DNA from: Polytrichum commune
Taxonomy: Eukaryota; Streptophyta; Polytrichopsida; Polytrichales; Polytrichaceae
Assembly (NCBI GenBank): GCA_950295325.1
Contig: OX485807.1
Coordinates: 1,366,501-1,430,500 of the forward strand
Reading direction: 5' to 3'
DNA length: 64,000 nt
The notes under the pieces: generated by a model
The model's database searches: none
Told to the model about the DNA's origin: nothing
Seen by the model: only the letters and a program-made list of their open reading frames with translations
Program-made: the position numbers and the translations under genes
Part shown: piece after piece, positions 1-64,000 of the stretch
Position numbering within the stretch: the stretch's first letter is position 1
Layout of the letters: every line of letters begins with the position of its first letter

Positions 1-1137
1 TCAAGTTCTTAGCTACTTAGCCCTCACATGGGCCTCACATTTATGTAAGTGGATGCAATGTGAATTTTATAATTTTGGTGTTAGACTTGTTTGTAATTTT
101 CTATCTATTTGTGTAAAACTAATTTAAGATCTAGTCATTTTACAAATTGTGAAATAAACATTACAGTTGAAGTTCATATGAACTTTTCATTCATCCTTTT
201 CTTGACAAAAATGTTCTTTCCCCCCGTAGAAGGTCACTAAAACTAGAAGCAATATTTCATGTTTGAGATGTTGCTTATTGCAAGGATTAGCCACCTTTAG
301 GAGTGTGGACAACACCTTGAGCCAAAATTATTTCAAAATTGGCATTCAAGTTCATTATGAGAGACATGGTTCATATTCGGTAAATGAACTCTAATCACCT
401 CTACAATAGGCAAATGAACTCTAAATTTGAAAACCCAAATTCAAACATAGATGTCTTTTAATATACATAGTTTGAATATGTTCTTTTCATCTAAATCCAT
501 GAAAAAAATGATTTTCACTAGCTGCCCCAACTTGAGACTTCAACTTTACAACCAATATTGAATCTTTTCAAATTTTGTGGAAACAAAAGATTTCTTCCCA
601 TATATTCACAATGGAGTTGGTTTTCACATATAAGACCACAATCATAAAATATATTAGGGTGCAAGCACGGTCAAGTACATGATTCCATTACCATGCACAA
701 ATGAAATGAAAGTGATTCAAAACTATATACTAAATTCGAATTTTTTAAACGAAAAAAATTAGAAACATTTGAAAAACACATTGATCAGAAAATCCAAGCA
801 ATTTATGTTGATAAAATAATTTTAAAAATAAAATTCTACATATTTTAGAAGGCGGTGCAAGTAGTGTGCAAGTGGGTATGTTAAGCATGTAAGTGTGTAA
901 AATTTGTTTAAAACATGATAAATTAGATTAAATTCATGTTTTGTAAAAAAAATTGTAATGCCACCCTCAAGTTTATAATGAATTCAAGGAATATGGAAAA
1001 AATCCAACTTCAAAATAGTTAAGGTCATGAAATCTACATCCAATATTAGATTCAACCATTACATTTTGAGCAATACTTTTAATGATAAGTTTTGAAGATC
1101 CCATCTTGATATTCTATGTTTGAGTACCTAACACAAC
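1..1137. repeat. A block, copy 1 (segmental duplicate of 32521-33670)
   Basis: AT-rich non-coding DNA that matches 32521-33666 almost base for base, with scattered substitutions and small indels. No convincing reading frame is present. Its right edge joins the B block with the sequence cctaacacaaca-atagaggg. This is the uninterrupted version of the site that holds the 15.8 kb element in the other copy, so it serves as the empty-site control. Confidence 0.85.
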
Positions 1138-2763
1138 AATAGAGGGAGCCATAAAAACTATTTAAATGATAAAACACTTCGCTACTACCTTTAGGAGTTT
1201 AACCAATAAAATATGGTTTTAATATACTGGAGCACATTTTTGTATATCGGATTGTGCTTGCTCCTGTTAGTAGTAGTGCATTGAATGCCCTCAACATCAA
1301 AGGTGATATGAAACTTACGAGTTCATTGGAATGCACCCTAAACAACAAAGGTTTGAATCATTTAAACGTATACATGCAACACATTCATGACCAAATAAAT
1401 GCACCCCCCCCCCCCAAACCCATATTGAGCATCTCATAATAGTTTTCTTCTATAGGATGAGAATTACAATGAAAATAATAATAATAATAATAATAATAAC
1501 TCATGGTAGTTTTACTCTCTACTTGGGCATGTTATGGGAATTAGACTAATATGTGAATGAGGAGAGATGGGGTTGCATCTCATTTGAACCAATGACAAAT
1601 ACATATGAAGTATTGGGTTAGTGTGCCTATTGTGACAAATTGGGTGGAAGAAAGGTCATGAATTAACAACCTCAAGATTTCAAATTGGAACTTATTTTCT
1701 CAAAGCATTCTATATTTTATCAAAGCATTCTATATGTTTTATCAATTTTTTGCAATGCCATGGAAAACTTTACTTCAAGTCAATTTTACAAATTTGGGAA
1801 TTGTTATATTTTGAGGCTTAAATGCATGTCAAATGGGGGTGTCCATGCAAAACTTCCCTTCAAGTGAGGTATGCATATTCGGAGCCCTTTACGTAGTTAT
1901 GCATGGTTAATTGCAAGAGTGTCATGATGAATTTACCAACCAAAAAAGTGTCCTTCACAATATGAGAGGAAATAATCGCATGCAAGTGTGCCTCTCATTC
2001 ATCCATATTAACAATAACATATGTCTTTTGTATGTTTGTGATTAATTCATTTCAAACATAATCACATCCAACTAAATTGGGGGCTTTGTAGCTAATTCCA
2101 ACTACAAAATATTGAAATATTGTAACTTGAGACAATCTAAGCTTGAAATTTTATCAACCTTGCTAAAGTATTGTTTGTAAAGTTCTTGAGGATTGCAAGT
2201 TTTTTAATCCCCCCCCCCCAAGGCTAAATGGAGCTAGTTTCTGTAGGAGGTCCAATAGTTTTCAAAATTGGATGAGATCCAATGGAGTTAGAAATTCAAG
2301 CATGAATGGGTTGTTCACCACAATATGCTAGACAGTTGAGTCTCAAATATTGTTTTTCCCCATTCTTTTTCTTAGTCAACTGACAATTTAACAAATCCAT
2401 CAAACAATGTTGGCAATGTTGAGCTTAGATTGGATTTACTTGGTCAATATGCAAAATTGATTGTTAAAAAGGCATTATATTTATTTGATTATTGTGCTAC
2501 TTTTTTGGATTGGGAAACAATCAAGACTTGTCGGCCATTTCATAGAATTGGACTCTAAGTAGAAGTACATAAGCTCTCATACTTATGTGACCATGTTATG
2601 TCATGTTTGAATGAACTGTTGATTTAAATCCAACTATGTGATACCACAATGACAAAATATTGTATTCTTCTTGTAATTTTCAATTTTCATTTCTTTGTTT
2701 GTAAAAGCATGTGGGAAAAGTTAATGCTTTACATGATGTCCATCAAATTTGGGGCCCTACATT
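1138..2763. repeat. B block, copy 1 (duplicate of 49514-51107; part again at 11467-12155)
   Basis: Non-coding AT-rich block matching 49514-51107 along its length. It contains an (AAT)n microsatellite near 1472-1498 and C homopolymers near 1404-1413 and 2210-2219. Two short open stretches of about 60 codons are not preserved between the copies and are not supported as genes. Confidence 0.8.
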
Positions 2764-2964
2764 TTAGAAAGCAAAAGAGAACTTCAACCTTGAACATTGG
2801 TTGAGGCATTTACACATGTCTACAAAAATGTCATGCGTGCCAACATCTACTTGGATAAAACCCCATTTCACTAAAATGTCTACATCCTCAAGAGCTTTCA
2901 TTATATTTTTGTAACTCCTAGTCCAATATTTCAAATATCCATACGTCAATTGTTCATACACCAC
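2764..2964 (-). pseudogene. DUF247 gene fragment (C-terminal half only)
   Basis: This 66-codon stretch shows the DUF247 signature order seen in the better copies here: a VYEQLTYG stretch (family pattern N-L-x-x-x-E-Q), a block around SYKNIMKALEDVDILVKWGFI, and a VGTHD element. It aligns with the middle-to-C-terminal part of the gene at 59073-60488. The N-terminal half and the C-terminal membrane segment are missing. The same fragment recurs at 51108-51305, so the truncation predates the block duplication. It is a relic, not a functional gene. Confidence 0.7.
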
Positions 2965-5900
2965 AAGATGGTGGAGGTTTTATATGAATGCTTCAAAATC
3001 ATATCAAAAAGAACTTTCATAAACTTTACCAAATTTTAAATCATGTGACAACGGAGAATGTTATCCCCAAAAGCTCTTTGGAGGGACCAATGCCCATGTG
3101 AAACGGTTTAAATGTTCAATCATGAATTTAATGATTTTGTTTGGGAAAACCATGTGAAAGACAATGACCCCTTTAGTTCATAGGGAATGCTAACATAGTG
3201 TAGTATTTATGGAATAGACCTCGAGGATGGAGAAGGCTTGATGTCTTCCTTTTCGTGCTACCCTTCCCCCCCACCAAGAAAAAATTCAAAATTGAAAACT
3301 TAGTCAACTATATTATAACGCATACTACACTTTTGATAGTTGATTCAACTCCGACATCAAGGGTCTCCAACCAAATTGAATATTATAGGTGAGTTACTTA
3401 GGCCACTTGCACACCGAATTCTTCCAAATGCAAATTGAATATGGTGAGGTAGGATTCATGTTGTGCCAACTAGCTACTCTCAGCTTCTCAAATCCGGGTC
3501 CGGGTTACTTACCTCCTCCTTCTAAAATCGGTCTTCAAGCCTTCACTGACTAACAGGTTGCAAAGTGCTTTAGTAGGCGCATGGCCCATGTCCATGGCCC
3601 TTCACATTCTAGGTGGCCACCATAATGTGGTTGGTTAGCGGCTTGTGCTTGTCTACATGAGAACACCTCCAATTCATTATTATCTAATATGTAGTTAGCG
3701 AGCGGCCTACATGGAAACTCACCCTAAGAGGGTTGGTTTGACAATGTAGCAACCATAACATCATCCCTTTGAGTATCAAAGGTTATATTAGTTTTGGGTC
3801 TAGAAGCACCACCTTAGTGCACCGAACTATGGTGGGGGGTCCTTGGACCTTGTTGTATGGGTAACTCAAAGCCCTTTGGGGGGATACCATGTCCGGTATC
3901 TTCAAGGCACTAGTGGCTAGCTAGGAACTAGTATAGTGTGTCACTGTAGTGTCCATCCTCAAAAGGGGAGAGTAGTATTTTCCCAATGTCCCGTTGTCCG
4001 GTGGGCATCAGGTCATTGGCATTACGAACGGACACTTTATTCACGCCGGCCCCTTGCTAAAAAGGAACCGGAGTTTCTATCTATCTATCTATCTATCTAT
4101 CTGGGTCCAGAGGCATATATCCAAGGACTACATATATAAACATAATTGATTAGACAAACGACTACATTTGCAACAATTGATACCAATTGAAAGTATTTAG
4201 CTACATGACCCACGTTCACATCCGTATGATTAGATAAAATAGTAACTTTTTAAACTTGATGTTACACTTCTTTCTACACATTTTCTTTATATAGTCCAAA
4301 AATTCAACAACTTATTAAGGAAGTATAGCTATAGTTCAAGTTCATAGGTAAACTCTATGCATTTCAAATGCTACTATTCTCTAGTTGTACGAATGACGAA
4401 AGAGACTCAAAACTCATCCAAAGAGTGCATGTGCAACACATTCAAAAACAAATGGATGTACTACACAATTAAAAGTTCCAAACTCTAATCATTTTACTAA
4501 GTGACTTTGAAATGAGAATACAGTAATGACAATGACAATGACAAAATAGTAATAAACATAATAAGTGCAAGCATTAGATTGTAATTTATAATATTTAGAC
4601 TCTCTTAGGGCATGTTGCAAGAATTAAATCGATTGGGGACATATTTGTTTGCAATATAGTTTTCCGTTCTTTTATGGTCAAAGATCACAATTCACAATAA
4701 AACTCTAGTGTACAGTGAGTTTATTCCCTAGTCACATGCATAAAGTAACATTGAAAACCCATGCAAAAAGTCATACCATGTGCAATACAGTCAAAATCAA
4801 ATGGATGCATTAAAATCCCTCCCTCCCCCTACAAATTTACTAAACGTTTGAAGATGAACTTCCTCACTAAAATGAAAATAGAATTATAAATAGAAACATA
4901 AATTACCAAATAATAAGTATATGTATTCCATATTTTTACTCTCTCTACGGGCATGATGCATGAATGGGCCTCCTATGTCAGTGAGGAGGGAAATGGGGTT
5001 GCATCCCATTTGAACCAATGAAATGTCCATACGTCAATTGTTCATACACCACAAGATGGTGGAGGTTTTATATGAATGCTTCAAAATCATATAAAAAAGA
5101 ACTTTCATAAACTTTACCAAATTTTAAATCATGTGAGAATGGAGAATGTTATCCCCAAAAGCTCTTTGGAGGGACCAATGCCCATGTGAAACGGTTTAAA
5201 TGTTCAATCATGAATTTAATGATTTTGTTTGGGAAAACCATGTGAAAGACAATGACCCCTTTAGTTCATAGGGAATGCTAACATAGTGTAGTATTTATGC
5301 AATAGACCTCGAGGATGAAAAAATTTAAAATTTAAAACTTAGTCAACTATATTATGACGCATACTATACTTTTGATAGTTGATTCAACTCCGACATCAAG
5401 GGTCTCCAACCAAATTGAATATCATAGGTGAGTTACTTAGGCCACTTGTCCACCGAATTCTCCCAAATGCAAATTGAATATGATGAGGTAGGATTCATAT
5501 TGTGCCAACTAGCTACTCTCAGCTTCTCAACTGCAGGTCCGGGTTACTTACCTCCTCCTCCTAAAATCGGTCTTCGAGCCTTCACTGACTAACAAGTTGC
5601 AAAGTGCTTTAGTAGGCGCATGGAAGTCTAATGGCCCATGTCCATGGCCCTTCACATTCTTGGAGGCCACCATAATGTGTTTGGTTAGCGGCTTGTGCTT
5701 GTCTACATGAGAACACCTCCAATCCATTACTATCTAAAATCTAGTGGGCGAGCGGCCTACATGGAAACTCACCCTAAGAGGGTTGGTTTGACGATGTAGC
5801 AACCATAACGTCATCCCTATGAGTATCAAAGATTAGATTAGTTTTGGGTCTAGAAACATATATCCAAAGACTACATATATAAACATAATTGATTAGGCAA

Positions 5901-6562
5901 GGGACTACATTTGCAACAATTGATGCCAATTGAAAGTATTTAGCTACATGACCCATGTTCAAATTTGTATGATTAGATGAACATGTAACTTTTAAAACTT
6001 GATGTTACACTTCTTTATAAACATTTTATTTATATATTCCAAAAATTCAACAACTTACTAAGGAAGTATAGCTATAGTTCAAATTCATAGGTAAACTCTA
6101 TGCATTTCAAATGCTCCTATTCTCTAGTTGTATGAATGAAGAAAGAGACTCAAAACTCATCCAAAGAGTGCATGTGCAACACATTAAAAAACAAATGGAT
6201 GTACTACACAATTAAAAGTTACCAAACTCTAATCATTTTACTAAGTGACTTTGAAATGAGAATATAGTAATGACAATGACAATGACAATGACAAAAATAG
6301 TAATAGACATAATAAGTGCAAGCATTAGATTGTAATTTATAATATTTAGAATCTCTTAGGGCATGTTGCAAGAATTAAATCGATTGGGGACATATTTGTT
6401 TGCAATATAATTTCGTTTCTTTTATAGTCAAAGATCGCAATTCATAACTTCCTCACTAAAATGAAAATAGAATAAAATAATAACATAAATTACCAAATAA
6501 TAAGTACATGTATTCCATATTTTTACTCTCTACGGGCATGATGCATGAATGGGCCTCCTATG
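2935..6562. repeat. C block, tandemly doubled (about 2935-5026 and 5027-6562)
   Basis: Two head-to-tail copies of a non-coding block. The second begins at about 5027 with the same text as 2935 (tccatacgtcaattgttcat). A third version lies at 18263-19126 and a fourth at 51300-51916 plus 57943-59072. The first copy carries a SINE-like insertion (3809-4102) and extra sequence near 3235-3290 that the second lacks. The block ends directly at the 3' end of the DUF247 genes. No gene is seen in it. Confidence 0.8.
3809..4102. mobile_element. SINE-like retroposon with (CTAT)n tail and 13-bp target duplication
   Basis: This 294-bp stretch is absent from the other C-block copies (5850, 18270, 58195). 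It is flanked by an imperfect direct repeat, gggtctagaagca (3796-3808) and gggtccagaggca (4103-4115), which agree at 11 of 13 positions. The right end is a (CTAT)n tail, a typical 3' end for a short non-LTR retroposon. There is no reading frame of note. Pol III A and B boxes are not convincing by eye, so a tRNA or other origin is unproven. Confidence 0.6.
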
Positions 6563-8444
6563 TCAGTGAGGAGGGAAATGGGGTTGCATCCCATTTGAAC
6601 CAATGACATTTACATAGGTTTGAATTAGTGTTGCTATACTCACAAGAGTGGCTCCAATCACAGATAGTACAATCCACGGTCTTGAGCAAAACAACTTCAC
6701 AAATTCAAATCGGAACTTATTTCTTCTTTGCCCTACATATTTATTCACTTTTGTCAATGTTAAGGAAAAATCCTCCGTCACCGAGGGGTCATTTATATAC
6801 ATGTTAAGATTTTTCCACATGTCTAAAATACTATCATGCGTGCCAACATTTACCTCTATAACACCCCACTTTACTAAAAGTTCGACGTCCTTAGTGGTTT
6901 TTATGAGATTTTCCATAAGAGTCATGTAACTTCTAGCACACCATTTCGATTGGTCATATGTCAATTGTTCATGCACCTCAAGATTGTGGAGATATCTCTT
7001 GGTCTCATCATATATACAAAAGAACGGAATCGATAAGCAACCTCTTTCAAATGATATATCTTCAAAACATGTGACCTCCTTGCCTTTTATCCGCACTCCA
7101 CATGCCTCCAAATAAGTGGCTGAAGGTACACTCTGATAACGTTTATCATGGCGTCCATGTGAGTCCCCACCAGAGCCCAACATTTTCCTTTCTAATTGCA
7201 CCCATACCCAGACCATGCCCATCAGCAACGACCTATGCCCACCCATGCCCACCCATGCTATTCAAATTGCGCCCATGTATTCAAAAATTATGTAATGTGT
7301 ATTGTGTAATTGTGTAATTGTGTAATTATGCCCCACCCATGCCCACCCATGCCCGCCCATGAACAATAATATTGCACCCATGCCCACCCAAAACCCATGG
7401 GCATGGTTGGGTATGGGCATGGGTATGGGCGCCCGATGTAGGGCTCTGGTCCCCACACAAGATGCGGTATCTCTTATCCAGAATGTGGAGGCCCGCTTCC
7501 AACTTACCACCTTCTAGTTGTAACCTTTTCTCCATCCTTTGCTTGAAAATGGTCTCACTTTCAGCGTGGGAAATCCCAGGCCTGTGAAAAGTAAACCACA
7601 TTACACAGTGCCCAAAATTCCGTCCTTGCCATTGTTTATGCTCCCATGCTCTAATGAACTTGCAACCCTGCCTCCTCAGAATGCGGACCACTCTCTCCAA
7701 CAACACCATGGGGATCTGGTTCTCAACCAAATAGAAATCAGAGCACCATAAGTCATCCAAATACACACGCATCACCTGGGTTTCCATCACTTTCTGCAAC
7801 TGCGGGCTCAAGCTCTTAATTCCTCCACCCCCCCACTGCATCCATATAACCAGGAAAAGCGCATCCAAAGCCAGAAGGCACTTTATATCCGCAATGCTGT
7901 GCGATTTTGCATGAGGGCTTTGACCGTACACTGCTTCCCAGTGGCTCTTCTCCTCTACGACTACATCGTTGCAAAACTCGTCCCATCTGTCTCCTGTCAG
8001 ACTCAATGCTCTTGCTACTTGGATTTTAAAGCGTTCCATGCCATCAGTTTGAAGAGTATCAGGGGCACGATGGTGTAGCCCAAATCGCCAAGTCTTGGGA
8101 TCAAAGTGATCGCTGGTCCTCATGAAATCAGGTACCTTCCAACACACCACTTCTGAGAAATCGTTGGCATCATCTCTCAAAAGCGCATCGTGGACCCGAC
8201 AAATCCAACTCGTGGGTTCAGTTCCCGTATTCGTTTCAAGAGCAGTATTGAGTGGAGGAATCATAGCTCCGGATTCAGACGTCCCCGTATTTGTTTCGAG
8301 CCCGACTACATCGACCGCAGTGTCAACTTGAGGGATTACATCGGGCACCGTTCCCACATGCCTTTCAAGCTCGACCTTTTCAAGCACAGTGCTCATTTGA
8401 GGAATCAAACATTTTGCATGTCCAGTGTCCGTATTCTCTGACAT
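6563..8444 (-). pseudogene. DUF247 gene, copy 1, split by a MITE
   Basis: DUF247 proteins are plant proteins of unknown biochemical function with one C-terminal membrane segment; some have roles in grass self-incompatibility. The N-terminal part (7457-8444) holds SWICRVHDAL, the ENQIPMVLLERV motif and the WEHKQWQGR region. The C-terminal part (6563-7162) holds YLEACGVRIKG, EQLTYDQSKW, VGTHDS and a final hydrophobic segment. A 278-bp MITE plus its 8-bp duplication (286 bp) separates the halves and shifts the frame. I chose the start at MSEN (8444) because it precedes the conserved N-terminal repeats; an upstream ATG at 8495 is possible. The N-terminus repeats a unit resembling LETNTGT. Apart from the insertion the copy looks fairly intact. 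Confidence 0.8.
7171..7448. mobile_element. hAT-type MITE in DUF247 copy 1
   Basis: The insertion starts CAGAGCCCAACAT and ends ATGTAGGGCTCTG, imperfect terminal inverted repeats. It is flanked by an 8-bp duplication, GTCCCCAC (7163-7170 and 7449-7456). The copies at 59690 and 19710 have no insertion here. An 8-bp duplication with CAG-type ends fits hAT. The inside is a degenerate minisatellite built on cccatgcccaccc and its complement, with no coding capacity. Confidence 0.85.
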
Positions 8445-10080
8445 TGTTTCGATCAGAAAATCAGTCGAGAAAGTATATTCAGAAAGCCGTACCAACTAAT
8501 AGCTCCTTCTGGTCTGAAAGCTTTGCAAATCCTTACGCCTTGGGAATCGCCAATATATGGTTCTCAGTGTGAACTAGTGAGGCTCCTGTTAGACACCATT
8601 ACACATATGTCACTAGAATTTTCAGCTTCATGCCATGAGAAGTGTTCAGCGTACAGAAGAAGGGAAAAGGGGTTCCAGATAACATTCTGCCTATGTTGAC
8701 AAAGATGTTGGTATAGACATTAGAAAGTGGATTGCGGAAACTATGTAAAAGTTGAAGATATAAGGCAGACTTTCAAAAATCGAGAACTACTACATATTAC
8801 GAAAATAACAACACATTGGCCACGGAAATGTATGGATAACAATGCAACATTGTTACAGCGTGCGTTTCCAATGCTTTAGCGACACCGTTCTTTTTGTGGA
8901 TACAAGTCATTAGAGTTCCTGCACTCCAAGAATGTGTGTTGGAATTGGATTGCAATGTCACTCCGTACAACCGTTCAAATGGGATGAGTAATCCTCCCTC
9001 TGGCAGTTGCACTCTTGATTGCATCCATTCAAAACTTTTGTTTAGACCTATCGAAGTTCACAATCATACATTCGTTCGTATTCCTGGGTCCCAATATAGG
9101 TTGCCAGCCACAAAAAAAACCATCAATATCTCTGTGACATAGGCGAGGATTGACTATTATCAGAAAATTGCCAAAAATGACTCGGTCACTAGAACATTTT
9201 ACCCTCCCAAGTATGCAAACCGCAAGCACGGAGATCCTTGAAAACCACCAAGTTCTTTACTAAACGGAAACCAAAGAGGACCTCACGTAAACAACTCCAG
9301 CCGCACACATCGACAATGTCAACGGGAATAGAAATATTGGAAGGTCGTGAAGATTTCCGACGGACAAGACTGCATCAAACAGATCTACAAATCATCCGCA
9401 ACACGGATGCAAAGGCAACCCAAATACGTCGAGATACAGTCTTAAATGACCTCAAAGGATGACTAGAATATTACAATTCATATCAAATGAAAAAAACAGG
9501 ACCATTACAGAGCTTGGCAAAGCTATTGAAGCACAAGTGCAAGAAGAAGATAGGCCATACCTGATCAAACAACCGAGCGCCGGTCACTGGAAATCTTCGA
9601 TCCCGTGTAAACCATAAGACAGCTTGAACCAAGCGAGGATTAAGCAACGTGGCTCCAGGTAGGTGAAGTCGGAGGGGCTCTGCAAGAATGAGGTCTCTGC
9701 ACGACGCCCTTTACGATGTGACTCACCTTAAGTAGTGAGAAAGAGAGTAGCTTCACATTGGAAAAAAAACGTCGATGGAAGAGCGGTAGATGGATCCTCT
9801 TGTACACAAATGCCAATGCAAGACTAAACTATATGACAGCAAGTGTGCCGGCAAGAAGCACGGAAGAAACACATATTGCAGTGGTTACACGATTCGGAGG
9901 AAGTGCAACTTTAGGCTGCTTCTGAAATTGCAGCAAGTGGCCCTTGAGGGATGCCCTCATTCTGAAGGAGGCGTGGACTAACTTTGTTCATCTCCTATTA
10001 AGACCTGACCCAACCATTGCATATGAATTATGCATTTCCTCGGATTTTATTAATTTTACGATCTATAATCTTGCAAGGTA
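8445..10080. repeat. U block, copy 1 (5' flank of DUF247 copy 1)
   Basis: Non-coding sequence upstream of the minus-strand DUF247 gene, shared with 20689-23215 (once the hAT element is removed) and 60489-62060. It presumably holds the promoter and any 5' leader of these genes. No reading frame is preserved across the three copies. It contains the two sites (near 9850 and 9967) that are occupied by hAT elements in the other copies. Confidence 0.7.
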
Positions 10081-11466
10081 GGATCTGTCGCTGTACGGAC
10101 ACTCTTGGGAATTTCAGTCTAGCCAGCTGCAAGCTGCAAGGATTCAAGGCATCTAACTATCCTTTTTTTTTCTTTTTTTTTGAGACGACATCTTACTTAT
10201 GTTCACTTCCACTTAATAAATAAGTGATTGGTTGGGATTTCATTTTTGAAGTTAAACCCTCAATAAAGAATGTAATTAACTTTGGAAGTCAAAACTATTA
10301 CAAAGTCCTCATTAGCACCGAGGTTATCATTTTTGTGATTTACCATTTGAAATAGTCTTTTGACATTCTAAAATGAAACTAAAATTAGTGTTTTAATATG
10401 AGTGTGTTCTATTTTGTTCTATTTTGGTTAATGCCTTTGACTTTCACAAGTATTCATACACATTCAAAGTATTTAAGTGTCTGACATGGTTAAGCGTAAA
10501 TAACCATAATTGAAGGTACTTGAGTGCAAGGCCTAGGTTTCTACAAGTATTCACACTTTCGAACTAATTAAGCCCGATTACATGCAAGTAAGTGCATTTA
10601 ACCTAATTATGTGTAATGAGGCCTAAACAAGTGTAATTGAGCACATCATTTCTCATATCTGATTCAAATCATGATTAACTGAAGTAAGCACATTTTATAT
10701 TTACTTAGGGTTACTTAGTTTGGTAAGCATAATTTATGATTGAATTGGGCCTAATTGGGCTTAATTAGCTCAATAATCTTGATTACACTCAATCACACTT
10801 ACTTAGTTTGAGTGTGTATAAATACTTGTGAAAGTAGAAGGCATTAACTAAAATTCTATAAAATAAAAACATACTAGAAAGAAAGCATTAATTTTAGTTT
10901 CATTTTAGAATGACAAAGACCCCTTTCAAATGGTAAGTCACAAAAACTACAACCTCAATGCTAATGAGGATTTTGTAATATTCTAGATCTCAAGGTTAAT
11001 TACATGCTTTATTGACAGTTTCACTTCAACACGTCAATTGCTTATTTACTAAGTGGAAGTGAACATATGTATGGATTTTGGACCTTGAAGTCGAAGTGCA
11101 CTCAAGATGGGTTATATGAACAAGCAGCCTTCAAGAATGCAAGGGCAATTTTTTATCAAATATTTTTCGAAATCGGATAGAGTGGACAACAATTCTTTTG
11201 TTGGGATTTGAAATTTTCATATTTGTTTCTGGGAGTTGCCCAGAGGTGACGGATCGCGGGCCCTAGACCCTATCCACCTCCCTTTAAAGTTTGTAGGGGA
11301 AGGTTTAGCGTTTGCCCTGACAAATTGTCCTGACATCGTGTGTGTATAAGACCCAATCCACGAATGACATGTGCCCAACATGAGTAAACAATGAATGCAC
11401 AATTCACCAAAAAAGTACAAAGTGGCTGTGTGCAGGACTTGCTCAGCCCATTGACTCGACCCATTC
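10081..11466. mobile_element. Foldback (long inverted repeat) element, copy 1
   Basis: Sequence from about 10198 to 10520 is the approximate reverse complement of 10780-11068. Landmarks are gttcacttccacttaat against aagtggaagtgaac, and the attctaaaatgaaac segment against its complement. This gives arms of roughly 300 bp around an AT-rich core. Related copies occur at 23300-28418 and 30214-31070. It lies between U-block and B-block sequence, so it looks inserted. No transposase is visible; a foldback or large MITE-like element is the best description. Exact ends are not resolved. Confidence 0.6.
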
Positions 11467-12155
11467 AAATGTGTGCCTAATGTTACAAATTGGGTGGAAG
11501 AAAGGTCTTGAGTATAACAACCTCAAGATTTCAAATTGGAACTTCTTTCCTCAAAGGGTTACATATTTTACCACTTTTGTCAATGCCAAGGAAAACTTTA
11601 CTTGAGGTCAAATTTCAATTTGGGTAGTTGTTATATTTAGGCTTAAATGCATGTCAATGGGGGTATCCATGCAAAATATCCTTTCAAATGAGATATGCTT
11701 AATTGGAGGCCCTTACATAGTTATGCATAGTTTATTGCAAGAGGGTCATAATAAATGTACCAACAGAAAAAGTGCCATTTATACTTTGAGAGGAAATATT
11801 CGCATGCAAGTGTACCTCTCGTTCATCTATATTAACAATAATATATGTCTTTTATATATTTGCGATTAACTCATTTCAAACATAATCACATCCAACTAAA
11901 TTGGGGGCTTTCAAGCTAATTCCCCAAACTACAAATTATTGAAAAATTGTGACTATGATACAATCCAACACTCAAATTTTAAAAATTTTAAGATAAAAAA
12001 GTGAATCAAATCTACATTTCAACATTTGACCTTGCTTAAGTATTGTCATTAAAGTTCTTTAGGAATGCAAGTTTTTTTTCTAGGTTGGGTAGAACAAATT
12101 TCCATAGGAGCTACAATAGTTGTAAAAAATGAATGAGATCCAATGGAGTCATCCT
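11467..12155. repeat. B block, partial copy
   Basis: Matches 1615-2270 (landmarks acaaattgggtggaagaaagg, catgcaagtgt and gatccaatggagtca), truncated on both sides: by the foldback element on the left and by LTR sequence on the right. No gene seen. Confidence 0.75.
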
Positions 12156-12930
12156 TGATAGTCCAATTTTATGTTGATCATCGCGTTCCCGGAGCAACAC
12201 TACAACGACCCGAACCATACTAAGCAATTATGCCCTCACATTGGGCCAATGCCCATGAAGGCTGTGGCGTTCGGCCTCGGGTGGGTTTGGCTGCCACACC
12301 GCCCCACCCATATAAGCCTCTAGGACTTTTGGCAAGGCCCCTACCCCACCATCAAGAAACCTTTTGTCTCTCTACCAAGAGTTGGGGACAAGTAGACATT
12401 TTCCCTTAGCCGTTGGGCCTAGAAACCCCCAACAGCTTCAGGAGAGCATAACTTCCTTGTATCATCTCTAATGCTAACAGAAGACCATTTCATCGGCAAT
12501 TAAGGTTTAAGTAGATGCCAATGGACTCCACACTTGTCCCATTTGGGCAAATATTGAGTAAGTTATGCCTGTTCAAACCTTCGCAGTCCCGGGAGCCACT
12601 GCCAGGCCAGTGTTGTTCCATGGCGTTGTCCCATGACAACGCCCCACTTAAATTGCCATATCTCCTAGCTCACACCTCCGATTGAGGTGATCTTGAGCAT
12701 TCTAGAATCTGCATGCCATTAGCTACTGATAGCTGATGGCCTTACCTTCGTGACTCCTAGTCTTCGTGGGTGGGAGGTGTTCCTAACGCCCAGGGCCCTC
12801 ACCCACACTAGGATCACTTGGGCCCTCTCACCAACGGCGCCACGAGTCCCAGGTTCACTCCGGGGTCCCCCTTGTGCCCATGGTGTTTCAATTTCCTCAT
12901 GGAGAGGTGCACGACATTCACCCCCACGAA
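12156..12930 (+). mobile_element. Ty3/gypsy-family LTR fragment (5' end missing)
   Basis: Matches the LTR family defined by the solo LTR at 16312-17305 from about LTR base 218 onward. Shared landmarks are gttgatcatcgc, gcgttcggcctcgggtggg, cacccatataagcctctagga (a TATA-like box), cttgtctctctaccaagagt and caacggcgccac. It ends near tcatggagaggtgc. The first ~218 bases are missing. Confidence 0.7.
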
Positions 12931-13780
12931 ATGGAGTTGATGTCCTCATCGATTATACTCGTAATCGGCATACAAATTATCAAGGTACCATCCTCTATGG
13001 TGGGGCATTGTGTTTACCTTAGGGTGCGACCCCCACAATGCATCTTCAAATTTGGCATAGTCCCAAAGGTGTCGTTCCTAGGTGGTTTGTTTGCAACCTT
13101 GGATCTCTTCTCCAAGGACCTAACTTACACTATATCCACCTACTTTGGGACTCACTGGGGTTGCCTTTCTTTTGGGTTTTCCCCCATTAGGTTGCACTAG
13201 CCTAACATGACACATCTAGGCCGGACCTCAATGCTTTCACCAAGTTGTCTCGGTTGCAACTCCGAAATGGCTTTCCATTGTTAAGCCACGCTTTGATCGC
13301 ATGTGGGTGATACCAAGTCCCACCTGACTCGGTTCCCACTTTGTTTTTTCGAAACATGGGTTCATAACTCCCATGCGCCAACTCTCGTTAGCTCGTGGGT
13401 TGCACTTTTATGAGGACGCGCCATCACATTGCCCCTGTCCGGAAAAACCCATGGTCAAGAAGTTTCTTAATTTTATCCAAGGCCCAACCAAGCCATGGCC
13501 CCCAATTACTCGGCTTACCCAACCTAGTTTGGCATGTCTATTCCCCCTCTTCGACTAACCAAGCACAAGTACAAGATTAGGACCTCATCTTGTACTCTTT
13601 TCTTTGCACCACTAAAGTTGAACTTTATTGCCTTAAGCCAAAAAACAAGTACATGTTGTGGAGCGCTTTGCCTCCAAGCTAAGTGTACTACTAAAGGAGA
13701 TTGATGTCCTCATCAATGCGTACGCTTCATTTTATTGGAACCTCTACCCTAGTTTTTTCAAAGTACTCCACCCATTCCTT
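12931..13780. mobile_element. Probable LTR-element internal debris
   Basis: About 850 bp between two oppositely oriented LTR fragments. It is richer in GC than the host blocks and has no long reading frame. I could not recognise any protein domain on either strand. Its position suggests decayed internal sequence of the same LTR family, which is inference. Confidence 0.35.
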
Positions 13781-14350
13781 GGCATCTACGTGAAGCGTAG
13801 ATGATAATAAAGTGGTCGTTGTTAACATCAGACATCATACAAGGAAGTTATGATGGTCTGAAGCTGCTGGGGGTTTCTAGACCCAGCGGCTAAGGGAAAA
13901 TGTCTACTGGGCCCCAACTCTTGGTAGAGAGACAAAAAGTTTCTTGACGGTGGGGTAGGGGCCCCGCGTAGAGTCCTAGAGGCTTATATGGGTGAGGTGG
14001 TGTGGCCTCACCCACCCGAGGCCGAACGGCACGGCCTCCATGGGCATTGGCCCAATGTGAGGCATAGTTGCCTATTATGCTTCAAGTTGTTGTAGTGTTG
14101 CTTCGGCAACGCGATGATCAATATAAGATTGGACTGCCATGGATGGAAATCCACATCAAAGAATTGGTTACCGATTAAGGGGTGAGTTCCGAAAACAAAG
14201 TAGGAGGGTTGGTTCCCCCCTACGAAATAAGGGTCCGGGGTAAGAGGAGCTAATCATTAGCATGGCAAGATGCGAAGGGTTAGCGCTCGTAACCTTTGCT
14301 AGAAATAAAAATTGGCAATATTGTTAATAGGACTAGCAAAGGTTTCGACA
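13781..14350 (-). mobile_element. Inverted LTR fragment of the same family
   Basis: Reverse complement of the LTR 5' portion. Landmarks are cttgtatgatgtctgatg, the gaggccgaacggcacggcc stretch, and at the right edge the complement of the LTR start (tgtcgaaacctttgctag) ending at 14350. It is truncated on the left. It lies directly downstream of the minus-strand integrase relic, where a 3' LTR would be expected. Confidence 0.65.
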
Positions 14351-15132
14351 ACTTGACCCATATAGACCGCCCAATCTGCTTGGTCCGCACTCACCAAGTT
14401 ATTGGTTCGAGACTCCATTCATACGCTTCGTTTTCCCAACCGTTTGGGAATGGAAGGCCGTACTAAACTTTAGTTTCATTCCGACTTTTCCTAGAGAAGG
14501 GCCTTCAAAATGCACTTGTGAACTTTGGATCTCGATCCGACACAATCACTTTCGGCAACCCATGATGCCTCCACCATCCATTGAAAAAGGGCCATGTGAT
14601 CTCCAACGCGGTTGCGCTTCCCACAATCGGCACCATGTGTGCCAACTTGGCAAACCGCTTTACCCTCACTAAGATGGCATCATACCCTTGTGTCTCCGGC
14701 AAACTTGTGATCAAGTCCATGCACATAGTATACCATAGCCTCGATGGGATACGCAACGGTTGCAAGAAACCAACTTGCTTTTGGTAAGAGGCTCGGTTTA
14801 CTTGGCATCCACCTAAGCCTTCACAAAGTGGGTTATATCCTCCTTTATGCACCGCCAATGGTACCTCCTTGACATCATTTCATGGTGGTTTTTTTCTATC
14901 TCCTCTATGGCCAGCAATGGAATTATTATATTCTTCCTTCAAAACTGATAGCCTCAACTTACCTTGTGGCACATACTCCTGACTCCGTTATACTTGAACA
15001 ATCCGTTCCCCAACTTAACCTTTTTGAGCACCTTGCTCTTGCAAAGCTCATTTAGAAGCCTTTGTGCTTCGGGATAGTTAATGTATCCTTCCCGTATCTT
15101 GCATCACAAATTTTCTTCACCGGTAAACATTA
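14351..15132 (-). pseudogene. Ty3/gypsy integrase relic
   Basis: The minus strand from 14858 to 14505 reads as part of a gypsy integrase: the DLITSLPETQGYDAILV block, then FAKLAHMVP, then HGLPKVIVSDRDPKFTSAF. The family pattern is D-x-I-x-x-L-P and ending S-D-R-D-x-x-F, which contains the second catalytic Asp. The frame closes soon after, so the last catalytic Glu and the C-terminal domain are missing. Upstream (14860-15110), the remains of the zinc-binding N-terminal region and the preceding spacer are visible, broken by stops (for example YPEAQRLLNELCKSKVLKKV). It is a dead remnant of the element whose LTRs litter this stretch. Confidence 0.8.
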
Positions 15133-16102
15133 TGTCGCAACCCTTGCTAGCTCCATTAACAATCTAGCCAATTTTTGTTTCTAGCAAAGGTTACGAGCGC
15201 TAACCCTTCGCATTCCGCCATGTTAATGGTTAGCTCCTCCTACCACGGATCTTATAGTTCATAAGAGGGGAACCAACCGTCCTACTTTGCTTTCGGGACT
15301 CACCCCTTAATTGGTAACCAATTCTTCAATGTGAACTTCCATCCATGGAAGTCCAATCTTATGTTGATCATCGCATTGCCGAAGCAATACTACAACAACT
15401 TGAAGCATACTAGGCAACTATGGCCTCAAATTAGGCCAATGCCCATGGAGGCCGTGCCGTTCGGCCTCGGTTGGATGAGGTCACACCACCTCACCCATAT
15501 AAGCCTCTAGGACTCTAGGCGGGACCCCTACCCAACCGTCAAGAAACCTCTTGTCTCTCTACCAAGAGTTGGGGCCAAGTAGACATTTTCCCTTAGACGC
15601 TGGGCCTAAAAGCCCCTAGCAGCTTCAGACCATCATAACTTCCTTGTATTATGTCTGATGCGAACACATAACCACTTCATCTTCATGTACGCTTCACGTA
15701 GATGCCGATGGACTCCTCACTTGCCCCATTCTGCCAAGTATTGAGGACAATATGCCTGTTCAAACCCTTAGCAGTCGCGGGAGTCACTCCCAGGCCACTG
15801 CTGTACCAGGGCGCTGTCCCAGACAGCGCCCTACTCAAATGGCCATAAGTCCTAGCTCACACCTCCGATTGAGGTGATTTTGAGCATTCTAGAATCACCA
15901 CGTCATGAGCTACGCATAGCTCATGGCCTTACCCTCATGCCTCCTAGTCTCTGTGGATGGGAGGCGTTTCCAACGCCCGGGCCCTCACCCACATTAGGAT
16001 CACATGGGCCCTCTCACCAACGGCGCCACAAGTCCCAAGTGTCAGTCCCGGGTCCCCCTTGTGTCCATGGTGTTTCAAGCACTCCTCATCAAGACGTGCG
16101 CA
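15133..16102 (+). mobile_element. LTR of the same Ty3/gypsy family, nearly complete
   Basis: Begins TGTCGCAACCCTTGCTAG and runs parallel to the solo LTR at 16312-17305 for almost its full length, ending around gacgtgcg, just before DUF7869-type coding sequence resumes. Its left neighbour is integrase sequence in the opposite orientation, so this is a nested or rearranged copy. No clean target duplication was found. Confidence 0.7.
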
Positions 16103-18262
16103 AGATGTTGTACACGATACAATACCGGAGCCTACCGGATGGTTTCCTTGTGTGGCGCATTGATGCGGATGGAAAAATGATGTTACAGGATGGCGAGCCT
16201 AGGCCTTGGGAGCCAATACCCATGAAGAATTTGGAAGATATAGGAAAAATGCATATTAGGCTTCATACAATATTGGAAAAGTTTGAAGATAGCGGATGTT
16301 GGTGGATCATGTGTCGTAACCCTTGCTAGCCCGCTTAACAATCTTGCTAATTTTCATTTCTAACAAAGGTTACGAACGCTAACCCTTTGCATTCCGCCAT
16401 GCTAATGGTTAGCTCCTTCTACCCCGGACATTATAGTTCATAAGAAGGGAACCAACCTTCCTACTTTGCTTTCTGGCCTCACCCCTTAATCGGTAACCAA
16501 TCCTTACATGTGGACTTCCATCCATGAAAGTCCAATCCTATGTTGATCATCACATTGCCGGAGCAACAATATATCAACCTGAAGAATACTAGGCAATTAT
16601 GGCCTCACATTGGGCCAAAGCCCATGGAGGCCGTGCCGTTCGGCCTCGGGTGGGTGAGGCCACACCACCTCACCCATATAAGCCTATAGGATTCAAGACG
16701 GGGCCCCTACCCCACCGTTAAGAAACCTCTTGTCTCTCTGCCAAGAGTTGGGGCCAAATAGACATTTTCCCTTAGACGCTGGGCCTAGAAGCCCCCAGCA
16801 GCTTCAGACCATCAAAACTTCCTTGTATGATGTCTGATGCTAACAAGCGACCACTCCATCTTCATGTACGCTTCACGTAGATGCCGATGGACTCCTCACT
16901 TGCTCCATTCGGCCAAGTATTAAGGACGTTATGCCTGTTTAAACCTTGGCAGTCCCGGGAGTCACTCCCTGGCCACTGCTGTACCAGGGCGCTGTCTTGT
17001 ATTAGGGCTCTGTCCCATACCAGGGCCCCACTCAAATTGCCATAACTCCTAGCTCACACCTCCGATTGAGGTGTTCTTGAGCATTATGGAATCTGCACGC
17101 CATAAGATAGTACGCATAGCTCATGGCCTTACCCTTTTGCCTCCTAGTCTATGTGGGTGGGAGGCGTTCCCAACGCCGGGGGCCCTCACCCACACTAGGA
17201 TCAATTGGACCCTCTCACCAACGGCGCCACAAGTCCCGGGTGTCATTCTGGGGTCCCCCTTGTGCCCATGGTGTTTCGGGCACTCCTCATGGAGAGTGCG
17301 TAACATTATGTTGGGATCGTTACGGGAGTTGGATACAATATTGGACACGTGTTCGTGGCGCCTTGGCAGACCTTCACCAAGATACCCACTTACTTTGAAA
17401 CATGTATTTTGGCCATAAACATGTGTCGATTTTAAGCATCAAAGGCTAGTCTTTTGGCAAATAGAGAGGTTCGTGAGGAGTTTGATTTGGACGACCATTA
17501 CGTCGGGCCTGTTAGTAACCGTCCCCCACCATCTTTCCACATTGCAGTGGATTGTCATGAAGGGTATATGCTCATTTTGTGTCCTGAAGATGACACATAT
17601 CCAAAGCCAGTGTGGGTGGCAAGAGCTTTATCCAAACCAAACTTTGCAATTTCCAGCTCTTATTTTTGGCAAATTCAGATGGAGTACTACCAACTGACGG
17701 CATGGAATGAAGATGTGATTCGACATTACACGGACTGGTATACAAACCCTAATTTTTGGTGGAAGGTGGATTCTGAGCACGGTTCATCTTAAATAGACAC
17801 AGATTCCATATTCATAGCATGAAAACCATGGAAAAATCATACTGGATTAATTTCCATCCTTCAAAAGTACATATATTTTGCAAAAAACAACCTTGCTCGG
17901 ATCGAACAAGAAGCATGCCACGATGAATGAGAAGTTGGTGTAACTATAGTAGACACATATTAGTCATGTGTGTGCTCTTCAAAATAGGGGGAGAGTGTGG
18001 GTTGAACTTAAGAACGCTCCAACTTCATTGGGGTTGGATGAATATTCATATATAATATTTTATAACAAATGTGAACTTTATTTTATTATTTATTTTGGAA
18101 CTAAATTGTTGGGTTGAATGAATATGCATTTTTTGCACGACGCTTCCAAGGTCGTAGTATTTATATTTTACTTCACATGCTAATAATAACCAACATTCTA
18201 TATGATTTCTTTCACGAGGTTCGTTTCAAGTACTCTACCCTTGTGGTTCTGTTGGTGAAGTT
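16103..18262 (+). pseudogene. DUF7869-type transposase relic (C-terminal part), interrupted by a solo LTR
   Basis: Two coding remnants, 16103-16311 and 17306-17935, align with the second half of the transposase at 34203-35687. The first covers the GFLVWRIDADGKMM and DGEPRPWEP region. The second covers RYGSWIQYWTRVRGALADLHQDT, FDLDDHYVGP, FHIAVDCHEGYMLIL and WKVDSEHGSS. Homology continues past the stop into the 3' flank, to about 18262 (compare the complement of 33800-34080). It lacks the N-terminal catalytic region and both terminal repeats. Stops and frameshifts are present, and a 994-bp solo LTR splits it. Confidence 0.8.
16312..17305 (+). mobile_element. Solo LTR (994 bp) with 5-bp target duplication
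   Basis: Starts TGTCGTAACCCTTGC and ends GAGTGCGTAACA, the TG...CA ends of an LTR. It is flanked by tcatg (16307-16311) and ttatg (17306-17310). The uninterrupted gene, complement of the sequence near 34825, reads ggatcatgttgg at this point, which confirms the site. It contains a TATA-like cacccatataagcc near 16672-16685. One LTR with no internal region indicates LTR-LTR recombination. Confidence 0.85.
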
Positions 18263-19126
18263 GGTTTCAAGGACTGCATATAGACACATAATTCATTGGG
18301 CGAGGGACTATGTTTGCAGCAACTGATGTTAATTGAAAGTATTTAGCTACTTGACCCATTTTCACATTTTTATAATTGGATGGAATGGCAACTTTTAAAA
18401 TTTGGTGTTACACTTCTTTGCAAATATTTTATTTCTATATTTCAAAAATTTAACTATTGACAACTTAGAAAAGAAAGTATAGCTATAGTTCAAGTTCATA
18501 GGTAAACTCTATGCATTTCAAATGCAGCTATTCTCTAGTTGTATGAATGAAGAAAGAAACTCAAAACTTATCCAAAGAGCAGATGTGCAACATATTCAAA
18601 AACAAATGGATGTACAACACAATTAAAGGTTACCAAACTCTAATCACTTTACTAACTGACTTTAGAATGAGAATATAGTAATGACAGTGATAATAAGAAT
18701 AATAAGAATAGTAATTAAAATAATAAGTGCAAGTATTATATTTTTATTTATAATATTTATAAACTCTTAGGGCATGTTGCAAGAATTTAATTGATTGGTG
18801 ACATATTTGTTTGTAATTAGTTTATTTTATTTTTTATAGTCAAAGATCACAATTCACAATAAAACTGTAGTATATAGTGAGGTTGTTATCTAGTTGCATG
18901 TGCAAACTAACATTCAAAACCCATGCAAAAAGTCATGCCATGTGCTATCCCTCCCTCCCCCTGTGAATTTACTAAATATTTAAAGGTAAATCTCTCAACT
19001 CAAATGAAAGTAGAAATAGTACATGATTTGATAATAAGTACATGTATTTCATATTTTAACTCTTCCTACGGGAATGATGTATGAATGGGCCTCCTATGTC
19101 AATGAGGTGGAAAATGGGGTTGCATC
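18263..19126. repeat. C block, copy 3 (5'-truncated)
   Basis: Starts abruptly inside the C block (ggactgcatatagacacataatt, compare 5870) at the end of the DUF7869 relic. It then follows the C-block sequence to the DUF247 copy 2 stop codon. No gene seen. Confidence 0.75.
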
Positions 19127-20688
19127 TCATTTGAGCCAATGACATTTACATAAGTTTGAAGACTGTGTCCCTATAGTCACAAGAGTGGCTCCAATCACAG
19201 ATAGTACAATCCACGGTCTTGGGCAAAACAACTTCACAAATTCAAACCGAAGCTTATTTCTTCTTTGCCCTACATATCTATTCACTTTTGTCAACAATAA
19301 GAAAAACTCCTCCGTCACAAAGGGGTCATTTATATAACTGTAAATAGTTTTCTACATGACTAAAACATTATCATGCGTGCCAACATTTACCTCTATAACA
19401 CCCCACTTTACTAAAAGCTCGACGTCGTCAATAGTTTTCATGAGATTTTCCATAAGATTCGTGTAACTTCTAGCACAACATTTCGAATGGCCATATGTCA
19501 ATTCTTCATGCACCACAAGATTGCGGAGATATCTCTCGGTCTCATCATATACACGGAGGAACAGAATCCATAAGCAACCTCTTTCAAATGATATATCTTC
19601 AAAACATGTGAACTCCTTGCCTTTTATCCGCACTCCACATGCCTCCAAATAAGTGGCTGAAGGTACACTCTGACAATCATAATCATGGCGTCCATGTGAA
19701 TCTCCACACAAGATGCGGTAGGCCTTATCCAGAATGTGGAGGCCAGCTTCCAACTTACCACCTTCTAGTTGTAACCATTTCTCCATCCTTTGCTTGAAAA
19801 TGGTCTCACTTTCAGCCTGGGAAATCCCAGGCCTGTCAAAATATGCCCACAGTCAAAATATTCACACAGTTCCCAATATTCCGTCCTTGCCATTGTTCAT
19901 GCTCCCATGCTTCAATGAACTCGCAACCCCCCGTCCTCGAAATGCGGACCACTCTCTCCAACAACACCATGGGGATCTGGTTCTCAACCAAATAGAAATC
20001 AGACCAGCATAAGTCATCCAAATACACACGCATCACCTGGGTTTCCATCACTTTCTGCAACGACGGGCTCCAGCTTTCAATTCCTCCAGTCCACCATTGC
20101 ATCCATATAACCAGGGAAAGCGCATCCAAAGCCAGAAGGCACCTTGTATCCGCAATGCTGTGCGATGTGCGATTTTGCATGAGGGCTATGACCATACACT
20201 GCTTCCCAATGGCTCTTCTCCTCTCTGACTACATCTTCGCAAAACTCATCCCATCTGTCTCCTGTCAGACTTAATGCTCTTGCTACTTGGATTTTAAAGC
20301 GTTCGGTGCCATCAGTTTACAGTATATCAGGGGCGCGATTGTGTAGCCCAAATCGCCAAGTCTTGGGATCAAAGTGATCGCTGCCGGTCCTCATGAAATC
20401 AGGTACCTTCCAACACACCAGTTCTGAGAGATTGTTGGAATCATCTCTCTCAAGCGCATCGTGGACCCGACAAATCCAACTCGCGGGTTCAATTCCCGTA
20501 TGTGTTTCAAGCCCGACTTCAGCGGCCGCAGTGTCAACTTGAGGGATTAAATTAGCGGACTCTTTTCCCATATGCGTTTCGAGCTCGACGATTTCAAGCG
20601 TAGTGCTGATTTGAAGAATCAAACATTTTGCAGGTCCAGTGTTCATATTCTCTGACAAATAGTTCCTTGTGGTCTGAAAACTTTGCAA
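19127..20688 (-). pseudogene. DUF247 gene, copy 2, multiply frameshifted
   Basis: Aligns end to end with the DUF247 gene at 59073-60488, but the frame changes at least three times. Open pieces are 20317-20688 (N-terminal, with the repeated ETHTGxE unit and SWICRVHDAL), 19836-20195 (ENQIPMVLLERV, CEFIEAWEHEQWQGR), 19352-19786 (YLEACGVRIKG, NLVVHEELTYG, VGTHDN) and 19127-19318 (VNRYVGQRRNKLRFEFV, then the membrane segment). It is a clear pseudogene. Its flanks are the same C and U blocks as the other copies. Confidence 0.85.
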
Positions 20689-22001
20689 ATCCTTACGCCT
20701 TGGGGATCTCCAATGTGGTACTCAGTGTGTTGCTGTGAACTAGTGAGGCTCCTATTAGACACCATTACACAAATGTCCGTAGAATTTTCAGGTTCATGGC
20801 ATGAGGAATGTTCAGCCTACATAAGAAAGGTGCTAGGCTTCCAGTTAACATTCTGCATATGTTCACAAAGATGTTGGTATAGACATTAGAAGGTGGATTG
20901 CGGAAACTATGTAAAAGTTGAAGAAATCAGCGAGACTTTCAAAAATCGAGAATAACTCGCTACCTACACATTACGAAAAAAAATTTACATTGGCAAAGGA
21001 AATGTATGTATAACAACGCAATATTGTTACAACGTTCGTTACTAATGCTTTTGCAACACTTTTCTTGCTCTATTTTTCTGGATACAAGTCCTTAAAAGTT
21101 CTTGCATTCCAAGAATATGTGTTGGAATTGGATTGCAATGCCACTCTGTACAACCGTTAAAACGGGATGAGTAATCCTCCCACCGGCAGTTGCACGCTTG
21201 ATTGCATCGATTCAAAACTTTTGTTTGAACCTATCGAAGTTCACAATGACATATTTGTTCATATTCCTGGGTCCCAATATAAGTTGCCAGCCACAAAAAT
21301 ACCATCTATATCTTTGTGACATACATGAGGATTGACTATTATCAGAAAATTGCCAAAAGTGACTCGGTTTCTAGAACATTTTACCCTCCCAAGTATGCAA
21401 ACCGCAAGCCCGGAGATCCTTGAAAGGGGAAGCAGAGAGGACCTCATGTAAACAACTTGAGCCGCACACATCTACAATGTCAAATGGGACTAGAAGTATT
21501 GGAAGATTACGGACAGATAAGAGTGCATCAAACAGCTCTACAAATCATCCGCAGCAAGGATGCAAAGGCAACCCAAACACCTCGAGATGCAGTTTTAAAT
21601 GACATCAAAGGATGACTAGAATATCAGGATTGACATTAAACGAAAAAAACAGGACCTTCATAAATCTTGGCACAGCTATTCAAGCACAAGTGCAAGGAGA
21701 AGATAGGCCATACCTGATCAAACAACCTAGCGCCGGTCACTGAAAACCTTCGAGCCTGTGTAAACCATGAAACAGCTTGAATTAAACGAGGATTAATCAA
21801 CGTGGCTCCAGGTAGGTGAAGTCGGAGGGGCTCTGCAAGAATGAGGACTCTGCACGACGCCCTTTACGATGTGACTCACCTGAAGTAGTGGGAAAGACAC
21901 TCGCTTCACATTGGGAAAAATGTCGATTGAGAGCGGTAGACGCTCTTGCACACAAATGCCAATGCGAGACTAAAATATATGACAGCAAGTGTGCCGGCAA
22001 G

Positions 22002-23107
22002 CAGTGCTCAAAATTGAAGCCCTCATATGAATTTCATTTTGAAGGGCTCTGAAATTTCAGCATTGCAATTGAAGGGCATATCTAAATCCAGGACGTCAAT
22101 GAAATTTTTTCAAAGAAATATAAAACTTATATTAAAATTATGCATGATTTGCATGGTACATGCTTCTAGTACAATGAAATAATGGAGAATCAACTATCTA
22201 ACTCCACCTCTTGAAGTGACAATGCCCTACGCTTGTTGGTTACTGTAGCGGTTTTCCAAGTGTCAAAAATGCCATTCCAATCCATGAATTCAACTCCCAA
22301 ATTGTTTAGTCTAACCCTCATCAATGCATCAAGTGTGTCAAGGTTTAGGCATGTTCTCCTTTCGCTCTTAACCCAATTCTGCTTTGAAAAACCACGCTCA
22401 CAAACAACAGTGCTAGTAGGGATCACAAATATGGCTTGCCATAGCGACATTAGGGTTGGCCAATTGATCTTAAACTCTCGGTCACGGCCACAAAAAACCC
22501 AATCTTCATGCTTACTTCGGTGTTGACAAGTTGAAGATAACATCTCCACAAATTCGAGCAACTCCGCATTGGCTTGATCAACAAGAACAAAGCTCCACTT
22601 GAGATGTGTCACCAACCGGTTCAACCATTGCTCAGTTAAAGTGCCTCGATCCAATGCATCCATGGGATAGTGTTTTGGGCTGAAAAGCCTGGCTGCATAA
22701 AAAATGGGCAAGTCGGGGAAGCGATCATTTAGTGAGTCAATAACCTTTTGGACGTATAGTCTACCAAGGGTGATGCAATCCTCCAATGAGCCCCCTACAT
22801 CACACCCGGGCATAGAGTCATAGTGCAAAGTATGCACTTTCTCACAACCAAACCTATCAACATACAATTCCCATCTGGACTAATTCCCATATGGATCTGA
22901 GATCTGGAGCCCAAAGTTAGACAGCCGGAGTTAAACGGCTACTTGAGATGATGAACAGTACTTGAAGGGTACTATTTATCCAGCACTTCAAGTGAAGGGA
23001 GCACTTAGACATGAGGATTATGTTTTGAAGGGTTGTTTTCCTTGAGGTATTTTTTGAAGTCCCAAAACCCATTTGAAGGGCACTGAAGACTTCAATTTTG
23101 AGCACTG
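22002..23107 (-). mobile_element. Deleted hAT transposon with 8-bp target duplication
   Basis: Ends are CAGTGCTCAAAATTGAAG (22002-22019) and its exact complement (23090-23107), an 18-bp perfect terminal repeat. The 8-bp duplication CCGGCAAG lies at 21994-22001 and 23108-23115. The same site is empty in the paralogous blocks near 9850 and 61930. Short ttgaaggg motifs recur near both ends, as expected of hAT subterminal repeats. At 1,106 bp with only a C-terminal transposase fragment, it is non-autonomous. Confidence 0.92.
22190..22867 (-). pseudogene. hAT transposase, C-terminal fragment with dimerisation domain
   Basis: A 225-codon frame ending with the hAT dimerisation region: WPTLMSLWQAIFVIPTST, then the hallmark S-E-R-x-F-S pattern in the form CERGFSKQNW, then LNLDTLDALMRVRL. 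The N-terminal zinc finger and the catalytic DDE region before it are absent, so it cannot encode an active enzyme. The frame is open throughout, which may mean the internal deletion is recent. It lies wholly inside the element at 22002-23107. The second hAT relic (62403-62804) has a related but clearly diverged sequence. Confidence 0.85.
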
Positions 23108-24810
23108 CCGGCAAGAATAAGGAAGAAACACATATTGTAGTGGTTACACGATTCGGAGAATCGGAGGAAGTGCAACTTTAGGCTGCTTCTGAAATAGCAG
23201 CATTAAGTTCCCCCATACGAACTATGGGCGTGTCAGATCTGGGCTTCCAGTGAAATTTTTGAACCCGACCGAAAACTGTTGCCCGCCCCGCCCAACTTCG
23301 AAAAAAATAATGCCTTTGCATTCTTGAAGGCCGCTTGACTACAAATCCCATATTGAGTGCACTTCACCTTCAAGGTCCAAAATCCAATATATATATGTGC
23401 ACTTCCGACTAGTAAGTAAGCAATTCATTGGGATTTCATTCCAGAAGTGAAACCATCTATTTAACACGAAATTAACTTGGAGGTCAAATAAGATTATAAA
23501 TTTCTTATTAACATTATAATTTTTCTGACTAAGCATTTGGAATTGTCTTTTTCATTCTAAAATGACACTTAATTTAGTGTGTTGGCGTAGTATGTATATT
23601 TTATAATATACATACTCCGTCACCTCCGGACAACTCCCAGAAACAGATATGAAAATTTCATATCCCAACAAAAAATTGTTGTCCACTCTACCTGATTTCG
23701 AAAAATATTCGATAAAGAATTGATCTTGCATTCTTGAAGGTTGCTTGTTCATATAACCCATCTTGAGTGCATTTCAACTTCAAGGTCCAAAATCCAATAC
23801 ATATGTTCACTTCCACTTAGTAAATAAGCAATCGATGGGGATTTCATTGTTGAAGTGAAACTGTCAATAAAGCATGTAATTAACCTTGAGATCTAGAATA
23901 TTACAAAATCCTCATTAGCATTGAGGTTGTAGTTTTTGTGACTTACCATTTGAAAGGGGTCTTTGTCATTCTAAAATGAAACTAAAATTCATGCTTTATT
24001 TCTAATATGTTTTATTTTATAGAATTTTAGTTAATGCCTTCTACTTTCACAAGTATTTATACACACTCAAACTCAAATTAAGTGTGATTGAATGTAATCG
24101 GGATTATTGAGCTAATTAAGCCTAAATAGGCCCAATTAAATCATAAATCATGCTTACCAAACTTAGTAAGCCTAAGTATTTTATAAAATGTGCTTACTTG
24201 AATTAAGCATGATTTTATTCAGATATGCGAAATGATGTGCTCAATTACCCCTGTTTGGGCTTTATTACACATGATTAGGTTAAATGCACTAACTTGCATC
24301 TAATCCGGCTTAATTAGTTCGAAAGTGTGAATACTTGTAGAGCCTAGGACTTGCGCTCAATTACCTTCAATTATGGATATTTACACTTAACCACATAAGA
24401 AACTTATTAATGAGTTTGAATGTGTATGGCAAGGTGAAAGTTGAAGGCATTAACTAAAATATTACAAAATAGAACACAGTCATATTAAAACACTAATTTT
24501 ATGTACAGACACTCTTGGGAATTTTGGTCTGGCCAGTTGCAAGCTGCAAGGATTCAAGGCATCTAACTATCTCTTCTTCTTTTTTTCTTTTTTTTCGGGA
24601 GACGGCATCTAACTTATTGAATGGGTCCAATCAACGGGCCGAGCAAGTCCTGCACACGGCCACTTTGTACGTTGTCGGTAAATTCTGCATTCATTGTGTA
24701 CTCATGTTGGAGCACATGTTATTCGTGGATTGGGTATTATACACACGATGTCAGGACAATTTTTCAGGGCAGACTTTAAACCTCCATAACATTATTCAAA
24801 TCCATATATA

Positions 24811-24915
24811 ACAATGTTATGTGGGACTGACAATATTCCATGGAATATGTCCCACATACTATCTCAATGTGGGGAATATTCTATGAAATATTGTCAATCC
24901 CACATAACATCATTA
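24811..24915. mobile_element. Small inverted-repeat MITE (second copy at 27519-27623)
   Basis: acaatgttatgtgggactga at the left pairs with the right-hand gtcaatcccacataacatc. A second inner pair surrounds ggaatatgtcccacat and atgtggggaatatt. The element is about 105 bp, non-coding and carried in both halves of the tandem duplication. TA flanks are possible but not certain. Confidence 0.6.
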
Positions 24916-26409
24916 TGGATCTGAGTAATGTCATGTCCCTCTACAAACTTTCAAGGGAGGTGGATAGGGTCTAGGGTCCACGGTCCGCCACCTCCGGACT
25001 TATGATCGGGGACAACCGGCAATTAGCTACAAACTAACCGGTTGAGTTTGAGAAACAATCGGTGGAAGTTCAACACTGCATGAAAATTGCCAATCATTTT
25101 AGAGGAATTTATAGAATATACCCCAATTCAATAAAGGAAAACCGAAGGATGTCAACATGTAACTGGTTGGACTTGCAAACACTAGAATCTCAACCGATTT
25201 TGTCCAAAAATCTCCCCGATCACTGCTCTAGACAACTCCCAAAAACAAATATGAAAATTTTGAATCCCAACAAAAAATTGTTGTCCACTCTACCCGATTT
25301 CAAAAGAAAATTGAGAAAAAAAGTGCCCTTGCATTCTTGAAGACCGCTTGTCCATGTAACCCATCTTGAGTGCACTTCAACTTCAAGGTCCAAAATCCAA
25401 TATATGTTCACTTCCACTTAGTAAATAAGCTATTGACATGGAATTCATTGTTGAAGTGAAACTATCAACAAAGCATGTAATTAACTTGGAGATCTAAAAT
25501 ATTACATAATCCTCATTAGCATTCAAGTTATAGTTTTATGACTTACCATTTGAAAGGGTCTTTGTCATTCTAAAATGAAAATTACATTACTTCATTTTTT
25601 TAGTATTTTCATTTTTTAGTATTTTAGTTAATGCCTTCTACGTTCACAAGTATTTATAAACACTCACACTCAAATTAAGTGTGATTGAATGTAATTAATC
25701 AAGCTTTTTAAGCCACCTAAGCCTAAATAGGCCCAATTAAATCATAAATCATGCTTACCAAACTTAGTAAGCCTAAGTATTTTATAAAATGTGCTTACTT
25801 GAATTAAGCATGATTTTATTCAGATATGCGAAATGATGTGCTCAATTACACCTGTTTGGGCTTTATTACACATGATTAGGTTAAATGCACTAACTTGCAT
25901 CTAATCCGGCTTAATTAGTTCGAAAGTGTGAATACTTGTAGAGCCTAGGACTTGCGCTCAATTACCTTCAATTATGGATATTTACACTTAACCACATAAG
26001 AAACTTATTAATGAGTTTGAATGTGTATGGCAAGGTGAAAGTTGAAGGCATTAACTAAAATATTACAAAATAGAACACAGTCATATTAAAACACTAATTT
26101 TATGTACAGACACTCTTGGGAATTTTGGTCTGGCCAGTTGCAAGCTGCAAGGATTCAAGGCATCTAACTATCTCTTCTTCTTTTTTTCTTTTTTTTCGGG
26201 AGACGGCATCTAACTTATTGAATGGGTCCAATCAACGGGCCGAGCAAGTCCTGCACACGGCCACTTTGTACGTTGTCGGTAAATTCTGCATTCATTGTGT
26301 ACTCATGTTGGAGCACATGTTATTCGTGGATTGGGTATTATACACACGATGTCAGGACAATTTTTCAGGGCAGACTTTAAACCTCCATAACATTATTCAA
26401 ATCCATATA

Positions 26410-27516
26410 CACCCTAACCTTGATAATGTCACACCCTCCGTTTCACCAAAAAGTGTGATATAAACAAGGTGTGACATACTTGATAATGTCACATTTTGTG
26501 CATAATGTGATATTATCAAAAAATATGTAGAAAATCAAAATATAATTACAATTAAAAAAAAAACGAGACTTCAATGTTTTTGAATGTAAAATCTAATTCA
26601 AAATTGTGAATAACAACAAGAGCACATCATAATGTGTCATTGAGATCAGGTAAAGACCTCTCACTAGAGACAAAGAAGCTTCTAATGTCACATTGTTTTG
26701 TTGATGTTAAATGTGCAACACCAATTCTAATGAGTTTGTCATGGATTTTTTCCATTTCTAACAACTCATGAGTGCTGAAAATCTGAGAACCTTGGCTAGC
26801 CATAAAATTCAAAACATCTTTAGAAATCACACACGGCATCCCACTATGCCCGCATGCAGCACTTGTTCATCGATCAAGGTTGGTGCTCAATGAACAGGTA
26901 GAACCAGCTGGTAGTTATAGATGAACAAGTGAAGGTCAAGACTTCAGGAAAATTATTGATATCAACATATTTACAAGCAAGAGCAAGGACAAAACTTAGA
27001 ACCAAACATTCAAATTTGTGGAATGCAAGTTATAAGGGGAAGAAACCCACCACCACCACCAAGTTGCTGTGAGTCGAACAATCAGCAAGAAAAATCAGCA
27101 AGAAGTGTATCTGTGTGTTTGTGAACTTCCACCTTTGGCCTCAACTTACAGACAACTGCGAGTATGTAGAATTGAGCATTTGGACTCCGAAACACGTACC
27201 AAATTTGAAATTACACAAGGCATCCCACTATGCCGAAAGCATTGAATGAGAGCTCATTCAATGACCCCCAATATGCTTTGCTTTAGCCCATGCTCACCCA
27301 TGAACAATAATATCGAACCCATGCCCACCCATACAATCCATCCATACTTGATATTATCACATTTACACTACGGATTTTGAAAAAAAATAGTGACATTATC
27401 AAGGGTGATAGGGATAATAACGAGGGAGTTTTACACTATGAAAATCGGTTTCAAACTTTTAGGTGACAATATCAAGGTGTTCTATTAACAAGGGTGACAT
27501 TATCAAGGTTAGACTG
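26410..27516 (-). mobile_element. Pogo-like (Tc1/mariner superfamily) element with TA target duplication
   Basis: Left end CACCCTAACCTTGATAATGT and the complement of the right end CAGTCTAACCTTGATAATGT are near-identical terminal repeats. Further ttgataatgtcac motifs lie just inside both ends. The flanks are TA (26408-26409 and 27517-27518), and the tandem partner at 24800-24812 shows the empty site ccatatataacaatg. Length is 1,107 bp, too short for an intact transposase. It also contains cccatgcccaccc-type sequence (27285-27340) related to the MITE at 7171. Confidence 0.85.
26627..26839 (-). pseudogene. Pogo-like transposase, C-terminal tail
   Basis: A 70-codon frame inside the pogo-like element, containing CDIRSFFVSSE. 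Pogo/Tigger-type transposases commonly end in a Q-x-x-I-x-x-F-F tail preceded by a leucine-rich helix, here HELLEMEKIHDKLIRIG. The DNA-binding and catalytic regions are gone. Identification rests on this weak tail plus the element's ends and TA duplication. Confidence 0.5.
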
Positions 27517-28423
27517 TATAACAATGTTATGTGGGACTGACAATATTCCATGGAATATGTCCCACATACTATCTCAATGTGGGGAATATTCTATGAAATA
27601 TTGTCAATCCCACATAACATCATTATGGATCTGAGTAATGTCATGTCCCTCTACAAACTTTCAAGGGAGGTGGATAGGGTCTAGGGTCCACGGTCCGCCA
27701 CCTCCGGACTTATGATCGGGGACAACCGGCAATTAGCTACAAACTAACCGGTTGAGTTTGAGAAACAATCGGTGGAAGTTCAACACTGCATGAAAATTGC
27801 CAATCATTTTAGAGGAATTTATAGAATATACCCCAATTCAATAAAGGAAAACTGAAGGATGTCAACATGTAACTGGTTGGACTTGCAAACACTAGAATCT
27901 CAACCGATTTTGTCCAAAAATCTCCCCGATCACTGCTCTAGACAACTCCCAAAAACAAATATGAAAATTTTGAATCCCAACAAAAAATTGTTGTCCACTC
28001 TACCCGATTTCAAAAGAAAATTGAGAAAAAAAGTGCCCTTGCATTCTTGAAGACCGCTTGTCCATGTAACCCATCTTGAGTGCACTTCAACTTCAAGGTC
28101 CAAAATCCAATATATGTTCACTTTCACTTAGTAAATAAGCAATTGACATGGAATTCATTGTTGAAGTGAAACTATCAACAAAGCATGTAATTAACTTGGA
28201 GATCTAAAATATTACAAAATCCTCATTAGCATTCAAGTTATAGTTTTATGACTTACCATTTGAAAGGGTCTTTGTCATTCTAAAATGAAACTAAAATTAC
28301 TTCATTTTTTTAGTATTTTCATTTTTTAGTATTTTAGTAAATGCCTTCTACTTTCACAAGTATTTATACACACTCACACTCAAATTAAGTGTGATTGAAT
28401 GTAATCAAGCTTTTTAAGCCAAT

Positions 28424-30208
28424 TGTGAGCCCAAAATGGTGTGCTCACATGGGTGTTAGAGTTAGAAATCATTAAGACTTAGGATTTGGATTTGAGTTAA
28501 AACAACAGAAATATAAAAAGAGTGCAAGCACTGAGCTTGGGTTAGAATGGAGTTAATTGCGGATTTGGTATTTTAGTGTTGGAAGTAATTAGTGAGAGTG
28601 CTAAAGGCTGGTTAGTAGGTAGGGGGAGTGGGCTGTTACATCGAGAGTTTGAGTTTATCGTTCGAATTAGACACCGGGGTTGTTGGTTGTGGGTGATGGG
28701 CACTGTGCCCTAGCTATTCCCGGGACTGGGAGAGGCGGCAGTTGGAGGAGGATCCTCTCTCTCTCTCTCTCTCGTTACAGGGCAGAGGTAGGCTGAAGGA
28801 GACGGAGGGAGGGAAAAGGCAGGAGAAGGGGTTGCTGCCGGGGGAGCAGGTCGCTCTCAGTTAGGGACATCAGAAAGGCAAGAGGACTGATCACCGAGGT
28901 AACAGGCGGGGCTGGGGGGATGATTGAGAGGTGCTGTGGCACTACAGATGAATCGGCCGAGTTGAAGCTCGGTGGGTTGAGGATGTTACTTCAGAATGTG
29001 CACCTGCCGCCTTGGGAAGATCTGTGGGAGACACCACCACCGACTGATAGCGCACTGGCGGAAAATCAATAGGTACTTGCTGGATTCAGAATCACGAGGA
29101 TCTTGAATGACTATTCCGAAAATGCACCTGGCACCGGAGCATCGCTGCTGCGATCTGGGTCAGTGTGCGAGCTTAATGTAGCAGTCGACGGGAGGGCAAT
29201 GAACAATATCTGGCTGAGGGGTTTAGCCTCTGAAGCAAAAGCTGCTTCCCCGGTGCGGAATTTCGCAATCTGATGGCAGGGGCAGGGTCGAAGAGGTGCG
29301 TCTTCGGTGGTGCAGAGCTAAAATTGCGGACCATCCAGTGATCGGGGGGGGGGGGGGGTCGCGGACAGGAGGCATTTCTCCATTCTAAAACCTGAGGATA
29401 GTCAGCAGAGTCGAGGTGGATGCGGGTATACGAGGTTGGTATTTGCTGTGAAGGATCAGCGGATTGAGGAGGCAACGAAATTAACCTCTGTGGCAGCGGT
29501 CTGGTTGCGAGGAGGTTTGAGCTATGGGAGTTGGTTGCGGATTCGTCAGCAAAACTGGGTGCCTAAACAATGTTCTGGTGAGGTATTGGGACTAAGGTGA
29601 ATGGACCTCGTAGGCAATCGGAGCTGCCCAAAGGCAGGGCCCCGAGGCACATTGGTGCAAGGCAACCAGGAGAAAAGAGGATCCACCTCTGGTGCATACT
29701 GCGGCAGCTACGACAAGCACTAGTGAAACCTGGCTGGTCTCGGGAGCCTCAGTCCCGACCCTTGACGGGCAGTGACGGGCTGGCCCCTGAGCCGAACATC
29801 GTTTATTTTCGGAGCCATCACCGAGACTGAGGGCGAACTATGGTGGGGACCCGGTGGTTTTAGCAACCTATTATAGGAGGGGGTTAGTTAATTAGGCAAA
29901 AGGAAAGGGGTTAGACTAGGAAATTAGCTTATTAGCTAATTAGGGGGTTACCAAGTACAAGGTGGTGCCATTAGGAAGGGGACTTAGGTGGGAATTTTGT
30001 GTGTGGGGTTGTGATAAAGCATAGAAAGGGGGTAATAATAGAGAAGATCATTTGTCAATGCTTGTATTCTTATCATGCAATAAACTTGTGTGCCAACATT
30101 GAGGTGGAGGTTAATGGTGTGGGTAACTGGAAATCTGTAAGCAAGGGATGTGAGCCCCATGCCCCCACCCGGACTACGACGCATAAGGGTGGGTGGTTTG
30201 GCCTCACA
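28424..30208 (+). mobile_element. Solo LTR (1,785 bp), GC-rich, with 5-bp target duplication
   Basis: Starts TGTGAGCCCAAAATGG and ends GGTTTGGCCTCACA, with flanking ccaat (28419-28423) and ccaac (30209-30213). Foldback-family sequence is interrupted here and resumes at 30214 (compare 25710). Inside are a (CT)n tract at 28752-28772, a GC-rich middle (28640-29840), a G homopolymer near 29346-29357, and an AATAAA signal at 30079-30084 near the 3' end, as expected for LTR polyadenylation. No second LTR and no pol-type coding sequence are visible. Open stretches at 29173-29475 and 29597-29830 show no known domain. Confidence 0.75.
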
Positions 30209-30213
30209 CCAAC

Positions 30214-31070
30214 TAAGCCTAATTAGGCCCAATTAAATCATAAATCATGCTTACCAAACTTAGTAAGCCTAAGTATTTTATAAAATGTGCTTACTTGAAG
30301 TAAGCATGATTTGAATCAGATATGAGAAATGGTGTGCTCAATTACACCTGTTTAGGCTTTATTACACATGATTAGGTTAAATGCACTTACTTGCATTTAA
30401 TCCGGCTTAATTAGTTCGAAGTGTGAATACTTGCAGAAACTTAGGGCTTCCATTCAACTACCTCCAATTATGGTTATTTATGCTTAATCACATAAGACAC
30501 TTAATGAGTTTGAATGTGAATGAATACTTGTGAAAGTGGAAGGCATTAATTTTTTTTTAGATAAATAAATAAAACATACTCATATTCAAACAACAATTTT
30601 AGTTTCATTCTAGAAGGAAAAAATACTCTTTCAAATGGTAAATCACAAAAATTATAACCTCGATGCTAATGAGGACTTTGTAATATTTTTGACTTCCAAA
30701 GTTAATTACATGCTTTATTGACAATTTCACTTCAAAAATGAAATCCCAACCAATCACTTATTTACTAAGTGGAAGTGAACATATGTATTGGATTTTGGAT
30801 CTTGAAGATGAAGTGCACTCAATATGAGCTATAATATTATGGACAAATAACCTTTAAGAATGCAGGGGCAAACTTTTTTTGAAGTTGGACAGGGTGGGCA
30901 CTAGTGTTCGGTAGGGATTTGAACTTTCATATGTGTTTTGGGGTTGCCTGGGGGGTGCTAGATTGCGGGCCCTAGCCCCTATCCACCTCCCTTGAAAGTT
31001 CGTAGGGGGAGGTTTACCATACGCCCTTTTTCTATTTATGGGTGAAATTTGGGGGGGGAGTGAAACTAAG
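30214..31070. repeat. Foldback-family sequence, continuation
   Basis: Resumes the family after the solo LTR: taagcctaattaggcccaat, the gcttaccaaacttagtaagc hairpin, and the complement-arm landmarks tactaagtggaagtgaac and gggccctagcccctatccac. No gene seen. Confidence 0.7.
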
Positions 31071-32520
31071 GGAAACACAAACTATAGTATGGCACTTATA
31101 AATCTTGTTAAATATATGTGAGATCCAAAAATTGCATAAGAGACAGACTCCGATTTAGTTTTATAGGATTTCATAGATATCAAAATTTAAGATGCTTGTC
31201 CCCATCATTGGATGAAAGCACGTGTACAATGTCAAAGTAAGGCAACCGGATTAGATATGGCATCTTTGTTGTATGTCTCATAGTTGGGTTCGATGTCCAC
31301 ATAGTTGACTCTCCTATAATGATAATTAATTGTAAGTGTTTTGCACAAACTTCAACTTGTTTCCAACCCAGTCTTAATGAACTTTGCTGCAACCTTAAAA
31401 CTTAGCAATTCCATACTCTTAAATCCATATATGTTATGTGTAGGTGGGTATATGCTATTAGATCAACAAGTCCATGTTATTAAACTAGTTGGAATAACTA
31501 ACTGATCAAAAACTTATAAGACTCATAAGTAATGATCCAATCGAATGGGTACATAACAATTGTGGGTCTACAGTGATATGAATGGTTGCGAATTGGACAT
31601 GTGTGTAATGTTTCGTTGTCAAGGAAGTGTGGGGATGGATGGAGGATGTGTACGAGATCTCCATTGGTGGGAGCTTGTGGGTTTCTGGCTCCACATTGTG
31701 CTAGTTTTTTAGCTATATGGTTATGTTGTATGCACATGTGGGATCTCATTGATGAAACAACAATGGGTGGCTATGTACAACAATATGGCGTAGAACTACA
31801 GCGAGGAGGTGGCTTGAATAATGTCAGTGAGCCGATGTAGGATTGCAATACATTGGGTGGAGATAGGGGGAATGTGCCTACATATGAAATTGTATGTGAA
31901 TAAGTGGGATTGGAGGATAGTATTGTATGTGTGCATGTCCGTGAATTCATTTCATAAGTTGTTTTGGTGGTCAACGAATCATGCCGTTTTTGTTTGTGTT
32001 TTGGATAGTTGAGTGTATTTGTATCCAACCATGTTGGAAGCCACACATACCATTATGGAGCCATCAATGAATTGGCTTAGTGAGACGATGAATTTTGGTG
32101 TGCAAATTCAAGTGAAGGGGGTCATCAACTTTCCAACTTTTGGAAATTTTGGGTTGAATGTCATATAAACTTCAAGATAATATTCAAGACCCTAGTTTAA
32201 TCTAGTATGATCCAATGGGGATGAATCAATGTTTTTACTAAACACCCCCACCCTCAGTAAGATTGGTGGGGCCTCAACTTAATGGGCAAGGCATTTAGCT
32301 CTAATTCACCATATCACACTGCCACATAGCAATATCCTTTTTTCTTTTCTTTTTTCTTTTTAAAAATAGGGTCTCCCACCGGTATTGAGGGGGGGGATGA
32401 TGTGGGAATCCATAATGTGGTCTTTCCGGATATCAATGGTTAAGGAATGCATTTCTAAGATGACTTTTGTTGACGTAGTTGATTGTTGAGGGATAAATTA
32501 TATTTGCAGCAGATGATGAG
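31071..32520. other. No gene recognised
   Basis: About 1.45 kb of AT-rich sequence with a few open stretches under 100 codons on both strands. None shows a recognisable domain, biased composition or second copy in the window. A pyrimidine-rich tract lies at 32338-32360. The last ~60 bases before the A block resemble the gggactatgtttgcagcaactg landmark of the C block. Confidence 0.5.
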
Positions 32521-33670
32521 TTCAAGTTATGAGCTACTTAGCCCTCACATGGGCCTCACATTCATGTAAGTGGATGCAATGTGAATTTTGTAATTTTGGT
32601 GTTAGACTTGTTTGTAATTTTCTATCTATTTGTGTAAAACTAATTTAAGATCTAGTTATTTTACAAATTATGAAATAAACATTACAGTTCAAGTTCATAT
32701 GAACTTTTCATTCATCCTTTTAAAAAAAATTGTTCTTTTCCTCCGAAGCTTGTACATCGAAGGCCCATAGAAGGTCACTAAAACTCGAGCAATATTTCAT
32801 GTTTGAGGTGTTGCTTATTGCAAGGATTGGCCACCTTTAGGAGTGTGGACAACACCTTGAGCCAAAATTATTTCAAAATTGGCATTCAAGTTCATTATGA
32901 GAGACATGGTTCATATTCGGTAAATGAACTCCAATCACCTCTACAATAGGCAAATGAACTTTACATTTGAAAAACCAAATTCAAACATAGATGTCTTTTG
33001 ATATACATAGTTTGAATATGTTCTTTTCATCTAAATCCATGAAAAAAATGATTTTCACTAGCTGCCCCAACTTGAGACTTCAACTTCACAACCAATATTG
33101 AATCTTCTCAAATTTTGTGGAAACAAAAGATTTCTTCCCATACATTCACAATGGAGTTGGTTTTCACATATAATCATAAAATATATTAGGGCGCAACCAC
33201 GGTCAAGTACATGATTCCATTACCATGCACAATTTAACTGAAAGTGATTCAAAACTATATACTAAATTTGAATTTTTAAACAAAAATTTTTACAAACATT
33301 TGAAAAACACATTGATCGAAAAATCCAAGAAATTTTTGTTGATAAAATATTTTTTAAAATAAAATTCTACATATTTTAGAAGGCGGTGCAAGTAGTGTGC
33401 AAGTGGATATATCAAGCATGTAATTGTGTAAAATTTGTTTAAAACATGATAAATTACATTAAATTCATGTGTTGTACAATTTCTTGTAATGGCACCCTCA
33501 AGTTTATAATGAATTCAAGGAATATGGAAAAAATTCCAACTTCAAAATAGTTAAGGTCATGAAATCTACATCCAAAATTAGATTCAGCCATTACCTTTTG
33601 AGCAATACTTTTAATGATAAGTTTTGAAGATCCCATTTTGATATCCTATATTTGAGTACCTAACACAACA
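32521..33670. repeat. A block, copy 2, ending at the giant-element insertion
   Basis: Matches 1-1137. The last four bases (AACA, 33667-33670) are the left target-site duplication of the element that follows. Block B resumes at 49510 after the element. Confidence 0.85.
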
Positions 33671-33698
33671 AACACTATATTCGTTAAATTGAGACTTT
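33671..33698 (+). repeat. Left terminal inverted repeat of the giant element
   Basis: 28 bp, perfect complement of 49482-49509. Just inside, GAGACTTTCTCTAGTCTC forms a short hairpin (33691-33708). The right end also has a second inner GAGAC motif. Confidence 0.9.
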
Positions 33699-34202
33699 CT
33701 CTAGTCTCAAATTAATATATGGATCAAAGAACTTGAAGAGGCCCGAAACTATATTGTCAACAATCTCAATTATATCATATGTTCTAATATCCCAAATCTA
33801 TGATGTGCGGACATAAGCACATATGGTAGAGCACTCGACACCAACTTCATCAACAAAAACACATTGGGTAGAGCACTTCAAACAAGTTTCACCCAAAAAT
33901 ATATATAAAATGATTTCTATTATTAGCATGTTCAATAGAATATAGACATTGCAACATACAAAGTGCATGTAATAAATGTATGTTTCTTCATTCGAGAATA
34001 TAGTCCCAAGCATAATAATAAGATGAACTTCAATTGCAGCTTGAAATATAGTAAATGGATATTCATCCAACTCCAAACAATATAGTATTCGTAAGTTCTA
34101 CCCAAACTCTGCCCCAATTTTGAAGAGCACACATATGTGTAATTTATATTGCTATAATTACGTATTAAACTATAATCATGCTAACACAATCCTACCAACT
34201 TC

Positions 34203-37200
34203 TCATTCAACGTGGGTTGCTTCTTCTGCAATCCGAGCAAGGTTGTCTTTTGCAAAAGTTATGTACTTTTGAGGGATGGACACTGATCCACTATGGTGTT
34301 TCCGTGGTTTCCATGCTATGAATATGGAATCTGTATCTACCCAAGATGGACCGTGCTCAGAATCCACCTTCCACCGAAAGTTAGGGTTTGTATCCCAGCC
34401 TGTATAATGCCGAATCACATCTTCATTCCTTGCTGTCGGTCGATAGTACTCCACTTGTATTTGTCGAAAATGAGGGCTGGAAGTTACAAAATTGGGATTG
34501 GACAAAGCTCTTGCCACCCACACTGGCTTCGCATATGTCTCGTCTCCAGGACGCAAAATGAGCATATAACCTTCATGACAATCCACTGCAATGCGGAAAG
34601 ATGGTGGGGGACGACTACTAGCAGGCCCCACGTAATGGTCGTCCATATCAAACTCCTCTCGAACCTCTCCATTTCCCAAAAGACTAGGCTCTGAAGCTTG
34701 TACATCGACTCGTGTTTGTGGCCAAAATCCATGCCTCAAAGTATGAGGGCTATCTTGGTGGAGGTCTGCCAAGGCGGCACGAACACGTGTCCAATAATGT
34801 ATCCAACTCCCATAACGATGCCAACATGATCCGCCAACATCCGCTATTTTCAAACTCTCCCAATATTGTATGAAGCCTGATATACCTTTCAAAATATCCT
34901 CCAAATTCTTCATGGCTATTGGCTTACAAGGCCTAGGCTCCCCATCCGGTAACATGGTCTTTCCATCCGCATCCACGCGCCACACAAGAAGACCCTCCGG
35001 CGGGCTCCAGTCTTGTGACGTGCACAACAACTTGTATTGCATGGCCGGGACACCATCGTCACGCATATAGAAGCGGAATTGTTGTGCCTTCGTATGCCCG
35101 ATCAATCGGTGAGCTCCACTTCGAATATAAGGTTCTATAAATGCCTTGAAGTCTGGCACCTCCTCAATCATATGGGGGATGACGGGAACGTTCTCCAAAT
35201 CCATGTACGACTTCATCAATAATGGAATTGTAGGGAAATCCTCCTCCCGCAACTTCATGCTCCACCGCCCAAAAGATGCATCAATATCATCGTGCGTGTG
35301 GCCTACCAATAGGAAGGACACAAAAACCTCCTTGAAAATGCCTTTCGCAACCAACAACGACCAATATGCAAATACATATCTGCTTTTATTGTCCTTGGCA
35401 CAATTGTCCAATTGGACACGCAAAGTTGGAGGCAACTTCTTGGCAATCACGGGTTCATTGGGTGGCTCGGGCAACGAATGCAAGCATACATCTTTTCCAT
35501 CCAACACCGCTTCATATAAAGGTGTTGAACCCGTGTTCTCAAATAACAATCCTGAAGAATAGGCTGGTGGTTTCTCTAAATCACGTAAAAGCCTTGCAAA
35601 TGATCCTATCGTGTGGTTTGAATCCGCTGGATACAAATCAAGAGCATAATGAGCAAATTTGACATCACCGTGTCCATGTGCAATCATTCCTGCAATGCCA
35701 ACCCAACGTGATTAGCATCTATGTATGAATAAACCATTATGAAGGAATCCATGTTCTCCAGTACATCACGGAATAAAATACAACAACATTTAGGGTATGT
35801 CATGACATTGTTTCGAAGTTCACCTGTAACCGATACAGGCAACTTGAAAAACCCATCCGTGGCCTTGATTCGATTTGCAAAACATGGGGAGGCTGTTTTG
35901 GCATGGTCCATTTTGTCATGGATGACCGTAAGAACCTCCAAGGGCCTGGAGATGGACAAAGCTCTATTTGTGTAGTAATCATTACGGTGTGCCTCTTGCA
36001 TGTTTACGTGCTTGAAATAGTTCAATTGATGCGCTGCATATGACTCGGTGCCCATCGTGTGTGCATCCCGGAGGCGCTTCAACTTCTCGCAATTAGAGCA
36101 CCTGGCAAATTTGTCCCCTCGTCTTTTTGTAATGTATTCGCTAAAGTTTTGTTTCTTGATTGCACTCAATTTTGACAATGAAATTGGCTCCAACCCAATC
36201 TTCTCGCCAACTGCATTAACGTCCAACAATATGTCTTTCCATTTTGTGCCTGTGGGAAGAACTTTCTCCACAACCTTTTCACCGGTTGTGAGTGTGCGTG
36301 TTTTGTGCGGCATTGCATCGGCAAGAGGGACAATGATGGTTGCTGGAGTGGCCGTTGCTTGCCTTGTTGCTTCCCTAGGCTTCTTTAAACCCACGTTACC
36401 ATGGTGACGGGACCGGCGGCCTTCCTTGGCATAAGCAGCTTGTCTATAAAAGTCCGATTTCGACACACCGTGAATGGTGTACCATGCCTTACAACACACG
36501 TCTATGCTTTCAATGGTGATGACCTTGCGACCCGTCCCATTCACATGTATCGCCCTATGGACATCAAGTTTTCTTGTGGATCTTAGACGGAAATCTCCAA
36601 GCCACATTTCTTCGCGGATGACCTTCAATTTATCCCTTGGAAACAATTGGCAACAACGATGCACACAACAATCCTTTGTGGCAACTTCTCTAATGGACTC
36701 CTCCCCGAGCAACCTTTGACGTTTACAATCAGTTGCAGACGGAGCAGGACGTGCCAATGTATCGTACTTTCTTTGACCCTTGCGCGGCCGCATGTTTGAT
36801 TGTACCTCCTTTTCGATTTGCATGTGTCGTTGCTCATGTTCACGCAAGCTAACTCCATCAATTGTGACATTCCTCAATGGCCACCTGCGGAGGGAGAACC
36901 TATGAGTGGGATCCACCTCGGAATGAACGACCGACTCCAATATGACAACCCCAACGTCCTCAGTGCCAAGCGGGTTTTCATCAATGCAATCTTGCGGATG
37001 GGTGTTACGGCAAATCCCCTCCGCCACAACAACTCCACTATCGTTAAGAAGTATCACCTCCAAATTCACCCACGAAGCCCTTGAAAGTCCCGTACATTCA
37101 ACAATGGGACACTGCGGTACGGAAGACGAAGGTAAATCCAAATGATCTTCATCCGCACTGTCAGCCATAGTAGCCTCCCCGACAATGTCTAGGTCATCAT

Positions 37201-37267
37201 CAGATGCAGATGGCCAAGTGGCCATGTCATCAGATGACCAATCCCCTATTTCACTAAACCCATCCAT
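34203..37267 (-). pseudogene. DUF7869-family transposase of the giant element, one frameshift
   Basis: Two abutting frames make one protein of about 1,020 aa: 35684-37267 (I take the start as MDGFSEIG at 37267; the frame is open to 37360) and 34203-35687. The N-terminal part has a Cys-rich C-C-x-x-x-C-C element near residue 200, a WYTIHGVSKSDFYRQ block, HGNVGLKKP near 290 (a family hallmark), a CSNC element near 390 and IHDKMDHAKTASP near 450. The C-terminal part has RVQLDNCAKDN, then FLLVGHTHDDIDASF. I infer an RNase H-like fold whose acidic residues are in DKMD, LDN and DDID. The frames are joined at a tandem 5-bp repeat (CCAACCCAAC, 35698-35707); removing one copy restores the frame, so this copy is probably recently broken. 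It is transcribed towards the left end. Confidence 0.8.
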
Positions 37268-37439
37268 TCTGCCTACACACATGAACATTGAACATTGTCT
37301 TAAAATCACAAAAATTGTAGGTTCAAATCGAAGAACAAAAAAACCATCATATATAAACAAAATTGCAAATACTCAGTGCTCATACAAGTTCATATGACTG
37401 CTATGCCATTGGGCTTGTAAAGGTTTCGGAAGGCCAGTG

Positions 37440-38440
37440 GCCACACCGACACCCAGATCCCAACCACACTTAGAGGCTGGGTTTGGGTCGAGCGACCCAA
37501 ACCTTTTGGGAGGATGGGTTCAGGCTCAATACAGAGAGCACCCACACTTAGGCGCTGGATTTGGGTCGAGCGACCCAAACCTTCTGGCAGGATGGGTTTA
37601 GGCTCACTACAGACAGCATCCACACTTAGGGGCTGGGTTTGGGTCGAGCGACCCAAACCTTTTGGCAGAATGGGTTTTGGGTCACGACAGGGAGCACCCA
37701 CACTTAGAGGGCTGGGTTTGGGTCGAGCGACCCAAACCTTTTTGCAGGATGGGTTCAGGCTCACAACAGTGAGCACCCACAGTGTAGGGCTAGGTTTGGG
37801 TCGATCGACCCAAACCATGAGGCAGGATGGGTTTAGGCTCACAACAATGAGCACCCACACTGTAGGGCTGGGTTTGGGTCGATCGACCCAAACCTTGAGG
37901 CAGGATGGGTTCAGGCTCACAACAAAGAGCACCCACACTGTAAGGCTGGGTTTGGGTCGACCGACCCAAACCATGAGGCAGGATGGGTTCAGGCTCACAA
38001 CAGTGAGCACCTACACTGTAGGGCTGGGTTTGGGTCGATCGACCCAAACCATGAGGCAGGATGGGTTCAGGCTCACAACAGAGAGCACCCACACTGTAGG
38101 GCTGGGTTTGGGTCGATCGACCCAAACCATGAGGCAGGATGGGTTCAGGCTCACAACAGAGAGCACCCACACTGTAAGGCTGGGTTTGGGTCGACCGACC
38201 CAAACCATGAGGCAGGATGGGTTCAGGCTCACAACAGTGAGCACCCACACTGTAGGGCTGGGTTTGGGTCGATCGACCCAAACCATGAGGCAGGATGGGT
38301 TCAGGCTCACAACAGTGAGCACCCACACTGTAGGGCTGGGTTTGGGTCGATCGACCCAAACCTTGAGGCAGGATGGGTTCTGGCTCAATACAGAGAGCAC
38401 CCACACTGTAAGGCTGGGTTTGGGTCGACCGACCCAAACA
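37440..38440. repeat. Tandem array: 13 units of about 78 bp, each with one palindrome
   Basis: Thirteen copies of TTTGGGTCG-N2-CGACCCAAA, the first core at 37482-37501 and the last at 38419-38438, spaced 77-79 bp apart. Each is followed by a conserved spacer (for example aggatgggttcaggctcac). The two central bases vary between copies (AG, AT, AC). The array begins just upstream of the transposase start, so it could act on its promoter. Because 78 is a multiple of three, several frames stay open across it; these are not genes. Confidence 0.95.
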
Positions 38441-39061
38441 ATTCCGCAAAATCCGCCTATTTATTCGGGTGATGCTCTATTAATCTATTTATAACCTATT
38501 TGGGACAACTGAACTCATAGATGCTTGTTGTAATTAGCTGCTCATGAATGGAAGCGTATACAAACCGTGTATTACAGCTCCAACTTAGAGAGCTTGCAGC
38601 AATCTCAGGATTGGGACATGAAAGAAAGAACCAGCATTTGGGGGGGTTGGGCTCTTTATACTACCCGCCTCCGCTTTGGGCATCCTCTTTGGATGCCTTT
38701 CCCACCTGGTCTCCTTTGGATGTTAATTCAAACCTTCTGACTCAATTTCCCGCTTCTTGTCAATAATAGAGAATGTATATTTAGCTTGGCTCTTCGTTGC
38801 CCCAACCACCAAATGAATAATTCAACATATATTTAAAGTTGTTACCACCCTAACTTGGTCAACACTATTCTTCAACTCTTTCATAATTAGTTTTATACAT
38901 GAATACACCACCACTTTCCCTATTGCCATCTCCTTTCTCCTTTTATCATTGTTGTATATTTTTCTCACATCCTTACTAATACTAAATCCCTATATGTAAC
39001 TTCCATATATCACCATAGTGGATATTTAGTGTTTGAGTTTACATTTAATGTTACTTACTCT

Positions 39062-39196
39062 CATAGGGTTAGTAATGGGAAGTGTATGCGTTCGTTTTAA
39101 GTGTATCAAACACTAACTATCATATAACTAAAAAGGATATAAAGGTTTTGATACACTACATATGAACGCATACACTGAATACCAATAACCCTATGA
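39062..39196. repeat. Foldback MITE-like inverted repeat (~135 bp)
   Basis: tcatagggttagtaatgg at the left pairs with ccaataaccctatga at the right. Inside, gtgtatgcgttcg pairs with gaacgcatacac, and gtgtatcaaa with ttttgatacac. No coding sequence; flanking duplications are not clear. Confidence 0.65.
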
Positions 39197-40009
39197 CAAT
39201 ATGTAAGATTATATCTATTAAGGGGTTTTACTCTACTTGTAGTCAAACATTATGGTATATTTCAAACAATATATTGACAAAAGATGTGCATGTATTATAA
39301 AACTTCATATACTAAAAGTCACTAAATATAATAGTTAATGCTATTATTTAGACTCTCACATGAGGACTTATATTTTGAAAACAAATAATTAATGCCATGA
39401 CAAACTTGAATAATTTGGCCAACTTTCAATTTCTGCTAATTAAAAGAACATATGTTGTGTTGTAATGTGTGCACCCAATATTGCTTCATCCTCAAGACTC
39501 CAAGTGTGACAATAACCTAGTACCTATGTGGAAGTCATTAATGGAACCCTAAACCACAAATGACATTTGGCACGTTCAATCTTCCAAGGATGTTTGAACC
39601 TATCGTGAAGTCCCTTGAACTCTACCAATGTGTGTGAGCAAAACATGCAAAGTTCAAAAGGTATGTCCTCATATCATTCACAACATGAAATCTACTTTAA
39701 ATTAATATATAATATTTCACTATTCCAAATAACATGTTAACATGAACAACATCCTATCCATTATAATCTAGTTCTTATGCTTTTCTTACCAGGTGACAAG
39801 GTTATAGGTTAATATTGTATCACCTACTTGTGAGCACAATATCGTTTATTTCCTTTAGTGCGTTCATTCGTGAAAAACCACACATCCATCTTTCACGTTT
39901 GTGAATTAGGATGTTGTGATGACAATATACATTTGTATTGGAAACTACAAGCACCAAGGCCCATGTCATTTGACCTATGTGCCATCCAGTTATGGTTTGT
40001 GTTGTTTAA

Positions 40010-40037
40010 GGTTTAGGGTTTAGGGTTTAGGGTTCAG
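40010..40037. repeat. Interstitial telomere-like motif (TTTAGGG)n
   Basis: Three to four head-to-tail TTTAGGG units, the last degenerate. It supports a plant origin. The run is far too short for a chromosome end and sits inside the element. Confidence 0.8.
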
Positions 40038-40671
40038 GCATCATCAAACATCAAACTGAATGTTTAAATGACTTCATATGATATGTGAACTCCATGGGGT
40101 TGCAGTAGATACATTTGTAATCATTTGTTTCTCCCATGTACTTCAAATGTGAACTTCTAAGTACATATATTAATGTTCACTCTAATGCTACTTGTTAGGG
40201 TATCCATTATAGACTAGAGCATTGTCCTCTACCAACAACCATCATATAAATTACAATACATAATCCTAAACTGTTAACCATGTGAATGGTTACCATATTT
40301 ATATTATTGCACCGTGTAATTGCCTTTGTGGATTGCAATATAATTATGACTTACTCCTCTTAGACTTTGTAACACTCTCATATGATTCCATAAATTACAT
40401 TATTCATACACCAAAACGATAATGGCTACATTCAACGATGTTATCAATTCCAACGGGTGATCATTCAATTGAACACCATTAAAATATGAGTTGGTGATGG
40501 TGTTAATTTTGTGGAATACCTTAGTCCACGTAGGTTTTTGACTGGTATTGAATTGCCGCTAATGAATAGCGGGTTAGAAGGCCGGGGCCGGGCGGCCAAG
40601 AGAGGCGCCGGCCCTCCTATGTCCCGCACCTAGGGGCAAGGACAACCAGGAAGGCAATCTCCCTAGGGTGG

Positions 40672-40756
40672 CAGGTGTCAACACCACAAGCCTCGCGGGC
40701 AACCACCTAAACCAAGGAGGTGTTGACACCTGGCAAGGTGTTGGCCCGCGAGGCTT
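40672..40756. promoter_or_regulatory. Interleaved inverted repeats upstream of the ParB-like gene
   Basis: CAGGTGTCAACACC (40672-40685) pairs with GGTGTTGACACCTG (40719-40732), and AAGCCTCGCGGGC (40688-40700) pairs with GCCCGCGAGGCTT (40744-40756). The order a-b-a'-b' is interleaved, not nested. It lies at the AT-rich to GC-rich transition, about 100 bp before the pyrimidine-rich leader. A promoter role is inferred from position only. Confidence 0.5.
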
Positions 40757-40786
40757 TTGAGCCGTTGATGGGCCCGGCGCAATCTA

Positions 40787-41416
40787 ATGTCCCGGATTCG
40801 AGGGTTTAGGGTGACCCCTTCCGCTCTCTCCTTCTCTCCCCTCCTCTTTTTTCTTTCTCTCTTTTTCTTCCTCTCTTCCTCCGCGCCAAGCGCCGCTCTT
40901 GGAAACGCCGCCGCCGCTTTCCATAGCGCCGTGCCAAGCGCTTCCTCTCGCACCTTTTGCTTTTGTCTTGGTCGCGCCGCTTCCCTTCATTCTTCTTTCT
41001 CCTTCATTCCTCTCCTCCTCTCTGATGCTTCTCCTCCTCTTCTCTCATTCTATTCCTCGTGTTATTGTCTTCCTCTTCTTATTCTCTCTTCTTGGTCCAG
41101 AGTGTTAGCTTTGAGTGAGTTCGGAGCGGTTTATTGTGTTGAACTCCTTACTTGTTTTGTAAAATTCATGCATGGAGTGATTTTAGGTTGAGTAGAAGTG
41201 AGCACGGTCGAGTGTGATAGAAAGGTAGAGGTCTTTCAAATTAGGCCTGAGTTTGCAAGAATCAGGGGGTTTGTGAGAAAGTTTTAGGGTGCTTGAGAGA
41301 TTCATTGTGTTTCTGAGATCTTTGTGAGAGTTGTTCTTTAGTGCCACAACAGAGTTTCTGAGTCTGGTTGTAAGAAGCAGATTGTGAGAGCAGCTTTCAA
41401 GAGTTTGAAAGACAAG
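40787..41416 (+). other. Probable 5' leader exon of the ParB-like gene
   Basis: CT-rich sequence (40825-41100) typical of a plant 5' untranslated leader, followed by a good donor site, GACAAG|GTAAGC, at 41416/41417. The matching acceptor TTGCAG|ATG lies at 42502/42503. The frame leading into that acceptor is closed by a stop, so I treat this exon as non-coding. The transcription start is a guess. Open stretches here code only for low-complexity Ser/Leu/Phe sequence. Confidence 0.5.
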
Positions 41417-42502
41417 GTAAGCAATTTGCATCAGTGCACACAATTTGCATCATTCCCTTTAGGTTCCTGTTACATATACAATGCATAAGCATTGTATATG
41501 TTGCCCAAGCATTAAACATGCATCTGGAAACACAGTAGTTTGGGGAGACGACCCAAACTCATATTAAAATATAATAAATATTTGAATTGCAGCCTAAAAT
41601 GAACTAAAGGTTTGGGTCGTTCGACCCAAACATTGCAGCCTCTTGTTTGGGTCGAGCGACCCAAACATTGGAGCCTCATTATGTTTGGGTCGCTCGACCC
41701 AAACATTACAGGGAGAAGAACTAAACCACATTGTAAAATATAAAAGAACTTCAAAAATTAAGTAAATGTTTGGGTCGTTCGACCCAAACATTGCAGACTG
41801 AAATGACTGGGTTGAGGTACCTAAATTTGCAGCCTAACATGTTTGGGTCGCTCGACCCAAACATTACAGGGAGAAGAACTAAACCACATTGTAAAATATA
41901 AAAGAACTTTGAAAATTAAGTGAATGTTTGGGTCGTTCGACCCAAACATTGCAGTCTGAAATGATTGGGTTGAGCTACCTAAATTTGCAACCTAACATGT
42001 TTCGGTCGGTCGACCCAAACATTACAGGGAGAAGAACTAAAGCACATTGTAAAATAAAAGAGAAATTTGAAAATTAAGTAATTGTTTGGGTCGTTCGACC
42101 CAAACATTGCAGTCTGAAATGAATGGGTTGAGCTACCTAAATTTGCAGCCTAACATATTTGGGTTGCTCGACCCAAACATTACAGGGAGAAGAACTAAAC
42201 CACATTGTAAAATATAAAAGAACTTCCAAAATTAAGTAATTGTTTGGGTCGTTCGACCCAAACATTGCAGTCTGAAATGAATGTGTTGAGATACCTAAAT
42301 TTACAGCCTCATCATGTTTGGGTCGCTCGACCCAAACATTACAGGGTGACCACCTAAACCACACTTTAAAATCTAAAAGATCTTTTAAAACGACTTTGAA
42401 AATTAAGTAAATGTTTGGGTCAATCCTCCAAATGTTAAATGCACATTGCAATACTTTGGGTCGATCGACCGAAATTCACAGTTTCGATTTCTTGGATTGC
42501 AG
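41417..42502 (+). repeat. Predicted intron 1 carrying 12 palindromes in a ~157-bp tandem repeat
   Basis: Bounded by GTAAGC and TTGCAG. Palindrome cores lie at 41611, 41646, 41684, 41769, 41842, 41926, 42000 (imperfect), 42085, 42158 (one mismatch), 42243, 42316 and 42455 (one mismatch), with further decayed forms near 41538 and 42412. From about 41684 onward, palindromes with a CT spacer and palindromes with a TT spacer alternate, giving a larger unit that contains acattacagggagaagaac. As in the array, the half-sites are kept while the central two bases vary. Confidence 0.85.
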
Positions 42503-44998
42503 ATGGCCCCTAAAAAGAGACCAGGTGAAAGGTGGTTCATGCTCGCGCCAGACCACCTTTGGCAGGAGTATGAAACTCCACAGGACGATTCTTACGTCCC
42601 AAAAGATGGCGTCGTTTTGGCATGGTCCGTTCAGGTGGTGAAGGCATCCATGTTCAAGCTGCTATTCGTGGTGAAGGTGGGGACCCACGAGCAGCACACC
42701 TGGGCAACGCTGACGGGATGGGAGGTTGCGTCCGTCCAGTCTCTCGGGAACTACGTAGACGTGATACTGGAGAACTCCGCCGTGCAGAACGTCCACATGT
42801 TCATGCACCAGTTCTCCGAGCCCTTCGACCCCCTGTACGCCAAGGAGACTTGCGTCGACCCTGAAACCATAAAACCGGAGGCCATATTCATAGATGGTAG
42901 TGTAACGAACACGAAGGTTGCGAGCAGGTTCACGAAGTTAAAACAGGCTATCACGGTTCTCAACAAGGCGCTGCAAAGCAAACCCAAGACGCAGCAGCCT
43001 GTGAGGCGGAAGGCAACGACGGAAGAAGGCGCAGGGTCCTCAAGACCACAAACTGTGAGGAAACCGCGGGCGGTCCCTGCAGACTCGAGACGGACGAGCA
43101 CTACAACAACGCCGGCTGACAGCGAGACGCCAACGCCATCAGGAAGCCGTCAGACGACCCCTTCCAAGAGGGGAAGAAAGTCATCGGGGATGACTGACGA
43201 GCCTGTTTCCCCGGAGCTCCGGATGCCGAAGCCTGGCCAAGAAGTGGATGCAGGCGAAATACAAAAAATAAACAACAACTTCGAGACAAAATGCCTGCAC
43301 TGCTTCTTCATGGGCAGGGACTTCAAATTCGAGGTCAACATTGCGCAGTGCCACCTTGCGCCACCAGAGAAGTGCGTCCGAGCCAAGGAGGACGCCTACG
43401 TCGACTGGATGGTCGCTCAAATCTTGGGCGGGCAGTTCAAGGACGACAGGCAGACAATTGTTGTCATGCCACAAGGGCTGAAAAGAATGCCAACGCCTGA
43501 GATGTGGCCGACAATCTCTAAAGGAGACTTCTGGCTGATTGACGGGCAGCACAGTGTGGAGGCCTCGAAAAAAATCCAGCTGATGACCGAGTGGGACGAC
43601 CCGAACAACCAGAAGGAGAAGCTAAAAGTTTGGAAGGCTTTGGTGGTTTGGTCGGACAACGAGACGGTCCTCAGCGACATCTCCAGGTTCTTCAACATGG
43701 GGAACAAAAAGAGGGCCTATCAGGCATCGTGGATCAGAAACATCATGGCCTCGAGGGAGGTGTGGGAGTTTTATGGAAGGCCTCCCAAGGAAAGGAAGAG
43801 TGTTTTTGAAAAACACGAGACGGGGGACCTCATGGACCCCGACACCGGCATGCTCTTCAACCAGACTACGCGCTTCAAGCAAATGAAGCCTCTGGTGAGG
43901 GAGTTCTTCAGAGCGCTTCAAGGTCTCTCCGAGACAGAGATGGGAAAAGCGGCGTCCCACATCCTACACGTGGAGACGACGGCGAAGAGATGCTGGGTCC
44001 ACCCTAAGATCGTCTTCACCAAACCCAAGATCTTCGTCCCTTCATGCTACACAATGAAGGAATGGACGGAGAACAGGAAGAAGAAGACGACCATCGTCCA
44101 GGAGCTGCACAAGCTTGTGCCAGAGAAGAAGCTCATCGTGGACGGAGAGGTCGACGAGGCGCACTGGAGGGCCTTCAAAGCCGAATATAAGTTTACCAGT
44201 GCGTCCATGGCGGCACTCATGAGGGAGGCGGGAGACGACTTCCTCAGATCCAAGCTCGTGAAGGGGGGGAGGAACCGGGCGCTTCCCGAACACTCAGTGC
44301 GGGCCTTCTCCAACTTCATAAAGGAGAAGAAGATCGTCAGTTTCGAAGGCGATGCGCAATTCAACATGGTCACTGTCGAACCTCTCAGGATCCAGGGTTG
44401 GCCGGGTTCTGAGTCAAGGAAGGCGATCAGGACTAGAGCCGGGGACCGCTTCCCCTTCGGAATGATAGACTTCAGGAACATCCCTGGAGCCTCATTCGAG
44501 GGGACTATGAGCACCCCTTTTTACGATCCTTTCTTGTCGAAGTTCGTGGACTACGCCAGCCCCAAATTCAGGGAGGTCGACGTCTGGCTCTGGATTGTCG
44601 AGGACAGAAGGGCAGAGCAGGTTTACGAGATCGTGCGCAAATTGCAGCCGGAGTATGCCGTCTCAAAATCTCACTACGTTGCTGCACCGGCGGAGGGGGC
44701 GTACAGCACGCTGAAAGACAAGAAGACGAAGATCGTCAACGTGCTGTGTTTGTACTTCGTGTACAAAGCTGAGCTGCTTAAGGTGCCAAACCATCCCATA
44801 GCCAGGATGGAAAAGCTCTTCCAAGTCCAAGAAGGGTTGGGTACCAGCAGGAGCTTATATGACGAGGCGAAGTACGCCAACTACCCCGCGGATGAGCTGC
44901 GCATGGAGTTCTACCTGCGGATGATGAGGACCCTCACGAAGAGAGGGGACTGCATCTTCAACGTTTTCGGGGGGTCCAAACCGATTTTTGCAGCCATG
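42503..44998 (+). CDS. ParB-like / methyltransferase-like gene, first coding exon
   Basis: Encodes 832 residues from the ATG placed directly after the acceptor. Residues ~1-110 are unrecognised. ~160-240 are basic, Ser/Thr/Pro-rich linker. ~255-365 resemble a ParB/Srx-fold domain: FKFEVNIAQCHLAPPEKC, VDWMVAQILGG, an IVVMP strand, then WLIDGQHSVEASK, with D347-G-Q-H-S at 43541-43555 where ParB-like families usually have D-G-x-H-R. The C-terminal part (~670-832) resembles the end of a beta-class N4/N6 DNA methyltransferase: GDCIFNVFGGSKPIFAAM stands where D-P-F-x-G-S-G-T-T would be. No clear D-P-P-Y motif is seen, so methyltransferase activity is doubtful. ParB plus methylase fusions are known from phages and bacteria. 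The exon is GC-rich with a codon usage unlike its surroundings. It ends ATG|GTAAGC, phase 0. Confidence 0.75.
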
Positions 44999-45209
44999 GT
45001 AAGCAGAAAACCCAGAAGTCCCTATACGTTCGGTTTGGGTCGAACGACCCAAACTAGGGGCATGCACAGTTTGGGTCGAGCGACCCAAACTAGGGCCATG
45101 CATAGTTTGGGTCGAGCGACCCAAACTAACTATTCTTATTTTGTTTGGAAGTCATTTTCCATTATATGTTCATTTGGTGTTACTAATAGTATTGATTTTG
45201 ATTGTGCAG
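44999..45209 (+). repeat. Predicted intron 2 with three palindromes
   Basis: GTAAGC donor and TTGTGCAG acceptor, phase 0. Palindrome cores lie at 45034-45053, 45070-45089 and 45106-45125. Splicing it out joins ...GGSKPIFAAM to MSGLNIYSYVEDADV..., which together follow the methyltransferase motif I region through its next strand and helix. That supports the intron. If unspliced, the frame stays open but reads palindrome-encoded peptide such as LGRATQT. Confidence 0.75.
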
Positions 45210-46689
45210 ATGTCTGGGTTGAACATCTACTCCTATGTAGAGGATGCCGATGTTCAATTCTACAGGACCCAAAAGGCGCTGGCCAAGAGAATGGACATCC
45301 TCGACTGGATACCCGGATCCTACGTCGAAGAGATCGTCGAGGGGGGCGAGAATCCTTTGGATATTGCGAGGCGAATCAACCCGGGTGAATTCGCCATGCG
45401 GGCCCCCGTTCAATTGCCAGAGCCGCTCATCGGGTTGCATCCGGGCAATCCGTCTATGGGAGCAGGTGGCAGGGTTGGGGAGGAGGGGGAGGAAGACGAG
45501 GAGGAGGCGGAGGAGGAAGCAGAGAAAGTGGAGGGGGAGGTGGAGGAAGGGGCAACAGGATTCACTCAAGAATCCGAGGCCCCTCAGCGGAAGAAGGCCA
45601 TGCGGCCTGCCACGCCGCAGAGCAGGCTGGTGCCCGCGTTGACGGTGGACGACGCCAAGGATATGTACTCGAGGGACGCGACGGCCACCTTCAGGGAGCG
45701 TAGAAGGATGAAGGGGAAGAAGCTGTACGGGGACTATGCGGTGGAGGAGACGATCGCAATAAGCTCCGAGGACGAGGACGACATGGAACTCGCCAAGAAG
45801 TTGAGGTCTGATCCTGCCTCCCCCAGAGCGTTCGCCGGGAATGTGAGGGTGAAACCGGAGGTCCTCACCGTGGAGGAGGCGAACGCAAAAATGCTCCGAG
45901 ACGAGGAGCAGCGTGTGCGACTGCAGAGGGCTGCCGCCGAGGAACCCTCTGTCCGCAACGAAGTCGCGGAGTTGAGGGCTCTCCTGTTGGAGCAGGAGCG
46001 GCAAAGGGCGATGTCCCAAACTCCGTCCCAAGCGGACCTCATCACGCAAGTGATCCAGGGCATGCTGGCGCAGGGATTGGTGATGGCTCCCCCGAGTTCA
46101 TTCCCTCACTTGCCCGCAGGCTTCCCTCCACAGGATATCCGCCCGCGGCCGGCGTTGGAGCATTCCTTCAGCTTCGCGGATTTGCTGCAGCCGCACGCCC
46201 GTCCTTACGCGCCTGTGCAGCAGGTGGATGATCCAAACCTTTGGCGCGTCCCCGGAGCGTCCAGCTCGTTGGCACCCCCCCCCGCTCCGGCCTCCCATCC
46301 TCTTGCCCCCACACCACCAGCGGGACGACCCCCACATGTTTGGGTCGTCCGACCCAAACAGTGCCGACGTTGCAGCGTCGCAGAGCGACCCTCGCCAAGC
46401 AGCAGGGTTTGGGTCGGCCGACCCAAACCCCGTCCCCCATCAGACCCCGGTCGACGAGCCTATGCTAGATGTTGAAGGCCCGCAAGGGCCTGGTGATACC
46501 TCTACTCCTAACCCAGTCGATGAACCAATGCATGATGCGCATGCGGAGGTTGGGTTGGGACAAAGGCCTGACAGTCAGCCTTTGCAGGAGCAGGTTGCGG
46601 CTGACGGCGTCGTCGGAGGCGGCGGTGACAGAGGTGGGGCAGCGCACGCGATGCCGGCATCAACGTCGTCAAGGCACGACCAAGGCGAG
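45210..46689 (+). CDS. ParB-like gene, second coding exon: linker region with a C9-tract frameshift
   Basis: Begins MSGLNIYSYVEDADVQFYRTQKALAKR, completing the methyltransferase-like fold. An acidic run follows (Glu-rich, 45478-45560), then charged helical sequence likely to form a coiled coil (VEEANAKMLRDEEQRVRLQRAAAEE), then Pro-rich low-complexity sequence. The exon is 1,480 nt, one more than a multiple of three. The first frame stops at 46473-46475, while a second frame is open from before the C9 tract (46275-46283) to the donor GAG|GTAATG and continues in phase 0 into the next exon. A one-base gain in the C tract explains both facts. Two palindromes (cores 46339-46358 and 46408-46427) lie within coding sequence and read as FGSSDPN and FGSADPN in the second frame. 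Confidence 0.65.
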
Positions 46690-47191
46690 GTAATGCACTG
46701 ACCCCACTCAGTTTGGGTCGGCCGACCCAAACTTCCTGGGTCTTTGACTTCTTGCCTTGGTCGTGTCCCCTAGCTAGGACGAACTTAGGCCCCCCCCGGC
46801 ACTCGCGCCCTTCGTCACCCCCAGCGACCATTCGTTCGTCCACCTACCCCCGGCTTTGCAACGAAGTCTTCATCACGGCGGCCCGTCTCTTCAATTTTTT
46901 CTAGATGTAGAAGTAGGCTAGTTTGAACGCATCGTTCAACGCGGCTCCCCCAATCAAGATGTACATAGAGCATTGTATATAATATAATCACCATTTTTGA
47001 CTCCTATATACTTGTATATTGTGTTTGAATGTATTTTGTATGCTCTTGTATCCCTTGTATCCCTTGTTGCACCCCCTCCAAAATGAATCAAATGCTTTTG
47101 TGTTTGCACCGAGAACGCTCGTTTCCTTAATGCTTCGTTTGGACATAGCATGACATAAGTCGCCCCCGTTTTCTCTCGCTCGTATCCGCAG
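46690..47191 (+). repeat. Predicted intron 3 with one palindrome
   Basis: Donor GAG|GTAATG and acceptor CCGCAG|GGC, phase 0. A palindrome core lies at 46712-46731. The middle (46960-47130) is AT-rich, unlike the GC-rich exons on both sides. Confidence 0.6.
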
Positions 47192-48008
47192 GGCTCGGAG
47201 CATAGCGTAGCGGCTCCCCGACGCTCTTCCCCAAGGAGCGGAGAGGGCAGCGCGGCGGCGCCCCCGGTTTTACCCGCCCCGCCCCCGCTGCCGAAGAAAC
47301 GATTCCTGGTGTTAGACCTGAACGGGGTCCTCGTCCAATGCGTTCATTGCCCTAGGACCCCCACGGTGCCCTTTTGCAAGCCCGAGGACGCTAATTACGA
47401 CGGGCCGCCCACGTTCATAAAGAGCAAACTAGTTCACCTCCGCCCGTGGCTTCGGACCTTCCTCCAGATCGCCCAACAACGATGGTGGGTGGTCGTGTGG
47501 AGCTCCATGACGGCCGAGAACACCAATGCGGTCGTGGAGTTCATCTTCAAGGGCATCGAGCCCCCCTGCATGGTCCTAGCACAGGAAGCCTGTAGAATAT
47601 TGTACACACAGGACGGCAAAGTCGTCAAAAAACCAAACAACCCCGCTTCCCCCCAATACCTCAAGGTCTTGAAGCCCATTTTTTGGGACCAGCGACCGTC
47701 CTTGATAGGCGTCCCCTACGACGTCCGCCCCACCCGCGAGAACACGCTCATGGTGGACGACAGCGCCGCAAAGAACATGTTGAACCCGACGGCCAACTTC
47801 ATAGTGTGCCCTACGTGGACGGTCGAGAAGGTCCGGGACCGATTTTTGTTAGACCTTAGTAAATACCTCCAGGCGCTCTGGGGAAGCGGACTTCCCGTAA
47901 ACAATTTTGTTAGGAATAATCCCATAGGCGAGAGATACTTGGATCCACGAGACCATTTGTACAGAGAGTTGTTATCTCACGCGAAATTTAACAAGCTCAT
48001 TTGAGACA
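47192..48008 (+). CDS. FCP1/SCP-like HAD phosphatase exon of the ParB-like gene
   Basis: After a Pro/Ala-rich lead, RFLVLDLNGVLV carries the HAD nucleophile Asp (47315-47317), but the usual second Asp of D-x-D is Asn. From memory, D-L-N-G forms also occur in plant FCP1-homology proteins. WWVVVWSSMT is motif II, and NTLMVDDSAAKN is motif III with Asp-Asp at 47756-47761. The YLQAL and FVRNNPIG stretch matches the usual C-terminal end. FCP1/SCP enzymes dephosphorylate phosphoserines of proteins such as the RNA polymerase II tail; whether this one does is unknown. The frame stops at TGA 48002-48004, just before a donor at 48008/48009. Removing one T from the preceding TTT would let the frame reach that donor in phase 0, like every other junction here. 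Confidence 0.75.
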
Positions 48009-48147
48009 GTACGTGTGTTTGTATGTGTGTGTGTGTATATGCGCCTACCCATTTTGTGTAATTTACGCTTCATATGTATCTTGATTTTCACGCGCTCTAT
48101 CTCCCCCCTTTTCCTTGGGTTTTGTTTTGTTCCAATTTTGGCTCCAG

Positions 48148-48501
48148 CGTTTGGAGCCCTCGATTGACGTCGTCAGCGAGTCAGACTTGGGGAGCTTCTT
48201 CTACGAGACCGTTTACGACGCCGCGTCAACCATCGACTACTCCAAGGAGCCTCTTGACGCCGGCGTCGTCGATAGCCCCCCACCCAAGCAAATCTTCCGG
48301 CGATCTGCGTCCCCGTCACCGCTCAAAGGCATAAATCGCAAATGCGTCCGGACATCCCCCTCTCGGCCCGGCGGCAGTAGTACACCTCAACGGCGGCTGC
48401 GGATGGATGCTCGGCCTACGAAGAGTGGAACCCTTCCTATTCCTTTGCGGGATGCCTTGCCCCTCCTCGCCAACTCCGACGGGAACGCCCCCGGTGACAA
48501 G
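48148..48501 (+). CDS. ParB-like gene, predicted tail exon
   Basis: 118 codons open between acceptor GCTCCAG|CGT and donor GACAAG|GTGAAC, phase 0 at both ends. The product (SESDLGSFFYETVYDAAST, later PPPKQIFRRSASPSPLKG) has no recognised domain and is rich in Ser, Pro and Arg. It belongs to the upstream gene only if the stop at 48002 is bypassed or is a mutation. Otherwise it is an untranslated exon or part of an overlapping transcript. Confidence 0.45.
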
Positions 48502-48639
48502 GTGAACCCCCCCCCCCCCCCAAAAAAAACATGGTTATCCGCGCATTACAATCATTTTGCACTTAAAAAATGAATGTGTGACACGTTTGGGTCTTCCTCC
48601 CTAAACTAACACATGTGTTCTTGCGTTGACGCGTTGCAG

Positions 48640-48960
48640 GTTGCTCCCACCCGTAAACCTATGCGGTCTAGTGCGTCCATCGAGTTGGAGCGTTTCTACT
48701 CCATGACCAGAAATGCAAGACAGTCCACTTCATCGTATTCGAATTCTTCGTCGTATAATTCGGGCGGCCGACGGAATACAAAATGTGTTATTGATGGCGT
48801 TCACCCCAAGAATGGCTATAGTCGCGGGGCGGAGATTTTCAGGAATGTTGAAGCAATGCGAGCAAAAGAAGCTGCAGCAAAAGAAAAAGAGGCAAAAGAA
48901 AAAAAAAAAGCAAAAGAAAATGAAGCAAAAGAAAAAGAGGTAGTATCCGAGGCTAGATAG
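48640..48960 (+). CDS. ParB-like gene, predicted last exon with Lys/Glu/Ala-rich helix
   Basis: Acceptor TTGCAG|GTTGCTCCC, 106 codons plus TAG. It has a Ser-rich start, then RRNTKCVIDGVHPKNGYSRG, then a long A-K-E repeat helix (48855-48945), likely a highly charged single helix or coiled coil. Phase 0 with the previous exon. The intron between them (48502-48639) contains a decayed palindrome at 48583. Confidence 0.45.
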   Translation, partial: VAPTRKPMRSSASIELERFYSMTRNARQSTSSYSNSSSYNSGGRRNTKCVIDGVHPKNGYSRGAEIFRNVEAMRAKEAAAKEKEAKEKKKAKENEAKEKEVVSEAR

Positions 48961-49481
48961 GCCATAGTAGGCGTAGGGTTTTGGGCCATAGGCAAGAACA
49001 TTTTGGGTCGCACTATCCAATGCATGTGTGGTGTTAGCATGATATGCATTTTACATGCCACACTTTGTATGTTTTTTTTTTGCAATAATACAAGTTAGAC
49101 ATGATTTCCCCTTCCATATGGTCTAAGGTTTGGATTGCCCTACCTAAACCATCACAAATATGAGTTTGGAATATTTTGTATGCAATATTATATTGGTTAA
49201 CATATTAACCCTTCAATAAGATCTATGGTTTGGATTGCCCTACCTAAACCATATTCATACAAGCTCTAATATTTTGTGTGCAATAATATGAATGTTTTAA
49301 GGTTTCCCCTTAAATGTGGTCTAAGATTTGGATTGCCCACCCTAAACCATCACAAATATGAGTTATTTATGGGGTTCTTGGTCTAAACACCTGCTTCAAA
49401 GTGTTCGCATCTTACAACTTTCTCCAATATGTGTTCCATTTATCCTTGTTCTTATTTATGTGAATGTCTCAAAATGCCCAA
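48961..49481. repeat. Right subterminal region with decayed palindromes
   Basis: Three copies of a related imperfect dyad, GGTTTGGATTG-CCC-TACCTAAACC and close variants, at 49127-49150, 49227-49250 and 49325-49348, spaced about 100 bp. A half-decayed TTGGGTCGCACTATCCAA lies at 49003-49020. These look like worn versions of the TTTGGGTCG dyad and could be subterminal binding sites. No gene seen. Confidence 0.65.
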
Positions 49482-49509
49482 AAAGTCTCAATTTAACGAA
49501 TATAGTGTT
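49482..49509 (-). repeat. Right terminal inverted repeat of the giant element
   Basis: 28 bp, perfect complement of 33671-33698, followed by the target duplication AACA at 49510-49513 and then B-block sequence (atagagggagcc). Confidence 0.9.
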
Positions 49510-51107
49510 AACAATAGAGGGAGCCATATAAACTACTTAACTTTGCTACTACCTTTAGGAGTTTGACCAAAAGAAATATGGTTTTAGTATATTGGATTGT
49601 GCTTGCTCCCGTTTGTAGTAGTGCATTGAATTGCCCTCAACATCAAGGGTGATATGAAACTTACAAGTTCATTGGAATGCACCCCAAAACAACAAAGGTT
49701 CTAATCATTTAAACTTATACATGCAACACATTCATCACCAAATAAATACACCCTCCCCCCCCCCCCCAAACCCATATTGAGCATCTCATAATAGTTTTCT
49801 TGTACATGGTGACAATAAGAATGAAATCATTGAATAATAATAATAATAATAATAACTCATGGTAGTTTTGCTTTCTACTTGGGCATGTTATGGGAATTAG
49901 ACTAATATGTGAATGAGGAGAAATGGGGTTGCATCTCATTTGAACCAATGACAAATACATACGAAGTATTGGGTTAGTGTGCCTATTGTGACAAATTGGG
50001 TGGAAGAAAGGTCATGAATTAACAACCTCAAGATTTCAAATCGGAACTCATTTTCTCAAAGCATTCCATATTTTATCAATTTTTGGCAATGCCATGGAAA
50101 ACTTTACTTCAAGTCAATTTTACAAATTTGGGAATTGTTATATTCTGAGGCTTAAATGCATGTCAAATGGGGGTGTCCATGCAAAACTTCCCTTCAAGTG
50201 AGGTATGCTTATTCGGAGCCCTTGACGTAGTTATGCATGGTTAATTGCAAGAGTGTCACAATGAATTTACCAACCAAAAAAGTGTCCTTCACAATATGAG
50301 AGGAAATAATCGCATGCAAGTGTGCCTCTCATTCATCCATATTAACAATAACATATGTCTTTTGTATGTTTGTGATTAATTTATTTCAAACATAATCACA
50401 TCCAACTAAATTGGGGGTTTTGTAGCTAATTCCAACTACAAAATACTGAAATATTGTAACTTGAGACAATCTAAGCTTGAAATTTTATCAATCTTGCTTA
50501 AATATTGTCATTAAAGTTCTTGAGGTTTGCAAGTTTTTTAATTTTTTAATTTTTAACCCCTAGGCCAAGTGGAACTAGTTTCTATAGGAGGTCCAATAGT
50601 TTTCAAAATTGGATGAGATCCAATGGAGTCAGAAATTCAAGCATGAATGGGTTGTTCACCACAATATGCTAGACAATTGAGTCTCAAATATTGTTTTTTT
50701 TCCCATTCTTATTCTTAGTCAACTGACAATTTAACAAATCCAACAAACAATGTTGGCAATGTTGAGCTTAGATTGGATTTACTTGGTCAACATGCAAAAT
50801 TAGTTGTCAAAAGGGCATTTCATTTATTTGATTATTGTGCTAGTTTTTTTGGATTGAGAAACAATCAAGACTTGTAGGCCAATTAATAGAATTGGACTCT
50901 AAGTTGAAGTACATAAACTCTAATACTTATGTGACCATGTTATGTCATGTTTGAATGAACTGTTGATTTAAATCCAATTCTTCGATACCACGATGACAAA
51001 ATTTTGTATTCTTCTTCTATTTTTCATTTTTCATTTTTTTGTTTGCAAAAGTATGTGGGAAGAGTTAATGCTTTACATGATGTCCATCAAATTTGGGGCC
51101 CTTCATT
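49510..51107. repeat. B block, copy 3 (right flank of the giant element)
   Basis: Matches 1138-2763 after the target duplication, including the C homopolymer (49747-49767) and (AAT)n tract (49832-49855), whose lengths differ from copy 1. No gene seen. Confidence 0.8.
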
Positions 51108-51305
51108 TTAGGAAGCAAAAGAGAACTTCAACCTTGAACATTGGTTGAGGCATTTACACATGTCTACAAAAATGTCATGCGTGCCAACATCTACATGGAT
51201 AAAACCCCATTTCACTAAAATGTCTACATCCTCAAGAGCTTTCATTATATTTTTGTAACTCCTAGTCCAATATTTCAAATATCCATACATCAATAATTCA
51301 TACAC
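51108..51305 (-). pseudogene. DUF247 gene fragment, second copy of 2764-2964
   Basis: 65 codons nearly identical to the fragment at 2764-2964, including RSYKNIMKALEDVDILVKWG and VGTHDIFVDMCK. Same truncation, so inherited with the block. Confidence 0.7.
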
Positions 51306-52401
51306 TACAAGATGGTGGAGGTTTTATATGAATGCTTCAAAATCATATCAAAAAAGAACTTTCATAAACTTTATCAAATTTTAAATCATGTGAGAATGGA
51401 GAATGTTATCCCCAAAAGCTCTTTGGAGGGACCAATGCCCATGTGAAACGGTTTAAATGTTCAATCATGAATTTAATGATTTTGTTTGGGAAAACCTTGT
51501 GAAAGACAATGACCCCTTTAGTTCATAGGGAATGCTAACATAGTGTAGTATTTATGCAATAGACCTCGAGGATGGAGAAGGCTTGATGTCTTCCTTTACG
51601 TGCTACCCTCCCCCCCCCCCAATCCTCACCAAGAAAAAATTGAAAATTGAAAACTTAGTCAACTATATTATAACACATACTACACTTTTGATAGTTGATT
51701 CAACTCCGACATCAAGGGTCTCCAACCAAATTGAATATTATAGGTGAATTACTTAGGCCACTTGTCCACCGAATTCTCCCAAATGCAAATTGAATATGAT
51801 GAGGTAGGATTCATATTGTGCCAACTAGCTACTCTTAGCTTCTCAAATCTAGGTCCGGGTTACTTACCTCCTCCTTCTAAAATCGGTCTTCAAGCCTTCA
51901 CTGACTAACAAGTTGATGTTAAGAGTGAGGAAACCAGGTGCATAATGAAACAGAGTAACGGTGCTAACTCAAACTCTTGAACTATTTTGATCAAGGGGGG
52001 AACTGCCCTTATATACAATATGGCTTGACACTTGGACTAGGTCCAAGTGTCGGCACCTAGTTACACCGTGGACTAGCTACCTCGGTGGGAATATTCTAGC
52101 TCGGCCTCGGTCTCCTACACCAAGACCGATGCCCTTAACTAATTGTTTGCTCATAAGTTGAGATACCTTGGACTTGTGTGCACGGCCTCCTACCGGCGGC
52201 CGCCACTTTACTTAAGGTGGCTAATGCCCATGTGGGACTAATTAATAGCGATTAGCTTCCATGCTAGATGATTGTTAACCTAGGTTGCCTAGGTGCTTAT
52301 CCATTATCTTAACACTCTTCCTCAACCTAGGATTAACCTCATTAAAAACTTTCTCAAGTAAAACCCGGCTCGGGACAAAAACCTTGAGAAAGAAAAAAAT
52401 G

Positions 52402-55400
52402 TTAATATTTGGAAGAGTCTAAGTCTTGGAGTGACCTGATCCCGGCGGCATGTAACAATTTCTTATGCTTATATGCCGGGAGAGCTTTGGTAAGCATATC
52501 GGCTATATTATGTTCCGATTCTATCTTTCGGATCTCTAGTTGACCTTTGTTTATCAAGTCTTGAGAGAAACTAAAGATATGGAGACTAATATGTTTAGTC
52601 CGGTCGGCTTTGATGAAGCCCGAAGACATTTGCTGTATGCAAGCGGCATTGTCTTCGAAGATGACCATTGGTTTATCCTCCTCCTGGATCTTACATTGTT
52701 GCTTTATGATCTTTTCGATGGTGCGCAACCAAACGCACTCGCGGGCGGCTTCATGGAAGGCTAGCAATTCGGCGTGGTTCGTCAATATTGCGGTTACGGT
52801 CTGTTTTGTGGACTTCCACGAGATGGGCGCTCCGCACTTGAGGAAAATGTATCCGGTTTGAGATTTTCCCGCACTCGGGTCGGTTCGGAATCCCGAATCT
52901 GCAAAACCTATCACCTCGGATTTGTTAGATTTTTGATAATATAGTCCGAGGTCAGATGTACCTCGTAAATACCGTAGGAGGTGCTTGACTCCATTTCAAT
53001 GCCGCATCGTTGGATTTTGGCTATGCCTAGCCAAGATGCTTGTGGCGAATGCGATGTTGGGTCGAGTGTGGGTCGTTAGGTAGGTGAAGGAACCAACCGC
53101 GGTGAGGTATTTTTGCTTATCTATCACCTCCTTCTCCTCCTCACGAGGTTGGTACGGGTCTTCGTCCGTCTTGCTCCTCCCGATCATTGGCGCGGCCTAT
53201 GGGTTGGCGTCCTCCATTTGAAACATTTTGAGCACTTTCTGGACGTATGCATGTTGGTGCAGGAATATGCCATCCGGCATGTGATGGACTTGAAGTCCCA
53301 AACAAAAGGTTGTGGGACCAATACATTTCATATCAAATTTGCTTGTTAAAATATCTTGGGCGAATTTGTACATCTCGAGTGTTCCGATGATGTTCAAATC
53401 GTCAACATATGCGGCAATAATTACAAAACCATCCTTGGTGCAATATGTAAAAATGCAGGGTAGGGTAGGGTTGTGAATGAAACCTTGAGATATTAGGAAG
53501 TAACACAAGTGGTGATACCAGGCTCGGCCTGATTGCTTGAGGCCGTATAAGGCCTTGCATATCCTTAAGCCTACAAACCGTCCCGGTTTGGGCTTAGGCA
53601 CGGATTCTAGGAATCCGGGTGGCGGGTTGATATACAAGATTGAATCCAAAGTACCGTGTAGGTACGCAGTTACCACATCCAGTAAGTATATCTTGAGAGC
53701 AATATGGACTGTTAAGGCAAGCAAGTACCTGAAGGAGACACAGTCCATCACAGGTGAGTAGGTTTGGTCGAAATCGACTCCGGGCCTTTGAGTGCAAACT
53801 TGGGCTACTAGCCTTACCTTATACCTTAGGACTCGACCTTGCGAGTCGAGCTTTCGGGTGAAGATTAGCTTGTGGCTGATTGGTGGCTTCTCGAGATTGT
53901 TCGTGATGTCGGAGAATACCTCATGTTTTCGAAGAGAGGTGTATTCGGCCTCTATGGCCGCTTGCCACTGTGGCCAATCCGTCCTCTTTCGGGCTTGTTC
54001 TAAGGTAGTTGGATCGGTGTCGGGACTCGAGTCTAAGGACTCGGTGGTGTAATGAACCTTGAGTGTCCGCTTGGGTGTCCTTTGGGTAGGTGGTTTGGTA
54101 GGTGGGCGTTTTTGAGGTAGAATGTTACCGGTGCCAGGGATGGCACCTCGAATCACCCTTTCCTCGGTTGAGAATCCGTCGGGTACGTTTTCGACTAAGG
54201 CCTTGAGGTTGAGGAGTTTGGATGTCTCGGTGTTAGTTAACGAGGTAGGTGGGTCTGGATTCATGGTTAACGTCTCTGGTGCACCGAACTTCAAAGGTGA
54301 GGTGGGTTTGGTTGAGGGTAGTGTCGGGAATACGTGTTCTAGGAACTTACAGTTGGCGAACCGGACCTTCATTAGGTTCCCGGTTGCGGGTTCGAGGTAT
54401 CGGATAATTGAGGGTGAATCGTATCCAACATAGATTCCCTCGTGTCTTTGTGGGCCTATTTTGTGCCGTTTTGGGTCCGGGAGAGGGACCCAAACTTGGC
54501 AACCGAAGGTTCTGATATGGGCCACATTCGGTGGCCTCCCATATAGGAGTTCGTGAGGTGTTTGTGTGTTGAGGAGGGTAGGTCTTAGTTTGAGAAGGGC
54601 CGCGGCGTGTAAGACCGCGTGCCCCTACATGGTAGATGGTAATCGGGAGTGTAGCAATAAGGGTCTTGCTACCAGTTGGATTTTCTTCACAAATGCCTCT
54701 GCGAGGCCATTTTGTGAGTGTTCGTAAGGTACTGAGTAGGTTAGGTTGATCCCAGAGGCGTTACAATAGTCCTCGAAAGCGTGAGATCGGAATTCCTGGG
54801 CGTTGTCCATCCTTAGGTGCTTAATCGGGTTGTCGGGGAAGTGGTTTTTGTACCTGATAAGGATGGATAAGAGTTTTGGGAAGGCTAGGTTTTGGGTCGG
54901 GAGTAAGGCGACCTCGAGGTGGCTTCCCAATGCGTCCACAAGTACGAAGTAGTAGCGAAAGGTCCCTGAAGGTGGACTTATCGACCCGCATATATCCCCG
55001 TGTATCCTGAATAGTGGTGGAGGTAGTTCCGTGGGTAGTGTCCAATGTGATGGCCTCCGGATTAATTTTCCTTGGATACAGGCTACGCATTCTTGTGTCT
55101 TCCCGGCGTCTGCCGTTGTAAGGGCGTGACCTTGGGTCAATGGGATCATCCTCCGGAATATGGTTGTTCCCGGATGTCCCAGTCTAGAGTGCCAAATATC
55201 TGGCTTGGCGGCTTTAGTGTCTATAGACACCCCCTGCGCCAGGTTGCGCTCCGTCGTGGGACCTCTCTCCCACGCGGCCATGCAAACCTCTTCCTCACCT
55301 AGGGTGGGGCTAGATGCCAAAGGTTTTATGGCAACCTTGTATAGTTCATCGAGGTCCGCGTTAGCGGTGGCAATGACTTGGGGTCCTTGCCTAAGCTCGA

Positions 55401-55862
55401 TTACTTCTTCATCGCCCTGCATCGCCGTGCAGAGGTGGATATTCCTCGCCCTCAGATCCCGATAGCTGATCAGGCTCCTCGGCGCATCTGGGGCGTACAT
55501 TGCCTTCTCGCAATTGAGGGGGAATCCCCCGGGCAAGATAATTGTTGCCCGGCCCTCCCGGAACCTTAGCGTCCGGCTTCCGGCCATTGTAAGTATTTTA
55601 CAGGTGGACCAGGACTTCTCACTTTGGAAGTGGAAGAATTGTGCCTTAGTTAGGATTGTGTGAGTTGATGCGCTATCCAGGAGGGCAACATCTTGGGTTG
55701 ACGTGCCTCCTTCCCGGATAGCCATAAAATTTTCCACATCAAAATCAAGATCGAGCATGTCTGAGGGTTCAAAGTTGTAATTCTGCCTTGGTTTATTACG
55801 TAGCTCTTGCAATTCTCTGAACATATCTACAATGTACTGTGATGCCTTGCAATCCTTTGCAA
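52402..55862 (-). pseudogene. Copia pol: protease, integrase, reverse transcriptase, RNase H (broken)
   Basis: Order on the minus strand is the Copia order. Protease shows LLDSASTHTIL. The integrase zinc region shows WHSRLGHPG and CVACIQGK, and the core shows HGDICGS, RMDNAQEF and GLAEAF with the D, D and E residues. A stop follows at ...SRLPSTM, ending the first frame at 54625. Reverse transcriptase (53197-54525) includes YLDVVTAYLHG-type sequence, LKQSGRAWYHH and the catalytic YVDDLNIIG. RNase H (52402-52914) shows GFADSGF, KSTKQTVTAILTNHAELLA and EDNAACI. Frames also break near 53190 and 52990. The element is therefore not autonomous. Confidence 0.9.
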
Positions 55863-56887
55863 AATGTTATTTTCTCCCACATTTGTGACAATTTCCCGAG
55901 GTTGTCCTAGCATGTTCCTGCTTAGGTGGGAAGTATCTAGGTCTGTGTGGGTTCCCTGTTGCAGGTTTATTATGCCATTGAGGTGGAGTTTTGCGAAAAT
56001 AACCTCTTGGTGGCCTACGGGAGGCCTTTGTAGTGTGAACTTCTGCGTGGTGATGAACTGGTGAGTCGTCCCGCCGCGGTCCTGCTCCAGCTCCACGCGT
56101 CGCTCCCGCTCCGCGTCTCGTCCCCGGCATTGGTGCGAGTGCTCCCATGGTTCCGTTTAGCTCCTCCGGCTCGACGTCCTCGATCTTGGCGATGGTCGTA
56201 TGCACCTCCCTCGCGGGTCGGGACTCCGCGTTTCGTAGCAGGATTTGGTGATGCTTCTCGACGAGCAATAGGTGAGACATGAGCTTCGAGTGCTTCTTAA
56301 ACTTCATATTCCTGTATTGTTGTGAGAGGATGGCCGTTGCAGGTGGGAATGTCGAGAGGGTCTTCTCGATTAGCTCCTCGTCCGTGATGACTTGCCCGCA
56401 CAACCGAAGTTGAGCTGTAATCCGGTGCAGCTCCGAGTTGAATGCGGCGAAGTCCGGGAAATCGAGTACCCGGATGTTGGTCCAAATCCGCTCGAGCTTG
56501 TGGCAGGAACAACGTCTGTTCGTGGTCAAACCGGGCGTGAAGTTCCGCCCATAGCTTGGCGGGGTCCTCGATCTGCAAGTATTGAAGTCGTAATGCATGG
56601 TCGAGGTGGCGTCGAAGTATCATCAGTGTATGCCATTTGGCTGCTGGCGGGATCGGTGGTGTGTCATCCGTTAGGGTGGTGCTTGTGCTGGGAGGTGGTG
56701 ATGTTAGAGTCTTGGCGAGGTCCTCAACACTCAGTAACACTTTAGCATCGTTAACCCATTCTAAGAAGTTTGACCCGTCGGAACTCAGAGGTGCAAACAT
56801 TAAGGCATGCATTTTGGATTCCGTAAATCTAGGTTTTGTAGACATTGATATTATGGTGTGTATGTCATCAGTTGATGAAGTAAACAT
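55863..56887 (-). pseudogene. Copia gag (broken)
   Basis: Starts MFTSSTDDIHT at 56887. SSDGSNFLEWVNDAKVLL is typical Copia gag. The frame shifts near 56500 and continues as FPDFAAFNSELHRITAQLRL and ILSQQYRNMKF, then an Arg/Gly-rich stretch and a CX2CX4HX4C zinc knuckle (CHKCGRK). A TAA codon falls inside the knuckle between Lys and His, so gag-pol cannot be read through. Otherwise the domain order is normal. Confidence 0.85.
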
Positions 56888-59072
56888 TTATTTTGATGAG
56901 ACAAAGGTACATACGGACAAGGCTGCTTAAATATGGTTAGTCGCTATCAACCAGAACTATATATTAGTGTGACCAGGAACTTAAGTGGGAAAGGAAAGTG
57001 CTAAGTCTATATATATAGATAATCAGAAATACAACTTAGAAATGAGAATAAGTAGGGTAAGTTATATCTCAAAGTGTGAGTATCAAGAAAAATTCGGCAG
57101 CATAACTTTTCTATGAAGAGGAAATCATAAAGTGCAATTCTGATTTCTACCAAAAATTGGGCAGCATTTCGGTACTGTAAACTTTTATGACCTTTCTAGA
57201 TATGGATTTCTAGAGTAAATTGGGCAGCATTTCTGTACTAAAAAGATGATCCAGAATGTAGAGAATAAAAATGGTAGGTAGGCGCTTGAGTTCAGATGTA
57301 GCAATTGTCACAAAAAAATGACTCTAGATATATCTGATCTAGGTAAAATCTGCTCTTCGATAGTAGCTCAGTAGTAAAAACTATCTATCTGGAGGTGAAA
57401 AGACTTTCTGATGCTCGTACAAGTTAAACATGCATGTCTATCTAGTGATCTCTCAAAAGTAACCACTCAAGTGCTCTCCGAAGTAATTGACTAACAATCT
57501 AAAGTGAACAATGAGGTGCTAGGAGCAGTGCTGATAACGTGTTAAGAGTGAGGAAACCAGGTGCATAATGAAACAGAGTAACGGTGCTAACTCAAACTCT
57601 TGAACTATTTTGATCAAGGGGGGAACTGCCCTTATATACAATCTGGCTTGACACTTGGACTAGGTCCAAGTGTCGGCACCTAGTTACACCGTGGACTAGC
57701 TACCTCGGTGGGAATATTCTAGCTTGGCCTCGGTCTCCTACACCAAAACCGATGCCCTTAACTAATTGTTTGCTCGTAAGTTGAGATACCTTGGACTTGT
57801 GTGCACGGCCTCCTACTGGCGGCCGCCACTTTATTTAAGGTGGCTAATGCCCATGTGGGACTAATTAATAGCGATTAGCTTCCATGCTAGATGATGGTTA
57901 ACTTAGGTTGCCTAGGTGTTTATCCATTATCTTAACAGTTGCAAAGTGCTTTAGTAGGCGCATAGAAGTCTTGCGGCCCATGTCCATGGCCCATCACATT
58001 CTAGGAGGCCACCATAATGTGGTTGGTTAGCGGTTTCTGCTTATCTACATGAGAACACCTCCAATTCATTATTATCTAAAATGTAGTGGGCAAACGGCCT
58101 ACATGGAAAGTCACCCTAAGAGGGTTGGTTTGACAATGTAGCAACCATGACGTCATCCCTATGAGTATCAAAGGTTAGATTAGTTTTGGGTCTAGAAGCA
58201 TATATCCAAAGACTACATATATAAACATAATTGCAAGGGAGTACATTTGCAACAATTGATGCCAATTGAAAGTATTTAGCTACATGACCCATGTTCACAT
58301 TTGTATGATTAGATGAACTGGTAACTTTTAAAACTTAATGTTACACTTCTTTGTAAACATTTTATTTATATATTCCAAAATTTCAACAACTTATTAAGGA
58401 AGTATAGCTATAGTTCAAGTTCATAGGTAAACTCTATGCATTTCAAATGCTACTATTCTCTAGTTGTACGAATGAAGAAAGAGACTCAAAACTCATCCAA
58501 AGAGTGCATGTGCAACACATTCAAAAACAAATGGATATGCTACACAATTAAAAGATACCAAACTCTAATCATTTTACTAAGATCATTTGAAATGAGAATA
58601 TAGTAATGACAATGACAATGACAAAAATAGTAATAAACATAATAAGTGCAAGCATTAGATTGTAATTTATAATATTTAGACCCTCTTAGGGCATGTTGCA
58701 AGAATTACATCGATTGGGGACATATTTGTTTGCAATATAATTTTCCTTTCTTTTATAGTCAAAGATCACAATTCACAATAAAACTCTAGTGTATAGTGAG
58801 GTTATTCCCAAGTCACATGCGTAAACTAACATTCAAAACCCATGCAAAAAGTCATACCATGTGCAATACGTTCAAAATGAAATGGATGCATTAAAATCCC
58901 TCCCTCCCCCTACAAATTTACTAAACATTTGAAGATAAACTTCCTCACTATAATGAAAATAAAATCAAATATAGAAACATAAATTACCAAAATAATAACA
59001 TGACAAATAATAAGTACATGTATTCCATATTTTTACTCTCTACAAGCATGATGCATGAATGAGCCTCCTATG

Positions 59073-60488
59073 TCAGTGAGGAGGGAAATAGGGTTGCATC
59101 CCATTTGAACCAATGACATTTACATAGGTTTGAATTAGTGTCCCTATAGTCACAAGAGTGGCTGCAATGACAGGTATCACAAACCACGGTCTTGAGCAAA
59201 ACAACTTCACAAATTCAAACCGAAGCTTATTTCTTCTTTGCCCTACATATTTATTCACTTTTGTCAATGTTAAGGAAAAGTCCTCGGTCCATGTGGGAAT
59301 TGCTATATGATTGTTGATAGTTTTCCACATCACTAAAACATTATCATGTGTGCCAATATTTACCTCTATAACACCCCACTTTACTAAAAGTTCGACGTCC
59401 TCAGTGGTTTTCATGAGATTTTCCATAAGACGCGTGTAACTGCTAGCACAACATTTCAAATCATATGTCAATTGTTCATGCACCACAAGATTGTGGAGAT
59501 ATCTCGCGGTCAAATCATATATACTCAAGAACGGAATCCATAAGAAACCTCTTTCAAATGATATATCCTCAAAGCATGTGAACTCCTTGCCTTTTATCTG
59601 CACTCCACATGCCTCCAAATAAGTGGCTGAAGGTACACTCTGATAACCATAATCATGGCGTCGATGTGAGTCTCCACACAAGATGCGGTAGCTCTTATCC
59701 AGAATGTGGGAGGCCGCTTCCAACTTACCACCTTCTAGTTGTAACCTTTTCTCCATCCTTTGCTTCAAAATGGTCTCACTTTCAGCCTGGGAAATCCCAG
59801 GCCTGTGAAAATAACCCCAATCCACACAGTTCCCAATATTCCATCCTTGCCATTGTTCATGCTCCCATGCTTCAATGAACTCGCAACCCCCCGTCCTCAG
59901 AATGCGGACCACTCTCTCCAACAACACCATGGGGATCTGGTTCTCAACCAAATACAAATTATACCACCATAAGTCTCTCAAATGCCCACGCATCACCTGG
60001 GTTTCCATCACTTTCTGCAACGGCGGGCTCAAGCTCTCAATTCCTCCACCCCTCCACTGCATCCATATAACCAGGAAAAGCGCATCCAAAGCCAGAAGGC
60101 ACCTTATATCCGCAATGCTGTGCGATATTGCATGAGGGCTTTGACCATACACAACTTCCCAATGGCTCTTCTCCTCTACGACTACATCTTTGCAAAACTC
60201 ATCCCATCTGTCTCCTGTCAGACTCAATGCTCTTGCTACTTGGATTTTAAAGCGCTCGGTGCCATCAGTTTGAAGAGTATCAGCGGCACGATTGTGTAGC
60301 CCAAATCGCCAAGACTTGGGATCAAAGTGATCGCTGCCGGTCCTCATGGAATCAGGTACCTTCCAACACACCACTTCTGAGAAATCGTTGGCATCATCTC
60401 TCTCAAGCGCATCGTGGACTTGACAAATCCAACTCGCGGGTTCAGTTCCCGTATTCATTTCAAGAGCAGTGGTGAGTGGAGGAATCAT
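59073..60488 (-). CDS. DUF247 domain protein, copy 3 (best preserved)
   Basis: 471 codons, uninterrupted. Near residue 10 is the ETNTGT-like repeat, then SWICQVHDALER. LVENQIPMVLLERVVRIL (near 180) is the family's E-N-Q-I-P hallmark. YLEACGVQIKGKEFTCFEDISFERG (near 290), NLVVHEQLTY, DVELLVKWGVIEVNIGTHDN and VNKYVGQRRNKLRFEFVKLFCSRPW follow in the usual order, ending in a hydrophobic segment (about 440-465) likely to be a C-terminal membrane anchor. Length is normal for DUF247. Compared with copy 1, a deletion in the 5' region (between ttgagggatt and gaagccgtacc) removed the first ~50 codons including MSEN, so the start used here is the first remaining ATG. It could be expressed as a slightly shortened protein. 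Biochemical function is unknown. Confidence 0.8.
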   Translation of the reverse strand: MIPPLTTALEMNTGTEPASWICQVHDALERDDANDFSEVVCWKVPDSMRTGSDHFDPKSWRFGLHNRAADTLQTDGTERFKIQVARALSLTGDRWDEFCKDVVVEEKSHWEVVYGQSPHAISHSIADIRCLLALDALFLVIWMQWRGGGIESLSPPLQKVMETQVMRGHLRDLWWYNLYLVENQIPMVLLERVVRILRTGGCEFIEAWEHEQWQGWNIGNCVDWGYFHRPGISQAESETILKQRMEKRLQLEGGKLEAASHILDKSYRILCGDSHRRHDYGYQSVPSATYLEACGVQIKGKEFTCFEDISFERGFLWIPFLSIYDLTARYLHNLVVHEQLTYDLKCCASSYTRLMENLMKTTEDVELLVKWGVIEVNIGTHDNVLVMWKTINNHIAIPTWTEDFSLTLTKVNKYVGQRRNKLRFEFVKLFCSRPWFVIPVIAATLVTIGTLIQTYVNVIGSNGMQPYFPPH

Positions 60489-62060
60489 AGCTCCGAATTT
60501 AGACGTCCCCGTATTTGTTTCGAGCCCGACTACATCGACCGCAGTCTCAACTTGAGGGATTGAAGCCGTACCAACAAAAATTCCTTCTGGTCTGAAAGCT
60601 TTGCAAATCCTTACGCCTTGGGAATCGCCAATATATGGTACTCAGTGTGCTGCTGTGAACTACTGAGGCTCCTGTTAGACACTATTACACAAATGTCACT
60701 AGAATTTTCAGCTTCATGCCATGAGAAGTGTTCAGCCTACAGAAGAAGGGCAAAAGGGTTCCAGATAACATTCTGCCTATGTTCACAAAGATGTTGGTAT
60801 AGACATTAGAAAGTGGATTGCGGAAACTATGTAAAAGTTGAAGATGTAAGGCAGACTTTCAAAAATCGAGAACTACTATATATTACGAAAATAACAACAC
60901 ATTGGCCACGGAAATGTATGGATAACAATGCAACATTGTTACAGCGTGCGTTTCCAATGCTTTAGCGACACCATTCTTTTTGTGGATACAAGTCATTAGA
61001 GTTCCTGCAATCCAAGAATGTGTGTTGGAATTGGATTGCAATGTCACTCCCTACAACCGTTCAAATGGGATGAGTAATCCTCCCACTGGCAATTGTTGCA
61101 CTCTTGATTGCATCCATTCAAAACTTTTCTTTAAACCTATCGAAGTTCACAATCATACATTCGTTCGTATTCCTAGGTCCCAATATAGGTTGCCAGCCAC
61201 AAAAAAAACCATCAATATCTCTGTGACATAGACGAGGATTGACTATTATCAAAAAATTGCCAAAAATGACTCGGTCACTAGAATATTTTACCCTCCCAAG
61301 TATGCAAACCGCAAGCACGGATATCCTTGAAAACCACCAAGTTCTTCACTAAACGGGAACCAAAGAGGACCTCACGTAAACAACTCGAGCCGCACACATC
61401 TACAATGTCAAATGGAAATAGAAATATTGGAAGGTCGTGAAGATTTCCGACGGACAAGACTGCATCGAACAGATCTACAAATCATCCACAACAAGGATGC
61501 AAAGGCAACCCAAACACCTCGAGATACAGTCTTAAATGACCTCACGGGATGACTAGAATATCAGGATTCATATCAAACGGAAAAATCAGGACCATTACAG
61601 AGCTTGTCATAGCTATTCAAGCACAAGTGCAAGAAGAAGATAGGCCATACCTGATCAAACAACCTAGCGCCGGTCTCTGAAAATCTTCGATCCCGTGTAA
61701 ACCATAAGACAGCTTGAACTAAGCGAGGATTAAGCAACGTGGCTCCAGGTAGGTGCAGTCGGAGGGGCTCTGCAAGAATGAGGTCTCTGCACGACGCCCT
61801 TTAGGATGTGACTCACCTTAAGTAGTGGGAAAGAGACTAGCTTCACATTGGAAAAAAATGTCGATTGACGAGCGGTGGATGCACTTGCACACGAAAGTCA
61901 ATGCGAGACTAAAAGGTATGACAGCAAGTGTGCCGGCAAGAATCAAGGAAGAAACACATATTGTAGTGGTTACACGATTCGGAGGAAGTGCAACTTTAGC
62001 CTGTTTCTGAAATAGCAGCAATTGGCCCTTGAGGGATTCCCTCATTCTGAAGGAGGCGTG
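60489..62060. repeat. U block, copy 3
   Basis: Matches 8445-9980, including gtgccggcaag (the site hit by a hAT in copy 2) and aaggaggcgtg, where the second hAT is inserted. It presumably holds the DUF247 copy 3 promoter. No conserved reading frame. Confidence 0.7.
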
Positions 62061-63009
62061 CAGTGTATATGTTTGACAAAGTTTTTGCAAGTTTTTCTCT
62101 TTTGACACGCAAAAACTTGCACAAAAAAAAAATGCACGTCAATTGACACGCACAATCTAGAAATTGACACGTACTGTGACTTGTGAAGAAAAAAACCACA
62201 CGTCAATTGACACACTAGAAATTGAAATGACACGTATTACTTGAGTACTATAAAGTGCAAATCAAGTATCCGGAAAACATAACCCATAACAGTAGGAGAA
62301 CTTCCTACACTCACTCACATACTTAAGTTCAACTTTGCTCTTGCAATTTCCTTTGTAACCGGGAGCTAAGACGGTGATCGGAGAGCCAGACTAACTAGGA
62401 ACATGGTGAGGCAAATGTTTCAATACTCTGAAGAAGAGAGTGACATGTGTAAGGGAGTACTCTTGGAATTTACGGAAACACTTCGACATGAGTGTGAGAA
62501 CAAAACGATATTTGAGGCTTGGCGCATATGTGGTAGCAATTTGGAATGGCACACAAATTGGCCTAAACTTATGCAACTTTGGCAAAAAATTATTCTCATT
62601 CCATCAAGTATAGCTTTTCGTGAGAGAGGATTTTCCAAACAAAATGCAATCAAAAGCCACTTGCCCAATAGGTTGAACTTGAAGACCCTTGATGCTCTTA
62701 TGCATGTTTCTCTTTGTGGGCTTGAAGTGGATGCAATGGATTGGGCTACCATCTTCAACATCTGGAGAAACATGCGAGACCGAAGGATACTTACGCTCGA
62801 TTGATAGTTTTTTTTTGTTACAAATCAAGTTTGTTTTTTATTATTCAAAATATTAGTTTTCTAAAATATTGTGTAAGCCAAAAATTGAGGTGACATTTTG
62901 GGATAAAATGTAGATGTCAATTGACATTCATTTTTGTTTTTGAAAACGTCACGTGACACTTTGGATTTGAGGTTGAACGTCACATGAAATTTGTCAAACA
63001 TACACACCG
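62061..63009 (+). mobile_element. Second deleted hAT transposon with 8-bp target duplication
   Basis: The left end CAGTGTATATGTTTGACAAA and the complement of the right end CGGTGTGTATGTTTGACAAA match at 18 of 20 bases. The 8-bp duplication GAGGCGTG lies at 62053-62060 and 63010-63017. The empty site is aaggaggcgtggactaa in copy 1 (near 9967). Subterminal gtcaattgac palindromes repeat near both ends (62137, 62200, 62915). The element is 949 bp and carries only a C-terminal transposase piece. Confidence 0.92.
62403..62804 (+). pseudogene. hAT transposase, C-terminal fragment
   Basis: 133 codons with the dimerisation hallmark: WPKLMQLWQKIILIPSS, then FRERGFSKQNAIKSH (family S-E-R-x-F-S), then LNLKTLDALMHVSL. 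Catalytic and zinc-finger regions are missing. Related to, but clearly diverged from, the fragment at 22190-22867, so the two elements are different hAT lineages or old relatives. Confidence 0.85.
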
Positions 63010-63017
63010 GAGGCGTG

Positions 63018-64000
63018 GACTAAGGGGCGGTTTACACTATGGACCATGAAGTCGTCCCACGACTTCATGAGACGACTTCCATGGTCTGAGTTACTAAAAT
63101 ATTAGTTTTCATGGTTCATGGGCCCTTCACTAGGTGTAAACCGAATGTGGACCATGAAGAATGACCATGCACCAAAAAGTGGAGGTGCTGATTTTTTTAA
63201 TACATGCCCAAAAAGGGCAATTTTGAGAAAAAATTAAGTTTGATCATTCCTTGTCTTCTCTTGGGCTTCACTTGTCTTCACTTCTTGTTAAATGTGTCGA
63301 AGATGTGGCTTGCAAATCTTCTCACAACAATTTTTTTAAATAAAATAAAATGAGCAATTTAATTTGTACACGCTCAATGTAATTTACATGTGACATGTAC
63401 CTTGTGTTGTCACTACACTAAATAGGATATTTAGTGTTTGATTATATTTAATGTTGTTACCACCCTACCTTGCCAACACTAATTTTCAATTCTTTGATAA
63501 TTAATGTTAGAAGATTTCCCATTGCACTTCTTTTGACTACCCTGATCTACAATCACTAAACCACTACAGATTTTTCTTTTTTGTTTTGAAACTGCATTTT
63601 GTAATAATATTGGGGTGTGTAATATACCGTTGAAAAGGTATTTTCAAGATCTTTCCAACGGTATATTACAAGCCCCAAAATTCCAAACATTACATTTGGT
63701 AGACCAAAAAAACAAATCTGCACTTGAATTCTTGAGTTCTAGATGTCGTGTGTTGTTTGGTGAAACACGTGTGAGCCGGTTTAAGGGGTAGGGCAAGGTA
63801 GTGTTGGTATGTCTCATGGGCTATGGTATAATTAAGGCGCTTAAAAGGTAGATTCATTAAAATTTATTGAAATGGTATTTCTCTGACATGGGCCCTTGCC
63901 TTTTCCTCCCAGACCACCTCTCTTGCCTCTCTCAACGCAAAACCCGTTGGACCATGTCAGTGCATTTATTAGGCCTTAAACTTTATATTTTGGGGACCTC
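63018..64000. other. Non-coding end region with small inverted repeats
   Basis: No gene recognised. cggtttacac (63028-63037) pairs with gtgtaaaccg (63133-63142), with inner matching around accatgaagtcgtc, and looks like a small foldback placed after ggactaa of the U block. A second near-palindrome lies at 63610-63678. 63420-63510 resembles 38830-39050 inside the giant element. Confidence 0.5.

Follow-up and report, generated by a model that had tools for sequence, protein, structure and literature searches.

The window (the whole 64-kb stretch of DNA analysed) contains a 15.8-kb element with three genes, several arrays of a 22-bp palindrome (GTTTGGGTCGNNCGACCCAAAC) and symmetric ends (AACACTATATTCG, starting AACACTA). 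Coordinates are given in Table 1. The 28-bp terminal inverted repeats (TIRs) are perfect (28/28), as stated in the initial annotation, and are the sole such pair, with no further 28-bp TIR site elsewhere in the 64 kb at up to 8 mismatches. The AACA reported on both sides was verified at the listed positions, and so was the empty copy of the junction, which had been placed at 1130-1145. Window positions 1-1139 align to 32522-33671 with 91.9% identity and positions 1135-3560 to 49510-51915 with 91.7% identity. Both alignments overlap at 1135-1139 (AACAA) in the empty paralogue, so a single AACA there equals AACA-element-AACA and the empty site is exact.

Table 1. Features of the element and of the empty paralogous site, in window coordinates.
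Feature	Position	Strand	Basis or remark
AACA of paralogous empty site	1135..1138	.	flanks align to both element sides
Left target-site duplication AACA	33667..33670	.	matched by single AACA in empty paralogue
Left TIR, 28 bp	33671..33698	+	28-mer with 330 forward and 342 reverse exact genome copies
DUF7869 gene, exon 2	34206..35689	-	Pfam PF25273, E 1.1e-42; GT-AG intron
DUF7869 gene, intron, 134 bp, GTGAAC..TTGCAG	35690..35823	-	relatives stop or diverge just beyond same residue
DUF7869 gene, exon 1, start codon 37267	35824..37267	-	moss homologues
78-bp tandem array, 13 palindrome copies, upstream of DUF7869 gene	37464..38439	.	repeat analysis
158-bp tandem array, same palindrome, in putative 5'-UTR intron of large gene	41596..42384	.	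repeat analysis; splice sites by eye
Large gene, first coding part with putative ParB-type DGQH motif	42503..44998	+	sister-copy comparison, profile matches
Three palindromes in large-gene intron 44999-45209	45033..45126	.	palindrome positions
Large gene, last coding exon with two palindromes (46338, 46407)	45210..46701	+	sister-copy reading frame
NIF/FCP1-type phosphatase ORF, third gene	47159..48004	+	Pfam NIF, E 3.8e-15; kept between subfamilies
98-bp right subterminal repeats, degenerate palindromes GTTTGGATTGCCCTACCTAAAC	49074..49358	.	repeat analysis
Right TIR, 28 bp	49482..49509	-	perfect inverse of left TIR
Right target-site duplication AACA	49510..49513	.	same 4 bp as left flank

A genome search with the 28-bp terminus, as suggested in the initial annotation, recovered several hundred exact copies on both strands (Table 1) and none of the reversed 28-mer used as control, which excludes chance pairing. 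On contig C1, where all 90 ends were evaluated, neighbouring pairs less than 50 kb apart comprised 34 inward, 0 outward and 4 same-strand pairs, and 21 of the 34 inward pairs were spaced by 14.4-18.5 kb. A 4-bp duplication was present in all copies read at both ends (7/7), and 3-bp or 5-bp comparisons at the same ends failed in all of them. The right end was found within the 18 kb read in 4 of the first 10 loci taken. Large internal insertions were present at c1_63977, c3_53209, c4_36797 and c2463, and at c45134 and c2_67847 the match ended early; none of these six had a right end within the 18 kb read. Two further loci, chosen from end pairs, contained both ends (2/2). All six full-length copies carry the DUF7869 gene, the large gene and a NIF/FCP1-type phosphatase gene; because loci were partly chosen from known end pairs and 4 of the first 10 were usable, counts of complete copies describe a selected set. 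These six fall into three sequence groups, four of them being near-identical, and family members measure about 15-17 kb. A 4.78-kb derivative, free of the palindrome at up to 3 mismatches, was also mobilised.

The family is a real, high-copy DNA transposon, and the insertion in the window is a young, recently active member. TIRs, a target duplication of constant length and multiple copies were all found, as in cut-and-paste (DDE/RNase H-fold) elements. Movement as one unit, proposed earlier, is borne out by the duplications and by the same ends at other loci. That the two ends belong to separate small insertions was ruled out by complete copies elsewhere that have these ends and duplications too, and that the right half was nested later by the constant gene order in 6/6 complete copies. 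Neither of the refuting findings named in the initial annotation was thus obtained.

The spliced DUF7869 protein comprises 976 aa without stops and matches PF25273 with 146.2 bits (gathering score 26). In all five relatives that share 67-70% identity across exon 1, the sequence stops or diverges shortly past the exon 1/intron residue; named moss homologues share 44-51% identity and point to a bryophyte as the probable host. A modelled homologue is similar to DDE transposases/integrases, which supports the initial description of the protein as transposase-like. It is probably the transposase, with a putative DDE/RNase H-like core. The NIF match of the third gene scored 56.4 bits (gathering score 21.8), and additional exons were read by eye to about 48959. 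This gene was absent from the initial gene list and occurs in 6/6 complete copies.

For the large gene, a putative 5'-UTR intron was delimited by eye (donor about 41414, acceptor 42502), followed by the intron at 44999-45209. The window copy lacks about 300-420 bp of the sister copies, comprising an exon end, a palindrome intron and the start of the next exon, and the frame remains open across this loss. In the last coding exon the window copy has a frame shift inside a C run; sister copy c39381 is open to the exon end. Comparison with two diverged complete copies yielded dN/dS values of 0.05-0.21 for all three genes, with the large gene about as constrained as the DUF7869 gene. Its metagenomic relatives (42-95% identity) constitute a separate family, and a translated palindrome is present in relatives elsewhere. 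The initial annotation had regarded the gene as cargo unrelated to transposition. It does travel with the transposase gene (both in 6/6 complete copies), but its constraint, the palindrome it has in common with the DUF7869 upstream region and the translated palindrome in relatives indicate that it is a functioning component of the element, not passive cargo.

Profile searches of the large-gene family matched PHROG 1033 (ParB) for 8 of the 20 members (lowest E 0.0075), and hhalign gave Prob 90.8 for the ParB-type region, over 22 columns. Seven phage records were obtained at E 2-8: three annotated as ParB-like, two duplicates of those phages, one with the same match but unannotated, and one other. 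The ParB-type search with the window's own large-gene segment gave zero matches. Pfam returned no match for the large gene, PDB profile searches with the element proteins gave chance-like matches only, viral contigs searched with both proteins yielded no relative, and a structure model of the large protein was uninformative. A ParB-type DGQH motif is weakly supported.

The arms of the palindrome are nearly invariant and the central two bases vary (9 dinucleotides in 31 copies). The majority of palindromes are found either upstream of the DUF7869 gene or in introns, and the first 3.8 kb from the left end contain none; degenerate copies (4 mismatches) are located at distances of about 280 and 380 bp from the right terminus. 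Array positions are retained in a diverged subfamily with otherwise unrelated repeat units. Genome-wide, GTTTGGGTCGNNCGACCCAAAC occurs in 9231 exact copies. Among the first 100, 77 are in or beside elements with exact ends and 23 outside; those of the latter that were read have 32-bp units and different flanks. Reading frames that encode a DGNHR motif and an N6/N4 DNA methylase domain (N6_N4_Mtase E 5.7e-05, below the curated cut-off; PHROG 67 E 2.2e-09) are located downstream of one outside array. Comparison of the DGNHR exon of this second locus with the large gene by hhalign revealed no link (Prob 0.5). An Rfam search gave no match.

The features of the element were compared with those of CACTA, Ginger and VANDAL. 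CACTA/En-Spm elements start with CACTA/CACTG, generate 2-3 bp target duplications and encode TnpA and TnpD. Like En/Spm, the present element is large and multi-genic, has a putative accessory DNA-binding protein and carries CACTATA two bases inside its end; it differs in starting with AACACTA, in its 4-bp duplication and in having no CACTA transposase domain in the Pfam search. Mutator-like elements have a Mutator-type transposase, which in VANDAL is VANA, and target duplications of about 9 bp. According to PMC5735166, VANDAL/Hiun elements of Arabidopsis have motif arrays in the introns of the accessory gene (VANC) and upstream of the transposase gene, and their repeat units differ between related elements while the motif persists. 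The present element likewise combines a transposase gene and an accessory gene with single-motif arrays in the same two places, and its unit sequence varies while the motif stays. Unlike VANDAL, its transposase frames contain only DUF7869 and no MuDR-type domain, the duplication is 4 bp instead of 9 bp, the motif is a 22-bp palindrome instead of the short VANC motif, a NIF gene is added, binding to the motif is putative, and no sequence link between the two accessory proteins emerged. Ginger elements have 4-bp duplications, an integrase-like catalytic fold and TGTNR termini, with Ginger1 measuring about 2.6-7 kb with 40-270 bp TIRs (PMC2836005). The duplication and the predicted integrase-like fold are shared, whereas the AACACTA ends, 28-bp TIRs, length of about 15-17 kb and lack of an integrase (rve) Pfam match are not. 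Fungal DNA transposons of several superfamilies carry TET/JBP dioxygenases, and the term 'tandem repeat' is absent from the text of that source (PMC12730594); they too have an extra gene besides the transposase, with a role in DNA modification there and a putative one here, but other transposases, another accessory enzyme and fungal hosts. Charophyte and dinoflagellate retrotransposons are described as carrying cytosine methyltransferases (PMC5890265). These are likewise mobile elements of the plant lineage with an epigenetic enzyme, but they are retrotransposons with C5 methyltransferases. A search of titles and abstract starts (moss DNA transposons, ParB/methyltransferase transposons, TIR cargo, 4-bp superfamilies) retrieved no description of the present element, and none of 5.39 million papers searched uses the name DUF7869.

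The arrangement of genes and palindrome arrays is similar to that of a known anti-silencing system of a plant transposon. We infer, with about an even chance of being right, that the large protein is a palindrome-binding protein that regulates or de-silences the element, in the manner of VANC in VANDAL but with unrelated parts. It would activate the element through the palindromes in the introns of its gene and ahead of the transposase gene, most likely by opposing silencing by cytosine methylation, as known for VANC in Arabidopsis. As a guess, the NIF phosphatase may target RNA polymerase II or the chromatin of the element. That a ParB-type protein loads at self-carried, parS-like GTTTGGGTCGNNCGACCCAAAC sites in these two places, spreads and keeps the 16 kb silencing-free or apart from host chromatin appears decidedly unlikely. 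Alternatively, the large protein might be a transposition co-factor, with TnpA of En/Spm and MURB as models, whose binding to the palindromes and to their degenerate subterminal versions serves to assemble the ends or shield them instead of controlling silencing. This is less likely: two-protein transposons are common, degenerate palindromes lie near the right end and the large gene is constrained like the DUF7869 gene, but the palindromes are placed mostly upstream of that gene or in introns and far from the left end, and since the palindrome-free derivative still moved, the main arrays are dispensable in cis.

It is unlikely that the palindrome is a repeat in its own right, such as a minisatellite that spreads or a miniature element, unlinked to the large protein. 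Its copy number and the outside copies with other units and flanks would fit, but nearly fixed arms around a variable centre, the recurrence of sites in the diverged subfamily among unrelated units and the outside array upstream of the DGNHR and methylase frames argue against it. That the large protein joins a ParB-type domain to an active DNA methyltransferase and marks its own element is very improbable. By eye, the C-terminal half terminates in a motif resembling the FxGxG region of beta-class methyltransferases, and a methylase domain is encoded at the second palindrome locus; against this, aligning the large-gene profile to that methylase in hhalign gave Prob 0.1, Pfam and PDB matches of the large gene included no methylase, and a DPPY-like motif was not seen by eye. 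Assignment to the beta class was rejected after the profile test of the C-terminal half failed. Gene capture is frequent in plant transposons and NIF domains are common host domains, but that the large and NIF genes are captured host genes travelling as passengers is scarcely credible given their constraint between subfamilies, their presence in all six full-length copies read and the separate family of large-gene relatives.

Pfam lists DUF7869 as a domain of unknown function. The present family supplies it with a mobile element and a testable role, since the ends are defined, the duplication is always 4 bp, exact ends number several hundred and some copies are near-identical. If the ParB-type protein acts as outlined, a DUF7869-based transposon class would have an independent counterpart of VANC with a different mechanism. 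If the large protein works via the palindromes, at least two unrelated element-encoded control systems would have evolved in plants with the same layout of motif arrays in accessory-gene introns and upstream of the transposase gene.

The element ends were examined in the window and in the source-genome assembly (407.8 Mb), from which the genome-wide end and palindrome counts were taken. In the window, the initial annotation of inverted 28-bp termini with AACA on both sides was confirmed: the repeats are perfect and found nowhere else in the window, and AACA borders the element on each flank. Its empty junction copy also held, as a paralogous unit without the element has a single AACA, and the halves of this unit match the two element flanks at ~92% identity, with alignments sharing five bases (AACAA). 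Under the symmetric reading, the element is 15,839 bp long (AACACTA...TAGTGTT) with a 4-bp duplication. CACTA was ruled out by the AACACTA start and the 4-bp duplication, and Ginger by ends other than TGTNR; Mutator-like was ruled out as well. DUF7869-based transposons may already be in Repbase under another name.

Features of the window and palindrome arrays of the element
Feature	Coordinates	Strand	Location or remark
Element	33671-49509		
Terminal inverted repeats	33671-33698; 49482-49509		
NIF/FCP1-type phosphatase domain (third gene)	47159-48004		DLNGVL at motif position
78-bp palindrome array			Upstream of DUF7869 gene
158-bp palindrome array			Inside putative 5'-UTR intron of large gene
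Further large-gene palindromes			One later intron; two in last exon; one past last exon
Paralogous unit without element	1-3560		Single AACA at 1135-1138; empty site in set of units related to those around the host-like genes
Repeated host-like genes	6563-8495; 59073-60641		Amid repeated units of few kb; presumably DUF247-type
Inverted repeats	12150-17306		Adjoin DUF7869 remnant
DUF7869 remnant	16102-17927		Older, scrambled, related gene; pieces 69-86% identical residues
Copia-type retrotransposon reading frames	52402-56887	minus	Labelled by eye; unrelated to element

For the 28-bp terminus, 330 forward and 342 reverse exact copies were found genome-wide, and 0 for the reversed control. All ends on contig C1 were listed (n = 90) and paired with a cut-off of <50 kb, which gave 34 inward pairs, 0 outward pairs and 4 same-strand neighbours. 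Spacing was 14.4-18.5 kb in 21 inward pairs, 4.8 kb in one and 22.7-44.1 kb in twelve. These twelve far exceed the element length, and in one of them (63977224) an 11.7-kb insertion was read. Twelve loci were read at length in addition to the window. Both ends were present in the DNA read at six (five of 14.9-17.0 kb and a deletion derivative of 4,780 bp). A 4-bp duplication occurred in 7/7 two-ended copies, window included (AACA, ATTT, CAAT, CTAA, ATAA, ATAA, CACT); a 3-bp or 5-bp duplication, compared at the same ends, failed in 7/7. Inward-paired termini and duplications at further copies, as anticipated initially, were thus recovered. The remaining six loci had no right end within 18 kb, and four carried large internal insertions. 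At C5:2463141, the element is interrupted by an insert with ends resembling the 28-bp terminus (3 and 4 mismatches), likely a nested sister family. Three complete sister copies were 97.6-99.8% identical to the window copy across long stretches; movement of the family is therefore recent.

The palindrome GTTTGGGTCGNNCGACCCAAAC was found 36 times in the window at ≤5 mismatches, always inside the element (1, 1 and 0 in three mononucleotide shuffles). The 31 copies at ≤3 mismatches had nine central dinucleotides and almost invariant arms. Degenerate palindromes lie near the right end, and sister copies have palindromes also inside the intron missing from the window copy. In the diverged copy c1_2112 palindromes occupy the same positions, and its upstream array (64/56-bp units) has little but the palindrome in common with the 78-bp units. 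Genome-wide, 9231 exact copies were counted (control, 0). Among the first 100 listed, exact end pairs enclose 61, a further 16 have an unpaired end no more than 18.5 kb away, and the remaining 23 lie elsewhere; the stretches so assigned to elements account for 2.5% of the span. At C1:477.7-483 kb, the reading frames downstream of an array with 32-bp units carry an N6/N4 DNA methylase domain and a DGNHR motif, a second case of the palindrome beside genes of the same general make-up. Homology of these frames to the large gene was not detectable, and no element end was found in C1 460-484 kb with ≤2 mismatches allowed in the first 13 bases.

Large-gene relatives numbered three in a first search and 81, these included, in a profile search. 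The translated palindrome was present in 3/3 and in 28/78 more, mostly close to one end of the frame. It was found in 0/88 DUF7869 relatives, a weak control since DUF7869 reading frames would not be expected to extend into an array of this kind. In the source genome, scoring 51 of the 1871 first-look candidates gave at least 101 large-gene matches, many of them with an open frame. Ten of these large genes lie on C1. Exact end pairs, which cover 0.99% of C1, enclose six of them; for three others the distance to an unpaired exact end is 5.9-11.4 kb, and the last is separated by 10.3 kb from one end of a neighbouring pair. The window large gene, on the plus strand, is damaged: ~300-420 bp across an exon-intron-exon junction are missing relative to sister copies, and a frame change falls within a run of C close to the end of the gene. 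Among eight tabulated copies, c42505 was free of stops and gaps throughout its aligned exons; in each of the other seven, the large or the NIF gene contained one or more stops or gaps or lacked a part.

Codons were compared by the Nei-Gojobori method with sister-copy exons as reference. Against the copy c23380, dN/dS was.129 and.126 (DUF7869 exons),.120,.072 and.206 (large gene) and.080 (NIF). Against c1_2112 it was.196 and.121 (DUF7869) and.199 (NIF); in the large gene, synonymous sites of the first exon were saturated (dN.087), followed by.054 and.202. Ratios were.07-.52 for other copies, which are partial or decayed, and 0 to.57 for near-identical copies; the latter come from ≤9 changes per exon and are little informative. 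The low ratios show constraint on all three genes in the lineages that spread. Such constraint is not expected of passengers, and the initial description of the large gene as unrelated to transposition was therefore not upheld. Synonymous divergence from c1_2112 was.31-.45 in DUF7869 exons and.84 and above in the large gene (~two- to five-fold), a difference that suggests possible exchange of modules between lineages.

The large protein contains a stretch, ending in FWLIDGQHSVEASK, that is similar to the DGQHR motif of ParB-type proteins. In a permissive scan, PHROG 1033 (ParB-like) matched 8/20 large-gene family members (best E 0.0075); the scan also listed 18 other families, of which an unnamed one matched 15 members and another reached a best E of 0.0051. 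A phage search with the homologue P0168 gave seven records, not significant (E 2-8): three annotated ParB-like, two duplicates of those phages, one unannotated with the same match and one other. The window's own large-gene segment had no match, and Pfam and NCBIfam gave no ParB-type domain in the large protein. With hhalign, the large gene matched a Staphylococcus phage 85 protein with Prob 90.8 over 22 columns (DUF7869 control, Prob 0.1).

The NIF gene was present in 6/6 complete copies. Phosphatases usually have DxDx; in the NIF domain DLNGVL stands in that place, so catalysis is uncertain. The NIF protein may have a role in the element. In Arabidopsis, VANC21 binds a short motif in tandem repeats in the VANC21 and VANB21 introns and upstream of VANA21, and VANC leads to loss of methylation (PMC5735166); the VANC/VANDAL array layout matches that of the window element. 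By analogy, the large protein would bind the palindrome and de-silence the element. Among four sister copies, 59/67 transitions fell on C/G; per thousand site-copies, the rate was 3.9 (CpG), 1.5 (other C/G) and 0.25 (A/T). This is the footprint expected of methylated cytosines, and equally suggests that these copies have been silenced for some time. Since the footprint fits, silencing probably acts on element copies, and an element-encoded counter-measure would therefore make sense.
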